This document shows positions 1 through 64,000 of a DNA stretch of 64,000 bases, piece by piece; the first letter of the stretch is position 1; every line of letters starts with the position of its first letter. This DNA is from an uncultured Massilia sp. (GTDB taxonomy: Bacteria > Pseudomonadota > Gammaproteobacteria > Burkholderiales > Burkholderiaceae). The notes under the pieces were generated by a model, which was not told the origin of the DNA, did not search any database, and saw nothing but the letters and a program-made list of their open reading frames with translations. The position numbers were made by a program, and so were the translations under genes. Location: contig CAMLMV010000018.1 of the NCBI GenBank assembly GCA_946481275.1, forward strand, positions 60,374 through 124,373, read 5' to 3'.

Positions 1-1
1 A

Positions 2-826
2 TTGCGCCAGCTGGAAGAAGAGCTGGGTGTGCAACTGCTGCACCGCTCCGCGCAGGGCGTCCTCAATACCGATGCCGGCAAGGTGTTCTACGAACACGCG
101 CAGGCGATCCTCAAGCAGGTGGCGGATGCGCAGGCCGCCGTCGTGCAATCGGCCGAACGCCCGTCGGGCAGCGTCACGGTCGGCCTGCCGCACAGTATTT
201 CGGACGCCCTCGCGCTGCCGCTGCTGACGGCGATCCGCCAGCGTTATCCGGAAATCACGCTGCAGTTGACCGAGGAAATCACCGGCAGCCTGGCCGAGCA
301 GCTGCGCGCCGGCCGCATCAACCTGGCCGTACTGTTCGACGACGGCCAGCTCGGCAGCTTCACCGCCATCCCGCTCGTCGAGGAAGAGCTGCGCTTCATC
401 TGCCGCGCCGACGCGCCCGCCGCCGCCGGGCACGACAGCCTGACCCTGCGCGATGCGTTGGACACCACCCTGATCCTGCCTGGCCTGCAGCACGGCGTGC
501 GGCCGCGCATCGAAAGCACGGCGCGCGCCGCAGGCCTGGCCACGCGCGACGTCATCGAAATCAACTCGATCGCGATCCTGAAATCGGCCATCCTCGCCGG
601 CATGGGCGCCACCATCCTGCCCGTGGCGCCGGTGCAGGCCGAGGTCGAACGCGGGGCCATGCGGGCGCTGGCCATCCGCGACCCGGCCATCGCGCGTACC
701 GTCGTCCTGTGTACCTCACGCAATATTCCGCTGACCAATGCAGCCGCGGCCGTCAGCCGCCTCGTCGTCCAGGTGGCGCACGACCTATGCGCCGGGGGCC
801 GCTGGATCGGAGCAACCGCACTGTAA
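2..826 (+). CDS. LysR-type transcriptional regulator, 5' end cut by window
   Basis: The visible 274 residues are the end of an N-terminal winged helix-turn-helix (LGVQLLHR, then LNTDAGKVFYEHA) followed by the periplasmic-binding-like effector domain (from about residue 55, SGSVTVGLPHS) typical of LysR regulators. LysR proteins are usually about 300 residues, so roughly 30-35 N-terminal residues with the first HTH helices lie outside the window; the TTG at position 2 is an internal codon, not the start. It reads toward the oxidoreductase gene 178 bp downstream and on the same strand, so regulation of that gene is possible but not shown. The effector is unknown. Confidence 0.9.
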   Translation: MRQLEEELGVQLLHRSAQGVLNTDAGKVFYEHAQAILKQVADAQAAVVQSAERPSGSVTVGLPHSISDALALPLLTAIRQRYPEITLQLTEEITGSLAEQLRAGRINLAVLFDDGQLGSFTAIPLVEEELRFICRADAPAAAGHDSLTLRDALDTTLILPGLQHGVRPRIESTARAAGLATRDVIEINSIAILKSAILAGMGATILPVAPVQAEVERGAMRALAIRDPAIARTVVLCTSRNIPLTNAAAAVSRLVVQVAHDLCAGGRWIGATAL

Positions 827-874
827 AGCCAGGCCATCATTTTTTCTTATGGCTCCATCCCCAATTCGTATTTC

Positions 875-886
875 CGTATACGTCAA
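875..886 (-). promoter_or_regulatory. TTGACGTATACG element upstream of the oxidoreductase gene
   Basis: Read on the minus strand this is TTGACGTATACG, 11 of 12 bases identical to the first half of the palindromic site upstream of icmF (TTGACGTTTACG, 4617-4628). It sits about 120 bp before the oxidoreductase start codon. Sharing between two adjacent amino-acid/acyl-CoA catabolic genes suggests a common regulator. The role is inferred. Confidence 0.35.
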
Positions 887-1004
887 CTTGTCTCTACACT
901 GGGTGTAACAGCCGCCAAAGCGGCACCGGGACCCATTCCGGCCAGCGCCTACCCGGCGCGCCTCCGGCACGGGTCCATCTGAAAACACAAAGTTTGGAGA
1001 CACC

Positions 1005-4000
1005 ATGCCTGACACCGTCCTGGGCCAGGGCGCACCCGCGTCCACCCCTGCCGCGCCCGCCGTTCCCGCTCCCCTCAAAGACGTCAGCCTCGACGACAAG
1101 TACACCGCCACCTCCGGCAAGATCTTCCTGTCCGGCATCCAGGCCCTCGTGCGCCTGCCGATGATCCAGAAGCTGCGCGACGAGAAGGCCGGCCTGGACA
1201 CCGCAGGCTTCGTCTCCGGCTACCGCGGCTCGCCGCTGGGCGGCCTGGACGAGAACCTGTGGAAGGCCAAGGGCCACCTGGAAGCGAAATCCATCCAGTT
1301 CGTGCCCGGCGTGAACGAGGATCTCGCGGCGACGGCCGTCTGGGGCACGCAGACCGTGGACCTGATCGGCCCGGCGAAATATGACGGCGTGTTCGCGATG
1401 TGGTACGCGAAAGGTCCGGGCGTGGACCGCTGCGGCGACGTCTTCAAGCACATGAACCATGCCGGCACGGCAAAGCACGGCGGCGTGCTGCTCGTCGCGG
1501 GCGACGACCACGGCGCGTATTCGTCGACCCTGCCGCACCAGTCCGACCACATCTTCGCCGCGTGCATGATCCCCGTGCTGTATCCGTCGAACGTGCAGGA
1601 ATACCTGGACCTCGGTGTGCACGGCTGGGCGATGTCGCGCTTTTCCGGCCTGGCCGTCGCATTCAAGGCGCTGGCCGACACGGTGGAATCGAGCGCTTCG
1701 GTCGACGCCGATCCGTTCCGCGTCGACGTGAAAATCCCGCAGGACTTCGCGATGCCGGAAGGCGGCCTGAATACGCGGCTGTCGGCGATCCCCCTGGGCC
1801 AGCAGGCACGCAACCAGGAAGCCCTGATGCAGGACTACAAGATCTACGCGGCCCTCGCGTACGCGCGTGAAAACAAGCTGAATCGCACGACGATCGACAG
1901 CCCGGATGCGAAGCTGGGCATCATCGCGTCGGGCAAATCGTACGTGGACGTGCTGGAAGCGCTGGAAGAACTGGGCATCGACGAAGCGATGGCGGCACAG
2001 GTCGGCCTGCGCCTGTTCAAGGTGGCGATGATCTGGCCGCTGGAGCCGGAAGGCGTGCGCGAATTCGCGCAGGGCCTGGACGAGATCCTCGTCGTCGAAG
2101 AAAAGCGCCAGGTCGTCGAATACCAGCTCAAGGAGCAGCTCTATAACTGGCGCGACGACGTGCGTCCGCGCGTGATCGGCAAGTTCGACGAAAAGGGAGA
2201 ATGGGTCGCGCCGCGCGGCGAATGGCTGCTGCCGCCGAAGGCCGATTTCTCGGTCGCGCAGGTGGCACGCGTGATCGCAGGCCGCATCACCCGTTTGAAC
2301 CTCGACGACCGCACCCGCGACCTGATCAAGGCCCGCCTCGCGTTCCTGGAAGCGAAGGATGCGGTGCTGATGAAGGCCGTGACGACGCCGTTCCGTCCCG
2401 CGTTCTACTGCTCCGGCTGCCCGCACAACACGTCGACGAAGGTGCCGGACGGCTCGTTCGCGCTGGCCGGCATCGGCTGCCACGTGATGGCGACGTCGAT
2501 CTACCCGGAGATGAACAAGCTGACGACGCACATGGGCGGCGAAGGCGCGCCGTGGATCGGCCAGGCCGCGTTCTCCAAGGTGCCGCACGTCTTCCAGAAC
2601 CTGGGCGACGGCACCTATTTCCACTCGGGTTATCTCGCCGTGCGCGCCGCCATCGCGGCCAAGGTCAACATCACTTATAAAATCCTGTACAACGACGCCG
2701 TCGCGATGACGGGTGGCCAGCCGGTCGACGGCACGACGTCCGTGCCGCTGATCGCGCGCCAGATGGCAGCCGAAGGCGTCAAGCGCATCGCGCTCGTCAC
2801 GGAAGACCTGTCGCGCTACGAAGACCGTTCCGCGCTGCCGGCCGAAGTGACGCTGTACGACCGCAGCAGGATGGACGACGTGCAGCGCGAACTGCGCGAG
2901 ATCCCCGGTGTGACGGTCCTCATCTACGACCAGACCTGCGCGGCCGAGAAGCGCCGCCGCCGCAAGGCGCGCGCGCACGGAGCGCGTGCCGGAGAATTTC
3001 CGGACGTCGCAAAACGCATGGTGATCAATGAAGCCGTGTGCGAAGGCTGCGGCGATTGCGGCGTCCAGTCGAACTGCGTATCGATCCTGCCGAAGGAAAC
3101 GGAATTCGGCCGCAAGCGCGCCATCGACCAGTCCGCGTGCAACAAGGATTACTCGTGCGCCAAGGGCTTCTGCCCGAGCTTCGCCACGGTCGAGGGGGGC
3201 ACGCTGAAGAAGAACAAGGCCGGCGCCAGCAAGAAGGACGGCGACGACGGCTGGGGCCCGCTGCCGGCGCCCGCCCTGCCCTCGATCGCGGCGCCGTACA
3301 ACATCCTGATCAACGGCATCGGCGGCACCGGCGTCATCACCGTCGGCGCGCTGATGGGCATGGCGGCGCACCTCGAGGGCAAGGGCGCGTCCGTGCTGGA
3401 CATGACGGGCATGAGCCAGAAGAACGGCTCCGTCACGTCGCACGTGAAGATCGCGGAGACGCCGGAACGCCTGCGCGCCCAGCGCATCGCCACCGGCGAG
3501 GCCGACCTCGTGCTGGGTTGCGACATGCTGACGGCCGGCGCCGCCGACGCCATCTCGAAGATGCGTCCGGGCCGCACGATGGTCGTCGTCAACCTGCATG
3601 AACAGCCGACCGGCACGTTTGCCCAGCAACGCGACTGGGAATTCCCGGCCGACCAGGTCCGCTCGCTGATCGTGGAAGCGGTCGGTGGCGAGGCCGGCGC
3701 CGACTTCCTCGACGCGACGAAGCTGGCGACGGCGCTGATGGGCGATTCGATCGCCGCCAACCTGTTCATGCTGGGCTATGCGTGGCAAAAGGGCCTCGTG
3801 CCGCTGTCGGAAGCCTCGCTGCTGCGCGCCATCGAACTGAACGGCGTGGCCGTCGCATCGAACCAGCGCAGCTTCCTGTGGGGCCGCCGCGCCGCCGTCG
3901 ACCTGAAGCGCGTGGAACGCACGGCGATCCCGGCGCAGCCGGTGTTACTGCAAATGCCGCAAAGCCTCGACAGCGTGATCAAGAAGCGCGTCGAATTCCT

Positions 4001-4601
4001 GACCGGTTACCAGGACGCGGCCTATGCAGCGCAGTACGAAACGCTGGTCGCGCGTGTGCGCGAACGCGAGGCGGCGCTCAAGCTGGGCAACAAGCTGTCG
4101 ATGGCCGTCGCGAAGTCGTATGCCAGGCTGATGGCCTACAAGGACGAGTACGAAGTGGCACGCCTGTACACGGACGGCCGCTTCGTCGAGCAGCTGCAAA
4201 GCCAGTTCGAAGGCACGTTCAGCGTGAAATTCAACCTGGCCCCGCCGCTGTTAGCGAAGAAGGACGCCAAGGGCCACCTCGTGAAGGCCGAATTCGGGTC
4301 GTGGATATGGGGTGCGTTCAAGCTGCTGGCCAAACTGAAAGGCCTGCGCGGCACGGCATTCGACGTGTTCGGCTACACGGCCGAGCGCAAGATGGAGCGC
4401 GCCCTCATCGCCGAATACCGTGACATGATCGAGGCGCAGCTGGCGTCGCTGGATGCATCGAACCACGCCGTCGCCTTGGAGCTGGCGGCGCTGCCGGAGC
4501 AGATCCGCGGTTTCGGCCACGTCAAGGAAAAGGCCGTGGCCGAGTACCGCGTGCGCAAGCAGGAATTGCTGTCGGGCAGTGTGAAAAAACGCGCCGCATG
4601 A
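1005..4601 (+). CDS. Indolepyruvate ferredoxin oxidoreductase family protein (fused alpha/gamma)
   Basis: A 1198-residue CoA-dependent 2-oxo acid:ferredoxin oxidoreductase in which the IorA and IorB parts are fused. Order: N-terminal pyrimidine-binding region with GFVSGYRGSPLGG (about 69-81); TPP/cofactor region with CSGCPHN (Cys469) and GIGCHVMATS; ferredoxin-like cysteines CEGCGDCGVQSNC (from Cys679) and a further Cys set ending CAKGFCPSF; gamma domain starting NGIGGTGVITVG (about 768-779); then a C-terminal extension typical of proteobacterial fused forms. The family oxidatively decarboxylates aryl- or branched-chain pyruvates to acyl-CoA. The start at 1005 has GGAGA at 996-1000. Next comes icmF, which fits amino-acid catabolism; the exact substrate cannot be read from sequence. 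Confidence 0.92.
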   Translation: MPDTVLGQGAPASTPAAPAVPAPLKDVSLDDKYTATSGKIFLSGIQALVRLPMIQKLRDEKAGLDTAGFVSGYRGSPLGGLDENLWKAKGHLEAKSIQFVPGVNEDLAATAVWGTQTVDLIGPAKYDGVFAMWYAKGPGVDRCGDVFKHMNHAGTAKHGGVLLVAGDDHGAYSSTLPHQSDHIFAACMIPVLYPSNVQEYLDLGVHGWAMSRFSGLAVAFKALADTVESSASVDADPFRVDVKIPQDFAMPEGGLNTRLSAIPLGQQARNQEALMQDYKIYAALAYARENKLNRTTIDSPDAKLGIIASGKSYVDVLEALEELGIDEAMAAQVGLRLFKVAMIWPLEPEGVREFAQGLDEILVVEEKRQVVEYQLKEQLYNWRDDVRPRVIGKFDEKGEWVAPRGEWLLPPKADFSVAQVARVIAGRITRLNLDDRTRDLIKARLAFLEAKDAVLMKAVTTPFRPAFYCSGCPHNTSTKVPDGSFALAGIGCHVMATSIYPEMNKLTTHMGGEGAPWIGQAAFSKVPHVFQNLGDGTYFHSGYLAVRAAIAAKVNITYKILYNDAVAMTGGQPVDGTTSVPLIARQMAAEGVKRIALVTEDLSRYEDRSALPAEVTLYDRSRMDDVQRELREIPGVTVLIYDQTCAAEKRRRRKARAHGARAGEFPDVAKRMVINEAVCEGCGDCGVQSNCVSILPKETEFGRKRAIDQSACNKDYSCAKGFCPSFATVEGGTLKKNKAGASKKDGDDGWGPLPAPALPSIAAPYNILINGIGGTGVITVGALMGMAAHLEGKGASVLDMTGMSQKNGSVTSHVKIAETPERLRAQRIATGEADLVLGCDMLTAGAADAISKMRPGRTMVVVNLHEQPTGTFAQQRDWEFPADQVRSLIVEAVGGEAGADFLDATKLATALMGDSIAANLFMLGYAWQKGLVPLSEASLLRAIELNGVAVASNQRSFLWGRRAAVDLKRVERTAIPAQPVLLQMPQSLDSVIKKRVEFLTGYQDAAYAAQYETLVARVREREAALKLGNKLSMAVAKSYARLMAYKDEYEVARLYTDGRFVEQLQSQFEGTFSVKFNLAPPLLAKKDAKGHLVKAEFGSWIWGAFKLLAKLKGLRGTAFDVFGYTAERKMERALIAEYRDMIEAQLASLDASNHAVALELAALPEQIRGFGHVKEKAVAEYRVRKQELLSGSVKKRAA

Positions 4602-4616
4602 TGCCGAGAACCATTC

Positions 4617-4638
4617 TTGACGTTTACGTTAACGTCAT
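4617..4638. promoter_or_regulatory. Palindromic operator candidate upstream of icmF (LiuR-like)
   Basis: The sequence runs TTGACG-TTTACG-TTAACGTCAT and contains the perfect palindrome ACGTTAACGT. The TTGACG (4617-4622) could serve as a -35 box, so the palindrome would lie where MerR-family activators bind. LiuR, a MerR-type regulator of branched-chain amino-acid catabolism in proteobacteria, is known to use ACGT-rich sites of this kind, and IcmF acts on isobutyryl-/isovaleryl-CoA. Assignment to LiuR is inference; no LiuR gene is in the window. Confidence 0.45.
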
Positions 4639-4686
4639 ATACCGTACAAAGAACCCACAGTTCGCTTCCGTTTTCCAGGGAACACC

Positions 4687-7600
4687 ATGAACGACATTAC
4701 GCCCGCGGCCAAGCTCGACCTGCCGGAGCACGCCAAGCTGTCCAACAAAATCCGCTTCGTCACCGCCGCCTCGCTGTTCGACGGCCACGACGCCTCGATC
4801 AACATCATGCGCCGCATCCTGCAGACGAACGGCGCCGAAGTCGTGCACCTGGGTCATAACCGCTCGGTCGACGAAGTCGTCACCGCGGCGCTGGCCGAGG
4901 ACGTGCAGGGCATCGCCATCTCCAGCTACCAGGGCGGCCACGTCGAATACTTCAAGTACATGATCGACCTGCTGCGCCAGCGCGGCGGCGCCCACATCAA
5001 GGTGTTCGGCGGCGGCGGCGGCGTCATCGTCCCGCACGAGATCGAAGAACTGCACGCCTATGGCGTCACGCGCATCTTCTCGCCGGAAGACGGCCAGCGC
5101 ATGGGCCTCGTCGGCATGATCCGTTCGATGCTGGAAGCGTGCGACGTCGACCTGTCGACCTATGCGCCGACTACCCTCGATCCGCTGCAGACCGATTCGA
5201 TCGAGCAACGCCACCGCCCGCTCGCGCAACTGATCACGGCGCTGGAAAACGGCAAAGCGTCCAGCGACCTGCGCAAGCGCATCATGGACACGGCCGAAGG
5301 CCTGAAGGTGCCGGTGCTGGGTATCACGGGCACGGGCGGCGCCGGTAAATCGTCGCTGACGGATGAACTCATCCGCCGCATCCGCCTCGACCAGGGCGAC
5401 CGCCTGAACATCGCGGTGATTTCCATCGACCCGTCGCGCCGCAAGTCCGGCGGTGCGCTGCTGGGCGACCGCATCCGCATGAATGCGATCAACCCGTGGA
5501 ACGGACAAGCGCGCGTGTTCATGCGCTCGCTCGCCACGCGCGAAGCGGGGTCCGAAATTTCGCAGGCACTGCCCGACGTGATCGCGGCGTGCAAGGTCGC
5601 GGGCTTCGATCTCGTCATCGTCGAGACGTCCGGCATCGGCCAGGGCGACGCCGCCATCGTGCCGCACGTCGATGTGTCGATGTACGTGATGACGCCGGAA
5701 TTCGGCGCCGCGTCGCAGCTCGAGAAGATCGACATGCTGGACTTCGCCGACTTCATCGCCATCAACAAATTCGACCGCAAGGGCGCCCAGGATGCGCTGC
5801 GCGACGTGGCCAAGCAGGTCCAGCGCAACAAGGAATTGTGGAGCAAATCGCCGGACGAGATGCCCGTCTACGGCACGCAGGCGTCGCGCTTCAACGACGA
5901 CGGCGTCACCGCCCTGTACCTCGGCCTGCTGCCGGCGCTGGCGGAGCTCGGCCTGAAGATCGACACGCCGAAGCTGCCCAGGCCGGCCACCAGATACTCG
6001 AGCGGCAAGAACGTGATCGTGCCGCCCGCACGCACGCGCTACCTGGCCGAGATCGCGGATACGGTGCGCGGCTACCACCGCAACGTGGGCAGGCAGGTGA
6101 ATCTCGCGCGCGAGCGCCAGCAGCTCACGGAGACGAAGCGCATGCTGGCCGCCGCCAACCGTGAAGTGGTCCTCGACGACCTGATCACGGAACGCGAGAA
6201 CGCGATGGAAGGCGAGGCAAAGACACTGCTCGCGTCCTGGCCGCAGCTGCAGGCGACGTATGCGGGCGACGAGCACGTGGTCAAAATCCGCGACAAGGAA
6301 ATCCGCACGAACCTCACGTACACGACGCTCTCGGGCAACAAGGTGCGCAAGGTTGCCCTGCCCCGCTTCGAAGACCACGGCGAGATCCTGCGCTTCCTGA
6401 TGCTGGAAAACGTGCCGGGTGCCTTCCCGTACACGGCCGGCGTGTTCCCGTTTAAACGCGAGGGCGAGGATCCGACCCGCATGTTCGCCGGCGAAGGCGA
6501 CGCTTTCCGCACGAACCGCCGCTTCAAACTGGTCTCGCAGGGCATGGACGCGAAACGCCTGTCGACGGCGTTCGACTCCGTCACCCTGTACGGCGCCGAC
6601 CCGGCGCTGCGGCCCGACATCTACGGCAAGGTCGGTAACTCCGGCGTGTCGATCGCGACGCTGGACGACATGAAGGTGCTGTACGACGGGTTCGACCTGT
6701 GCAGTCCTGCTACCAGCGTGTCGATGACGATCAACGGCCCCGCTCCGACCATCCTCGCGATGTTCATGAATACCGCGATCGACCAGCAGATGGACCGGTT
6801 CGAGCGAGACAACGGCCGCAAGCCGAACGTCGACGAAACCGCGAAGATCCGTGCCTGGGTGCTGGCCAATGTGCGCGGCACCGTCCAGGCGGACATCCTG
6901 AAGGAAGACCAGGGCCAGAACACCTGCATCTTCTCGACGGAATTCTCGCTGAAGGTCATGGGCGACATCCAGGAATACTTCGTCCAGAACCAGGTGCGCA
7001 ATTTTTACTCGGTGTCGATCTCGGGCTACCACATCGCGGAAGCGGGCGCGAACCCGATCTCGCAACTGGCCTTCACCCTGTCGAACGGCTTTACCTTTGT
7101 CGAAGCCTACCTCGCGCGCGGCATGCACATCGACGACTTCGCGCCGAACCTGTCGTTCTTCTTCTCGAACGGCATGGACCCGGAATACACGGTGCTGGGC
7201 CGCGTGGCGCGCCGCATCTGGGCCGTCGCGATGCGCGACAAGTACGGCGCGAACGAGCGCTCGCAGAAGCTGAAGTACCACATCCAGACGTCGGGCCGCT
7301 CGCTGCACGCGCAGGAAATCGACTTCAACGACATCCGCACCACCTTGCAGGCGCTGATCGCGATCTACGACAACTGCAACTCGCTGCACACGAACGCGTA
7401 CGACGAGGCGATCACGACGCCGACCGACGAATCCGTCCGCCGCGCGCTCGCGATCCAACTGATCATCAACCGCGAATGGGGCCTGGCCAAGAACGAGAAC
7501 CCGAACCAGGGCTCGTTCATCCTCGAGGAACTGACGGACCTCGTCGAGGAAGCCGTGCTGCAGGAATTCGAGCGCATCGCCGAGCGCGGCGGCGTGCTCG

Positions 7601-7974
7601 GTGCGATGGAAACCGGCTACCAGCGCGGCAAGATCCAGGAAGAGTCGATGCTGTACGAGCACCGCAAGCACGACGGCAGCCTGCCGATCATCGGCGTGAA
7701 CACCTTCCGCAACCCGAAGGCGGCCGAGGCCCCGGCGACGATCGAACTGGCCCGCTCCACGGACGACGAAAAGCAGTCGCAACTCACGCGCCTGGAAGAC
7801 TTCCACCGCCGCCATGCGGACGAGGCACCGGCCGCGCTGGCCGCGCTGCAGCAGGCCGCCATCGACAACGAGAACGTGTTCGCCCGCCTGATGGACGCCG
7901 TACGCGTCTGCTCCCTGGGCCAGATCACGACCGCGCTGTTCGAGGTGGGCGGACAGTATCGCCGTAACATGTAA
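4687..7974 (+). CDS. icmF: Fused isobutyryl-CoA mutase/GTPase IcmF
   Basis: 1095 residues with the IcmF domain order: N-terminal B12-binding Rossmann domain with the base-off motif DGHDAS (Asp32, His34 as the cobalt ligand), a MeaB/MeaI-like G-protein chaperone domain with P-loop GTGGAGKSS (about 215-223), then a linker and the TIM-barrel acyl-CoA mutase domain over roughly the last 530 residues. IcmF interconverts isobutyryl-CoA and n-butyryl-CoA, and isovaleryl-CoA and pivalyl-CoA, with its own GTPase protecting the adenosylcobalamin site. It starts at ATG 4687 with CAGGGA just upstream and follows the oxidoreductase after 85 bp that contain a palindromic operator candidate. Full length for the family. 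Confidence 0.95.
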
Positions 7975-7998
7975 GCCTCGGGCTGCGCGGTAAAATTC

Positions 7999-8045
7999 GG
8001 GGTCAGAGCACATTTTCGGCTCAGCCGAAAATGTGCTCTGACCCC
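7999..8045. repeat. Perfect 22-bp inverted repeat, 3-nt loop (REP-like palindrome)
   Basis: The arms at 7999-8020 and 8024-8045 are perfectly complementary (GGGGTCAGAGCACATTTTCG... paired with ...ATGTGCTCTGACCCC), with loop TCA. There is no T-tract, so it is not a classical rho-independent terminator. It fills the gap between icmF and the small gene at 8059, ending just before that gene's ribosome-binding site. The GGGGTCAGAG start resembles repeat palindromes associated with REP-type (RAYT/Y1) transposases, but no transposase gene is nearby. Confidence 0.75.
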
Positions 8046-8058
8046 TAAGGAGCCATGC

Positions 8059-8376
8059 ATGCCCATCCAGCCGCAACAACTCGCCGCCCTCATGCGCGAA
8101 GTCGAACAGGAAGACCCGATCGACTTCGCGGATCTTCCTTTCCCCGAGGATGACCTGCGCGAACTCGTCGCCAGCCATCTGTGCGAGATGGCCGCCTCGA
8201 TGGAAAACTTCAGTACCGAAGACCGCTTGATGACCCTGCTGGCCGTCTCGGCCAAGCTCGTGCTCGAAAACCTTGTATTGCACGTGCAATTGTTACGTCG
8301 CCATGGCTTGCCCGTCGGCGACAACGTCGAGGCCCTGCTGAGCCGCCTGCGCAAAGGTGAAAACGGACCGGAATAG
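8059..8376 (+). CDS. Small acidic hypothetical protein
   Basis: 105 residues, acidic at the N-terminus (EVEQEDPIDFADLPFPEDD) and then largely helical in composition, with a leucine-rich central stretch (LLAVSAKLVLENLVLHVQLLRR). No signal peptide, membrane segment or recognised motif is seen. AAGGAG at 8048-8052 supports translation; ATG 8055 is in another frame, so 8059 is the start. It lies between the palindrome at 7999-8045 and prsT, on the same strand as both neighbours. I do not recognise the family; codon use matches neighbouring genes, which argues for a real gene. Confidence 0.65.
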   Translation: MPIQPQQLAALMREVEQEDPIDFADLPFPEDDLRELVASHLCEMAASMENFSTEDRLMTLLAVSAKLVLENLVLHVQLLRRHGLPVGDNVEALLSRLRKGENGPE

Positions 8377-8384
8377 TAATACGG

Positions 8385-8409
8385 ACGTCATATTGTCGAG
8401 AAATGACGT
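8385..8409. repeat. Inverted repeat ACGTCAT-N11-ATGACGT before prsT
   Basis: ACGTCAT (8385-8391) and ATGACGT (8403-8409) form a perfect 7-bp inverted repeat with an 11-nt spacer between the small gene at 8059 and prsT. The same heptamer ACGTCAT ends the icmF operator candidate (4632-4638). It may be an operator; function unknown. Confidence 0.4.
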
Positions 8410-8559
8410 TAAAAGTGACGGACTTCCACCACTTTGGTGGGGGGATTTGCAACAAGACGGCAAACTTGTGCGTCTTTGTTAGTATTCCTTCAGGTATTAT
8501 TGTTGAAGAGGAATCCGCACAACAATGCGGTTACGATACCTATCTCAAGGAACTGCCAG

Positions 8560-11343
8560 ATGCCGCGTCACCCCAACAAGCTCAAACTTACTGCTGCCAT
8601 CCTGTCCGGTGCATTCATGGTAGCCGGGCTGTCCGCCTGTGGCCGCTCCACGCAGTCGACCGAGCAGCTGCTGGCTGAAGCCAAACAGTATCAGCAGAAG
8701 GGCGACCTGAAGGCAGCAATGATTCAGCTCAAGAATGCCGTCGAAAAGAGCCCGGAAAGCGGCGAGGCGCGCATGGAGCTGGGCAGTCTGGAACTCAGCA
8801 CGGGCGACTTCGCCTCGGCCGAGAAGGAATTCCGCAAGGCGCGCGCGAACGGCATCCCCGCCGACCGCGTGCTGCCCCAGCTGGCCAAGGCGATGTCGCT
8901 GCAAGGCAAGTTCAAGGAAATCCTCGACGAAGTGACGCCGGAGATCGCCGCCAAGTCGGCGCCGCTGCTGGCGCTGCGCGGCGAAGCGCTGCTGGCAAGC
9001 GGCAAACCCGACGACGCAAAACAGGCCTATGAACAGGCGCTGGCGCTGAACCCCAATGCGGGTGAGGCCCTGCTCGGTCTGGCGCGCTACTATGCCGGCG
9101 TCAAGCAGGACAGGGCCACTGCCGAACGTTATATCAACGAAGCGGTCGAGAAAGACCCGAAGAATCCGGACGTGTTCATGGCGCGCGGCACGTTGCTGCG
9201 CGCGCAGGGCAAGAACGACGAGGCGCTCGTTGCCTTCGACCAGGCGCTGGCGCTGAACCCGCATCATCGCACGGCGCATATCGAAAAGGCGTACGTCAAT
9301 ATCACGCGCGGCAAGTTCGCAGATGCAAAAAACGAAATCGATGCGGCAGAGAAAAGTGCCCCTGGCAACCTGCTCGTGTCGTACACCCGTGCGCTGTACG
9401 AATTCTCGCAGGGTAAATACCAGGCTTCCCAGGACGCCCTGCAACGCGTACTGAAAGTCGCGCCGGACCACATGCCCAGCGTGCTGCTGGCGGGCGCTTC
9501 CGAACTGAACCTCGGCTCGCTGCAGCAGGCTGACCAGCATCTGCGCAAATATCTGGAAAGCTATCCGAACGACGTCTACGCCCGCAAGCTGCTGGCCCAG
9601 GTCCAGCTCAAGAGCTCCCAGCCGAACGATGCGGCAGCCACCCTGGCACCGGCACTGAAGAACGCGGCGGACGACCCGCAGGTCCTGGCCCTGGCCGGCG
9701 AAACCTACATGCAGGTACGCGACTTCAACAAGGCCAGCACGTACCTTGAAAAGGCGGCGCAAATGGCGCCGAAGGCAGCGACCGTGCGCACCTCGCTCGG
9801 CCTGTCCAAGCTGGCGCAAGGTGACCAGGCAGGCGGCTTGAACGAGCTCGAGCTGGCCACCACCCTGAATCCGAAATCGACCCAGGCCACGATGGCACTG
9901 GTTCAGGCCGAACTGAACCTGAATCACTACGACAAGGCGCTGGCCGCCGTCCTGGCGCTTGAAAAAGAACAGCCGGACAATGCCCAGACCCAGAACATCA
10001 AGGGCGCCGTCTACCTCATCAAAGGCGATACCGCGAATGCCCGTGCGGCTTTCGAGAAAGCGCTGGCGTTGCAACCGACCTATTTTGCCGCCGCCAACAA
10101 TCTGGCGCGCATGGACCTGGCCGAGAAGAAGCCGGACGCTGCCAAACAGCGTTTCGAAAAGCTCCTTGAAAAGGACAAGAACAATTTCGGTGCGATGGCC
10201 GCGCTCGGCGACATCGCCATGGCGCAGAAAAAAACCGACGAGGCGACCTCGTGGTATGAAAAGGGCAGCGCCGCCAATCCGGACGCGGTCGTACCGGCGC
10301 TGAAGCTGGGCGATCACTACCTGCGCATCGACCAGCCGCAGAAAGCCTTGACGCTGGCACGCAAGTTCCAGACCGCGAACCCGACCAATCCCGGCCTGGT
10401 CGAACTGGTAGGCCAGGCCCAGGTCGCGACCAAGGATTACCCCGGCGCACTCGATTCCTACAGCAAGCTGGTCAATCTGTTGCCGAAGTCGCCGCAGGCC
10501 CAGTTGCGTCTGGCCGGCATCCATCTGCTCATGAAGAATGAAGCGGAAGCGGCGAACGATATCAGGCGCGCGATCGACCTGGCGCCCAACTTCATGCCGG
10601 CACGCGTGGCCCAGATGGAAATGGCGATGCGCGCCAATCATCCGGAAGAGGCCCTCAACATCGCCCGTGAGATGCAGAAGCTCAATCCGAAATCCCCGCT
10701 CGGCTTTGCCGCCGAAGGCGACGTGCTGATGGCCCAGCGCAAGGCCGCGCCGGCAGCCGCAGCCTACGACAAGGCGCTGGCCCTTGGGAAGTCGAGCCCC
10801 GCCCTGCTCAAGTCCCTGATGGCACTGAGCGCAGCCGGCAAGGGCAAGGAAGCGCAAGCGCGCGCCCAACAGTGGCTCAAGGAGAATCCGGACGATCAGG
10901 CGGTCGGCATGTATGCGGCAGAAACCAGCCTCGTCAACAAGGACTTCAAGTCAGCAATTGCCCTACTGCAAGATTTAACCAAGCGCAATCCCAACAATCC
11001 GGTTGTCCTCAACAATCTTGCTTGGGCTTACCAACAGGAAAAAGATCCGCGTGCACTTGAGACTGCTGAACAGGCATTCAAGCTGGCGGGCGATAACCCG
11101 GGGGTCATGGACACACTGGGCTGGATGCTGGTTGAACAGGGCAATACCGCGCGCGGCTTGCCGTTGCTGCAAAAGGCCCGGGGTCTTGCGCCGAATGCTC
11201 CGGAGATCCATTATCACCTGGCAGTCGGTCTGAACAAATCGGGCGACAAGCAGGGTGCGCGCAAGGAATTGGAAAAACTGCTAGCTCAAGACAAGCCGTT
11301 CCCGCAAAGCGCGGAGGCACGTGCATTGCTGAAGACGCTCTGA
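8560..11343 (+). CDS. prsT: XrtA/PEP-CTERM system TPR-repeat lipoprotein PrsT
   Basis: 927 residues. The start at ATG 8560 is chosen because it gives a proper lipoprotein signal (MPRHPNKLKL, hydrophobic stretch, lipobox LSAC, lipidated Cys27) and has AAGG at 8547-8550; the frame is open 42 codons further upstream but without these features. The mature protein is almost entirely tandem tetratricopeptide repeats (e.g. DDAKQAYEQALALNPNAGEA, DEALVAFDQALALNPHHRTA) to the C-terminus. This matches PrsT, a large TPR lipoprotein found with exosortase A, PrsK and PrsR, probably a periplasmic/outer-membrane scaffold for polymer export. It is about 12 kb from the main operon here. Confidence 0.92.
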   Translation: MPRHPNKLKLTAAILSGAFMVAGLSACGRSTQSTEQLLAEAKQYQQKGDLKAAMIQLKNAVEKSPESGEARMELGSLELSTGDFASAEKEFRKARANGIPADRVLPQLAKAMSLQGKFKEILDEVTPEIAAKSAPLLALRGEALLASGKPDDAKQAYEQALALNPNAGEALLGLARYYAGVKQDRATAERYINEAVEKDPKNPDVFMARGTLLRAQGKNDEALVAFDQALALNPHHRTAHIEKAYVNITRGKFADAKNEIDAAEKSAPGNLLVSYTRALYEFSQGKYQASQDALQRVLKVAPDHMPSVLLAGASELNLGSLQQADQHLRKYLESYPNDVYARKLLAQVQLKSSQPNDAAATLAPALKNAADDPQVLALAGETYMQVRDFNKASTYLEKAAQMAPKAATVRTSLGLSKLAQGDQAGGLNELELATTLNPKSTQATMALVQAELNLNHYDKALAAVLALEKEQPDNAQTQNIKGAVYLIKGDTANARAAFEKALALQPTYFAAANNLARMDLAEKKPDAAKQRFEKLLEKDKNNFGAMAALGDIAMAQKKTDEATSWYEKGSAANPDAVVPALKLGDHYLRIDQPQKALTLARKFQTANPTNPGLVELVGQAQVATKDYPGALDSYSKLVNLLPKSPQAQLRLAGIHLLMKNEAEAANDIRRAIDLAPNFMPARVAQMEMAMRANHPEEALNIAREMQKLNPKSPLGFAAEGDVLMAQRKAAPAAAAYDKALALGKSSPALLKSLMALSAAGKGKEAQARAQQWLKENPDDQAVGMYAAETSLVNKDFKSAIALLQDLTKRNPNNPVVLNNLAWAYQQEKDPRALETAEQAFKLAGDNPGVMDTLGWMLVEQGNTARGLPLLQKARGLAPNAPEIHYHLAVGLNKSGDKQGARKELEKLLAQDKPFPQSAEARALLKTL

Positions 11344-11460
11344 GGCACTGGTTCATCATAACGTAGCAGAACGTAACTAATTCTTGCAATACTGAAACTG
11401 ACGCGCCAAAATCAGATATCTGCAAGCCATTTCTCCATCACATCATGTGATTAGCCTGCG

Positions 11461-12240
11461 ATGAATACAGAAGACGACTTTAGCGATGCCAAGGATGAAG
11501 CGCCCCCATCCTTATCGGACGCACATGTTCTTGATGAACGAGATAATATAGCCTCCTCTCAATTTGAGGATGTGATCGTGAACCACGATTCATACGGAAT
11601 CCGGCTTACCGATACAGCGGATGGGCGCAATTCGGCCAGTATGTTGATCAACAAGATGTACGCCTGGCGCGGCTATGCAGGCACGCATCAGCTCACCGAC
11701 GACCCGAATCGCATCACGCTCACGGCGACTGACAAGGGCGACGTGGTGGGTACGCTGAGCATCGGTATCGATTCCCCCAGTGGCCTGCTTGCGGACCAGC
11801 TCTTCAAGGAGGAGCTGGACATTCATCGCGCACGAGGCGCACGTTTATGCGAGTTCACGAAGCTGGCGTTCGATCCGTCGGTACGTTCTAAAACGGCACT
11901 TGCCAACCTGATTCACCTGGCGGTCATCTATGCGCGCGATATTCACAAATGCTCGGAGATCGTCATCGAAGTGAATCCGCGCCATCGCCGCTTCTACGAG
12001 CGCATGCTCGGTTTCAAACAGGAAGGCGAGCTGAAAACGAATCCGCGCGTCAATGCGCCGGCCTATCTGCTCTACATCAGCCTGGATTACATGTCACAGC
12101 AGATCCGGGAACATGGAGGCACTTACGATGGCAAGGGGGAAATGACGGACCGCTCCTTCTATCCTTACTTTTTTTCCCCTCGAGAAGAGTACGGCATTAT
12201 CAATCGCCTGTTACGCATGGACGAGCATGTGGCGTCCTGA
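11461..12240 (+). CDS. FeeM-like N-acyl amino acid synthase (GNAT fold)
   Basis: 259 residues. After about 45 polar residues it shows the FeeM-type arrangement: INKMYAWRGY (about 62-72), a beta-strand/turn region DVVGTLSIGID, then CEFTKLAFD and EIVIEVNPRHRRFYERMLGFK, a GNAT-fold signature near a pantetheine site. FeeM-type enzymes join a long-chain acyl group from acyl-ACP to an amino acid such as tyrosine; related acyltransferases are known beside PEP-CTERM/exosortase loci. It precedes a ThiF and a nitroreductase gene on the same strand and is separated from them by a terminator-like palindrome. Substrate unknown. No clear ribosome-binding site is seen before ATG 11461. Confidence 0.72.
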   Translation: MNTEDDFSDAKDEAPPSLSDAHVLDERDNIASSQFEDVIVNHDSYGIRLTDTADGRNSASMLINKMYAWRGYAGTHQLTDDPNRITLTATDKGDVVGTLSIGIDSPSGLLADQLFKEELDIHRARGARLCEFTKLAFDPSVRSKTALANLIHLAVIYARDIHKCSEIVIEVNPRHRRFYERMLGFKQEGELKTNPRVNAPAYLLYISLDYMSQQIREHGGTYDGKGEMTDRSFYPYFFSPREEYGIINRLLRMDEHVAS

Positions 12241-12245
12241 CAAGG

Positions 12246-12267
12246 AATGCCGCCTGCAGGCGGCATT
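12246..12267. terminator. 22-bp perfect palindrome with short T-run after the acyltransferase gene
   Basis: AATGCCGCCTG/CAGGCGGCATT is perfectly self-complementary and is followed by TTC GTTTC. It begins five bases after the stop of the acyltransferase, so it can act as a terminator or attenuator. An ATG at 12247, in frame with the next gene, lies inside it and is therefore an unlikely start. Confidence 0.6.
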
Positions 12268-12303
12268 TTCGTTTCATCAACAACCTTTTTTCCCTCTCCA
12301 TCA

Positions 12304-13191
12304 ATGAGCATGTCGTTCAACTACGAAGCCGCATTCTCGCGCAATATTGGCTGGGTTACGCCCGAGGAGCAGCAACGCTTACGCAATAAACGGGTGGCCA
12401 TTGCCGGGGGAGGAGGCGTCGGTGGCGTGCACCTGCTGACACTGGTGCGCCTGGGCGTCAGCAAATTTCACATCGCCGATTTCGACCGCTTCGATGTGCC
12501 GAATTTCAACCGCCAGGTCGGCGCCATGATGTCGACGCTCGACCAGCCAAAATGCGAGGTATTGGCCCGCATGGCGCGCGACATCAATCCGGAAGTCGAG
12601 ATCAAGCTCTTTCCGGAAGGTGTCAACCAACAAAACCTGCAGGAGTTCCTGCAGGATGTCGACCTGTACGTTGATGCACTCGACTTCTTCGCGTTCGACG
12701 CACGGCAACAGACGTTTGCCAAATGCGCTGAACTGGGCATACCGGCGACCACCGCGGCGCCGCTCGGCATGGGCGCCGCCCTGCTGAACTTCATCCCCGG
12801 GAAAATGACCTTCGAAGAATATTTCCAATGGGGCGACCTGCCCGAGGTCGATAAAGCGGTTCGCTTCCTCATTGGCCTGTCGCCGGCGGCCCTGCACCGG
12901 TCTTACCTGGTCGTTCCCGGGGCGATCAACCTGGCCGAGCGGCGCGGGCCGTCGACGATCATGGCCTGCCAGATGTGCGCAGGCATCATCGGAACGGAAG
13001 CGCTCAAGATCCTGCTGGGACGCGGCAAAGTATGGGCAGCACCTTACGGCATCCATTTCGATGCCTATCACAATAAACTGGTGCGTACCTGGCGTCCGGG
13101 GGGCAACAAGAATCCAATCAGCCGCTTGATCATCAAAGCCATGACCAAGCGAATCAAACTTCAGTTGGCCAGCCAGACCGCACAATCATGA
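12304..13191 (+). CDS. ThiF/E1-like adenylyltransferase
   Basis: 295 residues with the Rossmann nucleotide-binding loop AGGGGVGGVH (34-43) and the E1/ThiF signature ADFDRFDVPNFNRQVGA (about 59-75), in which the Asp and Asn-x-x-Arg residues bind ATP-Mg. Cys222 and Cys225 (CQMC) sit near the C-terminus where ThiF-fold enzymes often have metal or catalytic cysteines. The family adenylates a C-terminal carboxylate, usually of a ubiquitin-like protein or peptide. No ubiquitin-like protein gene is adjacent. The start at 12304 avoids the palindrome upstream; 12310 is an alternative, and neither has a good ribosome-binding site. The stop overlaps the nitroreductase start (ATGA at 13188), implying co-translation. 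Confidence 0.85.
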   Translation: MSMSFNYEAAFSRNIGWVTPEEQQRLRNKRVAIAGGGGVGGVHLLTLVRLGVSKFHIADFDRFDVPNFNRQVGAMMSTLDQPKCEVLARMARDINPEVEIKLFPEGVNQQNLQEFLQDVDLYVDALDFFAFDARQQTFAKCAELGIPATTAAPLGMGAALLNFIPGKMTFEEYFQWGDLPEVDKAVRFLIGLSPAALHRSYLVVPGAINLAERRGPSTIMACQMCAGIIGTEALKILLGRGKVWAAPYGIHFDAYHNKLVRTWRPGGNKNPISRLIIKAMTKRIKLQLASQTAQS

Positions 13192-14252
13192 CCATTCCAC
13201 AAAGCATCTACCGTATCCTGGATCTGGCCCGCTGGGCCCCAAGCGGCGACAACACCCAATGCTGGCGTTTCGAAGTGGTAGCCGCCGATCACGTGCTGGT
13301 GCACGCCCACGACACGCGTGCCGATACCGTCTACGACCTGGATGGCCATCCGAGCCAGATCTCGGTCGGCGCACTGCTGGAAACCATGGCGATCGCGGCA
13401 AGTGAACAGGGGCTGCGCACGGATATATCGCGCCGTGCCGACAGCCCCGTCGAGGCGCCCCTGTTCGATGTGCGTTTCAGTCCCGATCCCAAGGTTCAGC
13501 CTAGCCCGCTCATCGGCGCCATCGAAAAGCGCACGGTGCAGCGTCGTCCGATGAGCACACGTCCTTTGACGACGGAAGAAAAACGTGCGCTCGAGGATGC
13601 GGTCGGACCGGGATTCTCGGTGACGTGGATCGAGGGATTCGGCCCCAAATTGCGGATCGCACGTTTGATGTTCGATAACGCCAAGCTCCGCTTGACCATG
13701 CCCGAGGCCTACGAGGTCCATCGCCGCATCATCCACTGGAATGCCGTGCGCAGCCCGGACAAGGTACCGGACCAGGCCCTGGGCGTGGACAACATGACGC
13801 TCAAGCTGATGAAATGGGCGATGGCGAACTGGAAGCGCCTGTCGACGATGAACACGCTGATGGGCACGTGGGCGCCGCGTCTGCAGATGGATTTGATCCC
13901 CGGCGTGGCCTGCGCCGCGCACTTCGTGCTGAAAGCGCGCCAGGCGCCAAAGGGAATCGACGATTACGTCGAGGCCGGACGGGCCCTCCAGCGTTTCTGG
14001 CTCACGCTGACGCGGCTTGGCCTGTTGATGCAGCCCGAGATGACCCCGCTGATTTTCTCCAAATACGTACGCGAAGGCACGCACTTCACCGCCAATACCC
14101 GTCTGCATGGGCCGGCACGGCGCCTGGCGGAAGAAGTCGGTGCCCTCGTCTTCACCGATGACCTGTCCCCGGTCTACATGGGCCGGCTCGGCGAAGGACC
14201 ACTTCCCCACGCGCGCTCCGAACGTCTTCCGGTCGAACGCTTGCTGAAATAA
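13188..14252 (+). CDS. Nitroreductase-family protein paired with ThiF
   Basis: 354 residues with the nitroreductase opening LDLARWAPSGDNTQCWRF (11-28), which forms part of the flavin-binding site, and an Arg/Pro-rich region around EKRTVQRRPMS. It is longer than simple FMN nitroreductases (about 200 residues), with an inserted middle section. The 4-nt overlap with the ThiF gene shows tight coupling. ThiF plus nitroreductase also occurs as one fused protein in actinobacterial MoeY-type proteins, so these two probably act in one reaction. Substrate unknown. No intrinsic terminator with a clear stem is seen after the stop. Confidence 0.75.
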   Translation: MTIPQSIYRILDLARWAPSGDNTQCWRFEVVAADHVLVHAHDTRADTVYDLDGHPSQISVGALLETMAIAASEQGLRTDISRRADSPVEAPLFDVRFSPDPKVQPSPLIGAIEKRTVQRRPMSTRPLTTEEKRALEDAVGPGFSVTWIEGFGPKLRIARLMFDNAKLRLTMPEAYEVHRRIIHWNAVRSPDKVPDQALGVDNMTLKLMKWAMANWKRLSTMNTLMGTWAPRLQMDLIPGVACAAHFVLKARQAPKGIDDYVEAGRALQRFWLTLTRLGLLMQPEMTPLIFSKYVREGTHFTANTRLHGPARRLAEEVGALVFTDDLSPVYMGRLGEGPLPHARSERLPVERLLK

Positions 14253-14323
14253 GTTCGCCCGTTCCTTGTCGGTTTTTTTTACAGTCGTCGAGATTCCACT
14301 TTAGCTTTTTAAGAAAATTCGAG

Positions 14324-14339
14324 TTAAATCAGTTACTTA
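14324..14339 (+). promoter_or_regulatory. TTAAATC-type element next to a sigma-54 promoter (PEP-CTERM gene)
   Basis: TTAAATCAGTTACTTA lies 7 nt upstream of the -24 box. It matches 14 of 16 bases of the element at 19147-19162 upstream of another sigma-54 promoter. A partial inverted copy, TTAGCTTTTTAA, is at 14301-14312. It is a candidate activator (PrsR) site; inference only. Confidence 0.4.
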
Positions 14340-14346
14340 AGATCTC

Positions 14347-14362
14347 TGGCACAGAACATGCT
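14347..14362 (+). promoter_or_regulatory. Sigma-54 (-24/-12) promoter of the PEP-CTERM gene
   Basis: TGGCACAGAACATGCT has the full -24 TGGCAC and a -12 ATGCT, with GG and GC separated by exactly 10 nt. The start site is predicted near 14373, giving a leader of about 57 nt before ATG 14430. PrsR at 53.2-54.6 kb is the only sigma-54 activator gene in the window. Confidence 0.85.
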
Positions 14363-14429
14363 TATATGAAGCCAGCAGCCGGCAGATGAAACTCTGCACA
14401 GATCACTACTGATGAACAAGGAGAGTCAG

Positions 14430-15257
14430 ATGAACGCAGTATTTAAAGCAATTGTAGGCGTTGCAGTTTCCGCAACGGTCATGTCGAGCGCGTATGCAGG
14501 CGCCCTGATCGACAAGTACACCCTGAACCTGCCGGGTCAGACCGTCACCAACATCGGCGCTCTGGGTTTCAACGGTGAGAGCTATATCAACAACACGTTC
14601 GTGGACCCGCTGAACAAAGACAAGTTCACCTTCCTGGACAACGGTATCTTCAACGTCACCACCAACAACGGTGGCGCTTCGCTGCTGGACTTCGGTCAGC
14701 TGACCCTCGACTACCAGAACGGCGTCGGCACCGGTAGCCTGTCGGGCGGCACGATCACCTTCGGTGCCGGCGGCACCCTGGACGTCTGGTACAACCCGAC
14801 CAAGGCCTATGCCAATGCTTCCAAGGGCGCTACCGCAGCCAACCGCTTCGGCGCCGCAACCGGCATCAAGATCGCTACCTTCACCCAGCTGGCAGGTGGC
14901 GGCGGCTTCATCAATCCGGACGGCACCCCGTCGTCGAACGGCAACCTGACCCTGCTGTTCGAAGCAACCAACCTGGCTGACGGCATCTGGTTCGACAAGG
15001 ACGGCAACGAACTGAAAGAAGGCGTCACCTTCGGCTTCGTGACCACGAACGCTTCGCAGGACGTCAACTCGATCGACCCGCTGCTGAAGACGACGCTGAG
15101 CGGCTCGAGCGGCACGGGCAACGCACCGCCGGATCACTTCTTCGTGCAGAACGGCGGCCAGCTGAAGCTGGAAGGCGCCGTGCCGGAACCGGCATCGCTG
15201 GCCATCTTCGGCGCTGGCCTGCTGGGCCTGGGCGCTCTGCGTCGCCGCAAGTCGTAA
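14430..15257 (+). CDS. PEP-CTERM sorting domain surface protein
   Basis: 275 residues. The start at 14430 has AAGGAG at 14418-14423 and gives a clean signal peptide (MNAVFKAIVG...SAYA, cleavage after about residue 23); the in-frame ATG at 14412 lies upstream of that site and is rejected. The mature part is a Gly/Asn/Thr-rich, beta-type extracellular domain. The C-terminus is a textbook exosortase signal: VPEP (251-254), a hydrophobic helix, then RRRKS. It is a predicted substrate of the exosortase A at 29.5 kb. PEP-CTERM proteins of this kind help retain exopolysaccharide and promote flocculation in related bacteria; whether this one is the PepA flocculation factor is uncertain. Confidence 0.92.
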   Translation: MNAVFKAIVGVAVSATVMSSAYAGALIDKYTLNLPGQTVTNIGALGFNGESYINNTFVDPLNKDKFTFLDNGIFNVTTNNGGASLLDFGQLTLDYQNGVGTGSLSGGTITFGAGGTLDVWYNPTKAYANASKGATAANRFGAATGIKIATFTQLAGGGGFINPDGTPSSNGNLTLLFEATNLADGIWFDKDGNELKEGVTFGFVTTNASQDVNSIDPLLKTTLSGSSGTGNAPPDHFFVQNGGQLKLEGAVPEPASLAIFGAGLLGLGALRRRKS

Positions 15258-15269
15258 TCTGGCGATTCG

Positions 15270-15299
15270 AAAAAAAACCGGCTTCGGCCGGTTTTTTTT
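15270..15299. terminator. Bidirectional rho-independent terminator
   Basis: AAAAAAAACCGGC-TTCG-GCCGGTTTTTTTT: a GC stem with a stable TTCG loop, flanked by an A-run on one side and a T-run on the other, between the convergent PEP-CTERM and GAF genes. It can terminate both. Confidence 0.92.
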
Positions 15300-15324
15300 C
15301 GTCCATGTTTTTATCCGCCTGCAC

Positions 15325-16062
15325 TCACGAGGGCGCACCCCGCTGCAGGCGGCGGTTCAGCTGCTCGATCAGTTCGGACGCAGCGCCGACGATCTGGGCC
15401 GGCTCAAAACCCGCCCTGGTCATCTCGCTGAAAAACGAGCGCGCCAGGATCTTCGCGACGTCCTCCGGGTTGCGATAGGCAAGCCGCACCGGGTCGCCGG
15501 CGTGCGCGCGGGCTTCCTGCAGCAGCGCCATCTGGGCGAAGCGCGAATCGAGCAGGTGCTGCAACTGCTGCACCTGGATCGATTTGCCGATGAACAGGGC
15601 CGTCACTTCGAGCAGATGCAGCTCGGTCTCGCCGAAGGCCGGCTGGCCACGCGTACTGGCAACATTGATCACGCCGACCAGCTGGCCGTCGATGCGTATC
15701 GGCGCGCAAATCAGACTGGTTCCGGCCTGCGCGTGCCTGCGCGCGAGCGGCGCCAGTTCGGATGTGCCGATGTCGGGCACGAGCAGCGCTTCGCCGCTGG
15801 CCAGGACCCGGCCGGCGATGCCTTCGCCACGTCCGACCGAGGCGCGCAGTGCCTCCTCGGGCAGCGGGCCATGGCGCGCATACATGCTCATGCGCGTCCC
15901 TTCGTCTTCGCCGCCGCCCAGCAGCATGATCGAACAACTCGATGCGCCGATCAGCGCCGTAGTCATCGCGGCTTGCTGGTCGAGGCTTTCTTCGAGCGTG
16001 CCGCTGGCCAGGACGTGCTGCAAGTCCCGCAGGCGCAACAACGGATTGCGTGCATCGTCCAT
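15325..16062 (-). CDS. GAF domain-containing protein
   Basis: 245 residues from ATG 16062, which has GAGG five bases upstream; the frame continues to a TTG at 16098 without a better site. One GAF domain covers about residues 10-165 (STLICAPI-like strand as GTSLICAPIRIDGQLVGVINV), followed by a helical C-terminus (EDVAKILARSFFSEMTRAGF). GAF domains bind small ligands or mediate dimerisation; there is no attached kinase, cyclase or HTH, so the output is unknown. It converges on the PEP-CTERM gene across a bidirectional terminator and lies downstream of the HprK-related cassette on the same strand, after a 95-bp gap. Confidence 0.8.
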   Translation of the reverse strand: MDDARNPLLRLRDLQHVLASGTLEESLDQQAAMTTALIGASSCSIMLLGGGEDEGTRMSMYARHGPLPEEALRASVGRGEGIAGRVLASGEALLVPDIGTSELAPLARRHAQAGTSLICAPIRIDGQLVGVINVASTRGQPAFGETELHLLEVTALFIGKSIQVQQLQHLLDSRFAQMALLQEARAHAGDPVRLAYRNPEDVAKILARSFFSEMTRAGFEPAQIVGAASELIEQLNRRLQRGAPS

Positions 16063-16157
16063 GCCATCCTCACTGAACAGGCGTTGTATTAAATTCAAGA
16101 CGCCAGGGTATGGTATGCGATTTGCGGCGTGGAAACCAGCCGCATCGGCGCCGCGGC

Positions 16158-17243
16158 TCAGGGCGCGGATTCGGAACGCGGCCTGAGAAAGGCTTTATGG
16201 AACAGGTGGCGCGACAGCAGCAACGGCGGCATGCGCAGCCAGTTGCCGCGCACGTAGAGCACGAAGCGCGCGATCGCGCTGGCGGGGGTGTCGCAGCTTG
16301 CGTGCTGCGGACGCAGGGCGCGTTCGAACAGGCTGTCCATCAGCTTGCGCAGCACCGGATTCGGACCGTCCTGCGCCACCGCGTCCAGTACATCTTGCGG
16401 CACTGTGGTGCCGAGCAACAGACGGCAGTAGCGCAGCGCATAGAACAGCGGCCGCCCCAGCTCCAGCGCGCGTGCGCGCGCCGGCAGTCCTTCCCAGAAG
16501 CCCGGCTCTGCGCCGAACTGCTCGAGCAGGCGGTGCAGGTCGAACAGGTCGCGCAAGCCCTTGTCGAATTCGCCGTCGAAGAACAGGTGCACGGCGCTGT
16601 GCAGCACCATGTCGTGCGGCGCCAGCACGGCCAGGCCGGGGATGCCGTCGATCGGACGCGCGTGCGCCCGCAAGCTGTCCGGGTCGGGGCGCACCGGCGC
16701 CGTCTCCGGCAGGATCGCGTGGTGCACGTCGATCGAGTTGCCGCGCCGCGCGTGCTGCATCGGCGGCAACTCGTGCATCCATTGCCGGTAATAGCGCTGG
16801 TCGTAGGCGTCGTGGTGGGTCGTGATCCAGCCGTTCATCATGAGGGCTGCTTCGACCTCCGGCAGGCGCGCCTTCGGTACGAGGATGTCGATGTCGGAAA
16901 ACAGCCGGCCGCGGCCGGCGTCCAGGCCCGCCATCGCATACGCCGCACCCTTAAGCAAGATCAATGGCAAGCCCAGTCCCGCCAATGCCCGGCCGATCTG
17001 GCGGACCTCGTAGCGCGCGGCCCGGGCGTGGCTCGCCGCGCCCACGCGCGTCCACTCCAGGTGCGTGCGCGGCGCGGCCGGCACCGTGTCCAGCAGCCCG
17101 GCATCTTCCAGCCGCACGAGCAGGAGAGCGTCGAGATTGGCGACATCGGCCTGGCGCAGCAACAAGTCCCAGCCGGCGTCGTCCAGGTCCCGCACGACCG
17201 ATGGATCGCGCAACACCCGCACCAGTACGGGCAGGCGCTTCAT
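16158..17243 (-). CDS. Nucleotidyltransferase-family protein of the HprK-related cassette
   Basis: 361 residues of the large bacterial nucleotidyltransferase family (NTP_transf_5 type). The signature GRGRLFSDIDILVP (about 110-123) carries the catalytic Asp-x-Asp. A following His-rich region (HHDAYDQRYYRQWMHELPPMQH) and a C-terminal helical domain complete it. Its ATG overlaps the stop of the HprK-related kinase gene by 4 nt. Such proteins are regularly found with HprK-related kinase A and a PqqD-like protein; the transferred nucleotide and target are not known. Confidence 0.78.
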   Translation of the reverse strand: MKRLPVLVRVLRDPSVVRDLDDAGWDLLLRQADVANLDALLLVRLEDAGLLDTVPAAPRTHLEWTRVGAASHARAARYEVRQIGRALAGLGLPLILLKGAAYAMAGLDAGRGRLFSDIDILVPKARLPEVEAALMMNGWITTHHDAYDQRYYRQWMHELPPMQHARRGNSIDVHHAILPETAPVRPDPDSLRAHARPIDGIPGLAVLAPHDMVLHSAVHLFFDGEFDKGLRDLFDLHRLLEQFGAEPGFWEGLPARARALELGRPLFYALRYCRLLLGTTVPQDVLDAVAQDGPNPVLRKLMDSLFERALRPQHASCDTPASAIARFVLYVRGNWLRMPPLLLSRHLFHKAFLRPRSESAP

Positions 17244-18157
17244 GCCTCCCCCTGCGCCAGGCGTTCGAACAGCGCCATCGCTTCGGGCAGGCTGCTGTAG
17301 CGGAACGTATAAGCGTCGCTGGCGTCGACCAGCCGGCCGAGTGCCGTAAAGCCGCGCGCACCCAGCACCTGATAATTGAAACAGTTGTCGGCCACCTGCA
17401 TGAAGGCGCGCGCTTTCGGCAGCGGGTCAAGTTGCACGGCGGCGCCGGCCTCCCAGCGCGGGAACACGATGCAGGCCGGCCGTGCCGGTTCGACGGCGCG
17501 GGCGATGCTCTCGGCCGGCGCCTTCAGGTGGGCGATCGTCCCCTTGGTCGTTTCCTCCACGGGACGGCTGAGTACGGCATCCGGACGGAACGCGCGGATG
17601 ATGTCGATCGACGTATTCTTGAGGCTGACCGGGCGCGGCAGCGGCACGAGGACGCCGTCATCGAGGTGCACGAGCGTCATCTCGTCCGACAGCAGGCGCC
17701 AGCCGTGTCCCAGCAGGGCAGCCGTCAGCGTGCTCTTGCCGGAGCCGGGCGGCGCCGGCAGGATGATGGCGCGGCCATGTTTTTCCAGCACGGCCGCGTG
17801 GATGATCAGGTAGCCGTGGGCACGGTGCGAGACGCACCAGTTCATGGTCCATTCCAGCATCGGATACGCCTGCGCCAGCGGCAAAGGCTGGAATGGCGTG
17901 GTGCCGTCGTAGGCGAAATGCACCTGCGACCGGTACCAGCGGCGCAGGCCGCCCGAGCGCCTCAGTTCGAGATGGAAATCGACGAAGCCGCCTGTGGGCT
18001 CGACGGGATAATCCGCATACATCAGCGCGACGCTGTCGATCAACGGCGCCACGTCGCTGCGGATGCGGTTGGTGAAGGGTCCGGTGCGCAGCACGAGGCC
18101 GTCACCGGACAGGCGCGCCACGAGCTCGGCGCGCGGCAGCGAACCGACCGTCAGCAT
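17240..18157 (-). CDS. HprK-related kinase A
   Basis: 305 residues. The core is an HPr kinase-like P-loop fold: Walker A APPGSGKST (Lys141) with a hydrophobic strand before it (YLIIHAAVLEKHGRAIILP) and LLSDEMTLVH after it, matching the HprK catalytic domain. It lacks the N-terminal regulatory domain of true HprK, and no HPr or phosphotransferase gene is nearby. It overlaps the PqqD-like gene by 7 nt and the nucleotidyltransferase by 4 nt. Members of this group form the so-called HPr-rel-A system of unknown chemistry; a kinase or ATP-dependent modifier of a small protein is the usual guess. Confidence 0.85.
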   Translation of the reverse strand: MLTVGSLPRAELVARLSGDGLVLRTGPFTNRIRSDVAPLIDSVALMYADYPVEPTGGFVDFHLELRRSGGLRRWYRSQVHFAYDGTTPFQPLPLAQAYPMLEWTMNWCVSHRAHGYLIIHAAVLEKHGRAIILPAPPGSGKSTLTAALLGHGWRLLSDEMTLVHLDDGVLVPLPRPVSLKNTSIDIIRAFRPDAVLSRPVEETTKGTIAHLKAPAESIARAVEPARPACIVFPRWEAGAAVQLDPLPKARAFMQVADNCFNYQVLGARGFTALGRLVDASDAYTFRYSSLPEAMALFERLAQGEA

Positions 18158-18417
18158 GGCTCGATCAGGTCCAGTCCGGCAAGCGCCGCGAGCATCTCGT
18201 CGATCAGGAAAACGAGGTCGTCGTCCCCGGCCTCGAAGCGGTCGGCCAGGCGGCCGGCCAGTGCGGCCGCATCGGCGGGCTCGTCACGCAGGGCGAACAA
18301 CAGGTCGAGCGCGGCGCCGTCCAGCAGGTGGGTATTGCCCGACAGGTCGTTGTACAGCACGGCTTCCCCATCCCATTCCCGGCAGGCCAGCGCCTGGCCA
18401 GGCGTCAGACGCCACAT
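18151..18417 (-). CDS. PqqD-like peptide chaperone of the HprK-related cassette
   Basis: 88 residues from ATG 18417 (MWRLTPGQAL). The pattern WDGEAVLYNDLSGNTHLLDG followed by two helices ending DEMLAALAGLDLIEP is the PqqD/RRE-like fold: a beta-strand pair, an 'L-N' turn and helices. The frame is open further upstream, but those residues overlap the end of the preceding gene and do not look like PqqD. PqqD folds bind a precursor peptide and present it to a modifying enzyme, which is why the neighbouring 205-residue protein is of interest as a substrate. Confidence 0.82.
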   Translation of the reverse strand: MWRLTPGQALACREWDGEAVLYNDLSGNTHLLDGAALDLLFALRDEPADAAALAGRLADRFEAGDDDLVFLIDEMLAALAGLDLIEPC

Positions 18418-18434
18418 GCGTTTCGCTGCCTCGT

Positions 18435-19052
18435 TCAGTCGTGAATGGAGGCGAGGTAGTTGGCGACCTGGGCATTGTCCCAGTACACGCCAGCGGTCGG
18501 GCAGTAGCGGCCCGTGGTCTGCAGCTCGCTCCACATCGTCTGCAGGTCGGTAAGATCGAGGAAGCCGACCAGTTTCTGCTGAACGTTCAGGTAGGCCGCC
18601 ACCAGATGCATGCCGACGTTGTTCGTGTCGAACGGCTGCGGGTTCAGCATGTCTTCAAGCTTGGCGCAGCCGTACGAACCCGGGTGGTAGCACTTGCCCG
18701 GTTCGTACGACGCAGCGCGCACCGGACAGTTGGTGCCGGGCGTGCCATAAAAAACATCGGTGAACTTGAGGTCGCGCGACACCGGCCATGCGTGCTGGGG
18801 CTGTTTCCAGTGGCCGGGCGACAGGCCGTTGCAGGCCGGTGCCTTCGTGCCGTAATGGCTCGTGGCAAGGCCGTTCGACAGCGAGCCCGAGGGTGCTCTG
18901 CAGACCATCGACGCCATCGCCGATTTGCTTTCAAGCGTTGCGAGTACCCCCGCGCCCATGCCCGCTTTGGCCAGGCGGCGGCGGGCCGCGCCCCGTTTGG
19001 TCAAGGACGGCGCCGTTTCGATTTTGTCGTTATCTTGATGTTCGGTAGCCAC
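18435..19052 (-). CDS. Cysteine-containing exported-type protein, first gene of the HprK-related operon
   Basis: 205 residues with a GTG start at 19052 (GGGGAA about 7 nt upstream). The N-terminus has an arginine pair and a weakly hydrophobic stretch (KRGAARRRLAKAGMGAGVLATL) ending in AMA, reminiscent of a Tat- or Sec-like signal with probable cleavage near residue 47. The mature part carries several Cys (C51, then CNGLSPGHWK, CPV, CYHPGSYGC, RYCP) and the motif LSPGHWK. No enzyme domain is recognised. It is 17 nt upstream of the PqqD-like gene and directly behind a sigma-54 promoter, so it is the likely structural or substrate protein of the cassette. Confidence 0.7.
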   Translation of the reverse strand: MATEHQDNDKIETAPSLTKRGAARRRLAKAGMGAGVLATLESKSAMASMVCRAPSGSLSNGLATSHYGTKAPACNGLSPGHWKQPQHAWPVSRDLKFTDVFYGTPGTNCPVRAASYEPGKCYHPGSYGCAKLEDMLNPQPFDTNNVGMHLVAAYLNVQQKLVGFLDLTDLQTMWSELQTTGRYCPTAGVYWDNAQVANYLASIHD

Positions 19053-19103
19053 GTGCGTTCCCCAAAATGTTGTCGCTCAGTGAGGGCGACCAGTACCAGA
19101 TCA

Positions 19104-19119
19104 AGCAAGTTTTGCGCCA
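19104..19119 (-). promoter_or_regulatory. Sigma-54 promoter of the HprK-related operon
   Basis: On the minus strand the sequence is TGGCGCAAAACTTGCT: -24 TGGCGC, -12 TTGCT, with GG and GC exactly 10 nt apart. The predicted start site is near 19093, about 41 nt before the GTG at 19052. Confidence 0.78.
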
Positions 19120-19146
19120 GAGTGCTGCCTGGAAGAAAAACTTACG

Positions 19147-19162
19147 TTAAATCAGGTGCTTA
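19147..19162 (+). promoter_or_regulatory. TTAAATC-type element upstream of the HprK-related sigma-54 promoter
   Basis: TTAAATCAGGTGCTTA lies about 55-70 nt upstream of the predicted start site of the minus-strand operon, in the opposite orientation to it. It is 14/16 identical to the element at 14324-14339. Candidate enhancer site for PrsR; inference. Confidence 0.4.
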
Positions 19163-19242
19163 TTTTGGCGCTGTACCACCCAGCAACTACTATTGTATGT
19201 TGGAACACCGGATGGTGTAAAAAATATCGACGGCCGCTGTTG

Positions 19243-19872
19243 TCAGAAGAAGCTTTCCGGGATGACCAGAACATCGCCCGGACGCATCGGCACGTTGGCC
19301 GAGATGTCGCCGTCCTTGACCAGGTCGTCCAGACGGACGTTGAACCGTTGTTGTTTGCCGTCCACGTTACGGATCAGGCTTGCGCGATTACCCGCGGCGA
19401 ACTCGGTGGTGCCGCCGACGGCGATCATCACGTCCATCAGGCTCATGTCGCGGCGATACGGCAGCGCCTGCGGCTTGGTCGCCTGGCCGATCACCCGGAT
19501 CTGTTCGGAATAATTGCCGACGAAGTTCGTGACGACGACGGTGACGACAGGCTGCTGGATATACTTGGCCAGGGCTTTTTCGATGTCGCGTGCGAGTGCA
19601 GTCGACGTCTTGCCGGCGGCCGGCAGGTCTTCGACGAGCGGCGTCGTGATCTTGCCGTCCGGACGAACCGGCACTGCCATCGAGACTTCCGGGTTGCGCC
19701 AGACGATGATGTTGACGGAATCGCCGGGCCCGATCAGATACTGGGCATCGGTCACCTGCGTCTCGATCGGCTGTTGGCCGCCGCGCGTTGCGCAACCGCC
19801 CAGCGCCAGCGCGCACGCGGCGGCGAGCACGATCGCCGAATATTTCCCCAGATTCGCCTTGTACTTGCCCAC
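19243..19872 (-). CDS. XrtA-associated polysaccharide export (OPX/Wza-like) lipoprotein
   Basis: 209 residues with a GTG start at 19872 (AGGGAT upstream). Lipoprotein signal with lipobox LGGC (Cys27), then the polysaccharide export domain (YLIGPGDSVNIIVWRNPEVS, PVRPDGKITTPLVEDLPAAG) and a SLBB-type segment (IRVIGQATKPQALPYRRDMSLMDVMIAVGG). This is the short OPX class that supplies the outer-membrane export channel or an adaptor to it. It is transcribed away from the main operon whose polymer it presumably exports, with the protease gene upstream. Its own promoter region has a TTGGCAC but no -12 GC. Confidence 0.9.
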   Translation of the reverse strand: MGKYKANLGKYSAIVLAAACALALGGCATRGGQQPIETQVTDAQYLIGPGDSVNIIVWRNPEVSMAVPVRPDGKITTPLVEDLPAAGKTSTALARDIEKALAKYIQQPVVTVVVTNFVGNYSEQIRVIGQATKPQALPYRRDMSLMDVMIAVGGTTEFAAGNRASLIRNVDGKQQRFNVRLDDLVKDGDISANVPMRPGDVLVIPESFF

Positions 19873-20004
19873 GTCAGATCCCTTTCGGTAAAGCCGTTGT
19901 TATAAAGCCATTAACAGCTTGGTATTGTATAACATAGTGCCAAACGAACAGACGCCGCACAATATAAATTGTTCTTCGTCATGATGCGCTTGCAGCTTTC
20001 CTGC

Positions 20005-20802
20005 TCATTTTTTCCGCAACAGGTCACGAACATAGTTCGAAGGAACCGCATACGTGATGCCGCTCGGTGCCGAGATCGCCGTCTCCTTCAGCCCTTTGAC
20101 GAACACGGCATTGATCACGCCGAGCACCTTGCCGGTGGCGGGATCGTAGACGGGGCTGCCGCTGTTGCCTGGATACGCCGTCCCATCAAGCTGGAAGATA
20201 TTGAAGGGCGCGCGCTGCAGTGCTGCGATCTGGCGCGGGTCGAGGCTGCGCGCGCCGAGCGACGGGCGGACGATGGGCGTGACGGCCGCCAGCGTCGCCC
20301 GGTGCGTGGCGGCATGCAGGCCCAACACCATGGCCAACGGGAAACCCGTCAACGCCAGTTCCTGCCCTTCCTCGACTGTATCCGAATCGCCCAGTTCGAG
20401 CGCGGGCAGCGGCGTGCCGGACAGGCGCAGGTGCGCCAGGTCGTGTTCGTTATCGCGCGTCACCAGTTCGGCCGGGCGGAAGCGTACGCCTTCGCCATCC
20501 GGCAATACAATGCCCAACTGGACTATCTTGCCGTCGGCCGGTGTGGCAGACACGACGTGGGCGTTGGTGATGACGTCCAGCCCGTCGCCGACGACGAACC
20601 CGGTACCGTTGAAGATGATCGACGGACTGCGGGTCCGCTCGAACGTACCGATGCCGACGACCGACCGTTTGATTACCGGTACGATGGGCCGCAGGTCGGT
20701 TGCCATGGACAGGGTCGGCAGCATACCGGTTGCCACGGCGACGACAGCCAGCAGCCCCCCCACGCACCGGCGCCGGGATCGGAACCTGTTTCGGAACGGC
20801 AT
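20005..20802 (-). CDS. Trypsin-like (S1C/DegP-type) serine protease
   Basis: 265 residues from ATG 20802 (a TTG one codon earlier is in frame). An N-terminal basic-hydrophobic signal segment (RFRSRRRCVGGLLAVVAVATGML) precedes one chymotrypsin-fold domain. The triad is visible as TNAHVV (His82), EHDLA (Asp121) and GNSGSP (Ser214). There is no PDZ domain, so it is a short DegP-like protease acting in the periplasm. It is 132 bp upstream of the OPX gene on the same strand. Such proteases are common in exosortase A loci; the substrate is unknown. Confidence 0.88.
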   Translation of the reverse strand: MPFRNRFRSRRRCVGGLLAVVAVATGMLPTLSMATDLRPIVPVIKRSVVGIGTFERTRSPSIIFNGTGFVVGDGLDVITNAHVVSATPADGKIVQLGIVLPDGEGVRFRPAELVTRDNEHDLAHLRLSGTPLPALELGDSDTVEEGQELALTGFPLAMVLGLHAATHRATLAAVTPIVRPSLGARSLDPRQIAALQRAPFNIFQLDGTAYPGNSGSPVYDPATGKVLGVINAVFVKGLKETAISAPSGITYAVPSNYVRDLLRKK

Positions 20803-20944
20803 CAACCGTGCACCCCATTTTGCAATTTAGACATTACAATAAAGCCTTTGAGCTTGAAAAATTGCTGAAACGTAAGTCTACGCGAAGCGATCGCTCAATG
20901 TCCGTCATGAGGTTGAAGGCATACAACGGTTTAACGATTTTTTA

Positions 20945-20959
20945 TTAAATCCATGCTAA
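20945..20959 (+). promoter_or_regulatory. TTAAATC-type element upstream of the eps-operon sigma-54 promoter
   Basis: TTAAATCCATGCTAA resembles TTAAATCAGGTGCTTA (19147) with one base fewer in the centre. It lies about 75-90 nt upstream of the predicted start site, a normal position for an NtrC-type enhancer site. Inference. Confidence 0.35.
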
Positions 20960-21007
20960 TAATTCACGGATATTAAGTAAAAACCCCACGGTCCTCGGCT
21001 TGCTTGG

Positions 21008-21023
21008 TGGCATGTGTGTTGCA
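21008..21023 (+). promoter_or_regulatory. Sigma-54 promoter of the main eps/exosortase operon
   Basis: TGGCATGTGTGTTGCA: -24 TGGCAT, -12 TTGCA, GG and GC exactly 10 nt apart. The predicted start site near 21034 leaves a leader of about 137 nt before ATG 21171. Confidence 0.85.
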
Positions 21024-21170
21024 GATGAGGCACTCCCGAATAAGCTCACCATATTTTTCTCGCGTGTAATTGCAATTGCTCGGGGTACAAGCGATCATGC
21101 GAGGTATTTGATTATTTTTTGGGCCCCTCTTCCCCACGGGTAATGGGCTGTTCATGGCGAGACTGACGAG

Positions 21171-22715
21171 ATGGCAGAGATCACAGCCGTACTTTTAAAC
21201 TTCCTCAAAGCGATTGGCAAATACCGTTGGCATGCCGTCGTCATCACCTGGGTTATCGCACTGATAGGCTGGGCGGTGGTATTGCGACTGCCCAATCAGT
21301 ACGAAGCGTCGGCGCGTGTCTATGTTGACACCCAGAGCATCCTGAAGCCATTGCTTTCGAGCATGACCACGGTGCCGAACCTGGAACAACAGGTCATGTT
21401 CATGCGCCGTACGCTGATCAGCCGCCCGAACGTCGAGCGCCTGATGCGCATGGTTGACCTCGACGTGAAGGCAAAAGACTCCAAGGAACACGACAAGCTC
21501 GTCGATGAACTGATGGCGCAGATCAAGGTGACCGGCACGGAGCGCGACGACATCTATACGATCACCTACGTCTCCGACAATGCGAAACTGGGCAAGGACG
21601 TCGTGTCGTCGCTGCTCACGATCTTCGTCGAAGGCAGCTTCAGCGGCAAGAAGCAGGATTCCGAGAAAGCGGTCCAGTTCATCGACGACCAGATCAAGAC
21701 CTATGAGGAAAAGCTGGCCGCGGCCGAGAACTCGCTGAAGGAATTCAAGCTCAAGAACCTGGGCATGCTGCCGCGTGAAGGCGGCGGTGGCGGCGACTTC
21801 GGCAGCCAGCTCTCGGCGGCGACCGACCAGTTGAGCCAGGCCAGGCTGGAACTGGCCGAGGCAGAGCAGGCGCGCAATGCGATCCGCCGCCAGATCGACG
21901 GCGAACCGGCCAAGCCGGGCACGGTCACGGTCGACCCGACCCTCGTGGATCCGGAACTGGAGGCCCGTATTGGACAGGCCCAAAAGAACCTGGACAACCT
22001 GCGCCTGCAGTACACGGAACAGCATCCCGACGTGATCGCCAACCGCCGCCTGCTCGAGCAGCTGCTGGCGCAAAAGGCCGACCTGGCCAAGAACAAGAAG
22101 CGCAGCCTGGATCCGGGCGCCAGCTACAGCCCGATGCTGCAGCAGCTGAACGTCTCGCTGTCGCAGGCCGAGGCCCGCGTGGCGTCGATGCGTGCCCGCG
22201 TCGCGGAATACGAGAACCGCGTGGCGCGCTTGCGTAACCAGAGCACGACGGCGCCGGAAATCGAAGCCCAGTTCGCGCAGCTGAACCGCGACTACAGCGT
22301 CAACCGCGAGAACTACCAGAAGCTGGTCGAGCGCCGCGAATCGGCACGCCTGTCGGGCGACCTGTCATCCGCCACGGACATGCTGCAGTTCCGCGTGATC
22401 GATCCGCCCACCGTGCCCAACCACCCGACTGGCCCGAACCGCCTGCGCCTGTTCTCGCTGGTGTTCGGCGGCGCCCTCATCGCCGGCCTGGCCGTCGCAT
22501 TCCTGATGAGCCAACTGCGTCCGACCTTCCTGAGCCAGAGCACGCTGCGCGACGTGACCGGCCTGCCGGTGCTCGGTTCGATCGGCATGAACTGGACGCC
22601 GGAACAGACCGTCAAGCGCCGTCGCCGCCTGGTGGCGCTTGCAGGTTCCGTGCTGCTGCTGTTCGGTGCCTATGGCATCGGGATGGCCGCGATCCTGGTC
22701 CGCCCCACGCTTTAA
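21171..22715 (+). CDS. XrtA system polysaccharide chain-length determinant (Wzz-type)
   Basis: 514 residues. Wzz-type organisation: an N-terminal membrane helix (WHAVVITWVIALIGWAVVL, about 19-38), a large periplasmic coiled-coil domain (EKLAAAENSLKEFKLKN; QLSQARLELAEAEQARN), and a C-terminal membrane helix preceded by the proline-rich PPTVPNHPTGPNRLR (about 405-420). Unusually there is a further hydrophobic stretch at the very C-terminus (ALAGSVLLLFGAYGIGMAAIL). It sets polymer length together with the tyrosine kinase encoded 16 bp downstream. First gene of the operon, behind the sigma-54 promoter. Confidence 0.93.
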   Translation: MAEITAVLLNFLKAIGKYRWHAVVITWVIALIGWAVVLRLPNQYEASARVYVDTQSILKPLLSSMTTVPNLEQQVMFMRRTLISRPNVERLMRMVDLDVKAKDSKEHDKLVDELMAQIKVTGTERDDIYTITYVSDNAKLGKDVVSSLLTIFVEGSFSGKKQDSEKAVQFIDDQIKTYEEKLAAAENSLKEFKLKNLGMLPREGGGGGDFGSQLSAATDQLSQARLELAEAEQARNAIRRQIDGEPAKPGTVTVDPTLVDPELEARIGQAQKNLDNLRLQYTEQHPDVIANRRLLEQLLAQKADLAKNKKRSLDPGASYSPMLQQLNVSLSQAEARVASMRARVAEYENRVARLRNQSTTAPEIEAQFAQLNRDYSVNRENYQKLVERRESARLSGDLSSATDMLQFRVIDPPTVPNHPTGPNRLRLFSLVFGGALIAGLAVAFLMSQLRPTFLSQSTLRDVTGLPVLGSIGMNWTPEQTVKRRRRLVALAGSVLLLFGAYGIGMAAILVRPTL

Positions 22716-22731
22716 GATTAAGGAGTACACC

Positions 22732-23661
22732 GTGAGCATCATCGAAAAAGCGGCCAGCCGGATCGACCAGCAGCGCCATGCGCCCGCCACCGCCAGGGCG
22801 CCGGAAACAGCCGCTGTCGACGCCATCGGGGCGGACGCGCCTGTCGTGCAGGCGGCCGAACCCGCTCCCGCTCCCGCTGCGACCCAGGCATCCGCGGCCG
22901 CCGCAGCGGAAGCGCGTCCGGCGCAAAAATTCTCGACCCGGCGCGTCGAACTGGACCTGAACCGCATGCGCGACATGGGCATGGTCACCGCCGCCGGCGG
23001 CCGCACGCGCCTGCTGGAAGACTTCCGCGTGATCAAGCGCCCGCTGCTGCAGCGCGCCTTCGCCGAACGCGCGGAAGGCGAGAAGCCGGGCAACCTGATC
23101 ATGGTGACGAGCTCGCTGCCGGGCGAAGGCAAGACCTATTGCGCGATCAACCTGGCGATGAGCATTGCGATGGAACTCGACCATACGGTGCTGCTCGTCG
23201 ACGCCGACGTCGCGCGCCCGTCGGTGCTGCGCTCGCTCGGCCTGCCGGCACACCGCGGCCTGATGGACATCCTGCTGGACGACAAGATCGACATGTCCGA
23301 CGTCATGCTGCGCACCAACGTCGACACGCTGTCGATCCTGCCGGCCGGCACCAGCACCCCGCGCGCGACCGAGTTGCTGGCCAGCTCCGCCATGAGCACG
23401 CTGGTGAACGAGATCGCCCACCGTTATCCGGACCGCGTCGTGATCTTCGATTCGCCGCCGCTGCTGCTGACGAGCGAATCGCGCGTGCTGGCCTCGCACA
23501 TGGGCCAGATCGTCATGGTGGTCGAAGCCCAGACCACGACGCAGCATGCGGTCAAGGAAGCACTGCACCAGCTGGAAGGCTACGAGAACGTCAATCTCAT
23601 CTATAACAAGACCAGGGAGTTCCCCGGCATCGAAGAAACGTATGATTATCACTACGGCTGA
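22732..23661 (+). CDS. XrtA-associated tyrosine-protein kinase (BY-kinase)
   Basis: 309 residues. GTG 22732 is the start because AAGGAG at 22720-22725 precedes it; the frame is open upstream inside the previous gene but has no signal. About 60 residues of Ala/Pro-rich linker lead to the kinase: Walker A SLPGEGKT (Lys134), Walker A' VLLVDADVARPS, Walker B VVIFDSPPLLL. The tail TYDYHYG supplies three tyrosines for autophosphorylation. Cytoplasmic partner of the chain-length protein; a cognate LMW phosphatase is encoded at 40.6 kb. The stop overlaps the next gene by 20 nt. Confidence 0.92.
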   Translation: MSIIEKAASRIDQQRHAPATARAPETAAVDAIGADAPVVQAAEPAPAPAATQASAAAAAEARPAQKFSTRRVELDLNRMRDMGMVTAAGGRTRLLEDFRVIKRPLLQRAFAERAEGEKPGNLIMVTSSLPGEGKTYCAINLAMSIAMELDHTVLLVDADVARPSVLRSLGLPAHRGLMDILLDDKIDMSDVMLRTNVDTLSILPAGTSTPRATELLASSAMSTLVNEIAHRYPDRVVIFDSPPLLLTSESRVLASHMGQIVMVVEAQTTTQHAVKEALHQLEGYENVNLIYNKTREFPGIEETYDYHYG

Positions 23662-25207
23662 TTTGTCCGTCCGCCGCGTGCTCCGCCTCACGCCGCTCGC
23701 ACTGGCGGCATTGTTGCTGTCGAACGAAGCGCGGGCGGACTGGCGGATCACACCCACCATTCAGTTGCGCGAAACGTATTCCGACAACGCCAGCAACCAG
23801 GCCGACGAGCAGGCGCGCGGCAGCTTCATCAGCGAAGCGGCATCCAGCCTGACCGTCGCGGGCACCAGCCCGCGCCTGAAGTTTGCAGGGAGCGCGGAGT
23901 GGCGCAAGTACGCGTACAGCAGCGATAACATCCCCAATACGCGCGACAGCGACCGCCGCTACCAGGCGACGGCCGAGGCGATCGCCGTCAAGGAATGGCT
24001 GTACGTGGACGCCAGCGCCAGCAGGGCGCGCCAGGCGGTGTCGGCGTTCGGTCCGTTGCCGAACAACTCGTACACGGCCAACAACGGCACCGACATCCGT
24101 ACCTGGAGCATCAGTCCTTACCTGCGCCACCAGTTCGGCTCGACGGCATCGGCGACGGTCCGTTACACGCGCGACTCGGTCGAGGGCGGCAGCAGCAGCG
24201 GTTTCGGCAACAGCCTGTCCAGCTCGAGCGCATTCGACGTGATCAGCGGTCCCGCCTTTCCCGATCTCGGCTGGAACCTACACTATTCGCACCAGGATAT
24301 GAGCGCCCAGCGCACGGGCAATACCACGACGGAAAACAGCCTGGCGGGCCTGCGGTACCGGGCCACGTCGCACCTGAGCCTGACGTCCAGCGTCGGCTAC
24401 GACGATTACGAATACAAAGCGACCGCGCTGGCGCAACGCACGCGCGGCCGCAGCTGGTCGGGCGGCTTCATCTGGCAGCCGTCGACCCGCACGCGCATTG
24501 CAGCCACGTTCGGGCGCCGCTACTTCGGGAAGACGGGCTCGTTCGACGCCAGCTACCGCACCGCGCACAGCGTATGGTCGTTGACCTATGCCGACATCAT
24601 CACGACGTCGCGCCAGCAATTCCTCCTGCCGGCCGCGCTCGACACGGCCGCGATGCTGGACGGCCTGTTCGCCCGCCAGTATCCCGATCCGGTGCTGCGC
24701 CAGCAGGTCGTCCAGGCATACATCGCGCAGGCGGGCCTGCCGCCGGTACTGCTCGACAGCATCAACTACCTGAGCAACCGCTACATGCGCAACAAGCGCT
24801 TGCAGGGCAGTGCCACGTTCCGGGGCGCGCGCAGCACGCTGCTGTTCACCGTGTTCAAGGACCGCACGAATGCCCTGTCGCTGCAGCAGGAAGACAGCAC
24901 CCTGCTGCCGTCGCAGGTAAGCTCCCTGAACGAGGACACGAGCCAGCTCGGCGCCAGCGCGAACCTGGATTACCGGCTGTCCTCGCGCGCGTCGGCGCAT
25001 GCCACGCTGTACGCCGTGAACATCAAATCGCTGCAGACGGGCCAGGCCAACGGCGTCCGCCAGCTGAGCATGGGCATGAGCCGCCGCTTCGACAGCAAGA
25101 CCACCGGATCGTTCGACCTGCGCCACTCGACAGGCCGCGCCGGCGTATTCGACAACCGCGACTACCACGAGAATGCCATCGTGGCGACGCTTTCCGTCCA
25201 GTATTGA
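23642..25207 (+). CDS. PEP-CTERM-system outer-membrane beta-barrel protein
   Basis: 521 residues from ATG 23642, the only start giving a signal peptide (VLRLTPLALAALLLSNEARA). The rest is amphipathic beta structure: repeated strands such as WRITPTIQLRETYSDNA, RGRSWSGGFIWQPSTRTRIAATFGRR and a C-terminal aromatic residue (VATLSVQY), typical of outer-membrane barrels. It matches the uncharacterised TIGR03016-type protein of exosortase A loci. It may be the secretion pore for the polymer, or an assembly partner of the OPX lipoprotein. It overlaps the kinase gene by 20 nt. Confidence 0.85.
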   Translation: MIITTADLSVRRVLRLTPLALAALLLSNEARADWRITPTIQLRETYSDNASNQADEQARGSFISEAASSLTVAGTSPRLKFAGSAEWRKYAYSSDNIPNTRDSDRRYQATAEAIAVKEWLYVDASASRARQAVSAFGPLPNNSYTANNGTDIRTWSISPYLRHQFGSTASATVRYTRDSVEGGSSSGFGNSLSSSSAFDVISGPAFPDLGWNLHYSHQDMSAQRTGNTTTENSLAGLRYRATSHLSLTSSVGYDDYEYKATALAQRTRGRSWSGGFIWQPSTRTRIAATFGRRYFGKTGSFDASYRTAHSVWSLTYADIITTSRQQFLLPAALDTAAMLDGLFARQYPDPVLRQQVVQAYIAQAGLPPVLLDSINYLSNRYMRNKRLQGSATFRGARSTLLFTVFKDRTNALSLQQEDSTLLPSQVSSLNEDTSQLGASANLDYRLSSRASAHATLYAVNIKSLQTGQANGVRQLSMGMSRRFDSKTTGSFDLRHSTGRAGVFDNRDYHENAIVATLSVQY

Positions 25208-25224
25208 GCCCGCGGAGGCATACG

Positions 25225-26295
25225 ATGTACGAGTCTTTTTACGGATTATCCGCCAAACCTTTCCAGCTGCGCCCGGACCCGCATTTCTTCTTCGGCAGCA
25301 AAGGCCACAAGCGTGCCATGGCCTACCTCGAGTACGGCCTGTCGCAGGGTGAGGGCTTCATCGTCATCACGGGTGAAGTCGGCGCGGGCAAGACCACGCT
25401 CGTGCGCAACCTGTTCAACCGGCTGCCGTCCGACCAGATCGTGGCCGCCCACATCGTCAACACGCACCTCGATCCGGACGACACGCTGCGCATGGTCGTG
25501 TCGGCCTTCGGCCTGCCGTACGAAGGCGCCAGCAAGACGGACCTGCTCACGCGCCTGGAAAAATTCCTGTGCGACGTCGACCACCAGGGCAAGCGCGCCC
25601 TGCTCGTGATCGACGAAGCCCAGAACCTGTCCGCGCGCACGGTCGAAGAACTGCGCATGCTGTCCAACTTCCAGACCGACGACAAGTCGCTGCTGCAGAC
25701 CTTCCTGCTCGGCCAGCCGGAATTCCGCGCCACCCTGCACAGCCCCGGCATGCAGCAGCTGCGCCAGCGCGTGATCGCCAGCTACCACCTGGGCCCGATG
25801 GATGCGCAGGAAACCCGCGCCTACGTCGAGCACCGCCTCGCCACGGTCGGGTGGAAGAACGACCCGTCGTTCGACGACGGCGCGCATGCCGCGATCTACG
25901 CCTACAGCGGCGGCATACCGCGCAAGGTCAACACGCTGATGGACCGCGTATTGCTGATGGGCTTCCTGGAAGAGATGCACGCGTTCGGCGAGCAGGACAT
26001 CAACACCGTCGTGAAGGACATCAGCGAAGAATTCCAGGTACCGGATCCGATCGGCACGCCGGCGCCGGACACGCTGCCGGGCCATCTGTCCGAGGACGAT
26101 GGCGATACCGACTACAAGACCGGCCTGCGTACCATCGACCAGCGCATCGGCGAACGCCGCGTCAGCAGCGTCGAGGTACTCGACGAACGCATGATGCGCC
26201 TGGAGAAATCGATCGTTTCCGTGCTGTCGATCCTGAAGAAGATCGTCGCCACGCCCCACGGGGCGGTAACCCACCCTATGGACAATCAAGAATGA
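25225..26295 (+). CDS. XrtA-associated AAA ATPase (ExeA/GspA-like)
   Basis: 356 residues, with GGAGG at 25214-25218 before ATG 25225. The N-terminal MYESFYGLSAKPFQLRPDPHFFF is the ExeA-type opening. Walker A is TGEVGAGKTT (Lys56), Walker B LLVIDEAQNLS, and sensor/arginine features follow (LRQRVIASYHL). The last 90 residues are a polar linker with a coiled-coil-like tail. The family couples ATP hydrolysis to envelope assembly; in this locus it is a conserved exosortase A companion without assigned function. The stop overlaps the deacetylase start (ATGA). Confidence 0.92.
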   Translation: MYESFYGLSAKPFQLRPDPHFFFGSKGHKRAMAYLEYGLSQGEGFIVITGEVGAGKTTLVRNLFNRLPSDQIVAAHIVNTHLDPDDTLRMVVSAFGLPYEGASKTDLLTRLEKFLCDVDHQGKRALLVIDEAQNLSARTVEELRMLSNFQTDDKSLLQTFLLGQPEFRATLHSPGMQQLRQRVIASYHLGPMDAQETRAYVEHRLATVGWKNDPSFDDGAHAAIYAYSGGIPRKVNTLMDRVLLMGFLEEMHAFGEQDINTVVKDISEEFQVPDPIGTPAPDTLPGHLSEDDGDTDYKTGLRTIDQRIGERRVSSVEVLDERMMRLEKSIVSVLSILKKIVATPHGAVTHPMDNQE

Positions 26296-27176
26296 ACATG
26301 GTCGAACTCGCCCCGCGGCCCCTGCCTGCCCCGGGCCAACGCATCCGCAATGCGATGACGTGCGACGTCGAGGATTACTTCCAGGTCTCCGCGTTCGCGC
26401 CCTACATCGATCGCGCCAGCTGGCCGACCCGCGAATGCCGTGTCGAAGCCAACATGGACCGCATCCTCGCGCTGTTCGAACGCCACGGCGTGCGCGCCAC
26501 CTTCTTCACCCTGGGCTGGATCGCCGAGCGCTATCCGCAGGTGGTCAAGCGCATCGTCGCCGCCGGCCACGAACTGGCCAGCCACGGCTACGGCCACCTG
26601 CGCGCATCGGACCAGACCCGCGCGGAATTCGCCAACGACATCCGCTCGGCGAAAGCGCTGCTGGAAGACATCGGCGGCCAGGCCGTGCTGGGCTACCGCG
26701 CGCCCAGCTTCTCGATCGGCCGCGACAACCTGTGGGCGCTCGACGAGCTGCTCGACGCCGGCTACCGCTACAGCTCCAGCATCTATCCGGTCGTGCACGA
26801 CCACTACGGCATGCCGGAAGCACCGCGCTTCGCGTTCTACCCGAACGGCACCGACGGCCTGCTGGAAATCCCGATCACGACCGTGCAGATGATGGGGCGT
26901 AACCTGCCGGCCGGCGGCGGCGGCTACTTCCGCCTGCTGCCGTACGCGCTGTCGCGCTGGATGATGGCCAAGGTCAACCGCGAGGATGGCCAGCCCGCCC
27001 TGTTCTACTTCCACCCGTGGGAAATCGACGCCGGCCAGCCGCGCCCCGAAGGCCTCGACGCCAAGGCGCGCTTCCGCCACTACATCAACATCGACCGGAT
27101 GGAACGCCGCATCGAAGCCCTCGCGCGCGACTTCGCGTGGGACCGCATGGACAACATCTTCCTGAACCGCCCATGA
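26292..27176 (+). CDS. XrtA-associated polysaccharide deacetylase (DUF3473-type)
   Basis: 294 residues. NodB-type carbohydrate esterase: metal/catalytic Asp in MTCDVEDYFQ (about 22-31), metal-binding His pair in ELASHGYGH, the arginine motif GYRAPSFS, and a C-terminal FYFHPWEID. The protein is complete with a C-terminal extension (PRPEGLDAKARFRHYINI) characteristic of the exosortase A-associated class. It probably removes N-acetyl groups from hexosamine residues of the polymer. No signal peptide is seen, so the compartment is uncertain. It overlaps both neighbours by 4 nt. Confidence 0.92.
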   Translation: MNMVELAPRPLPAPGQRIRNAMTCDVEDYFQVSAFAPYIDRASWPTRECRVEANMDRILALFERHGVRATFFTLGWIAERYPQVVKRIVAAGHELASHGYGHLRASDQTRAEFANDIRSAKALLEDIGGQAVLGYRAPSFSIGRDNLWALDELLDAGYRYSSSIYPVVHDHYGMPEAPRFAFYPNGTDGLLEIPITTVQMMGRNLPAGGGGYFRLLPYALSRWMMAKVNREDGQPALFYFHPWEIDAGQPRPEGLDAKARFRHYINIDRMERRIEALARDFAWDRMDNIFLNRP

Positions 27177-28270
27177 ACTCCATCATCGAAGCCGCACAGG
27201 CCAAGCGGGCCGCTCCCGTATTGGCCGCCTCCCCCATGACGCTGCACGTGCTGCAGGCAGACGAATACGCCCGCTGGGACGCGTTCGTGCGCGCCTGCCC
27301 GGACGCCACCTTCTTCCACCTGTCCGGCTGGCAGAAGGTCATCGAAGGCTCGTTCGGCATCAAGACGTGGTTCTATTACGTGCAGCAGGACGGCCAGATC
27401 CTCGGCGTGCTGCCGCTCGCGGAAATCAAGAGCCGCATGTTCGGCCACTCGCTGGGCGCGATGCCGTTCTGCGTGTACGGCGGCCCCGCCGCGACGAACG
27501 ATGCGGCGCGCGGGATGCTCGACCAGGCCGCGCACGAACTCGCGCAACAACTCGGCGTCGGCCACCTGGAATACCGCGGCATGCAGCGCTTCCATCCGGA
27601 CGACCCTGACTGGCACACGAAGGAACTGTACGTTACCTTCCGCAAGGAGATCACCGGCGACGACGAAGCGAACATGAACGCCATCCCGCGCAAGCAGCGC
27701 GCGATGGTCCGCAAGGGCATCAAGCTGGGCCTGCGCGGCGAGGTCGACAACAACGTCGACCGCATGTTCGAAGCCTATGCCCGCAGCGTGCATCGCCTGG
27801 GCACGCCGGTGTTCCCGAAAAAATACTTCGCCATGCTGCAGGAGGTCTTCGGCGACGAGTGCGAAGTGCGCACCATCGTCACGGACGACAACCGCCTGGT
27901 GGCCGCCGTGCTGTCGTTCTACTGGCGCGACGAGGTCGTGCCCTACTACGGCGGCGGCACGGACCTCGCGCGTGAAGTGGCCGGCAACGACTTCATGTAC
28001 TGGAACCTGATGCAGGCGGCGGCCGCGCGCGGCTGCCGGCTGTTCGACTTCGGCCGCAGCAAGCTGGGGACCGGCGCCTACGACTTCAAGAAGAACTGGG
28101 GCTTCACGGCGCAGCACCTGCCGTACGAGTACAAGCTGTACGGCTCGACCGCGCTGCCGGACAACAATCCGCTGAACCCGAAATACCAGCTGTTCATCAA
28201 GATGTGGAAGAAGCTGCCGCTGCCGGTGGCGAACTTCATGGGCCCCTACATCGTCCGTAACCTGGGATAA
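27173..28270 (+). CDS. XrtA-associated FemAB-like aminoacyl/peptidyl transferase
   Basis: 365 residues of the FemAB/GNAT superfamily. Key regions: ATFFHLSGWQKVIEGSFG (about 43-60), RKQRAMVRKGIKLGLRG (about 175-192), and near the C-terminus LFDFGRSKLGTGAYDFKKNWGF, a conserved signature of the PEP-CTERM FemAB class. FemAB proteins transfer amino acids from aminoacyl-tRNA to an amine; here it may modify the polymer or its lipid-linked precursor after deacetylation exposes an amine. That order of events is inference. ATG 27173 overlaps the previous stop. Confidence 0.9.
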   Translation: MNSIIEAAQAKRAAPVLAASPMTLHVLQADEYARWDAFVRACPDATFFHLSGWQKVIEGSFGIKTWFYYVQQDGQILGVLPLAEIKSRMFGHSLGAMPFCVYGGPAATNDAARGMLDQAAHELAQQLGVGHLEYRGMQRFHPDDPDWHTKELYVTFRKEITGDDEANMNAIPRKQRAMVRKGIKLGLRGEVDNNVDRMFEAYARSVHRLGTPVFPKKYFAMLQEVFGDECEVRTIVTDDNRLVAAVLSFYWRDEVVPYYGGGTDLAREVAGNDFMYWNLMQAAAARGCRLFDFGRSKLGTGAYDFKKNWGFTAQHLPYEYKLYGSTALPDNNPLNPKYQLFIKMWKKLPLPVANFMGPYIVRNLG

Positions 28271-28273
28271 GCG

Positions 28274-29476
28274 ATGGAAGACCTGCTGCTGCTGATCCAC
28301 CGGATCCCGTACCCGCCCAACAAGGGCGACAAGATCCGCTCGTACCACCTGCTCAAGCACCTGGCCCGGCACTACCGCGTGCACCTGGCCACGTTCGTGG
28401 ACGATCCCGACGACTGGCAGTACGTGCCGCACGTCGAGGCGCTGTGCGCCAGCAGCCATTTCGCCGGCATGAAGCCCCTGCTGGCGCGCGTGCGCAGCCT
28501 GCAGGCACTGCTGAAGAACCGCTCGCTCTCGCTCGAGTACTACCGCGACGCGACGCTCGCGCGCTGGGTCGACGACACCGTGGCCAAACACAAGATCGAG
28601 CGCGTGCTCGTGTTCTCGTCGGCGATGGCGCAGTACGCCGACCCGTACCGCTCGGCGCGCCGCGTCGTCGACTTCTGCGACGTCGACTCCGATAAATGGC
28701 GCCAGTACGCCGAACAGAAATCGTGGCCGATGAACTGGCTGTACCGCTACGAGGCGCGCCGGCTGCTCGCGTACGAACGCCGCGTGGCGCGCGACTACGA
28801 TGCGTCGCTGTTCGTCTCGGCGCCGGAGGCTGACCTGTTCCGCAAGCTGGCGCCGGAAAGCACGGCCAAGATCGGCCACTTCAGCAACGGCGTCGACACC
28901 GACTACTTCTCGCCCGACCAGCCGCATGCGAATCCGTACGCGGCGGGCGAACGCGCCCTCGTGTTCACGGGCGCGATGGATTACTGGCCGAACGTGGATG
29001 CCGTGCAGTGGTTCGCGGCCGACGTCTTCCCGCAACTGCGCGAGCGCTTCGGCGACGTGAAGTTCTACATCGTCGGCTCGCGGCCGGCGCCGGCCGTGCA
29101 GGAACTGGCCAGACTGCCCGGCGTCGTCGTGACGGGCACCGTGCCGGACGTGCGGCCGTACATCGCGCATGCCGCCGTGTCGGTGGCGCCGCTGCGCATC
29201 GCGCGCGGCATCCAGAACAAGGTGCTGGAAGCGATGGCGATGGCGACGCCGGTCGTCGTGTCGCCGCAGGCACTGGAAGGCATCGACGCCGTGCCGGGCA
29301 GCGAACTGGTACTGGCCGGGGATGCCGGCGGCTTCGTCGACGCCGTGAGCACGCTGCTGGCCGGCCAGGAGAGCGCGGCCGCCGCGATCGGCGCCGCCGC
29401 GCGCGCCAAGGTCCAGCGCCGCTACAGCTGGTCCAGCAACCTGGCCTGCATTGGGGAGAGTCTCGAATGTTCCTGA
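28274..29476 (+). CDS. XrtA-associated glycosyltransferase, stp1 type (GT4-like)
   Basis: 400 residues. N-terminal Rossmann half begins LLLIHRIPYPPNKGDKIRSYHLL, which is characteristic of the stp1 sugar transferases of exosortase A loci. The C-terminal half has the nucleotide-sugar region (ALVFTGAMDYWPNVDAVQWF; VSVAPLRIARGIQNKVLEAMAMATPVV, with the family Glu). Cytoplasmic or membrane-associated; adds one sugar to the lipid-linked repeat unit. Starts 3 nt after the FemAB stop and overlaps the exosortase gene by 10 nt. Confidence 0.9.
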   Translation: MEDLLLLIHRIPYPPNKGDKIRSYHLLKHLARHYRVHLATFVDDPDDWQYVPHVEALCASSHFAGMKPLLARVRSLQALLKNRSLSLEYYRDATLARWVDDTVAKHKIERVLVFSSAMAQYADPYRSARRVVDFCDVDSDKWRQYAEQKSWPMNWLYRYEARRLLAYERRVARDYDASLFVSAPEADLFRKLAPESTAKIGHFSNGVDTDYFSPDQPHANPYAAGERALVFTGAMDYWPNVDAVQWFAADVFPQLRERFGDVKFYIVGSRPAPAVQELARLPGVVVTGTVPDVRPYIAHAAVSVAPLRIARGIQNKVLEAMAMATPVVVSPQALEGIDAVPGSELVLAGDAGGFVDAVSTLLAGQESAAAAIGAAARAKVQRRYSWSSNLACIGESLECS

Positions 29477-31026
29477 AACCGCCGCCCGGCGTGATCAACA
29501 CCACTTCCGCTCCGATCTCGCGCCAGGGCACGGCCCTGATCGCGCTGGCCCTGCTCGCACCGTTCCTGCTGTACCTGGGCACGGTGCGCTCGATCGTCTC
29601 GGTGTGGAACAGTTCCGAAACCTTCGCCCACGGCTACGTGATCCTGCCGATCAGCCTGTGGCTCATCTGGCGCCGGCGCGAGAATTTCAGCCTGTACCCG
29701 CCGAAACCGTGGCCGCCCGCGCTGCTGCTGCTGGGCGTCCTCGGCGCCGGCTGGCTCGCGGCCCAGCTGGGCGAGGTGCAGGTGGTGTCGCAATACACGT
29801 TCGTCGCAATGCTGCCCGTCGCCGCGCTGGCCCTGTTCGGCCCGCGCCTGGCCGGCTCGCTCACCTTCCCCCTGCTGTTCCTGCTGTTCGCGGTGCCGTT
29901 CGGTGAAATCTTCGTGGGACCGCTGATCCAGTTCACGGCCGACTTCACGGTGTGGGCCGTGCGCGCCACCGGCATCCCCGTGCTGCGCAGCGGCACCCGT
30001 TTCGAACTGCCGACCGGTAACTGGTCCGTGGTGGAAGCCTGCAGCGGCGTGCGCTACCTGATTTCCTCGATCACGCTGGGCTGCCTGTACGCCTACCTGA
30101 CCTACCGCTCCACGGTCCGCCGCGCCCTGTTCGTGGGCCTGTCCGTCATCGTCCCCATCATCGCCAACGGCCTGCGCGCCTACATGATCGTGATGATCGG
30201 TCACCTGTCCGGCATGGAACTGGCGACGGGCGTCGACCACATCATCTACGGCTGGCTGTTCTTCGGCCTCGTCATGTTCGTCATGTTCTGGATCGGCAGC
30301 TTCTGGCGCGAGGACACCGTCCCCGCGCCGGCTTCCGCCTCCGCGACTGCGTCCGCGGCATCCGCGCCGCGCGCGGCGGGCACGCCGCCGCGCCTGCCGG
30401 CGATGGTGATCGGTGTCCTGGCCGTGTGCGCGTTCTGGCCCGCACTGGCGCTGATGGGCGAACGCGTCAACCACAACCCGGCCCCCGTGCGCCTGGCCGA
30501 CGTCGCCGTGACCGCGCCGCCGGCCGCCGACTTCGCGGACTGGAAGCCCTTCTACATGGAACCGGATGCGCGCTTCCACCGCGCCTACCAGGCAGGCGGC
30601 CTGCCCGTCAGCCTGACCGTCCTGTACTACCGCAACCAGAACCCGGGCAAGAACCTGATCAGCTCCATGAACCGCCTGAGCGGCTACGAGGATGCCTGGC
30701 ACGAGGTCGAAGGCACGTCGCGCGCCGAGACTGTCGCCGGTACGCCGGTGACGCTGCACGAGGGCATCCTGCGCACGCCGCAAGGCGCGATCATGGTCTG
30801 GGCCTTCAAATGGGTCGGCGGCCATTACACGGGCAGCGACTACGTCGGCAAGCTGTGGCAGGCCGCGAACAAGGCGATGATGCGCGGCGACGACGGCGCC
30901 GCCGTGATGCTCGCCGTCCCATACGACAACGACAAGGAACGCGCGCGCGCGGCGCTGCATCGCTTCCTGGCCGAACAGGGTCCGGCACTGGACCAGGCGC
31001 TGAACGCGACCCGAACCCACAAATAA
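29467..31026 (+). CDS. xrtA: Exosortase A with fused EpsI domain
   Basis: 519 residues. The first 290 or so form the multi-pass exosortase with the catalytic triad in membrane-proximal positions: Cys192 (VEACSGVRYL), Arg237 (NGLRAYMIV) and His258 (GVDHIIYGW). After an Ala-rich linker (about 280-300) and one more membrane helix comes an EpsI-type periplasmic domain (DWKPFYMEPDARFHRAY onward, about 340-510). It cleaves PEP-CTERM proteins at the Pro-Glu-Pro signal and probably transfers them to an anchor or polymer. ATG 29467 overlaps the glycosyltransferase stop. Substrates include the protein at 14430. Confidence 0.95.
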   Translation: MFLKPPPGVINTTSAPISRQGTALIALALLAPFLLYLGTVRSIVSVWNSSETFAHGYVILPISLWLIWRRRENFSLYPPKPWPPALLLLGVLGAGWLAAQLGEVQVVSQYTFVAMLPVAALALFGPRLAGSLTFPLLFLLFAVPFGEIFVGPLIQFTADFTVWAVRATGIPVLRSGTRFELPTGNWSVVEACSGVRYLISSITLGCLYAYLTYRSTVRRALFVGLSVIVPIIANGLRAYMIVMIGHLSGMELATGVDHIIYGWLFFGLVMFVMFWIGSFWREDTVPAPASASATASAASAPRAAGTPPRLPAMVIGVLAVCAFWPALALMGERVNHNPAPVRLADVAVTAPPAADFADWKPFYMEPDARFHRAYQAGGLPVSLTVLYYRNQNPGKNLISSMNRLSGYEDAWHEVEGTSRAETVAGTPVTLHEGILRTPQGAIMVWAFKWVGGHYTGSDYVGKLWQAANKAMMRGDDGAAVMLAVPYDNDKERARAALHRFLAEQGPALDQALNATRTHK

Positions 31027-31053
31027 CGCGATAACCAGAACGGAACTACCACC

Positions 31054-32271
31054 ATGCGTGTACTGCACGTCCTCGACCACTCGATCCCCCTGCACAGCGG
31101 CTATACCTTCCGCACCCGTTCGATCCTGCGCGAGCAGCGTGCGCTCGGCTGGGAAACCTTCCACGTCACCGGCGCCAAGCAGAATTCCGGCGACATGCTG
31201 GAAGAAACCGTCGACGGCCTGCACTTCTACCGCACGCCGGAATCGAAGGGCGCGCTGGCGAAGATGCCCGTGCTGAACCAGGTGAACGTGATCGACGGCC
31301 TGGCCAGGCGCCTGGCCGAGATCATTCCGCTCGTGAAGCCGGACGTCCTGCACGCGCACTCGCCGTCGCTGAACGCGATCGCCGCGCTGCGCGCCGGCAA
31401 GCGCTTCAACATCCCCGTCGTGTACGAAGTGCGCGCGTTCTGGGAAGACGCCGCCGTCGACCACGGCACCAGCACGGAGAACGGCCTGCGCTACCGCCTC
31501 ACGCGCGCGCTCGAGACCTATGCGCTGAAGCAGGCCGACGCCGTCACCACGATCTGCGAAGGCCTGCGCAAGGACATCGTCGCGCGCGGCGTCCCGGCCG
31601 ACAAGGTCACCGTGATCCCGAACGCGGTCGACATCGAAAAATTCTCGATGGGCGGCACGCCCGACCTCGGACTCAAGGAGCAGCTGGGCCTGGGCGGCTC
31701 GCGCCTGATCGGCTTCATCGGCTCGTTCTACGCCTACGAAGGCCTGGACGTGCTGCTGCGCGCCGTGCCGAAACTCGTCGCGCGCATGCCGGACCTGCGC
31801 GTGCTGCTCGTCGGCGGCGGCCCCCAGGATGCGCAGCTGCGCCAGATGGCGAAGGACCTGGACATCGCCGACAAGGTCGTGTTCACCGGCCGCGTGCCGC
31901 ACGACCAGGTCAACAAGTACTACGACCTGCTCGACGTGCTCGTGTACCCGCGCCTGTCGATGCGCCTGACCGACCTCGTCACGCCGCTCAAGCCGCTGGA
32001 AGCGATGGCGCAGGGCCGCATCCTGGCCGCGTCCGACGTCGGCGGCCACCTGGAACTGATCGCCGACGGCAAGACCGGCGTGCTGTTCCGCGCCGACGAT
32101 CCGGACTCGCTGGCCGACAAGGTCGGCGCGCTGCTCGCCGCGCAGGAAACGTGGCCGCAACTGCGCCAGGCCGGCCGCCACTACGTCGAGACGGAACGCA
32201 ACTGGAAGGTCAGCGTGGGCCGCTACCCGGCCATCTACGGCCGCCTGGCGAAGAAGGCGCTGGCGGCATGA
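31054..32271 (+). CDS. XrtA-associated glycosyltransferase, stp3 type (GT4)
   Basis: 405 residues, GT4/GT-B fold. The opening MRVLHVLDHSIPLHSGYTFRT is diagnostic for the exosortase A glycosyltransferase group stp3. The acceptor/donor regions are intact: YEVRAFWEDAAVDHGT, LIGFIGSFYAYEGLDVLL, and the C-terminal KPLEAMAQGRILAASDVGGHLEL with the conserved Glu. Full length. Follows the exosortase by 27 bp in the same operon. Confidence 0.9.
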   Translation: MRVLHVLDHSIPLHSGYTFRTRSILREQRALGWETFHVTGAKQNSGDMLEETVDGLHFYRTPESKGALAKMPVLNQVNVIDGLARRLAEIIPLVKPDVLHAHSPSLNAIAALRAGKRFNIPVVYEVRAFWEDAAVDHGTSTENGLRYRLTRALETYALKQADAVTTICEGLRKDIVARGVPADKVTVIPNAVDIEKFSMGGTPDLGLKEQLGLGGSRLIGFIGSFYAYEGLDVLLRAVPKLVARMPDLRVLLVGGGPQDAQLRQMAKDLDIADKVVFTGRVPHDQVNKYYDLLDVLVYPRLSMRLTDLVTPLKPLEAMAQGRILAASDVGGHLELIADGKTGVLFRADDPDSLADKVGALLAAQETWPQLRQAGRHYVETERNWKVSVGRYPAIYGRLAKKALAA

Positions 32272-32287
32272 CCACGAAGGCACGACG

Positions 32288-33454
32288 ATGAATGCACCTG
32301 CTCCTGCGCTCACACCGGCCGGCGTCGACACGCGGCCGCTGGTCGTGCACCTCGTGTATTCGCTCGGCGTGGGCGGCCTGGAGACGCTGCTCGTCGACTG
32401 CATCAACCGCATGCCGGCGTGGCGCCACGCCGTCGTCTGCCTGACGACCTACACGTCGTTCGCCGACCGCATCGCGCGCCGCGACGTCGAGCTGCACGCG
32501 CTCGGCAAGCCGCCGGGCCTCGGCCTCGGCACGCACCTGACGTTCTGGCGCCTGATGCGGCGCCTGCGTCCCGCCGTGCTGCACACGTATAACCTGGCGG
32601 CGCTGGAGTACGCGTTCACGGCGACGATGGCCGGCGTCCCCGTACGCATCCACGCGGAACACGGCCGCGACGCGAGCGACCCGCACGGCCTGAACCCGAA
32701 GCACAACTTCCTGCGCCGCCGCCTCGTCCCGTTCGTCGACCGCTTCATTCCCGTGTCCGAAGACCTGAACCGCTGGCTCGGCGACGTCGTGCGCATCCCG
32801 GCCGCGAAGACGCTGTTCATCAAGAACGGCGTCGACACGGACAAGTATGCGCCCGGTGGCACGCCCGCAGCGGATGCGCCCTTCAATGCGGACGACATCG
32901 TCATCGGCACCGTCGCCCGCGTGCAGGACGTCAAGAACCACCGCGCCCTCGTCGACGCGTTCGCGCGGTTGCGCGCGCAGCTGCCGGACCTGGCGCCGCG
33001 CCTGAAGCTGGCGATCGTCGGCGACGGGCCGCTGCTGCCGGCCGTGCGCGACCAGGTCGCAAAGCTCGGCCTCGACGGCGCCGTGTGGCTGCCGGGGTCG
33101 CGCGCGGACATCGCCGCCGTGCTGCACACGTTCTCGATCTTCGCCCTGCCCTCGCTGGCCGAAGGCACACCCGTATCGATGCTGGAAGCGATGGCGTGCG
33201 GCCTGCCCGTCGTCGCCTCGCGCGTCGGCGGCATCCCGGAAGTCGTCGACGAAGGCGTGCAGGGCCTCCTGGTGCCGGTCGGCGACGTCGACGCCTTGAC
33301 GGCCGCACTGGCGCGCTACGCGCAGGATGCCGGCCTGCGTTCCAATCACGGCGTCGCTGCCCGCGCGCGCGTGGAAGACCGTTTCAGCCTGCGCGCCATG
33401 GTGGCCGCGTACGGCGCGCTGTACGACGGACTGTGCCGAAACAAGGCACACTGA
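32288..33454 (+). CDS. XrtA-associated glycosyltransferase, stp2 type (GT4)
   Basis: 388 residues, GT-B fold. LVVHLVYSLGVGGLETLLVDCINRMP (about 21-46) holds the glycine-rich GT4 acceptor loop; AEHGRDASDPHG and the donor site EGTPVSMLEAMACGLPVVASRVGGIPE follow. The C-terminal half is complete. Third consecutive sugar transferase in the operon, 16 bp after the previous one. Acts at the cytoplasmic face. Confidence 0.9.
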   Translation: MNAPAPALTPAGVDTRPLVVHLVYSLGVGGLETLLVDCINRMPAWRHAVVCLTTYTSFADRIARRDVELHALGKPPGLGLGTHLTFWRLMRRLRPAVLHTYNLAALEYAFTATMAGVPVRIHAEHGRDASDPHGLNPKHNFLRRRLVPFVDRFIPVSEDLNRWLGDVVRIPAAKTLFIKNGVDTDKYAPGGTPAADAPFNADDIVIGTVARVQDVKNHRALVDAFARLRAQLPDLAPRLKLAIVGDGPLLPAVRDQVAKLGLDGAVWLPGSRADIAAVLHTFSIFALPSLAEGTPVSMLEAMACGLPVVASRVGGIPEVVDEGVQGLLVPVGDVDALTAALARYAQDAGLRSNHGVAARARVEDRFSLRAMVAAYGALYDGLCRNKAH

Positions 33455-33496
33455 CGCGTTACCGTTTCACCCTCTACAAGCAAGAAAGCCAACACC

Positions 33497-35404
33497 ATGT
33501 GCGGAATAGTCGGAATCTTTGACACCCAGGGCAACCGGGAGATCGACCGCGAAGCGCTGCGGCGCATGAACGAAAGCCAGCACCATCGCGGTCCCGACGA
33601 AGGCGAGCTGTATCTGGAAAAGGCCCTGGGCATGGGCCACCGCCGCCTGTCCGTGATCGACGTGGCCACGGGCCAGCAGCCGTTCCTGAATGCGGCGCGC
33701 GACGTGGCCCTCGTCTTCAACGGCGAGATCTACAACTACCGCGCGCTGCGCGACGAACTGGTCGCGCTGGGCCACGTGTTCCGCACGAAATCCGACACGG
33801 AAGTCGTCATGAACGCCTGGATCGCATGGGGCGAGGACTGCGTGCGCCGGCTGCGCGGCATGTTCGCGTTCGGCGTGTGGGACCGCAGGAAGCAGACGCT
33901 GTTCCTCGCCCGCGACCACGTGGGCGTGAAACCGATGTTCTATTCGCTGCTGCCCAGCGGCCTGTTCGTATTCGGCTCGGAACTGAAGTCGATCATGACC
34001 TTCCCCGAACTGTCGCGCAAGCTGAACCCGCGCGCCGTCGAGGATTACTTCGCCTACGGCTACGTGCCGGAGCCGAACACCATCTTCCACAACGCCTATA
34101 AACTCAGCCCCGGCCACTCGATCCTGCTGAAGGTCGGCGACCGGGCCGTGACGCCCAAGCGCTGGTGGGACCTCGCGTTCAACGTGGCGCCGGCGCGGCC
34201 GGAAGCGGACGTGGAGGCCGAGCTGATCGAGCGCGTGCGCGAAGCGGTGAAAAGCCAGATGGAAGCGGAGGTGCCGCTGGGCGCCTTCCTGTCCGGCGGC
34301 GTGGATTCCAGCGCCGTCGTCGCGATGATGGCGGGCGAACGTGACGGCACCGTCAGCGAAGGCGTGACGACGTGCTCGATCGGCTTCGACGATCCGGAAT
34401 TCGACGAGACGCAGTACGCGATGCAGGTGGCGCAGCGCTACCGCACGCACCACCACGCGCAGATCGTCGACAAGGACGACTACGGCCTGATCGACACGCT
34501 GGCGCACCTGTACGACGAACCGTTCGCCGACAGCTCCGCGATCCCGACCTACCGCGTGTGCCAGCTGGCACGCCGCCACGTGACGGTGGCGCTGTCGGGC
34601 GACGGCGGCGACGAGAATTTCGCCGGCTACCGCCGCTACCGCTTCGCGATGGCCGAGCACAGCGTGCGCTCGAAGGTGCCGGAAGCGATCAGGAAGCCGC
34701 TGTTCGGCACCCTGGGCAGCCTGTATCCGAAGGCCGACTGGGCACCGCGCGTGTTCCGCGCCAAGACGACGTTCGAGTCCATCGCGCGCGACCTCGTCGA
34801 GGGTTATTTCCACGGCGTGTCGCGCCTGCCGGACCGCCAGCGCGACCTGCTGTTCTCGGACACGTTCCGCAGTGACCTGCAGGGCTACCGCGCGATCGAC
34901 GTGATGCGCGCCCACGCCAAGGAGGCGCCGACCGACGATCCGCTGTCGCTGATCCAGTACCTCGATTTCAAGACCTGGCTGCCGGGCGACATCCTGACGA
35001 AGGTCGACCGCGCCAGCATGGCCCACTCGCTGGAAGTGCGCGTGCCGCTGCTCGACCACGAATTCTGCGAATACGCGGCGACGCTGCCCCCGGGCCTGAA
35101 ACTGCGCGGCGGCGAAGGCAAGTACATTCTCAAGAAGTCGCTGGAGCCGCACCTGCCGCACGACATCATGTACCGTTCCAAGAAGGGCTTCTCGATCCCG
35201 CTGGCGGCCTGGCTGCGCGGCCCGCTGCGCGACGCCGTGCGCGAGGCCGTGCTGGGCGCGCGCCTGGTCGATACCGGCATCTTCAACCGGCGCTACCTGG
35301 AAAAGCTGGTGGCCGAGCACCACGCCGGCACGGCCGACCACAGCGTGGCGTTGTGGTCGCTGATGATGTTCGATGCGTTCCTGCGGGTGAGCGCAGGGTC
35401 TTAG
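33497..35404 (+). CDS. XrtA-associated asparagine-synthase-like amidotransferase
   Basis: 635 residues. Class II glutamine amidotransferase domain at the N-terminus with nucleophile Cys2 (MCGIVGIFD) and RLSVIDVATGQQPF; C-terminal asparagine synthase domain with PP-loop LSGGVDSSAVVAM (about 264-276) and SGDGGDENFAGYRRYR. It should transfer ammonia from glutamine to an AMP-activated carboxylate, plausibly a uronic acid or acyl carboxylate in the polymer (a 6-dehydrogenase is encoded at 58.4 kb). Last gene of the operon; its stop codon overlaps the convergent decarboxylase gene by 4 nt. Confidence 0.92.
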   Translation: MCGIVGIFDTQGNREIDREALRRMNESQHHRGPDEGELYLEKALGMGHRRLSVIDVATGQQPFLNAARDVALVFNGEIYNYRALRDELVALGHVFRTKSDTEVVMNAWIAWGEDCVRRLRGMFAFGVWDRRKQTLFLARDHVGVKPMFYSLLPSGLFVFGSELKSIMTFPELSRKLNPRAVEDYFAYGYVPEPNTIFHNAYKLSPGHSILLKVGDRAVTPKRWWDLAFNVAPARPEADVEAELIERVREAVKSQMEAEVPLGAFLSGGVDSSAVVAMMAGERDGTVSEGVTTCSIGFDDPEFDETQYAMQVAQRYRTHHHAQIVDKDDYGLIDTLAHLYDEPFADSSAIPTYRVCQLARRHVTVALSGDGGDENFAGYRRYRFAMAEHSVRSKVPEAIRKPLFGTLGSLYPKADWAPRVFRAKTTFESIARDLVEGYFHGVSRLPDRQRDLLFSDTFRSDLQGYRAIDVMRAHAKEAPTDDPLSLIQYLDFKTWLPGDILTKVDRASMAHSLEVRVPLLDHEFCEYAATLPPGLKLRGGEGKYILKKSLEPHLPHDIMYRSKKGFSIPLAAWLRGPLRDAVREAVLGARLVDTGIFNRRYLEKLVAEHHAGTADHSVALWSLMMFDAFLRVSAGS

Positions 35405-36630
35405 ACGAGAACTTCGAGCGCCGCCGGGTGGCCGAGGAAGGCACCCGGGCTGGCCGACGGGCCGTAGGCACCGGACTGGAACACGACGATCAGGTCGCCG
35501 ACCTGCGCATGCGCGAGTTCCATGCGGTCGGCCAGGATGTCGAGCGGCGTGCACAGCGGCCCCGTCACGCTGGCCGGGCCGCTGTCCACGGCCGCCACGC
35601 GGTTGCCCACGGCGACCGGATAGTTCTTGCGGATGACCTGGCCCAGGTTGCCGGAAGCGGCCAGGTGGTGGTGCATGCCGCCGTCCGTCACGAGGAAGAC
35701 TTCGCCGCGCGAGACCTTGCGGTCGACGACGCGCGCCACGTACACGCCACATTCTCCGACGAGGTAGCGCCCCAGCTCGAGCGCCAGCCGCGCCTGCGGC
35801 AGCGCGGCCGCCAGCTTGTCCACCTCGGGTGCCAGGCGCGCGGCGATGGGCGCCACGTCCAGCCGTTCCTCGCCGGGGAAATACGGGATGCCGAAGCCGC
35901 CGCCGATGTTCACCTGGCGCACGGGCACGGGCGCCGCCTCGGCCAGGCGCAGCGCCAGTTCGATGCTGCGCGCCTGCGCGTCGATGATGGCGTCCGCGCG
36001 CAGGCTCTGCGAACCGGCGAAGATGTGAAAGCCCTGGAAGTCGACGGCGAGCGCGCCCGCCGCGCGCAGCAGGCGCGGCACCTCTTCGGCGTCGATGCCG
36101 AACGGCTTGGCGCCGCCGCCCATCTTCATGCCGGACGATTTCAGTTCGAAGTCCGGGTTCACGCGCAGGGCAATGCGCGGCGCGATCCCGAACGCGTCGC
36201 CGATGCGCGCGAGCGCGATCAGTTCGCGCTCCGATTCCACGTTCACGCACACGCCGGCCGCGACGGCCTGCGCCAGCTCGTCCTCCTGCTTGGCCGGACC
36301 CGCGAAGCTGATGCGCTCCGGCGCCATGCCGGCATCCAGCGCCGTTTTCAGTTCGCCGCCGGACGCGACGTCAAGGCCGTCGACGAGGCCCGCCATATGC
36401 TGCACGAGCGCCGGCATCGGATTGGCCTTGATCGAGTAATGCAGCAGCACGCCTTGCGGCAGTTGCGCGCGCAGGTCGCGCACGCGCTGCGTGCACAGGG
36501 CGCGGTCGTAGGCGAAGAACGGCGTGCGGCCCACGCGCTGCGCGAGCCGGGTCAGCGGCATGCCGCCGACCTGCAGGACGTCGTCGACGACGGGAAAGTG
36601 GATCTGCGGTGCGTGGCGCGGTTTGTTCAT
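35401..36630 (-). CDS. XrtA-associated PLP-dependent decarboxylase
   Basis: 409 residues from ATG 36630. Alanine-racemase-fold (type III) decarboxylase: Schiff-base lysine in HYSIKANPMP (Lys68), PLP-phosphate region VNIGGGFGIPYFPGEE, and C-terminal GECGVYVARVVDRKVSRGE. The family includes diaminopimelate and ornithine decarboxylases; the exosortase A-associated subgroup acts on an unknown substrate, likely a carrier-bound amino acid, given the neighbouring ligase and the ACP at 49.9 kb. The start overlaps the ligase stop by 4 nt (ATGA), so the two are co-translated. Confidence 0.9.
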   Translation of the reverse strand: MNKPRHAPQIHFPVVDDVLQVGGMPLTRLAQRVGRTPFFAYDRALCTQRVRDLRAQLPQGVLLHYSIKANPMPALVQHMAGLVDGLDVASGGELKTALDAGMAPERISFAGPAKQEDELAQAVAAGVCVNVESERELIALARIGDAFGIAPRIALRVNPDFELKSSGMKMGGGAKPFGIDAEEVPRLLRAAGALAVDFQGFHIFAGSQSLRADAIIDAQARSIELALRLAEAAPVPVRQVNIGGGFGIPYFPGEERLDVAPIAARLAPEVDKLAAALPQARLALELGRYLVGECGVYVARVVDRKVSRGEVFLVTDGGMHHHLAASGNLGQVIRKNYPVAVGNRVAAVDSGPASVTGPLCTPLDILADRMELAHAQVGDLIVVFQSGAYGPSASPGAFLGHPAALEVLV

Positions 36631-38207
36631 GGTGCGTCGTTGGTGTGCAGGGTTTGCCGCAGCAAATTGCGGTCGATCTTGCCGTTCGGGTTGCGCGGCA
36701 GCGGGCCGGCACGCAGGTCGACGCGGGCCGGGACCATGTAGGCCGGCAGGCGGCGCTTGCATTCGGCCAGCAGGGCGGCGCTGTCGATGGCGCCCTCTTC
36801 CACCGGCACCGCGATCACGGCGATCGCCTGGCCCAGTTGCGGATGGTCGATGCCGAAGGCGGCCACCTCGGCGACGAGGCCGGTCGCGTGCAACACGGAT
36901 TCGATCTCGGTGGGGCTGATGCGGTAGCCCGACACCTTGATCATGTCGTCGCTGCGTCCGATGAAGTACAGGTAGCCGTCGGCGTCGCGGCGCACCGTGT
37001 CGCCCGACCAGACCGCGAGCTCCGGCACGGGCAGGCCCGGATCCTGGCCGGGCGCGGGGCGGAACCGCTGCGCCGTGCGGGCCGGGTCGTTCCAGTAGCC
37101 CAGCGCGACGAGCGCGCCGCGGTGCACGAGTTCACCCGGCTCGTCGGCAGCGCACGGCGTGCCGTCCGGGCGCACGACGAGGATCTCGGCGTTCGGGATC
37201 GCGCGGCCGATCGAATCGGGACGGCGCGCGACTTCCTCCGGCGGCAGATACGTGGAGCGGAACGCTTCCGTCAGGCCGTACATCAGGTAGATCCGCGTGT
37301 CCGGCAGGATCTCGCGCAACGCCTGCACCGTCGGCACCGGCATCGCGCCGCCGGAATTGGTGATGAAGCGCAGCGTGCAATCGGCCGGCCATGCGAGGCG
37401 CGCCAGCGCGATCCACAGCGGCGGCACGGCGGCAAGGCCCGTGATGCGCTCGCGCGCGACCATCGTCACGATGTCCTTCGGGAACAGGTAGTTCATCAGC
37501 ACGACGCTGGCGCCGCGCAGGAAGGCCGTCGTCAGCTGCGACAGGCCGTAATCGAAGCTGAGCGGCAGCACGGCCAGCAGGCGGTCGTCGGCGCGCAGGT
37601 CCAGGTAGCCGGCCACGCTCTGCGCGCCCGCGACCATGTTCCGGTGCGACAGCACGACGCCCTTTGGCTGGCCCGTGCTGCCCGACGTGTACAGGATCGC
37701 GGCGACGTCCGTGTCGATGCGGCGGTGCGGCGCGAAGGCCGCAGCAGCAGCGGCGCCGGCGCGTGCCGGCCAGGCCAGCACCGGCAGCGCGGCATCCGGC
37801 GGCGGCGCGTCGCCGTCGGCCAGCAGCACGGCGCGCAGGTCCGGGCAGCGGCCGAGGACGGGGGCCAGCTGCGCGAGGCGTTCGGCCGTCGTGGCCAGCA
37901 GGCGCACGTTGCAGTCGGCGAGGATGTAGGCGACCTGCTCGGGCTTGAGCAGCGGATTGACGGGGACGAAGACGCAGCCGGCGGCCGCCGCGCCGAACAG
38001 GGCGGCCACGTTCTCGATGCGCTTTTCCATGTACACGGCCACGCGCGCGCCGGGCTCCAGGCCGGCGTCCAGCAGCAGTGCGGCGACGGCGCGCACGTCG
38101 CCGGCCAGCTGTGCATAGCTGCAGCGCCTGTCGCCGTATGCGAGGGCTTCGGCGGCGGGCGTGCGCGCCGCGGTCTCGAACAGGGAGTCGTGGATCAGGT
38201 GGTTCAT
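36627..38207 (-). CDS. XrtA-associated acyl-CoA ligase (AMP-forming)
   Basis: 526 residues from ATG 38207. ANL-superfamily adenylating enzyme: P-loop ILYTSGSTGQPKGVVLSHRN (about 181-200), A5 region MYGLTEAFRSTYLPP, A8 region DTVRRDADGYLYFIGRSDDMIKVSGYRI, and C-terminal catalytic Lys in PRNPNGKIDR. It activates a carboxylate and probably loads it on the ACP or CoA. It is paired with the decarboxylase. An in-frame TTG at 38237 is a poorer start. Confidence 0.92.
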   Translation of the reverse strand: MNHLIHDSLFETAARTPAAEALAYGDRRCSYAQLAGDVRAVAALLLDAGLEPGARVAVYMEKRIENVAALFGAAAAGCVFVPVNPLLKPEQVAYILADCNVRLLATTAERLAQLAPVLGRCPDLRAVLLADGDAPPPDAALPVLAWPARAGAAAAAAFAPHRRIDTDVAAILYTSGSTGQPKGVVLSHRNMVAGAQSVAGYLDLRADDRLLAVLPLSFDYGLSQLTTAFLRGASVVLMNYLFPKDIVTMVARERITGLAAVPPLWIALARLAWPADCTLRFITNSGGAMPVPTVQALREILPDTRIYLMYGLTEAFRSTYLPPEEVARRPDSIGRAIPNAEILVVRPDGTPCAADEPGELVHRGALVALGYWNDPARTAQRFRPAPGQDPGLPVPELAVWSGDTVRRDADGYLYFIGRSDDMIKVSGYRISPTEIESVLHATGLVAEVAAFGIDHPQLGQAIAVIAVPVEEGAIDSAALLAECKRRLPAYMVPARVDLRAGPLPRNPNGKIDRNLLRQTLHTNDAP

Positions 38208-38277
38208 CGATGCCAGGGGGCTGCCCGCAACGGGCAAATGCCCATCTTACCAGTTCGGGCCGCGCACATGAAAACGG

Positions 38278-39321
38278 TCAGCGGCCCACGGGGACGGCGC
38301 CGCGGCGCCCGGCGAACAGCGGGGCAAGCAGCGACCGGTACCAGTTCGTGCGCCGCTCGGTCAGCTCGCCCATGCCCACGACGCCGAGCAGCAGCAGGCC
38401 GAAGAACGGCAGCGCCGCGTGCACGCCCAGTCCGTTCCAGATCAGGACCGCCAGCGGCATATGGAATACGTACATGGAAAACGTGAAGCTGGCCAGGTAG
38501 CGGATCACCCGTTTGAACTTCAGCACCAGGCTCATGCCGAGCGAGCCGGCCGCCAGGAAGTTCAGCGCGACGATCAGGCCGAGCAGGAAGTCGCCGACGA
38601 ACTGGTTCGAGCCGCGGGTCAACTCCATCGCGTCGGGCCACATGGCCCGCATGATTTCGCGGATGCGGGCGCCGACGTCGATCCAGAAGAACGCCAGCGC
38701 GGCGACGGCCGTGGCCAGGAAGAGCCACAAGGCCGTCCTGCGGTCGAGGACCGTCATTTTGCGGTGCAGGACCACGCCCAGCAGCCATACGGGCATGAGC
38801 AGCAGGATCTTCGGCCCGGCGACGATTGCTGCAACCAGCAGCAGCAGGCGGCTGGGGTGGTAGCACCAGATGCCGAACAGGATGTAGTACCAGACTTCGT
38901 AGTTCAGCGACCAGAACGGGCCGTTGTACGGCAGCGCGACGTTGCACCACGTTTGCGCGAGGAAGGTCGCGTTCAGTGCCGTGTCGAGCAGGTCCGTCCC
39001 GCCCGATCCGGCGTACTGCATCGTGCTCACGCCGAATGCGGACAGCAGCAGGGACAACACGACCGCACCCAGCGTGACGGGATAGATGCGCGCGGTGCGG
39101 TGGTGCAGATAGCCGCGCAGGCCGAGTTCGGGCCGCGCCGCGTGCGAAATCACGAAGCCGGACAGCACGAAGAAGACGACGACAGCGGAATGGCCGGGCC
39201 ACGGCAGGGGATGCGCCGGAAACGCGAGCACCCACAGGTGGGACAGCACGACGACGGACGCGGCACCGAAACGGACCAGGTCCAGGTACACCGACAACCC
39301 AAGGGGGATTTCGCGCTTCAT
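38278..39321 (-). CDS. Membrane acyltransferase, acyltransferase-3/OafA type
   Basis: 347 residues, about ten membrane helices. N-terminal signature YLDLVRFGAASVVVLSHLW and VVFFVLSGFVISHAARPE, then HHRTARIYPVTL with the family's R-x10-H-like region, belong to the acyltransferase-3 family that O-acetylates or O-acylates surface polysaccharides. ATG 39321 is the start; the frame extends further but into the gene upstream. It lies in the minus-strand operon with the ligase, ATP-grasp and phosphatase genes, which points to polymer decoration. Confidence 0.88.
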   Translation of the reverse strand: MKREIPLGLSVYLDLVRFGAASVVVLSHLWVLAFPAHPLPWPGHSAVVVFFVLSGFVISHAARPELGLRGYLHHRTARIYPVTLGAVVLSLLLSAFGVSTMQYAGSGGTDLLDTALNATFLAQTWCNVALPYNGPFWSLNYEVWYYILFGIWCYHPSRLLLLVAAIVAGPKILLLMPVWLLGVVLHRKMTVLDRRTALWLFLATAVAALAFFWIDVGARIREIMRAMWPDAMELTRGSNQFVGDFLLGLIVALNFLAAGSLGMSLVLKFKRVIRYLASFTFSMYVFHMPLAVLIWNGLGVHAALPFFGLLLLGVVGMGELTERRTNWYRSLLAPLFAGRRGAVPVGR

Positions 39322-39340
39322 GATCGCAATCGTACTAACT

Positions 39341-40612
39341 TCAGCGTTTCGAGCCCTGTTTCTGCAACAGGGGCTTGGTGTCCGGCTTACCCTGGCCTCG
39401 CGAGAACACTTTGCCCAGGATTTGCTGCATGTCCCGCAAGAACGGCTGCGGGTCTTTCCGGTCCAGCACAAAATAATGGCTGCGCGGACGTACGAAGTCG
39501 GCCAGGTAGCTCAGCACCTCGGGAATGCGCTTGAACGACAACGCCCGGTCGGGAATCTTGTGCGCGGCAAACAGGACGCGCGCCAGGCGCTTCGTTTCCG
39601 GCACCATGTAGCGGCACCGCACCCCGGCGCGATAGGCCGGTGCGTCGGAGACGGGCAGGCCGAGGCCGAACAGGCGGTAATACAGGTAGGGGAAATGCGC
39701 GCCGGCGTGATAGGCCAGCGGCAGGCTGCCCCAGAAGCGGCCGTTGATCTCCATGAGCGCCGTTTCGCCGGTCGCGGGATCGTAGCGGTACTCGACCATC
39801 GCCACCCCTTCCCAGCGGAGTGCGCGCAGCAGCGCGATCGACTTGTCCATCAGCGCGCGATGCTGGTCGATCGGGACCGATTCGCACAGGCTGGACGAGC
39901 CGCCCTCCGGCGGCCACTCGTGCACGCGGTAATGCTGGAACGTGTAGTGGGCCTGCCCGTCCTTCATCAGCACGAACTGGCCCAGGCCGTTGCCGGCGAC
40001 ATATTCCTGGATCAGGGGATACGTGCCGGCCGGCTCGAACCGGCGCAGGCATTGCATCAGTTCTTCGTGGGTCTGGCAGTAATACGTCTTCTCGGGCGTG
40101 ACGCCGAACGGCGAGAGCAGCTTCCACGCTTCGTGCGGATTGGCCCACTTGAGCACGACGGGGAACCGTAGTTCCGTGCGCAGGCGTTCGGCCTCGTCCA
40201 GCCTGGCAATGGTCGCCGTGCGCGGCCCGCGGATCCCGACCTGTTCCGCGACACGGTACGTTTCGGCCTTGTCCAGCACGCTCGCCAGCCGGGGGGCATC
40301 GGCAAACAGGCACTTGAAGCCGCCCAGGCGGTCGCGGTAGCGGTTGAGCAGGACGATGTCGGATTCGGAAATCGCGAACAGGCACGCTTCGCCCAGTTCC
40401 TGGCCGAGCGCCACGATCTGGTCGATCAGGGCGTCGGGCGTTGCCGGACGGACGAGGCCGCGGCGCAGGAAGCGCGAATGCATGCCCAATGCCGCCGGCC
40501 CGCGGCCGATGCCGTACACGGGCACGCCGTGCATGCCCAGGTCGCGCACGACGGTCAGGCCGATCGGTGTGTCGATACCCAATACGATGGCGGGTAGCAT
40601 AGGTGTGGTCAT
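39341..40612 (-). CDS. ATP-grasp ligase (carboxylate-amine ligase-like)
   Basis: 423 residues. N-terminal pre-ATP-grasp domain (AIVLGIDTPIGLTVVRDLG), then the ATP-grasp core: LRFPVVLKWANPHEAW, LIQEYVAGNGLGQFV, and the metal-binding ETALMEINGRFWGSLPLA. It should form an amide or ester bond from a carboxylate with ATP. In this setting, next to the membrane acyltransferase and LMW phosphatase genes, a role in non-sugar decoration of the polymer is likely but unproven. Its start overlaps the phosphatase stop by 4 nt. Confidence 0.85.
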   Translation of the reverse strand: MTTPMLPAIVLGIDTPIGLTVVRDLGMHGVPVYGIGRGPAALGMHSRFLRRGLVRPATPDALIDQIVALGQELGEACLFAISESDIVLLNRYRDRLGGFKCLFADAPRLASVLDKAETYRVAEQVGIRGPRTATIARLDEAERLRTELRFPVVLKWANPHEAWKLLSPFGVTPEKTYYCQTHEELMQCLRRFEPAGTYPLIQEYVAGNGLGQFVLMKDGQAHYTFQHYRVHEWPPEGGSSSLCESVPIDQHRALMDKSIALLRALRWEGVAMVEYRYDPATGETALMEINGRFWGSLPLAYHAGAHFPYLYYRLFGLGLPVSDAPAYRAGVRCRYMVPETKRLARVLFAAHKIPDRALSFKRIPEVLSYLADFVRPRSHYFVLDRKDPQPFLRDMQQILGKVFSRGQGKPDTKPLLQKQGSKR

Positions 40613-41211
40613 AGCGCCTGCTCGTGTGCTGGATGGAACGCCCGCGGCGTTTGTTTCAGGTGCGGCAGTTCCGCGGCGAGCCGGCGGACGGCCTGGTCGA
40701 CGCGGCGGAAATTGGTGTCGAAATAGCCGCTGCTGAGCGTGTGCGGATCATGCAGGTGCGGCACGATCGGCTTGCACCACATGCCCAGCAGGCACACCTG
40801 CACGTCGTCGCGCGGCCCCAGCCTGCGGCGCAATTCGTGCGCCTGGCGGATTTCCATGACGAGCAACAGGTCGCCGGGCAGCACCTTGAAATCCGTCCAG
40901 TCGATGGCGCGATGCGCCGTCATGTCGACGTTCAGGCGTGCCGCGGCCGCGACGGCTTCCGCAGGCGACGCGCCGCCGGTATGGGTCGACAGGCCGAACG
41001 ACGCGACCGGCAGGCCGCATTCCTCGACGATATGATGCGCATAGGCGCTGCGGCAGATATTCCCCTGGCACACGGGCACGACGCGGCGCACGGCTTCCGG
41101 ATGCTTGAGCATGAACGGACGCAGGCGGCCGGTGGCGAGTTCGAGATACGCCAGCAGCAGGCGTACCAGGCCGCGCCAGGTGCCGAAGCGGCGGTTGATC
41201 CAGTTTTTCAT
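40609..41211 (-). CDS. Low-molecular-weight protein tyrosine phosphatase with N-terminal extension
   Basis: 200 residues. The active-site loop VCQGNICRSAYA (nucleophile Cys48, CX4CR as C-x-G-N-x-C-R-S) and a later HDPH segment supplying the general-acid Asp identify a LMW-PTP. Usually the loop begins near residue 8-12; here about 35 extra residues, including the hydrophobic stretch LVRLLLAYLELATG, precede it and may dock the enzyme at the membrane. It is a natural counterpart of the BY-kinase at 22.7 kb (Wzb/Wzc logic). Overlaps neighbours on both sides by 4 nt. Confidence 0.88.
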   Translation of the reverse strand: MKNWINRRFGTWRGLVRLLLAYLELATGRLRPFMLKHPEAVRRVVPVCQGNICRSAYAHHIVEECGLPVASFGLSTHTGGASPAEAVAAAARLNVDMTAHRAIDWTDFKVLPGDLLLVMEIRQAHELRRRLGPRDDVQVCLLGMWCKPIVPHLHDPHTLSSGYFDTNFRRVDQAVRRLAAELPHLKQTPRAFHPAHEQAL

Positions 41212-42239
41212 GCTGCGGCCCTCGTACGTGCAAGCGCCCAGCGCCCGAAATAATCATAGGCGACCTGTGTGCCCATACGGGGCGCGCTGTGCCAGATCGG
41301 CGTGGTCAGCAGCAGGTTGCGTTCGTCGCGGCAGGCCGGATCGTCGGCCGCGCGCACCATGCCGCACGCGTCGAAACGGTCGTTGTTCGCCTGCAGGAAG
41401 GCGCACAGCTGGGTCAGGCGCTGCTGGGTGACGCCGTGACGGCGCGCATGGCGGTAGGCCAGGTCGTCCTTCTGCACGAATTCGAACGGGTGCGTCAGGA
41501 TGACCACCAGGGGCACGCCCGCCGCCTGCGCCTTGTTCAGCAGCACCCGCATTTCCGCGAAGCTCGTACCGGCGATGCTGAGCGCCTTCAGGTGCGTACG
41601 TCCGCCGATCTGCCAATCCGAGTACGTGAGCACCGGGCATTCCAGCACGCCCAGCCGTTCGTGCGTCCCGCTGTACAGCTTGTAGTCGGGATGGCCGCTG
41701 TGGAACACGGACACGGCCACGTTCGAGCTGTAGGGAATGCCGACCTGGTTCAGCGCCTTGAAGAGATTCTCGTCATGCTGCAGGTTGCCGCTGCGGAAGG
41801 CGCGTGGACGCGGCAAATCCCAGTCGGCAAATGTGTCGATACCTTGCTGCAGGAGCCGGACCGAATCGTCCAGGCTGCGGCCGAAATAATTGTCGGGCGC
41901 CTTGGCGGTACGGGCGCGCTCGCGCCAGTCGTCATGCTCGAACAGCGACCAGCAGGGATGCGAATGCAGCTGGACCTCGTGCCCGGCTTCGTGAATCTGG
42001 CGGGCAATCGCCCGCATCGGATCCGCACTCTTGAAATAGTAGCGCTGGACCGTTTCGACAAAAAACGTCGCTTCCACCTGGTATTTGCGGAACGTATCGA
42101 GCATGAAGCCCAATCCTTCCGAACGTCCTTTGACATTGCACCAGACGTTCTGTTCTGCCACGGGAACACGCGTGGCATCCGCAAAAGCACCTCCGATGGA
42201 GAATTCGGTATCGATCGTTATGCAAACCTTGGTGCGCAT
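41208..42239 (-). CDS. Polysaccharide deacetylase-like protein
   Basis: 343 residues. The N-terminus VCITIDTEFSIGG gives the catalytic/metal Asp-Thr-Glu, and HEVQLHSHPCW the metal-binding His-x-His of the NodB fold; LRPRAFRSGN-like RPRAFRSGNLQ follows. First gene of the minus-strand operon that runs to the decarboxylase. It is distinct from the deacetylase at 26.3 kb and resembles the one at 44.8 kb in overall plan. No signal peptide is seen. The target is presumably a lipid-linked precursor or polymer. Confidence 0.8.
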   Translation of the reverse strand: MRTKVCITIDTEFSIGGAFADATRVPVAEQNVWCNVKGRSEGLGFMLDTFRKYQVEATFFVETVQRYYFKSADPMRAIARQIHEAGHEVQLHSHPCWSLFEHDDWRERARTAKAPDNYFGRSLDDSVRLLQQGIDTFADWDLPRPRAFRSGNLQHDENLFKALNQVGIPYSSNVAVSVFHSGHPDYKLYSGTHERLGVLECPVLTYSDWQIGGRTHLKALSIAGTSFAEMRVLLNKAQAAGVPLVVILTHPFEFVQKDDLAYRHARRHGVTQQRLTQLCAFLQANNDRFDACGMVRAADDPACRDERNLLLTTPIWHSAPRMGTQVAYDYFGRWALARTRAAA

Positions 42240-42560
42240 GGGTGTATGGCTCTACTGAAAACTCGGCGCTATGTCGCGCCGGCAAGATGACATTGTATCA
42301 ACCATCGACTCAACGATGGAGATAATGCCGCGCAGAAAGATGATGGTCAGGTGAAAGCGCGACAGCCGGCTCGAACAACAGGCGATCGGCGTATTTTCGC
42401 GGACATGGCCATGAAGCGAAGGCGGTCCAGGTGCAACGCTTACGGTAGCATAAAAAATTTGCAACTTGCAAGAAATTTTGGCAACGCGGCCGCTTCGCGC
42501 GGTTTTATACAACAACGTCCCCCGCGGATCGCACGGCGGCGCGCATGTTATATTTAATGC
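42240..42560. other. 321-bp divergent intergenic region
   Basis: It separates the minus-strand deacetylase operon from the plus-strand aminotransferase. The centre is AT-rich (around 42450-42480). Two imperfect GG-N10-GC pairs on the plus strand (42420-42435, AGGCGGTCCAGGTGCA, and 42479-42494, TGGCAACGCGGCCGCT) are weak sigma-54 candidates. No coding frame is convincing. Confidence 0.5.
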
Positions 42561-43796
42561 ATGTCGTCAATCATCACGCCGTCATCCTCCCGCCGCGCCA
42601 TTCCCCACGTGCCCGTGCTGTCGCTAGCCGCATTCGCGGGCGGGCGCCGCGCTGCGTTGCCGTCGCTGCTGGACGGTGCCGACGTGCGCCTCGTCACGAG
42701 CGGCCGCATCGCGATTGGTCTCGCACTGCGCGCGCTGGGCGTGGGTGCGGGCGATGTCGTGCTGGTGCCGGCCTACCACAGCCCGTCGATGATCCCGCCC
42801 GCGCACTGGTGCGGCGCCGAGGTGGCGTTCTACCGCGTCCGCCCGGACACGGCGCCCGACCTGGCCGATATCGACGACAACGTTGCCAGGGGCCGGGTGA
42901 AGGCGATCATCGCCACGCATTTCTTCGGTATCCCGCACGACCTGGCGCCGCTGCGCGCGCTGTGCGACCGCCACGGCATCGGCCTCGTCGAGGATTGCGC
43001 GCATGCGTTCTTCGGCGCGCGCGACGGTGTTCCGGTCGGCAGCACGGGAGATTATGCGATCGGCAGCAGCATGAAATTTTTCCCCATCTATGAGGGCGGC
43101 TGCCTGGTGTCGCGCCGGCATACCCTGGACGTCGCGCTGCGCGGCGCCGGCGCCGGCTTCGAACTGAAAGCCGCGCTGAACGCGCTCGAAGCGGCCTTCG
43201 CCCACGGCCGCCTGCCCGTGCTGCGCGTGCTGCTCACCTTGCCGTTGCGCCTGAAAAGCGCGCTGTGGAACGCGCTCAAGTCGCGCGGCAGCGGCAACAG
43301 CAGCGGCGGCATCGCGCCGTCCGCGCCCGCGCTGGCGCCGTCGTCATCGGACAGCAGCTTCGATTTCGATGCGCGCTGGGCCGACAAGCGCTCGTCCTGG
43401 TTTTCGCGCGCGGTGCTGCGCGGCGTGTCGCCCGCACGCATCGTCGCGCGGCGCCGGCGCAACTATCTCGAGCTGCAGCGCGCGCTGGACGGCGTACCCG
43501 GCTGCCGTCCCCTGTTCCCCCGCCTGCCCGACGGTGCCTGTCCATGGATGTTCCCGCTGGTGGTGGACCGCCCCGAGGCCGTGGCCGCCGCGTTGCTGCG
43601 CGCCGGCGTGCCGATCACGCGCTTCGGCGCGACGCTGTGGCCGGGCGTCGACGCGAGCGTGTGCGCCAACAGCGCGGACCTGGGCCGGCGCCTGATCGCC
43701 CTCCCTTGCCACCAGGCGCTGGAGGACGACGAGCGGGCGTGGCTGCACACGCAGGTGCGCCATGCGCTGGAAACCAGTGCGGCGGTGCCGGCATGA
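42561..43796 (+). CDS. DegT/DnrJ/EryC1/StrS-family aminotransferase
   Basis: 411 residues. Sugar aminotransferase fold type I: VPAYHSPSMIPPAHWCGAEVAFY near the N-terminus, LVEDCAHAFFGARDG, and the PLP lysine in SSMKFFPIYEGG. The C-terminal portion is shortened and interrupted by a Ser/Ala/Pro-rich insertion (GSGNSSGGIAPSAPALAPSSS, about 250-270) that typical members lack. It could aminate a keto-sugar for the polymer or act as a PLP-dependent enzyme of another kind. No ribosome-binding site precedes ATG 42561, so a leaderless or alternative start is possible. Overlaps the next gene by 4 nt. Confidence 0.82.
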   Translation: MSSIITPSSSRRAIPHVPVLSLAAFAGGRRAALPSLLDGADVRLVTSGRIAIGLALRALGVGAGDVVLVPAYHSPSMIPPAHWCGAEVAFYRVRPDTAPDLADIDDNVARGRVKAIIATHFFGIPHDLAPLRALCDRHGIGLVEDCAHAFFGARDGVPVGSTGDYAIGSSMKFFPIYEGGCLVSRRHTLDVALRGAGAGFELKAALNALEAAFAHGRLPVLRVLLTLPLRLKSALWNALKSRGSGNSSGGIAPSAPALAPSSSDSSFDFDARWADKRSSWFSRAVLRGVSPARIVARRRRNYLELQRALDGVPGCRPLFPRLPDGACPWMFPLVVDRPEAVAAALLRAGVPITRFGATLWPGVDASVCANSADLGRRLIALPCHQALEDDERAWLHTQVRHALETSAAVPA

Positions 43797-44845
43797 CCTG
43801 GACCGTGGTTCCCGCGCGCGACTTCGGGCAGCATGCCGGCCGCTGGCAGCGGCTGCACGCGGCGGGTCCGGCCTCGCCCCTGCTCGCGGTCGACTTCGTG
43901 CGGCCCCTGCTGGCCGTGTTCGGCACGGGCCGCGAGATGCTCGCCTGGCATGACAGAGACGGCGAAACGGACGCGATGACGATCGTGACACCCGGCCGCT
44001 TCGGCGCGTGGAACACGTTCCAGCCGGCCCAGGCGCCCGTCGGCCTGTGGCTGCAGCGCGATACCGGCCTCGCCGACGGCCTGCTTGCGGGCCTGCTCCG
44101 CGCCTTGCCCGGCCCCGCGCTGATGCTGGGCCTCACGCAGTGCGACCCGATGCTGATGCCACGCCCGGGAGGCAGCCACAGCTTCGATTACATCGAGACG
44201 GCGCGCATCACGCTGCAAGGCACCTTCGAGGACTACTGGAATGCGCGCGGCAAGAACCTGCGCAGCAACCTGAAGAAACAGCGCAACCGCCTGCGCCAGG
44301 AAGGCATCGCGACGCGCCTGGAAATCGTGCGCGATCCCGCGCTCATGGCCGGTGCCGTGGCCGACTACGGCAGGCTCGAGACGGGCGGCTGGAAGGCTTC
44401 CGAAGGCACCGCTGTCGCCGCGGACAACGACCAGGGCCGCTTCTACTGCGCGCTGCTGGAAGGGTTCGCGCAGCGCGGCGCGGCCAGCGTCTATCGGTAC
44501 TGGTTCGACGGTCCCGACGAGGTGGGGCAAAACGCGCGCCTGGCCGCGATGGACCTGTGCGTCGAAGGGGGCGGCTGCATCGTGATCCTCAAGACGGCGT
44601 ACGACGAGGCACTCGGCCCGCAATTGTCGCCGGCCCTGCTGATGCGCGAGGAAGCGACCCGCAGCCTGTTCGACGAAGGCCGCTTCGAACGCATCGAATT
44701 CTATGGGCGGGTGATGGAATGGCACACCCGCTGGACCGACGAGATCCGCACGATGTACCACCTGAACGGCTACCGCTGGCCATTGCTGGGCCGGTTGCGC
44801 GCCGGCGGCGTCAAGAACGTTCCGTTGCCCTCCGGTCAGTGCTGA
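43793..44845 (+). CDS. GNAT-family (FemAB/BioF2-like) acyltransferase
   Basis: 350 residues from ATG 43793 (ATGA overlap). Family signature: ITLQGTFEDYWNARGKNLRSNLKKQRNRL (about 135-163), then ETGGWKASEGTAV and a second GNAT half with MDLCVEGGGCIVILKTAYDEA and RIEFYGRVMEWHTRWTDEIR. This class (Acetyltransf_6) acylates amines. Coupling to the aminotransferase suggests sequential amination and N-acylation of a sugar; substrate not known. Its end overlaps the convergent deacetylase gene by 10 nt. Confidence 0.82.
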   Translation: MTWTVVPARDFGQHAGRWQRLHAAGPASPLLAVDFVRPLLAVFGTGREMLAWHDRDGETDAMTIVTPGRFGAWNTFQPAQAPVGLWLQRDTGLADGLLAGLLRALPGPALMLGLTQCDPMLMPRPGGSHSFDYIETARITLQGTFEDYWNARGKNLRSNLKKQRNRLRQEGIATRLEIVRDPALMAGAVADYGRLETGGWKASEGTAVAADNDQGRFYCALLEGFAQRGAASVYRYWFDGPDEVGQNARLAAMDLCVEGGGCIVILKTAYDEALGPQLSPALLMREEATRSLFDEGRFERIEFYGRVMEWHTRWTDEIRTMYHLNGYRWPLLGRLRAGGVKNVPLPSGQC

Positions 44846-45888
44846 CCGGCCCGCAGACGCACGGCTGATCCCTCGGAGCCCGTGCTGTGCCGCAGCGCCT
44901 GCTGCAGTTGCGACAGGCTCATGAACTCGCCGCCGACGCGGTCGCGGAACCACGCGCAGTAATCGTGCACCGTCGTGATCAGGTGCTCCAGGTCCGCCTC
45001 GCTGCGCACGTACGGCGTATGGCCCGGCATCATCGACGGGCTGTGGTACGTCAGCGAAAACACCTGGCACCCGCCGGCCAGCAGCGCACCGGTGAGGCGG
45101 CGCATTTCGGAACCGGTCGCGACTTCCGGGCTCAGGCGTACGCGCTCGAGCGCACGCGAGCGCGCCAGCACGCTGCCCAGGCGCAGGCGCCGTGCCCAGC
45201 GGCGCTGGGCGACGTCGTACAGGCGCGACCCGGCATGCCGCAACCAGCCGCAATACCCGGTCGTGACCGGCAATTCGAGCAGCTCGCGCCGCCCCGCCTC
45301 GAACCAGAACGGATGTTCGTCGTAGGTACGAAAATCCGGGCCGCCGTCTTCCGTGAAGGCGCTGTACGGGACGACGGACGCGTCGACTTCGTAACCCAGC
45401 GACGCGATCGACTCGGCCGTGTGCGGACCGAGGCCGTAGCGGCCGGCCTTGAAGGCGCGCGGCTGACGGCCGAACGCGTCGGTAATAGTCTCGGTCAGCA
45501 GGCGCAGCTTGTCGTATTCGAGCTGGCGTGGCAGGTTGCCGCCGTACGAATTGAAGTCCGACAGCGCTTCTTCGTAGGGAGGCGAGACCCAGGGATGCAG
45601 GTGAGCACCGATCTCGCAACGTCCGGCATCGAGCAGGCGGCGCAGGGTGGCGACGGCGTCCGGGGTCGTCGCCACCGGCCAGTCGACCATGTAGGTAGGC
45701 ACGATGCCGAACTTGTCGAACACGCGCGCATGCATCAGCGGCTGGCTGGCGATCGACGTCGTCCCGACCGCGCTGCGATTGAACGGCTGGTCCCAGGCGA
45801 ATTCGCCCTCGGTGTCGACGATCACGAGCAGGACTGGACGCTGTCCGGGTGCCAGTTGTGCCGGCACATGCTGAGCTTTTCTTAACAT
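44836..45888 (-). CDS. Polysaccharide deacetylase family protein
   Basis: 350 residues from ATG 45888. Motifs: LLVIVDTEGEFAWDQPF (Asp-x-Glu), EIGAHLHPWVSPPYE (His-x-His), RAFKAGRYGLG and SLTYHSPSMMPGH. The frame is open upstream to ATG 45948 and GTG 45981, but codons there are atypical and none of the three starts has a good ribosome-binding site, so the N-terminus is uncertain. It faces away from the glycosyltransferase at 46.2 kb and converges on the GNAT gene with a 10-nt overlap. Third NodB-type protein in the window. Confidence 0.82.
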   Translation of the reverse strand: MLRKAQHVPAQLAPGQRPVLLVIVDTEGEFAWDQPFNRSAVGTTSIASQPLMHARVFDKFGIVPTYMVDWPVATTPDAVATLRRLLDAGRCEIGAHLHPWVSPPYEEALSDFNSYGGNLPRQLEYDKLRLLTETITDAFGRQPRAFKAGRYGLGPHTAESIASLGYEVDASVVPYSAFTEDGGPDFRTYDEHPFWFEAGRRELLELPVTTGYCGWLRHAGSRLYDVAQRRWARRLRLGSVLARSRALERVRLSPEVATGSEMRRLTGALLAGGCQVFSLTYHSPSMMPGHTPYVRSEADLEHLITTVHDYCAWFRDRVGGEFMSLSQLQQALRHSTGSEGSAVRLRAGQH

Positions 45889-46137
45889 TACTTGCGTTCT
45901 TGCGCCCCGTGCCCGTTGCCGCGGTAAAAATGGTCGTCGGGCATTCATATCGATGCCGTTAAAGTGTTGCAATCCTAGCACAACAGCTTATTGTTAAGTA
46001 TCAACCGTGCGGAAGACGGAAAGACGCCGAGAATCGTAACTTTATTGCAACATCAGCGTAAAGCTGTGGCGGATCGCTGCTACATTTTCTGCTCCGCACG
46101 TTACAGGTGTTGCACTTTAGATAGCTTATCAATAGGC

Positions 46138-46143
46138 TATAAT
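46138..46143 (+). promoter_or_regulatory. TATAAT -10 box upstream of the glycosyltransferase gene
   Basis: A perfect TATAAT stands 50 bp before ATG 46193. The -35 position shows only ACTTTA/CTTTAG, and TTGCAC further up is 22 nt away, so it is a weak sigma-70 candidate. Confidence 0.4.
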
Positions 46144-46192
46144 TTCGCGCCGGTTGTTGTCAAAGTGAAACTAAAGCCGGCCGAACAACATC

Positions 46193-47350
46193 ATGCCGGA
46201 GAACAGGGTGCCCCCAGCGGACAAGCCAGGAATCGTATTCACGATGCGTTATCCCGATGATACGGGCTACGTATGGAATTTCACCGCCGCCGTGCGCGAC
46301 CGGGCGAGTGCCGACCTGCGCGAACGGGCGAACGTGTACATGGCATTTCCGAAGCTGTCCGGAAATCCCAGCTACCAGCCAAAGAATCTGCAACCCGTAG
46401 AGTTGGATTGCTACGACAATTCGCCTGCCGGCCGCGCCGCGATCGAACAATTCGTGCGCACCCATAACGTAAAAGTCATGGTGTTCATGAGCGCGCTGTC
46501 GAATACCGTGTGCTTGGACCTGCTGCGCCGCCTGGGCGTGCGCACCATCAACACGGAAAACGACAGTTTTGATCCGCGCCAGCGCGACGGTGCGGCCAAG
46601 AAAATCGCGAAATTCGTGCTGCGGCGCGTGCTCCGCATGCAGCAGCACGACCTCCACCTGGCCAATTCCGTCGCCCAGGAAGAATTCCTGCTGAATTACC
46701 AGAAGCTGCCGCGCGACAAGGTCATCCTGATGCGCAACTCGGTCGATTCGGTCAAGTTCTACCCGGGCGACCGCGCCGCCGCGCGCGCACGGCTGGGCCT
46801 GGACCAGGACCGTTTCTGGATCCTGGCCGTCGCGCAGGCGCGTCCGGAAAAACGCATCGACCGGTTATTACAAGTGGTACGCGACGTCATCGACGCGCGC
46901 CCCGATCGACGTATCGGCTTCATCTACGTGGGCGACGGTCCGCCGGCCGTGCAATGGCAACAGTTCGCGCGCGAACTCGGCCTGGCCGACGTGTGCGTGT
47001 TCGCCGGCCGCCAGAACGATCTCGTGCCCTGGTATCGCGCCGCCGACCTGCTCGTGCACGCGGCCGAGCGCGAAAGCTTCGGCAATGCGATCGTCGAGGC
47101 GATGGCGTGCGGCATCCCCGTCGTCGCCAGCGCGGCGCTGGGACCGAAGGAAACTATCCTCGACGGCAAGACCGGCGCCGTGATCGGCCTGGACGATTTT
47201 GCAAGTTTCACGCAGGCCGTGCTGCACTATGTGGACGATCCGGAAATGACAAAAATGCATGGAAACAACGCGCGTGCGCACGTCGATACCGCATATAATG
47301 TTGTGCGTCAAAGCAAGGAGTTCGCGGCACATATCGCGCGGTTCCTTTGA
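46193..47350 (+). CDS. Glycosyltransferase (GT4 family)
   Basis: 385 residues, GT-B fold. N-terminal half is less conserved (IVFTMRYPDDTGYVWNFTAAVRD); the C-terminal half has FWILAVAQARPEKRIDRLLQVV, YVGDGPPAVQW and the nucleotide-sugar motif ERESFGNAIVEAMACGIPVVASAALGPKE with the E-x7-E pair. It is not one of the named exosortase A stp classes. First gene of a plus-strand group (glycosyltransferase, second transferase, flippase). Confidence 0.87.
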   Translation: MPENRVPPADKPGIVFTMRYPDDTGYVWNFTAAVRDRASADLRERANVYMAFPKLSGNPSYQPKNLQPVELDCYDNSPAGRAAIEQFVRTHNVKVMVFMSALSNTVCLDLLRRLGVRTINTENDSFDPRQRDGAAKKIAKFVLRRVLRMQQHDLHLANSVAQEEFLLNYQKLPRDKVILMRNSVDSVKFYPGDRAAARARLGLDQDRFWILAVAQARPEKRIDRLLQVVRDVIDARPDRRIGFIYVGDGPPAVQWQQFARELGLADVCVFAGRQNDLVPWYRAADLLVHAAERESFGNAIVEAMACGIPVVASAALGPKETILDGKTGAVIGLDDFASFTQAVLHYVDDPEMTKMHGNNARAHVDTAYNVVRQSKEFAAHIARFL

Positions 47351-47405
47351 TCGCCCAGCAAACGCGTGCTTTGAATTTGATCAGCAGAAGAGGGAGTCCA
47401 GAGGA

Positions 47406-48329
47406 ATGTCTTTAGTCGAGAGGGTGGTCCAGCGCATCAGGCGAGACTATTTCCGATGGCAGTACCAGAAAGTCGCACGCCAGATCCTGGACACCCGCCC
47501 GGTCAAGCGCGGCGACCTGCCCTTCACGCTGCTGTCGATGGTGCACCAGCGCGACGTGCATTCCTACCTGGTCGCGGTCAAGTCGTTCACGCACTTCCTG
47601 AATCCGTCCCGCATCGTCGTCGTGTGCGATCCGTCGATCGACGAGAACGACCGCGCCGTGCTGAAGCATCACCTGCCGCACGTGACCCTGCGCGAGGCGC
47701 ATGAATTCACCCATCCGGACATCCCGCGCGGCGGCACCTGGGAGCGCCTGTTCGCGATTTCCGGCTATGCGCTGGACAGCTACGTCATCCAGCTGGATGC
47801 CGACACGCTGACCATGCAGCCGATCCCGGAAGTCCTGCAAGCCATCCAGACCGGCGCCGGCTTCGTGCTGGGCGAAATCCCGGACACGCCGATCCGCCCG
47901 CTGGACGCCGTGCGCGCGCACGCGCTGCCGAAGGTGAAGCCGGGCGCGCACATCCAGACGCTGTCGGAAGCCGAGATGGCCAACGTCGGCCTGCCGGGCG
48001 ACGCCCGCTACGTGCGCGGCTGCTCGGGCTTCACCGGTTTTCCGCCGTCGACGACGATGCGCGAGCACCTGCTCGACTTCTCGCGCCGCATGACGGGCAA
48101 GCTGGGCGACGACTGGAAACGCTGGGGCACCGAACAGGTGACCTCGAACTACCTGGTGGCGAACGCGTTCGCCACGAAATCGCTGCCGTTCCCGAAATAC
48201 GGCACGCCCGACTGCGCCACGGCGGAGACGGCGTTCTTCCACTTCATCGGGCCGATGCGCTTCATCAACAACAAGTACAAGACGACGTCGCGCCAGGCCA
48301 TCCACCTGATCTCCAACGCGCCGGCCTGA
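47406..48329 (+). CDS. Putative glycosyltransferase (GT-A-like, DxD)
   Basis: 307 residues from ATG 47406 with AGAGG immediately upstream. A central QLDADTLTMQPIPEVLQ region provides a D-x-D motif, after a Rossmann-like beginning (FTLLSMVHQRDVHSYLVAVKSF; RIVVVCDPSIDENDRAVL). That pattern fits GT-A glycosyltransferases acting on nucleotide sugars, but I do not recognise the family by name. No membrane helix or signal is seen. The gene ends inside a rho-independent terminator. Confidence 0.68.
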   Translation: MSLVERVVQRIRRDYFRWQYQKVARQILDTRPVKRGDLPFTLLSMVHQRDVHSYLVAVKSFTHFLNPSRIVVVCDPSIDENDRAVLKHHLPHVTLREAHEFTHPDIPRGGTWERLFAISGYALDSYVIQLDADTLTMQPIPEVLQAIQTGAGFVLGEIPDTPIRPLDAVRAHALPKVKPGAHIQTLSEAEMANVGLPGDARYVRGCSGFTGFPPSTTMREHLLDFSRRMTGKLGDDWKRWGTEQVTSNYLVANAFATKSLPFPKYGTPDCATAETAFFHFIGPMRFINNKYKTTSRQAIHLISNAPA

Positions 48330-48347
48330 TTTTCGGCGCGTTTTTTT
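48315..48347 (+). terminator. Rho-independent terminator after the second transferase gene
   Basis: AACGCGCCG (48315-48323) pairs with CGGCGCGTT (48334-48342), then a run of seven T. The stem overlaps the last codons and stop of the gene, so the flippase downstream probably depends on read-through or its own promoter. Confidence 0.85.
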
Positions 48348-48366
48348 CCCTCCCGGTTGCCCTGTC

Positions 48367-49827
48367 ATGGCTGATTTGCGTCGTTCGCTGGTCATCAACT
48401 TTTTCGCGACCTCGGGCACCAGGATCCTGCAATTCGTCGTCAGCATCCTGCTGGCCCGGATCCTGAGCCCGAGCGAGATCGGCATCTATTCGATGACGGT
48501 CGTGTTCGTCAACTTCGCGCAGGTCTTCCGCGACTTCGGCGTCACCTATTACCTGCAGCGCGAACCCGACCTCGACAACGACAAGATCCGCTCGGCGACG
48601 GGCGTCGTGTTCACGACGTCCTGGGTCATCGCGGCCGCCCTGTTCGCGGCCAGCGGCTGGCTCGGCACGTGGTTCAAGGAACCGGGCATCGTCCCCGTGA
48701 TGCGCGTGCTGGCGATCGGCTTCGTGTTCATCCCGTTCGGCACCGTCACGGGCGCCCTGCTCGCCCGTAACTACGAGGCCCGGAAGCAGGCCATCGTCCA
48801 CGTGGTCGGCACCGTGTGCTTCTGCGCCAGCACGCTGATCCTCGGCGAGATGGGCTTCGGCGCCATGGCGATGGCCTACGGTAACCTGATCAACATCCTC
48901 GCCTGCGGCATCGCCTACATACCGCTGCGCCCGAAAGGCATGCCGTGGCTGCCGGGCTTCCGCCACTGGAAGAGCGTCGCCCACTTCGGCATCGGCTCGC
49001 TCGTGACGAACTGCGCGACGACGCTGAACAACTCGATCCCCGACATCCTGCTCGGCAAGCTGGGGTCGGCGCGCCACGTGGGTCTCCTGAGCCGCGCGAA
49101 TTCCACCGTGTCGATCTTCAGCTACGTGGCCGGGTCGACGATGAACTACGGCGCCATCCCATACCTGGCCCAGACCTGGCACAAAGGCGAATCGCTGGCG
49201 CCGATCCTGGCCCGGTCGACCCTGCTGCTGACCGGCATCGGCTGGACCGCGCTCGCGCTGACGGCCGTGCTCGGCCAGGACATCGTCGTCGCCCTGTACG
49301 GCGCCAAATGGCTGGAATCCGTGCCGGCGATCCTGCCGCTGGTGCTGGCGGCCGCGCTGACCCTCGCCTTCAACTACATCCCGATGGCGGTGACGGCGAT
49401 CGGCAAGCCGTACCTGAGCGCGTTCCCGCTGATCGTCACCCTGGCGACCCGTATCCTGTTCGGCGTGCTGCTGTACGACGGCAGCCTGAGCGGATTCGCC
49501 TGGGCGCTGCTGCTGGCAACGGTCGTCAGCGCCCCCGTCACCGCGATCCAGCAGAGCCGCTATTTCGGTTTCACGACCACCATGATGCTGCGCGCCCTGC
49601 TGCCCAGCGCCATCGTGGCGGCCGGCACCGGCGCCGTCGCCTGGCTGCTGGCGCTGCTGCTGCCGGCGTCCATCCCGGCCATGGCGCGCCTGCTCCTGAT
49701 GCTGTTGCCGCTGGCCCTGACCTGGTACCTGCTGCTGCGCGCCACCCGCCACGAACTGGCGGGCGAAGTGCACCGCCTGGCCGCACCGTTGAAAGCCCGG
49801 CTGGCCCTGTTGCGTCCGAATGTATAA
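48367..49827 (+). CDS. Lipid-linked oligosaccharide flippase (Wzx/PST family)
   Basis: 486 residues with about 12 membrane helices and the PST/MATE-like opening LVINFFATSGTRILQFVVSILLARILSPSEIGIYSMTVVFVNFA. Charged loops such as RDFGVTYYLQREPDLDNDKIR and GKLGSARHVGLLSRANS match polysaccharide flippases, which move undecaprenyl-linked repeat units to the periplasm. Its presence, with an initiating transferase and a chain-length protein, indicates a Wzx/Wzy-type route, although no polymerase is seen. It starts 20 nt after the terminator. Confidence 0.93.
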   Translation: MADLRRSLVINFFATSGTRILQFVVSILLARILSPSEIGIYSMTVVFVNFAQVFRDFGVTYYLQREPDLDNDKIRSATGVVFTTSWVIAAALFAASGWLGTWFKEPGIVPVMRVLAIGFVFIPFGTVTGALLARNYEARKQAIVHVVGTVCFCASTLILGEMGFGAMAMAYGNLINILACGIAYIPLRPKGMPWLPGFRHWKSVAHFGIGSLVTNCATTLNNSIPDILLGKLGSARHVGLLSRANSTVSIFSYVAGSTMNYGAIPYLAQTWHKGESLAPILARSTLLLTGIGWTALALTAVLGQDIVVALYGAKWLESVPAILPLVLAAALTLAFNYIPMAVTAIGKPYLSAFPLIVTLATRILFGVLLYDGSLSGFAWALLLATVVSAPVTAIQQSRYFGFTTTMMLRALLPSAIVAAGTGAVAWLLALLLPASIPAMARLLLMLLPLALTWYLLLRATRHELAGEVHRLAAPLKARLALLRPNV

Positions 49828-49869
49828 TCGACCGCTCGCCCCATCGGGGCGTGGCGCTTACTGAACCGA

Positions 49870-50130
49870 ATGACCATCATGACGTATCTCGACGAAGTCA
49901 AAGCGACCCTGATCGACGTGCTGAGCCTGGGCGACGCCGGCCAGCGCCTGAACGCCGATTCCCCCCTGCTGGGCAGCCTGCCCGAACTCGACTCGATGGC
50001 CGTCGTCAGCCTGATCGGCGCCCTCGAAGAACGCTTCGGCATCGCCATCGACGACGACGACCTGAGCGCCAGCACCTTCGAAACCCTCGGCAGCCTGGCC
50101 GACTTCGTGGCCGCGAAACGCGCCGAATGA
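49870..50130 (+). CDS. XrtA-associated acyl carrier protein
   Basis: 86 residues. Four-helix ACP pattern with phosphopantetheine site ELDSMAVV (Ser42), acidic second helix (EERFGIAIDDDDLS). Starts at ATG 49870 (ATG 49879 is an alternative). The stop overlaps the start of the hydrolase gene (ATGA at 50127). With the AMP ligase and decarboxylase at 35-38 kb and the two hydrolases next door it forms the acyl-processing module conserved in exosortase A loci; the carried group is unknown. Confidence 0.92.
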   Translation: MTIMTYLDEVKATLIDVLSLGDAGQRLNADSPLLGSLPELDSMAVVSLIGALEERFGIAIDDDDLSASTFETLGSLADFVAAKRAE

Positions 50131-50978
50131 CGCCGGAGCGCGCCGAGGTGGACACGGAACCGTTCTTCCTCGGCAGCGGCGCGGACCGGCGCTTCTGCCT
50201 GTTCCACCGCCCCGCGGGCGCCTGCCGCGGCGCCGTCCTGTACGTGCCGCCGTTCGCCGAAGAACTCAACCGCACCCGCCGCATGGCCGCCCTCGGCGCA
50301 CGCCGCCTGGCCGCGCATGGGTATGGCGTGCTGCAGATCGACCTGCTCGGCACCGGCGACAGCGCCGGCGACTTCGCGGACGCCCGCTGGGACCTGTGGA
50401 AGCACGACCTGGACACGGGCGCCGCGTGGCTGCGCGCGCGCGTCGATGCCCCGGTCACGCTGTGGGGCCTGCGCCTCGGCGCCCTGCTCGCGCTCGACTT
50501 TGCGCACACGACGGACGTCCCGCTCGCGCCCATGCTGCTGTGGCAGCCGGTGGCCGCGGGATCCACGTACCTGACCCAGTTCCTGCGCCTGCGCACGGCG
50601 AACGCGATGTTGGGAGAAGACGCCGCCGCGCAGAGTGGCACGAAGGCGCTGCGTGCCGCCCTGCAGGCCGGAGAGACGCTGGAAATCGCCGGCTACGATC
50701 TCACGCCCGGACTCGCGCTGGCCATCGATGCCCTGCCCGCGGCCGACGCGATGGTGCCGTCCGTGCCCGCGCACTGGTTCGAGGTGCTCGGCGCACCCGG
50801 CCAGGCGCCTTCTCCTGTTGCCGCACGCGTCAAGGCAGCGTGGGAAGCGCACGGCACACCGCTGCATGTCCACACGGTGACGGGCGCGCCGTTCTGGGCC
50901 ACGACGGGCATCTCGACCTGTCCCGCCCTGCTCGACGCGACCGTCGGCGCCACCCTGGAGCGCGCCCATGTCGTATGA
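50127..50978 (+). CDS. XrtA-associated hydrolase 2 (alpha/beta fold, degenerate active site)
   Basis: 283 residues, alpha/beta-hydrolase fold: VLYVPPFAEELNRTRR (oxyanion region), GVLQIDLLGTGDSAGDF. The nucleophile elbow that should read G-x-S-x-G is GLRLGALLALDFA, so the serine is replaced by Arg. The protein may be inactive, scaffolding, or use another residue. It matches the exosortase A-associated hydrolase 2 family, where I believe this feature recurs, but I cannot verify that here. ATG overlaps the ACP stop; its own stop overlaps the next gene by 11 nt. Confidence 0.88.
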   Translation: MTPERAEVDTEPFFLGSGADRRFCLFHRPAGACRGAVLYVPPFAEELNRTRRMAALGARRLAAHGYGVLQIDLLGTGDSAGDFADARWDLWKHDLDTGAAWLRARVDAPVTLWGLRLGALLALDFAHTTDVPLAPMLLWQPVAAGSTYLTQFLRLRTANAMLGEDAAAQSGTKALRAALQAGETLEIAGYDLTPGLALAIDALPAADAMVPSVPAHWFEVLGAPGQAPSPVAARVKAAWEAHGTPLHVHTVTGAPFWATTGISTCPALLDATVGATLERAHVV

Positions 50979-51822
50979 AGAACGCGCCCTGGCGTTCCGC
51001 TGCGGCGACGCGGCGCTGGTCGGGATCGCGTCGGTGCCGGCGGCGGCGTGTACGCGCGGCGTGCTGGTCGTCGTCGGCGGACCGCAATACCGTGTCGGCA
51101 GCCACCGCCAGTTCGCCCTGCTGGCGCGCCACCTGGCGGAACACGGCATCGCCGCCATGCGCTTCGATTACCGTGGCATGGGCGACAGCGACGGCGAGGA
51201 ACGCGATTTCGAAGCGATCCAGGACGACATCCGCGCCGCGCTCGACGCCTTCATCGAGGCCGTGCCGGGCCTGGCCGAGGTCGTGCTGTGGGGCCTGTGC
51301 GACGGCGCGTCGGCGGCCGCGATGTATGCGCCGGGCGATGCGCGCGTGCGCGGCCTCGTGCTGCTGAACCCCTGGGTGCGCACGGACGACGGCGTCGCCC
51401 GCACGACGCTGAAACACCATTACCGCGACCGCCTGCGCGACCCGGCATTCTGGCGCAAGCTGGCGCGTGGACAGTTCGACTACGCGGGCTCGCTCGCGTC
51501 GATGCTGAAACTCGTGCGCACCGCGTTCGCGGGGCGCCCGGCGTCGGAAGATGGACCGGCCCCGCTGCCCGAGCGCATGCGCCAGGGCCTGCACGGGTTC
51601 CAGGGCCACACCCTGCTCGTGATCGGCGGCGCCGACCTGACGGGCCGCGAATTCTGCGACGTGGCCGCCTCGACGCCGGCCTGGAAACGCCTCCTCGCCG
51701 CGCCGCGCGTGACGTGGCGCCGCCTCGAGGACGCCGACCACACGTTTTCGCGCCGCGCGTGGCGCGACCAGGTGGCCGAGTGGACCCGCGAATGGGTCAA
51801 GGCTTTGCCAGGCACTCCGTAA
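50968..51822 (+). CDS. XrtA-associated hydrolase 1 (alpha/beta fold)
   Basis: 284 residues, alpha/beta-hydrolase fold with GIASVPAAACTRGVLVVVGGPQYRVGSH and RFDYRGMGDSDGEERDFEA. The nucleophile elbow is GLCDGAS, putting a Cys where Ser is usual; the late His is in EDADHTFS. It could be a thioesterase/hydrolase working on ACP- or CoA-bound intermediates of the module. Partner of hydrolase 2; the two overlap by 11 nt. The 3' end overlaps the convergent beta-helix gene by 26 nt. Confidence 0.88.
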   Translation: MSYEERALAFRCGDAALVGIASVPAAACTRGVLVVVGGPQYRVGSHRQFALLARHLAEHGIAAMRFDYRGMGDSDGEERDFEAIQDDIRAALDAFIEAVPGLAEVVLWGLCDGASAAAMYAPGDARVRGLVLLNPWVRTDDGVARTTLKHHYRDRLRDPAFWRKLARGQFDYAGSLASMLKLVRTAFAGRPASEDGPAPLPERMRQGLHGFQGHTLLVIGGADLTGREFCDVAASTPAWKRLLAAPRVTWRRLEDADHTFSRRAWRDQVAEWTREWVKALPGTP

Positions 51823-53245
51823 AGCGGGCAAACGCCCCATACACGGCGGGCGTGGCCCGTTTGGTGCCGCACAGGTCGAGCGCCCCCGCCGGCCGTTCTT
51901 CCTCGTCCGCTTCGGCGCGCAGCGGCGCACCGTCGCGCCACGTAAAATCGCCGGCTTCGGGCGCCCGGAACAGGCCGCGCACGGGGTGGCTGCCCAGGTA
52001 GGCGCGCCACAACGGCGTCGCGCGGTTGTCGCCCAGGTGCACGATGCCGCCGTCGCGCCCGCGGATCGGTCCGTCGACGAGGTTGCCGTCCACTTGCGCG
52101 CTGCTGGCCGGATAGCGCACGTCGATGCCCGTCGTGTCGATGAGCGTGTTGTCGAAGACCTTGCTCCCCGCCGCTTCGTTCAGGTAGATGCCCGCATCGG
52201 AACAGCCGACGATCAGGTTGGCGCGCACGGTGCTGCCCTCCTGTTCCGTGATGCAGCGGCCGTCGCGGCAGAATTCCGCGCCCGTGCCGCCGCCGCCCAG
52301 CGACAGCCCGACGCGCTGACCCGGCAGGCCGCGCAACACCTGCTCGCACCACACGACGTTGCGCTCGAAGACGTTGTTCCTGCCGGCGCCCTTGGCATAG
52401 GCGCCGTAGCTGACCTGGTTGCCTTCGCCCTTGACGAAGTCGGTGATCAGGTTCGCGCGCACCGTCCAGCCGCTGGCCGTCACGATGTCGATCGGCGTCA
52501 CCGGCTTCGTGGTCGTGCGCACGTGCGTGGCGGTCAGGGTCGTGTGCTCGATCAGGCCGTCGTCCGGGAAGCGTCCGCCGGACGCGTTGATCTTGAAGTG
52601 CGCGTTGAAGTCGCGGATCGTGTTGTTGACGCTCGCGAAGTGGTGGCCGTCGCCGACGATGTGGAAGGCGTGTTCGCAATCGTCGTCGGCCGGGCACGTG
52701 CCGTCGATGTTCAGGTTTTCGAAGCGCCAGTACGGCGCGCCGACGACGAAGCCCTCGAGCGTCTGGAGTTCGATGTGCACGGTGCCCGGCTGGGCCGCGC
52801 GCACGACGATGGGCGCATCGGCGCGGCCGGCACGCGGCACGTTGATGCCCTTGCCCTGGAACCGGTAGGTGCCCGGCGCCAGCGTGATGACGTCGCCCGG
52901 GGACGCCTGCAGCAGCGCCGCACGCAAGGCCTCGGGCGTCGCGACCTGGATGCCGGCGCCGTCCTGGCCGGCGGGCCGCGGCTGGGCGCCCGCCACGAGC
53001 GCGAGCCGCGCCGGCGCCGCGTCGGCGCTGCCGCGGTCGAGCGACGTCAGGATCGCGGCGACGCGGCGGCCCGTGTGCTCGATGAGCGGATTGTGGCCGC
53101 TGCTGCGCTTTTCGATGTACGGCGCGAGCGTGCGGGGCGCGCGGCCGACGTGGTCGATGGCGGCCAGCAGGGCGCCGCCCGACACGACGGCGAGCACGCC
53201 TGCGGCCAGCAGGCCGCGGCGCGCGAGCTTTGCCGCCGCGCTCAC
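51797..53245 (-). CDS. Exported right-handed beta-helix protein
   Basis: 482 residues starting at GTG 53245, whose bases overlap the stop codon of prsR (GTGA). An N-terminal hydrophobic segment (RRGLLAAGVLAVVSGGALLAAI) anchors or exports it. The body shows parallel beta-helix repeats (GTYRFQGKGINVPRAG; FRFENLNIDGTC-like WRFENLNIDGTC; STVRANLIVGCSDAGIYLNEAAGSKVFDNTLIDTTGIDV). Such folds are common in polysaccharide lyases and epimerases, so it may trim or modify the polymer in the periplasm. Catalytic residues are not recognised. Confidence 0.78.
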   Translation of the reverse strand: MSAAAKLARRGLLAAGVLAVVSGGALLAAIDHVGRAPRTLAPYIEKRSSGHNPLIEHTGRRVAAILTSLDRGSADAAPARLALVAGAQPRPAGQDGAGIQVATPEALRAALLQASPGDVITLAPGTYRFQGKGINVPRAGRADAPIVVRAAQPGTVHIELQTLEGFVVGAPYWRFENLNIDGTCPADDDCEHAFHIVGDGHHFASVNNTIRDFNAHFKINASGGRFPDDGLIEHTTLTATHVRTTTKPVTPIDIVTASGWTVRANLITDFVKGEGNQVSYGAYAKGAGRNNVFERNVVWCEQVLRGLPGQRVGLSLGGGGTGAEFCRDGRCITEQEGSTVRANLIVGCSDAGIYLNEAAGSKVFDNTLIDTTGIDVRYPASSAQVDGNLVDGPIRGRDGGIVHLGDNRATPLWRAYLGSHPVRGLFRAPEAGDFTWRDGAPLRAEADEEERPAGALDLCGTKRATPAVYGAFARFTECLAKP

Positions 53246-54603
53246 GCGCTGGCCTTGATGCCGTGGCGTCCCATCAGGTCGTACAGGGTGGGCCGGCTGA
53301 CGCCCAGCATTTCCGACGCCTTGACGATGTTCCCGTCCGTGCGCGCCAGCGCGCGGGCGATGGCCTTGTACTCGGCTTCGTCGCGCACCTGGCGCAGGTT
53401 CAGCGGCTCTTCCTCGGCGACCGTGTCGGGCAGGCCGAGATCGTCGGCGACGATGGTGTTCGCATCGGCCATGATGACGGCGCGCTTGATGCAGTTTTCC
53501 ATCTCGCGCACGTTGCCGGGCCATTGGTAGGCTTCGATCGCGGCCAGCGCGTCCGGCGCGAAGTGCAGCGACGCGCGCGACTCCTGCGTGCAGAACTTGT
53601 TCTTGAAGTGATGGGCCAGCAGCGCGGCGTCGCCCTCGCGCTGGCGCAGCGGCGGGATCGTCACGACGATTTCCGACAGGCGGTAATACAGGTCTTCGCG
53701 GAAGCGGCCCTGTGCGCACAAGTCCTTCAGCTTCTGGTGCGTCGCGCAGACGATGCGCACGTCGACGGGGATCTCTTCGTGGCCGCCGATGCGCTCGATG
53801 ACGCGCTCCTGCAGGAAGCGCAGCAGCTTGGCCTGCAGCGCCATCGGCAGGTCGCCGACCTCGTCGAGGAAGAACGTGCCGCCGTGGGCCAGCTCCACCT
53901 TGCCCTTGGTCTGCTTGGCCGCGCCCGTGAAGGCGCCTTTTTCGTAGCCGAACAACTCGCTCTCGAGCAGGTTTTCCGGAATCGCCGCGCAGTTGATCGC
54001 CATGAAGCGCTCCTTCGCGCGCGGCGACAGCGCGTGGATGGCGCGCGCCAGCACTTCCTTGCCGGTACCGGATTCGCCCAGCAGCATGACGGACGCGGAC
54101 GTCGGCGCCACCTTCTCGATGGTGCGGCACACCTTGAGCATGCCCGGGTCGCGCGAGATCACGCCGGCCAGCGGCGAATCGGCCTGCGACTGCTGCATGC
54201 GGCGGTTTTCCTGCTGCAGGTTGTGCAGGAAGAAGGCGCGCTGGATCACGAGGTTCAGCACTTCCGGATCGACCGGCTTCTGGTGGAAATCGTAGGCGCC
54301 CATGCCGATCGCCTTGACGGCGTTGGCATGGTCCTGGTTGCCCGTCAGGACGATCACGCGCGTGTCCGGCGCGAGCGCCAGGATCTGCTGCAAAGTGGCC
54401 AGGCCTTCGGTCGAGCCGTCCGGATCGGGCGGCAGGCCCAGGTCCATCGTGCAGACGGCCGGCTCGTGGCGGCGGATCTGCGCCAGCGCCGCCTCGCGGT
54501 CGCCGGCCACCGCCACGTCGTACGCGTCCAGGCTCCAGCGCAGCTGCTTCTGCAGGCCCGGATCGTCTTCGATGATCAACAGCTTGGGTTTTTGTTGGGT
54601 CAT
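53242..54603 (-). CDS. prsR: PrsR: sigma-54-dependent response regulator
   Basis: 453 residues. Receiver domain with phospho-acceptor Asp54 (TMDLGLPP), then the AAA+ sigma-54 activation domain with Walker [17 protein letters not shown], the sigma-54 contact motif GAFTGA ([12 protein letters not shown]), and a C-terminal Fis-type HTH ([21 protein letters not shown]). This is the NtrC-family regulator of exosortase A loci. It should activate the -24/-12 promoters found at 14.35, 19.11 and 21.01 kb. Its start is 11 nt from prsK. Confidence 0.95.
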
Positions 54604-54614
54604 GGTGTCTTCTT

Positions 54615-56729
54615 TCAGGCGATCGTCGCGGCGGCCGCGACGCGGTGCAGCGGCAGGACGACCTTGAATGTAGTGCCGATGCCGGGTTGGCTGGTCACTT
54701 CCAGCGCCCCGCCCAGCTCATTGATGTATTCGCGGCTCTCGAACACGCCGATGCCCATGCCGGCCGACTTGGTCGAGTCGAACGGCTTGAACAGGCGCTC
54801 GCGGATGAATTCTTCCGTCATGCCTTCGCCGGTATCCGTGATCTCGACCTCGACGGCGTGCTCGCGCCCGTCGGCCGGCGGCGCCACGCGGACCATCACG
54901 TTGCCGTCGCGCGGCGTCGCCTCGATCGCGTTCTGGATCAGGTGGCCAAGCACGCGCTCCAGGCGCTCGCGGTCGGCCAGCACCCGCAGGCCCGCCTGCT
55001 CGACGAGCAGTTGCGGATGCGGTTCGAACGCGCTCTTGAGGGCCAGCGCCTGGCGCACGACGTCGTCGACGGCCAGCGGCTGCGGCTTGTCGGCATTCTC
55101 GCTGCGCGACAGCTTCTGCAGCAGCAGCTTCATCTTCTGCACGGAGTGGTTCAGCGTCTCCAGCATGTCGCGCTGGAACTCGGGGTTGTCCTTGTGCTTT
55201 TCCGCGTTCGCGTTCATCAGCGACAGCTGGGCGACGAGGTTCTTCAGGTCGTGCACGACGAACGTCGACATGCGGTTGAACGACTCGAACTGGCGCGCCA
55301 CCATCAGCGCGTTGGCCGCGTCTTCCTGCGCCAGGTAGCTGGCGGCCTGGCTGCCGGCGATCTCCAGCAGGTCGATGATTTCCCAGTTGAGTTTCACCGG
55401 GCTGCGCGCGCGCTGCAGCACGACGAAGCCGAACAGTTTTTCCTGCAGCATCAGCGGCACGACGAGCCAGCGGCGCGGGGCGTCCAGCAGCCACTCGGGC
55501 AAGGCGAGACCTTCGTATTTGTCGGGGCGCGCGACGTACTCGTCGACGTCGACCACCCACTGGGTGCTTTCCAAAAAGCGGCAGAACGGCGAGTTGGCCG
55601 GCTCGCTCACGTGGGTGTCGGCCGTCGGCCAGCCCGCCTTGACGGTGAAGCGGCCGCCGGCATCGCGCTGCCACAGCGTGCCGCCGGGGCATTCGACGAG
55701 GACGGCCAGCGCCTGGATCGCGCGCTCGCCCAGGTTCGGGCCGCGCTCGGACAGCGTGCGCGTAAACCGCATCCATTCTTCGCGGTAGTCGTAGTTGTAG
55801 CGGTAGAAGTGCTTGCTGATCGATACCTTCAGCCAGGAGCGCGCCGTGCCGGAGAACAGGATCACGGCCAGCAGGGAGATGGCGCCGAACAGGAAGCCGG
55901 TCTGCATCACCGTGCCCCAGCTGCCGCCCACGTAGCGCAGGTAATAGCCGACCGACCCCATGGCCAGCAGGTAGATCGCGGAACCGAACAGCGCGGCCGA
56001 ATGGAAGACGACGCGGCGCGACACGGCGAACGACGTCGTCCACGACTTGCGGCGCGTGATCGACAGCGCGATCAGCGGCACGGTCAGCGCGTTGACGAAA
56101 CCGCGCGCCGTCCACAGGTCGGCGCTCAGTTTGCGGAACAGCAGCGCGTTGCTGTACATGTAGAGGTCGTAGGCGAACATGCCGCCGATGCCCAGGCAGG
56201 CGAACTTGATCGCCCAGCGCTCCTCGATGGTCTTGTTGCGGTAGACCTGCTCGACGAGCAGCATCCCGTACACGGACAGGCCGACGTAGCCGATCAGGAT
56301 GGGCAGGCCGAGCGCGGGCAGGAATTCCTGGTTCCAGTGGGCGAAGCCCACGCCGGACAGCAGTACCAGGTAGACGCATCCCGCCGCCAGCAGCGCCGGA
56401 CGCGGCGCGGGGAAGCGTCCGAGGATCAGGCGTGCCGGCGTGCCGTCCGCCGCGCTGTGCCAGTGGCCGAGCAGGGCCACGAGGAACAGCGACCAGGCGC
56501 CGTCGCGCAGCACTTCGAGCGCGGCCGTGCCCGTGTTCCACAGGATCTCCCGGGTCGCATCCAGCGCCAGCGCCGCGGCCCACGCGGCCGTCGCGAGGCA
56601 GGCGGTACCGAGCGTGCCGCGCTGGGCACGGCCGCGCCAGCCCGACAGGACCGACAGGCCCAGTGCGAGGAAGCCGATGGCGGCCAGTGCGTAGCTGGAG
56701 ACAGCGATATTGATCACGTTACTGGGCAC
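54615..56729 (-). CDS. prsK: PrsK: membrane sensor histidine kinase
   Basis: 704 residues, GTG start at 56729. About eight membrane helices occupy the first 300 residues, followed by a GAF-like domain (about 305-470), an H-box FVVHDLKNLVAQLSLMN (His493) and a HATPase domain with an N-box (LGHLIQNAIEATP) and G-boxes (ITDTGEGMTEEFI; GMGIGVFESREYINELGG). The sensor kinase for PrsR, encoded next to it. The signal is unknown. Full length for PrsK. Confidence 0.95.
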   Translation of the reverse strand: MPSNVINIAVSSYALAAIGFLALGLSVLSGWRGRAQRGTLGTACLATAAWAAALALDATREILWNTGTAALEVLRDGAWSLFLVALLGHWHSAADGTPARLILGRFPAPRPALLAAGCVYLVLLSGVGFAHWNQEFLPALGLPILIGYVGLSVYGMLLVEQVYRNKTIEERWAIKFACLGIGGMFAYDLYMYSNALLFRKLSADLWTARGFVNALTVPLIALSITRRKSWTTSFAVSRRVVFHSAALFGSAIYLLAMGSVGYYLRYVGGSWGTVMQTGFLFGAISLLAVILFSGTARSWLKVSISKHFYRYNYDYREEWMRFTRTLSERGPNLGERAIQALAVLVECPGGTLWQRDAGGRFTVKAGWPTADTHVSEPANSPFCRFLESTQWVVDVDEYVARPDKYEGLALPEWLLDAPRRWLVVPLMLQEKLFGFVVLQRARSPVKLNWEIIDLLEIAGSQAASYLAQEDAANALMVARQFESFNRMSTFVVHDLKNLVAQLSLMNANAEKHKDNPEFQRDMLETLNHSVQKMKLLLQKLSRSENADKPQPLAVDDVVRQALALKSAFEPHPQLLVEQAGLRVLADRERLERVLGHLIQNAIEATPRDGNVMVRVAPPADGREHAVEVEITDTGEGMTEEFIRERLFKPFDSTKSAGMGIGVFESREYINELGGALEVTSQPGIGTTFKVVLPLHRVAAAATIA

Positions 56730-56783
56730 GATTCGGTGGACATCCGCGGCCGGCCGGCATGGCGCCGGCGGCCGCGGGGAACG

Positions 56784-58190
56784 TCAGCGTCCGCTGCGGA
56801 ACAGGACGACCTTCAGGGTATCGATCAGGATCAGGACGTCCAGGAACAGGCTGTTGTTCTTCACGTAGTACAGATCGTACTGCAGCTTCTGCAGCGCGTC
56901 CTCGGCCGAGGAGCCGTAGCCGTAGCGCACCTGGGCCCAGCCGGTAATGCCCGGCTTGACGCTGTGGCGCACGTTGTAATACGGGACCACTTCGATCAGC
57001 TGGTCGACGAAGTACTGGCGCTCCGGGCGCGGGCCCACGAACGACATGTCGCCCTTGAGCACGTTGAGCACCTGCGGCAGCTCGTCGATACGCGTCTTGC
57101 GCATGAAATTGCCGACGCGCGTGATGCGCGGGTCGTTCTTCTGCGCCCATTGCGGCTTGCCGCCCTTTTCCGCGTCGGTGCGCATGCTGCGGAATTTGTG
57201 GACGAAGAACGCGGCGCCGTCCTTGCCGACCCGCTCCTGCGAATAGAACACGGGGCCGCGGTCTTCCAGCTTGACGGCCAGCGCCGCCAGCAGCATCAGC
57301 GGGAGCGTCAGCACCATGATGATCAGGCTGCAGACGATGTCGAAGCTGCGCTTCATGAACGTGCGCACGAAGCTCTGGTCGAAGCCGCCGCCGAACACGA
57401 GCCACGACGGTTGCAGCGAGTCGACGCGGATCTGGCAGGTCTCGCGCTCGAAGAAGGTGGCGGCGTCCGTCACCTTGAAGCCTTGCAGCTTGCACTCGAG
57501 AAGATCCTTGATCGGGAAGCCGCCGCGGCGGTTCTGCACGGAGACGACGATCTCCTCGACGTTGTACTGGCGCGCCAGCGCGACGAGCGATTCGCCCTCG
57601 CGCGACTTCAGGAGACTGGTCGACGGCACGCACAGTTCCTCGGTCGGCGTCGGCACGAAGCCGGCGATGTTGTAGCGGTGGTAGCTGGTGCTCTGCATCG
57701 CCAGGTCGCTGCATTCCTTGGCGAGCGGGCCGCTGCCAAGGAACAGGATGCGGGTTTCCAGGAAGCGCAGCTCGGACGACTTGAAGAACACCATGCGCGC
57801 CAGGAAGATCCCGCCGGCGGCGATACCGAACACGAGCGCCATGATGCCGCGGCCGAAATACAGGTCCGGCGCCACGTAGAACACCAGCGTCAGGATCAGG
57901 AAGCCCATCAGGAACGAGGGCATCAGCTTCATGAAGAACGGATGGCGCAGGCCTTCGTTGAAGTCGAGCTGGTACATGCCCATTGCGCTCATGCTGAAGA
58001 TGATCGCGGCGGTAAAGGCGATGGCGGATGTAAAGAAGTGATGGTCGAGGCTGGGCAGGGACGCGTTCTGGCCCAGTTCCATGAATCGCACCGTCGCGCC
58101 GATGTAGGCTGCGCCAAGCAGCACCAACACTTCGACGAACAGCAGGACGAATACGATCTTCGACACATAGTGATTAGAAATCCTAAGCAC
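56784..58190 (-). CDS. XrtA-associated initiating sugar transferase (polyprenyl glycosylphosphotransferase)
   Basis: 468 residues, GTG start at 58190 with GGAGG at 58196-58200. Four to five membrane helices, a soluble Rossmann-like middle domain, one more helix (SFDIVCSLIIMVLTLPLMLLAA) and the catalytic sugar transferase domain (PVFYSQERVGKDG, KFRSMRTDAE, RKTRIDELPQVLNVLKGDMSFVGPRPER). It transfers a sugar-1-phosphate to undecaprenyl phosphate and so starts the repeat unit. It is followed by prsK and prsR on the same strand. Confidence 0.94.
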   Translation of the reverse strand: MLRISNHYVSKIVFVLLFVEVLVLLGAAYIGATVRFMELGQNASLPSLDHHFFTSAIAFTAAIIFSMSAMGMYQLDFNEGLRHPFFMKLMPSFLMGFLILTLVFYVAPDLYFGRGIMALVFGIAAGGIFLARMVFFKSSELRFLETRILFLGSGPLAKECSDLAMQSTSYHRYNIAGFVPTPTEELCVPSTSLLKSREGESLVALARQYNVEEIVVSVQNRRGGFPIKDLLECKLQGFKVTDAATFFERETCQIRVDSLQPSWLVFGGGFDQSFVRTFMKRSFDIVCSLIIMVLTLPLMLLAALAVKLEDRGPVFYSQERVGKDGAAFFVHKFRSMRTDAEKGGKPQWAQKNDPRITRVGNFMRKTRIDELPQVLNVLKGDMSFVGPRPERQYFVDQLIEVVPYYNVRHSVKPGITGWAQVRYGYGSSAEDALQKLQYDLYYVKNNSLFLDVLILIDTLKVVLFRSGR

Positions 58191-58248
58191 AATTGCCTCC
58201 GGTGTAGCTGTTATTGCTGACTTTCACAACCAATGGTTGAACCGGGAG

Positions 58249-58260
58249 ACGCGTACGCGT
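58249..58260. repeat. 12-bp palindrome ACGCGTACGCGT upstream of the sugar transferase gene
   Basis: Two tandem ACGCGT units form a perfect 12-bp palindrome about 60 nt upstream of the GTG start. It could be an operator; no regulator is assigned. Confidence 0.3.
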
Positions 58261-58395
58261 TCCCAAAAGTTTTTGACTCAAGGAAATTAGATAGGGCCAA
58301 GAATAGCCAGGAACTGTCATTGTCATCATTGCATGCAAAACGGCAAGGCTCGAAGTCCAAGCGGCCTGCCCTCGGCACGACCCATCGAATAGTCA

Positions 58396-58419
58396 CGGCA
58401 TCCGCAGTTGCGGATGCCG
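58396..58419. repeat. Hairpin CGGCATCCGCA/TGCGGATGCCG downstream of the dehydrogenase gene
   Basis: Perfect 11-bp arms with a 2-nt gap (effectively 10 bp with a 4-nt loop), 9 nt past the stop of the minus-strand dehydrogenase. No T-run follows on the minus strand, so termination, if any, would be weak or factor-dependent; RNA-end protection is possible. Confidence 0.6.
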
Positions 58420-58427
58420 GCGATACA

Positions 58428-59717
<1,290 letters not shown>

Positions 59718-60048
59718 ATTGATTCCGTTCCGCTTGGTTGCTATTACGATAACTTTGAGTCAGCACGGAAAACGCCTGCCCGCTCGACGAGTCACCTCGT
59801 CGTGCCGCCAACGGCGCCTTGCGCCATCGTCGTTTGCAGACCAACGTTCACATCGTGGGAGCCCATCTGATTTTCACGAATCCTCACCGCCGTGCTGATG
59901 AGATAATAACATTTTATCGATTACAAGTTAGCAACAAGACATACCGTGCGCATGAATCGAAACGCTCCGAGAACAGCAGAATAAGTGGCTGCGGTCAAAA
60001 CAGGCAAGCACTACCTTGTCTTGACGCTCCGGAGTGTTGTAAGCATGG
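59718..60048. other. 331-bp intergenic region upstream of the dehydrogenase gene
   Basis: It separates the GT2 gene from the dehydrogenase on the minus strand. It holds a 7-bp hairpin CGACGAG-TCAC-CTCGTCG (59785-59802) and an AT-rich stretch around 59895-59940. No convincing -35/-10 or sigma-54 pair and no coding frame are seen. Confidence 0.5.
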
Positions 60049-61032
60049 TTATTGAACGCCCGTAACTTGTCGTAATGTTATGCTTCCCGGGTATGCAGTG
60101 CCGCTAGAGGTCTCGAGATCGAGGAAGGCGGCGCGCCCGGTTTTGCTGCGTTCGCGGTTGGCAGCGATGGCCGCCTTGTCGATGCCGGCCAGCAGGCGGA
60201 TCTTGGCCAGCTGCAGCTTGACATCGTGAATATTCACGCGCGCCAGCGCATAGCCGAGGTGGGCGAACACCGACACCCACTCGCGGCCGAAGGAGAACTG
60301 CGTGTTCGGGTTCGAGCTGCGTGCGATGACTTCGCGGCGGAAGGTTTCGCCCGATTCGAAGAATTTGCTGGGCGGACGCTGTTCGCGGTCGTGATAGATG
60401 CGCGCCGTGGGCAGGACGCCGAGTTTCAGCTTGTGGAACTGCAGGCGCTGCGTGTAATTGTCGTCCTCGCCGTAATGGAAGAACGACGGGCTGAAGCCGC
60501 CCACCTTTTCCAGGCATGCGCGCGTCACCAGCCAGGCGGCGGCATTCACGAAGCCGACGTCGTACACGTCCTTCACCCGGCCGAGGTAGATGTCCGAGTA
60601 CAGGCTCCGGCACTTGTTCGGCCCGATGTAATTCGAAAAACCGTAATCGAGGCCGTCACCGGCGCCGTTCAGGTGCATCGGGCTGATGACGCCGTACGCG
60701 GGATGTCGCTGGTGGGCCTCGACGAGTTTCTGCACCGCGTCCGGATCGATCCAGGCGTCCTGGTTGAGCAGGAAGACATAATCCGCGCCGCGCTGGTACG
60801 CCAGCTCCATGCCGATGTTGTTGGCCTTGCCGAACCCGTGGTTCTTTCCGGTATCGACGACCTCCACTTCCGGATACTCGGCCGCGATGCGCGCCAGCGT
60901 GTCGTCCTTCGATCCGTTGTCGATCACGATCGTGTGCAGCGGCACGGTCGACTTGCGCAGGCTCGAAAAGCACGGGGTCACCCACTTGGATCCGTTGTAG
61001 GTCACTATGACCACAAAAACCTTGGCGCTCAT
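60049..61032 (-). CDS. Glycosyltransferase family 2
   Basis: 327 residues from ATG 61032 (GAGG about 7 nt upstream). GT-A fold: FVVIVTYNGSKWV start, DNGSKDDTL, LLNQDAWIDPDAVQKLV with the D-x-D-type metal site, and KVGGFSPSFFHYGEDDNYTQRL. This is the rhamnosyl/dTDP-sugar-like branch of GT2, but the sugar is unknown. It lies next to the tRNA fragment and is the last gene of the polysaccharide region; the island begins beyond it. Confidence 0.85.
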   Translation of the reverse strand: MSAKVFVVIVTYNGSKWVTPCFSSLRKSTVPLHTIVIDNGSKDDTLARIAAEYPEVEVVDTGKNHGFGKANNIGMELAYQRGADYVFLLNQDAWIDPDAVQKLVEAHQRHPAYGVISPMHLNGAGDGLDYGFSNYIGPNKCRSLYSDIYLGRVKDVYDVGFVNAAAWLVTRACLEKVGGFSPSFFHYGEDDNYTQRLQFHKLKLGVLPTARIYHDREQRPPSKFFESGETFRREVIARSSNPNTQFSFGREWVSVFAHLGYALARVNIHDVKLQLAKIRLLAGIDKAAIAANRERSKTGRAAFLDLETSSGTAYPGSITLRQVTGVQ

Positions 61033-61144
61033 CGTCGTCCTCTTTGAAATGACTGGAAAATCTGCTGCAAGGTCGAATGTTGACACATTTGCAGCAAATC
61101 CGAAAGGAAACGGAGCTGTCGCGTGCGGGGAGAGGAAGAAGGCA

Positions 61145-61192
61145 TGGCGCGGCTGGCGGGGATCGAACCCACGACCCTTGGCTTCGGAGGCC
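61145..61192 (-). pseudogene. 3' half of tRNA-Arg(CCG), disrupted; attachment site
   Basis: Read on the minus strand this has the anticodon loop CTCCGAA (anticodon CCG at 61185-61187), stem GCCAA, a T-arm GTGGG-TTCGATC-CCCGC and a 3' end GCGCCA. The 5' half is absent: the sequence past 61192 lacks a D-arm and does not fold as tRNA. The break falls in the anticodon stem-loop, where tyrosine integrases commonly recombine. An intact copy is expected at the far end of the island, outside the window. Confidence 0.8.
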
Positions 61193-61240
61193 CAAAATAG
61201 TGCCTTTTTCTAAGCCATTTCTCTAGATATTTCCCATTTA

Positions 61241-61259
61241 TTGGCACAATTTTGGCACA
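61241..61259 (+). repeat. Tandem TTGGCACA direct repeat upstream of the integrase gene
   Basis: TTGGCACA occurs at 61241-61248 and 61252-61259, 11 bp apart (one helical turn), between the tRNA break and the integrase. They may be arm-type integrase binding sites. Confidence 0.4.
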
Positions 61260-61289
61260 CTTACGGCTCAGTCAACAACAGGGCCGTAC

Positions 61290-62270
61290 ATGGCAACGAT
61301 ACGCAAGCGAGGCGAAGGCCAATACCACGTTCAGATTCGCAAACGCGGCTATCCCACCCAAACCAAGACCTTCAGCAAGGAAGCCGATGCACGGCGATGG
61401 GCAACCATCATCGAATCAGAGATGGAACGTGGCGTGTTTGTTTCACGCAACGAGGCGGAGGCAACGCTTGTTGAAGAGGTGTTGACACGATATGCCAACG
61501 AGATACTGCCGACCAAACGAAGTGAGCAATCTGACAAGTCGCGTATTAAAACGCTGATTGAGGCGTTTGGTCCCTACAGGCTTGCGAGCTTGAACTCATC
61601 ACAAGTTGCTCAGTTCCGAGACAAACGGTTGAAAGTCGTTGGGCCGCAGTCAGTGATACATGAGATCAGTCTCCTGAACCGGGTACTGAAGACAGCGACT
61701 ATGGAGTGGAACATTGCTTTACCAGGTGGAATCCCAACTGCGCAAGTACGTAAGCCAATGAAGCCGCGTGGTCGTGACCGTCGAGTGAGCGATGCAGAGA
61801 TCACAAAAATTCTTAACACAACCGAATCTGCCGAGCTGCGCACGATCGTCATTCTTGCGATCGAAAGCGGGATGCGGAGGAGTGAGCTTGCGACTCTGAC
61901 TTGGGAAGAAATCGATCTGAAAAGCCAGACAGCTCATCTTCCGCTGACGAAGACTGATGTCCCACGTACCGTACCGCTTTCCAAAACTGCAGTTGCAGCG
62001 CTGAAGAAGTTCGGCAAAAAACACGAGGGGCGCGTGTTCTCTCTTCAGGCAGAATCAATGAGTCAAGCTTTCGAGCGCGCCTGTGAACCGCACAGAGCAA
62101 ATATCGTCGGCTTACGCTTCCATGACATGCGACACGAGGCGACCAGCCGACTATTTGAGAAAGGTCTAAACGTTATGGAGGTTGCTGCAATTACAGGTCA
62201 TAAGACGTTAGATATGCTAAAACGTTATACCCATTTGCGAGCCGAAGATCTAGCGAAGAAACTAAATTAA
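61290..62270 (+). CDS. Tyrosine recombinase/site-specific integrase
   Basis: 326 residues. N-terminal RGEGQYHVQIRKRGYPTQTKTF is the arm-binding-like domain found in phage integrases; the SAM-like core domain follows. Catalytic residues: Arg196 (SGMRRSEL), His278/Arg281 (FHDMRHEA), His304 (TGHKTLDM) and nucleophile Tyr313 (KRYTHL). Complete and probably active. It lies about 100 bp from the broken tRNA-Arg, on the opposite strand. Its stop overlaps the toxin gene stop by 3 nt. Confidence 0.93.
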   Translation: MATIRKRGEGQYHVQIRKRGYPTQTKTFSKEADARRWATIIESEMERGVFVSRNEAEATLVEEVLTRYANEILPTKRSEQSDKSRIKTLIEAFGPYRLASLNSSQVAQFRDKRLKVVGPQSVIHEISLLNRVLKTATMEWNIALPGGIPTAQVRKPMKPRGRDRRVSDAEITKILNTTESAELRTIVILAIESGMRRSELATLTWEEIDLKSQTAHLPLTKTDVPRTVPLSKTAVAALKKFGKKHEGRVFSLQAESMSQAFERACEPHRANIVGLRFHDMRHEATSRLFEKGLNVMEVAAITGHKTLDMLKRYTHLRAEDLAKKLN

Positions 62271-62728
62271 TAGCCATTTTTGTCACGCTCAGATTTATCA
62301 AGGGCAGCGAGAATTTTCAACTTTAACTCTTCACCATAATCTTCCTCGTAAATCAAACAGCACAATATCTCTCTCAACAATTCTCGATCAATAACATTGT
62401 CCGCTACCCAAACCGCGACGTTCTCCGTCTCGATGATAAATCTTTTAACTACGTGACCAAATCCATTCAATTGAAGAAAATATGCGCTTAACGCTATACA
62501 AGAGCGCTTGTTTCCATCTGAAAACGCGTGGTTCTTATTGATTGAATAAAACAAATGTGTGATCTTGTCTTCTAGCTCTGGATAGTAAAGCTCGTTTTGT
62601 ATCATCTGTAACGGGCTTTCCAACAGTCCTTCGTTCTCCATACCTGACCGACCACCCGAGTTAGCGATGATCCAATCATGTACGGCAATTGCATGTGACT
62701 TATCAAAATAAATAAAGATGTCGGCCAT
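62267..62728 (-). CDS. Death-on-curing (Doc)-type Fic toxin
   Basis: 153 residues. The Fic motif HAFSDGNKR (His67-Arg75, with FxDGNKR) is intact, preceded by a flap region with LLESPLQMIQN. Small size and the motif match the Doc/type II toxin group, which phosphorylates EF-Tu, or AMPylating Fic proteins. It ends beside the integrase stop and starts 3 nt after the larger DNA-binding gene, which takes the antitoxin position. Confidence 0.85.
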   Translation of the reverse strand: MADIFIYFDKSHAIAVHDWIIANSGGRSGMENEGLLESPLQMIQNELYYPELEDKITHLFYSINKNHAFSDGNKRSCIALSAYFLQLNGFGHVVKRFIIETENVAVWVADNVIDRELLREILCCLIYEEDYGEELKLKILAALDKSERDKNGY

Positions 62729-62731
62729 TTT

Positions 62732-63742
62732 TTAGCGATCCTTAAGCCGCTTGAAGACCTCCAGCGTCTCCGGATCAGCCAATTGCTGCTCTAGCGATTT
62801 GCTTGCCTCGCCCAAGAATCTTTCGAAATCACCCTCAGGTACAGTTTGAATATACGCCTCTAATTTCTCATGAAGAGCATCACGAAAGCCCTTGTCTCGA
62901 CTAGCCATCTTCGTTCGAGCGTCTTCGATTATTGGTTTGAGATAAGGATTTCTCTCTGCTCCGTCCAACATCGTATCAACCTCGGCAGGTAAAAGTTTCC
63001 TCCCCAGTGAATTGAATTTCTCTTTCATCTCGTAAGCCAAACCGTTTTCAATGCTGGCGATTGCTTTAAGGACTTCAGAGTACAGCGTGTCACGCAAATT
63101 ATCGTTTGTGGCGAGTTTTAAGATTCTCTTATATTCACTGGCATTTTCGCGAAACACGAGCTGATAAATCTTATTAGTATAGACGCCGAATTTCATTGGA
63201 CCCATGTCTAAGTAATTAGACAGAGCCTCTGTGAACATTTTTCTATAGTTAAACTCTTGATAAGCTGCAGGTAAATATTCGCGGTCCCGTTGATTGATAT
63301 ATTTTGTGTGACCACCTGATCGCTCAGCCATTACGTCGATGACAATGTCTAGAATCCGGCTACGCATGACTCTAGCGGCATCACTTTCAGTCAACAGCAT
63401 TGCAAAATTTAAAGTTGCCCTGAAGGAAAAAATCCCAAGTTGAGAGAGGGTACCGTAACTTGTTACGGTATCCCCTACTAAGTCTTTGAATTCTTTGAGT
63501 TTTTTACCTTTCAGTACAGTATACCCGTTGGCTTTTAGCTCATCACCGTACGTGGACAAGTACTTTTCGATGGTACTTTCGCTGACAGAGAAGATCGTCG
63601 CCAGCTGATGCTTAGTAAAAATTACTTCGCCGGCATACTGGATCCCTGGAAGTGCTAGGTGGTCCTGTACTTTTTGACAAGCGTAGCGATTGTTGAGAAC
63701 GTTCTGTCGATCGCTGTGTGATGCTGTCAGGTCGTGTGGCAT
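62732..63742 (-). CDS. DNA-binding-type partner of the Doc-like toxin (putative antitoxin)
   Basis: 336 residues from ATG 63742 (AGAGAA upstream); a GTG at 63763 is in frame. An N-terminal HTH-like segment (FTKHQLATIFSVSESTIEKYLSTYGDEL) with a following NGYTVLKGKKLKEFKDLVG suggests DNA binding. The remainder is helical with no known catalytic motif (TLNFAMLLTESDAARVMRSRILDIV). It is far longer than typical Doc antitoxins (about 70-100 residues). Large DNA-binding proteins upstream of Fic/Doc genes are known; pairing is by gene order. AT-rich codon use. Confidence 0.7.
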   Translation of the reverse strand: MPHDLTASHSDRQNVLNNRYACQKVQDHLALPGIQYAGEVIFTKHQLATIFSVSESTIEKYLSTYGDELKANGYTVLKGKKLKEFKDLVGDTVTSYGTLSQLGIFSFRATLNFAMLLTESDAARVMRSRILDIVIDVMAERSGGHTKYINQRDREYLPAAYQEFNYRKMFTEALSNYLDMGPMKFGVYTNKIYQLVFRENASEYKRILKLATNDNLRDTLYSEVLKAIASIENGLAYEMKEKFNSLGRKLLPAEVDTMLDGAERNPYLKPIIEDARTKMASRDKGFRDALHEKLEAYIQTVPEGDFERFLGEASKSLEQQLADPETLEVFKRLKDR

Positions 63743-63896
63743 TTTTTTCTCTATAAGTAACACTTAGGGGAGGCCCCATGGTATCTCTGTAGGCTGAAAA
63801 GAGCCAGATGCCCCCTTCCGGGGTCGCGGTTAGGAGAGCCGCTCTGCAGGCCGTGGCTCAGAGCACGTTAAGAGCCACCAGAACGCGAGCTCAGCC

Positions 63897-63914
63897 AGCA
63901 CTCAGCTGAGTGCT
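63897..63914. repeat. 18-bp perfect palindrome at the window end
   Basis: AGCACTCAGCTGAGTGCT is perfectly self-complementary, lying in about 240 bp upstream of the putative antitoxin gene with no coding frame visible. It may be an operator for the toxin-antitoxin pair or a structural element of the island. Confidence 0.5.
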
Positions 63915-64000
63915 CGACCGCATTCAAGCTGTTTAGCACACTTCCGGTAATCCCCCCGTTTTTAGAGCGCGCTAAAAGTAGAGGTTAAGCGGCAAGGGCA

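Follow-up and report, generated by a model that had tools for sequence, protein, structure and literature searches.

The window, a 64,000-nt stretch of DNA from an uncultured Massilia species, contains a four-gene operon on the minus strand at positions 16158–19052, as read from the list of open reading frames (ORFs). The first gene (18435..19052, GTG start) encodes a 205-residue protein with an export-type leader, the candidate substrate. It is followed by the genes for a PqqD-like peptide chaperone (18151..18417, 88 residues counted from its own ATG), an HprK-related kinase A (17240..18157, 305 residues) and a nucleotidyltransferase of the NTP_transf_5 family (16158..17243, 361 residues). 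A 17-nt gap separates the first two genes, the PqqD-like and kinase genes overlap by 7 nt, and the kinase and nucleotidyltransferase genes overlap by 4 nt. This bears out the gene order and tight joins claimed in a first-pass annotation of the same DNA. The promoter that it placed ahead of the cassette is not established: one weak sigma-70-like site lies 5' of the operon (19192..19221, minus strand), no more than chance (0.6 expected).

The enzyme identities given in that annotation are confirmed by family models. The PqqD-like protein scores 56.4 bits against PqqD_rel_X (TIGR04353, cut-off 35), the kinase 401.9 bits against HprK_rel_A (TIGR04352, cut-off 200) and the nucleotidyltransferase 193.5 bits against NTP_transf_5 (PF14907, cut-off 31.2). 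The general PqqD model PF05402 gives the PqqD-like protein 16 bits, under its cut-off of 23.4. Assignment of the kinase as an HPr(Ser) kinase/phosphorylase was rejected (TIGR00679, 12.4 bits, cut-off 240). The cassette has no HPr gene, as had been claimed, and the claim holds for the cassette only; a normal HPr and a normal HPr kinase are encoded elsewhere in all four tested genomes of the same genus. With the normal HPr kinase located elsewhere, the cassette kinase is a separate paralogue.

Conserved residues in the cassette enzymes

Alignment places the Walker A motif of the kinase at residues 135–143 (APPGSGKST; 17729..17755, minus strand), with G140, K141 and T143 identical in all 139 aligned rows. 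The same is true of H120 (17798–17800, minus strand) and of the catalytic-type pair D158–E159 (17681..17686, minus strand). In the nucleotidyltransferase, K98, G99, R113, D117, D119 and D172 are identical in 124/124 rows. Gene fusions join PqqD to the kinase in one locus (L084) and the kinase to the transferase in another (L104), and a TPR-sulfotransferase gene stands immediately behind the kinase gene in 12 of 138 loci. PqqD goes undetected by profile in 12 of the 138 loci; six of these, all of family f58, still have the exported protein.

An exported protein beside the kinase

The 205-residue protein matches no NCBIfam, Pfam or PADLOC family, and 46 diverse members of its family gave at most weak, scattered matches to NCBIfam and Pfam and no family model. 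Database relatives number 91, the window protein included. The family profile matches one of the 386 window ORFs, that of the cassette protein. The twin-arginine-like leader core (RRRLAKAG ... SAMA, residues 24–48; 18909..18983, minus strand) was located by alignment. It contains R24 and R25, which are invariant in alignments of 24 and of 52 sequences, and RRx[FLIM] is present in 121 of the 122 distinct sequences of the family. In a position profile of the family leaders, the twin-arginine motif precedes the hydrophobic stretch. Among the 46 members, the curated Tat profiles TIGR01409 and TIGR02811 match two and four, respectively, and weakly (best E 0.0036); neither matches the window protein. 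A TatC gene is present in 11 of 11 genomes examined, 10 of them kinase-positive.

The C terminus of the window protein, YLASIHD (18438..18458, minus strand), is a YL-type tail and a candidate phospho-acceptor region, in which Ser202 would be the modified residue. YL-type tails end 48 of 122 family members, against a chance expectation of 2–6%, and SCWxS-type C termini end 49 of 122, against about 0.5% (tail counts leave out locus L068). As 26 of 126 tails match neither pattern, the acceptor site may lie elsewhere. What the members have in common is an RR leader, to which most add one or the other kind of C-terminal motif. The "Cys-rich" character attributed to the protein by the first-pass annotation does not define the family, in which cysteines range from 0 to 11 per member and two of 122 members have none. 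The N-terminal part of the family is conserved and the C-terminal part highly variable, yet many tails recur. Median identity is 0.37 for the body of the exported protein against 0.60, 0.63 and 0.50 for the enzymes, so that the body diverges faster than the cassette enzymes.

The first-pass annotation had named absence of the exported protein from most cassettes as the finding that would count against it. The survey shows the opposite, which strongly supports the linkage: the protein lies beside the kinase gene in 131 of the 138 loci fetched, in 126 of them by a profile match (E≤0.01) and in five by eye. The count becomes 127 of 134 once four duplicate loci are removed (L005, L010, L011 and L013, which repeat L031, L037, L035 and L036), as was also done before the tail, cysteine and identity counts. 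One locus, L138, ends at a contig end, where the exported-protein gene could not appear. The annotation also placed this gene first in such cassettes. That is usually so; it follows the transferase gene in six loci (L050, L058, L064, L065, L067 and L082) and lies on the opposite strand in L098. Gene order thus differs between loci, yet the cassette set remains together.

In a phylum set of 61 genomes, 31 of 33 kinase-positive genomes have the exported protein, each in a single copy. In one genome of this set (G502) the kinase exceeds its cut-off but its gene is split across two contigs, and it was left out of the fetched loci. The 28 genomes with no kinase over the cut-off yielded no convincing exported protein, the one match being of 38 residues in a 965-residue frame (G011). 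Among 300 genomes of the order Burkholderiales, 50 carry the kinase, and in 48 of these the profile finds the exported protein next to it; 10 of the 250 kinase-negative genomes match the profile, weakly. Because the profile was iterated on surveyed loci, and its alignment (A5) includes members from genomes searched with it, the positives arise partly by construction. The rarity of the protein in kinase-negative genomes does not. The cassette is a conserved genetic unit, and kinase and exported protein co-occur one to one.

Association with exopolysaccharide loci

An XrtA/PEP-CTERM exopolysaccharide export protein is encoded next to the cassette (19243..19872, minus strand; TIGR03027, 244.3 bits, cut-off 180). 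On the plus strand lie the genes for the stp1 glycosyltransferase (28274..29476; TIGR03087, 578.1 bits) and the stp2 glycosyltransferase (32288..33454; TIGR03088, 451.8 bits), and an ORF (29008..31026) that matches exosortase A in residues 177–435 (TIGR03109, 346 bits). An Asn-synthase-like protein at 33497–35404 was considered as a lasso cyclase and rejected: it reaches 268.9 bits of the 525 set for that model and 1021.3 bits as an XrtA amidotransferase (cut-off 816.9).

Of the 50 kinase-positive genomes in the order panel, 47 have XrtA exosortase, compared with 26 of the 250 others. Outside the order, 26 of 54 kinase-positive genomes have an exosortase at E≤0.001, 24 of them over the cut-off, and no exosortase was found in the other 28, several of which are 57–85% complete. 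All 10 flanking proteins chosen for the stp1/stp2 comparison exceed the cut-off for stp1 or stp2, eight of them from genomes with no exosortase match; the flanking ORFs, 90 in one set and these 10 in the other, were picked by hand and not at random. The operon associates with the stp1/stp2 exopolysaccharide glycosyltransferases.

A full XrtA exopolysaccharide locus offers many alternative targets, and the kinase and transferase could act on other proteins, such as exopolysaccharide regulators or partners of tyrosine autokinases, with the exported protein as co-regulated cargo. Against this stands the single exported protein per kinase, retained through rearrangement, across genomes and where no exosortase was found, and we consider this explanation unlikely.

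A proposed modification pathway and its precedents

NCBIfam groups such enzymes as the HPr-rel-A system. The cassette kinase and PqqD-like protein both exceed its curated cut-offs and its family title already reads "peptide chaperone", but the exported partner is not covered by any model in NCBIfam or Pfam. The portion of the literature covered by our search contains no published description of the system. Precedents come from Bacillota, and what follows draws on parts of the cited papers. Phosphorylated small precursors are known from paeninodin-type lasso peptides (PadeK, PsmK/PsmN; PMC9266682), in which an HprK-like kinase modifies a C-terminal serine and the nucleotidyltransferase homologue PsmN is then linked to hexose addition (PMC9266682, PMC7533575). 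In the LPP family of RiPPs, with the set LppA, LppB, LppK, LppN, LppS and LppD, LppK phosphorylates a core serine of the precursor (PMC13381572).

We propose, with a probability of roughly 0.6, that in this cassette the exopolysaccharide machinery has a protein-modification system of its own, which would work as the phospho-peptide systems do but, in Pseudomonadota, with an entire exported protein as substrate. The first gene would supply the protein with its twin-arginine-like leader and variable body, and the PqqD-like protein would hold it in the cytoplasm. The kinase may then place a phosphate on Ser or Thr, most likely the recurrent hydroxyl residue near the C terminus. The nucleotidyltransferase, together with the TPR-sulfotransferase in some lineages, may further elaborate the phosphate or the protein. 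The finished protein probably leaves the cell via Tat, and genomic context suggests that it acts on or in an stp1/stp2-type exopolysaccharide. We infer phosphorylation or nucleotidylation and PqqD binding from the invariant catalytic residues, the two fusions and the lasso and LPP precedents.

The cassette shares with LPP clusters a recognition element, an HprK-like kinase and an NTP transferase, equated with LppB, LppK and LppN by described function alone, and a precursor with a constant leader and variable remainder in polysaccharide loci. These features would also suit a classical RiPP, in which the variable body is trimmed to a small secreted signal or antimicrobial peptide, and LPP precursors are reported at 35–200 residues (PMC13381572). 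However, the window protein is predicted to be folded from about residue 70 onward, and family ORFs mostly span 140–290 residues (starts unrefined). As described, LPP clusters have an SpI-type leader peptidase, an exporter and a YxxP leader motif; the four cassette genes include no SpI-type, LppS- or B2-type peptidase and no exporter, and the leader is twin-arginine-like. The motif type bound by lasso and LPP recognition elements, [YW]xxPx[LVIFA], occurs in two of 121 family leaders, so PqqD binding may differ from that in the lasso and LPP systems. We therefore hold trimming to a small peptide to be improbable.

The likeness to paeninodin and pseudomycoidin (PadeK, PsmK, PsmN) lies, in the parts of the sources used here, in the HprK-like kinase and the nucleotidyltransferase homologue. 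No lasso macrolactam cyclase is encoded among the four cassette genes, and the modified serine of the lasso precursor is terminal, whereas the window protein ends in D205 with its nearest serine at position 202. A pathway for sugar phosphates or cofactors of the polysaccharide, in which the enzymes would have small molecules as substrates and the exported protein would bind the product, seems very unlikely: such chemistry offers no obvious function for a PqqD-type protein, which in one locus is fused to the kinase, and the systems described with this trio modify peptides.

Modification of the whole exported protein could, more speculatively, serve to anchor the exopolysaccharide. A phosphate placed by the kinase on a hydroxyl near the C terminus would be converted by the transferase to a phospho-sugar (phosphodiester) stub, the protein would be exported folded by Tat and an stp1/stp2-type polymer would be built on it or joined to it. 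We regard this reading, in which bacteria would generally attach exopolysaccharide to protein in this manner, as improbable.

The proposed protein-modification system gives the HPr-rel-A enzymes, annotated yet unexplained, a concrete substrate candidate. It would bring into Pseudomonadota the phospho-RiPP theme seen in Bacillota, with entire exported proteins in place of peptides, and it makes the role of the enzymes and the exported protein in polysaccharide loci testable in readily grown environmental bacteria.

The kinase motif reads HKDE, with Glu in the fourth position, compared with His-Lys-Asp-Asp in the part of the review drawn on here, the two being matched by motif order and not by alignment. 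Around the P-loop the kinase also shows weak similarity to SynChlorMet ScmC (30.4 bits, far under the cut-off of 125) and to HprK-related kinase B (22 bits, far under the cut-off of 200).

Conservation of the exported protein beside the kinase

The cassette is read leftwards across 19052–16158 of the window, and the joins between its four genes are as the first-pass annotation described them, with a 17 nt gap followed by overlaps of 7 nt and 4 nt. The kinase, the PqqD-like chaperone and the nucleotidyltransferase score above the cut-offs of TIGR04352, TIGR04353 and PF14907, respectively. These enzymes are already named in NCBIfam; the exported protein encoded by the first gene has no match in family searches of NCBIfam, Pfam and PADLOC, and its family is absent from NCBIfam and Pfam. 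Among the genomes compared with the window the nearest is G001, and the Massilia kyonggiensis kinase is 99% identical to that of the window. The model of the kinase (17240–18157) fits PEP carboxykinase over its whole length better than it fits HPr kinase over its core, which suggests that the N-terminal third is also PEPCK-like.

We collected 138 kinase-bearing loci, including four duplicates, from eight named loci and three overlapping genome panels, in which the kinase exceeds its cut-off in 33 of 61 genomes (relatives), 50 of 300 (order) and 61 of 398 (phylum). A starting profile built on 91 database proteins places an exported-protein gene beside the kinase in all of the first 38 loci and in 74 of the full set; an iterated profile (E ≤ 0.01) does so in 126. 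A protein of the same build was recognized by eye in five further loci (L068, L127, L128, L129 and L133). The candidate substrate is present in most cassettes, in keeping with the first-pass annotation. The profile matches a single ORF of the 386 in the window, the correct one, and only three additional ORFs (E ≤ 0.1) among the 6079 in the loci; their coordinates identify these as the leader proteins already recognized by eye in L128, L129 and L133.

The exported protein was not found in seven of the 138 loci. In five of these (L100, L101, L107, L113 and L122) the profile search detects neither it nor a PqqD gene, L137 has PqqD and a different, MarR-like frame (by eye) in the slot, and L138 is cut by a contig end. 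Six loci of family f58 (L119, L121 and L123–L126) encode the exported protein with no PqqD match to the profile used, which speaks against a strict pairing of the two. A variant of the cassette has a TPR-sulfotransferase gene directly behind the kinase (12 loci: L087, L095–L097, L105, L109–L112 and L114–L116). In seven of these the nucleotidyltransferase was not found within the stretch examined, which in two of the seven, L087 and L114, may end before that gene.

We also searched genomes without the kinase. A1, an alignment of the exported-protein family, matches 32 genomes of the 61-genome panel, including 31 of the 33 kinase-positive genomes with one match each; the remaining match, in G011 (38 residues within a 965-residue frame), was taken as spurious. 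A5, a diverse alignment, gives a hit next to the kinase in 48 of the 50 kinase-positive genomes of the 300-genome panel, partly by construction because A5 holds proteins from some of the genomes searched. The exported proteins of the two missed genomes, G147 and G154, were recovered with the iterated profile (L053 and L072). Only 10 of the other 250 genomes match A5, a rarity that does not come by construction; these matches are mostly partial, the best (E = 5e-8) lying in a 1301-residue frame. One of the ten, in G089 (E = 1.8e-4), may be a true copy; this genome is 84% complete and its genus has the cassette.

Leader, body and tail of the exported protein

An R-R-x-[F/L/I/M] motif precedes the hydrophobic stretch in 121 of 122 family members, the sole exception being an 82-residue ORF (L108) whose start lies inside that stretch. 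This leader is similar in sequence to a twin-arginine signal. Few members match the curated Tat models, and those only weakly; TatC is present in all 11 genomes tested. The body is very variable, with a median pairwise identity of 0.37 within the Massilia family (200 random pairs from 34 loci), compared to 0.60 (kinase), 0.63 (transferase) and 0.50 (PqqD-like protein) in the same loci. The AlphaFold2 model of the window protein is confident from about residue 70 and has no significant match among solved structures. Cysteines number from 0 to 11 per member (whole ORFs), so "Cys-rich", the label used in the first-pass annotation, does not define the family.

Two types of tail recur. An SCWxS[F/L]-type tail ends 49 of 122 members, compared to 0.4–0.5% of interior windows or shuffled tails, and a YLx(1-3)[S/T]-type tail ends 48, compared to 2–6%. 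The tail of the window protein is of the YL type; Ser202 lies three residues before the end. When four sphingomonad-like proteins are added, 26 of 126 members have neither type, chiefly in families f50 (8) and f58 (6). Members of the Alphaproteobacterial-looking family f65 (L127–L135) are short proteins whose tail hardly varies (similar to FTC[FY]ASLQMPR) and is much better conserved than the tails of other lineages.

Precedents and a proposed path

Paeninodin-type lasso clusters encode an HprK-like kinase that phosphorylates the precursor's C-terminal serine; hexose addition there depends on the nucleotidyltransferase homologue PsmN (PMC9266682). A survey of rumen bacteria lists HPr kinase in 58%, PqqD in 46% and an uncharacterized nucleotidyltransferase in 30% of the genomes analyzed (PMC7533575). 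The LPP RiPPs described from Bacillota in 2026 combine a recognition element, an HprK-like kinase and an NTP transferase; their precursors have a constant leader and a variable remainder, LppK phosphorylates a core serine, and the clusters are embedded in capsular polysaccharide loci (PMC13381572). Judged by described function, the cassette has the same three activities with a larger, exported candidate substrate. The comparison with PadeK, PsmN, LppK and LppN follows their published descriptions.

Because the cassette, whose genetics and active sites are observed directly, has these three LPP-type activities, we infer each chemical step of the following path. The exported protein would be bound by the PqqD-like protein, phosphorylated and then elaborated, and the modified protein would be exported to act on exopolysaccharide. 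The main text of PMC13381572 lacks the terms "Proteobacteria", "Pseudomonadota" and "exosortase", and a term search of the 2006 PEP-CTERM/EpsH paper (PMC1569441) finds neither HPr nor PqqD. Literature searches on the system's names or on exosortase/PqqD/HprK/RiPP combinations, which reach subscription journals only in small part, returned no description.

Exosortase and polysaccharide surroundings

An XrtA/PEP-CTERM exopolysaccharide locus is present in the window. In an NCBIfam scan of 30 chosen ORFs, each of the following exceeds its own cut-off: the export protein, chain-length protein, tyrosine autokinase, outer-membrane protein, ATPase, deacetylase, FemAB protein, stp1, exosortase A, stp3, stp2, amidotransferase, acyl-CoA ligase, hydrolase 1, PrsR, PrsK and an EpsB-type transferase.

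Within the order, exosortase A exceeds its cut-off in 47 of 50 kinase-positive genomes (all except G042, G171 and G173), compared to 26 of 250 others. From coordinates, the two genes lie at most 60 kb apart on one contig in 16 of the 47 genomes, 104 kb to 2.4 Mb apart on one contig in four, and on different contigs in 27, so their co-occurrence does not reflect close linkage only. Outside the order this association breaks down: an exosortase match (E ≤ 0.001) is found in 26 of 54 kinase-positive genomes, 24 of them above the cut-off, and not in the other 28, several of which are incomplete. The glycosyltransferases stp1 or stp2 exceed their cut-offs in all 10 hand-chosen flanking proteins, eight of which come from genomes without an exosortase match, and 90 hand-chosen flanking ORFs give 14 stp1 and eight stp2 matches (E ≤ 1e-10). 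Since stp1 or stp2 flanks the cassette in such lineages, polysaccharide machinery seems a steadier neighbor than the sorting enzyme.

In the window, a GAF-domain protein (15325–16098, 61 bits) is encoded on the same strand 59 nt directly behind the transferase gene, and a PEP-CTERM protein near the cassette (14412–15257), similar to the flocculation protein PepA, scores slightly below the PepA cut-off (75.4 of 80 bits). Further out, at 12247–14252, a ThiF/E1-like gene (NF006077, 452 bits) overlaps one resembling Acg-type nitroreductases (127 of 199 bits); an acetyltransferase-like ORF (by eye) precedes the pair at 11461–12240. The region 61145–63763 is probably a genomic island, with a tRNA-Arg followed by an integrase-like ORF (61290–62270) and ORFs of low third-position GC, all ORF names being assigned by eye.
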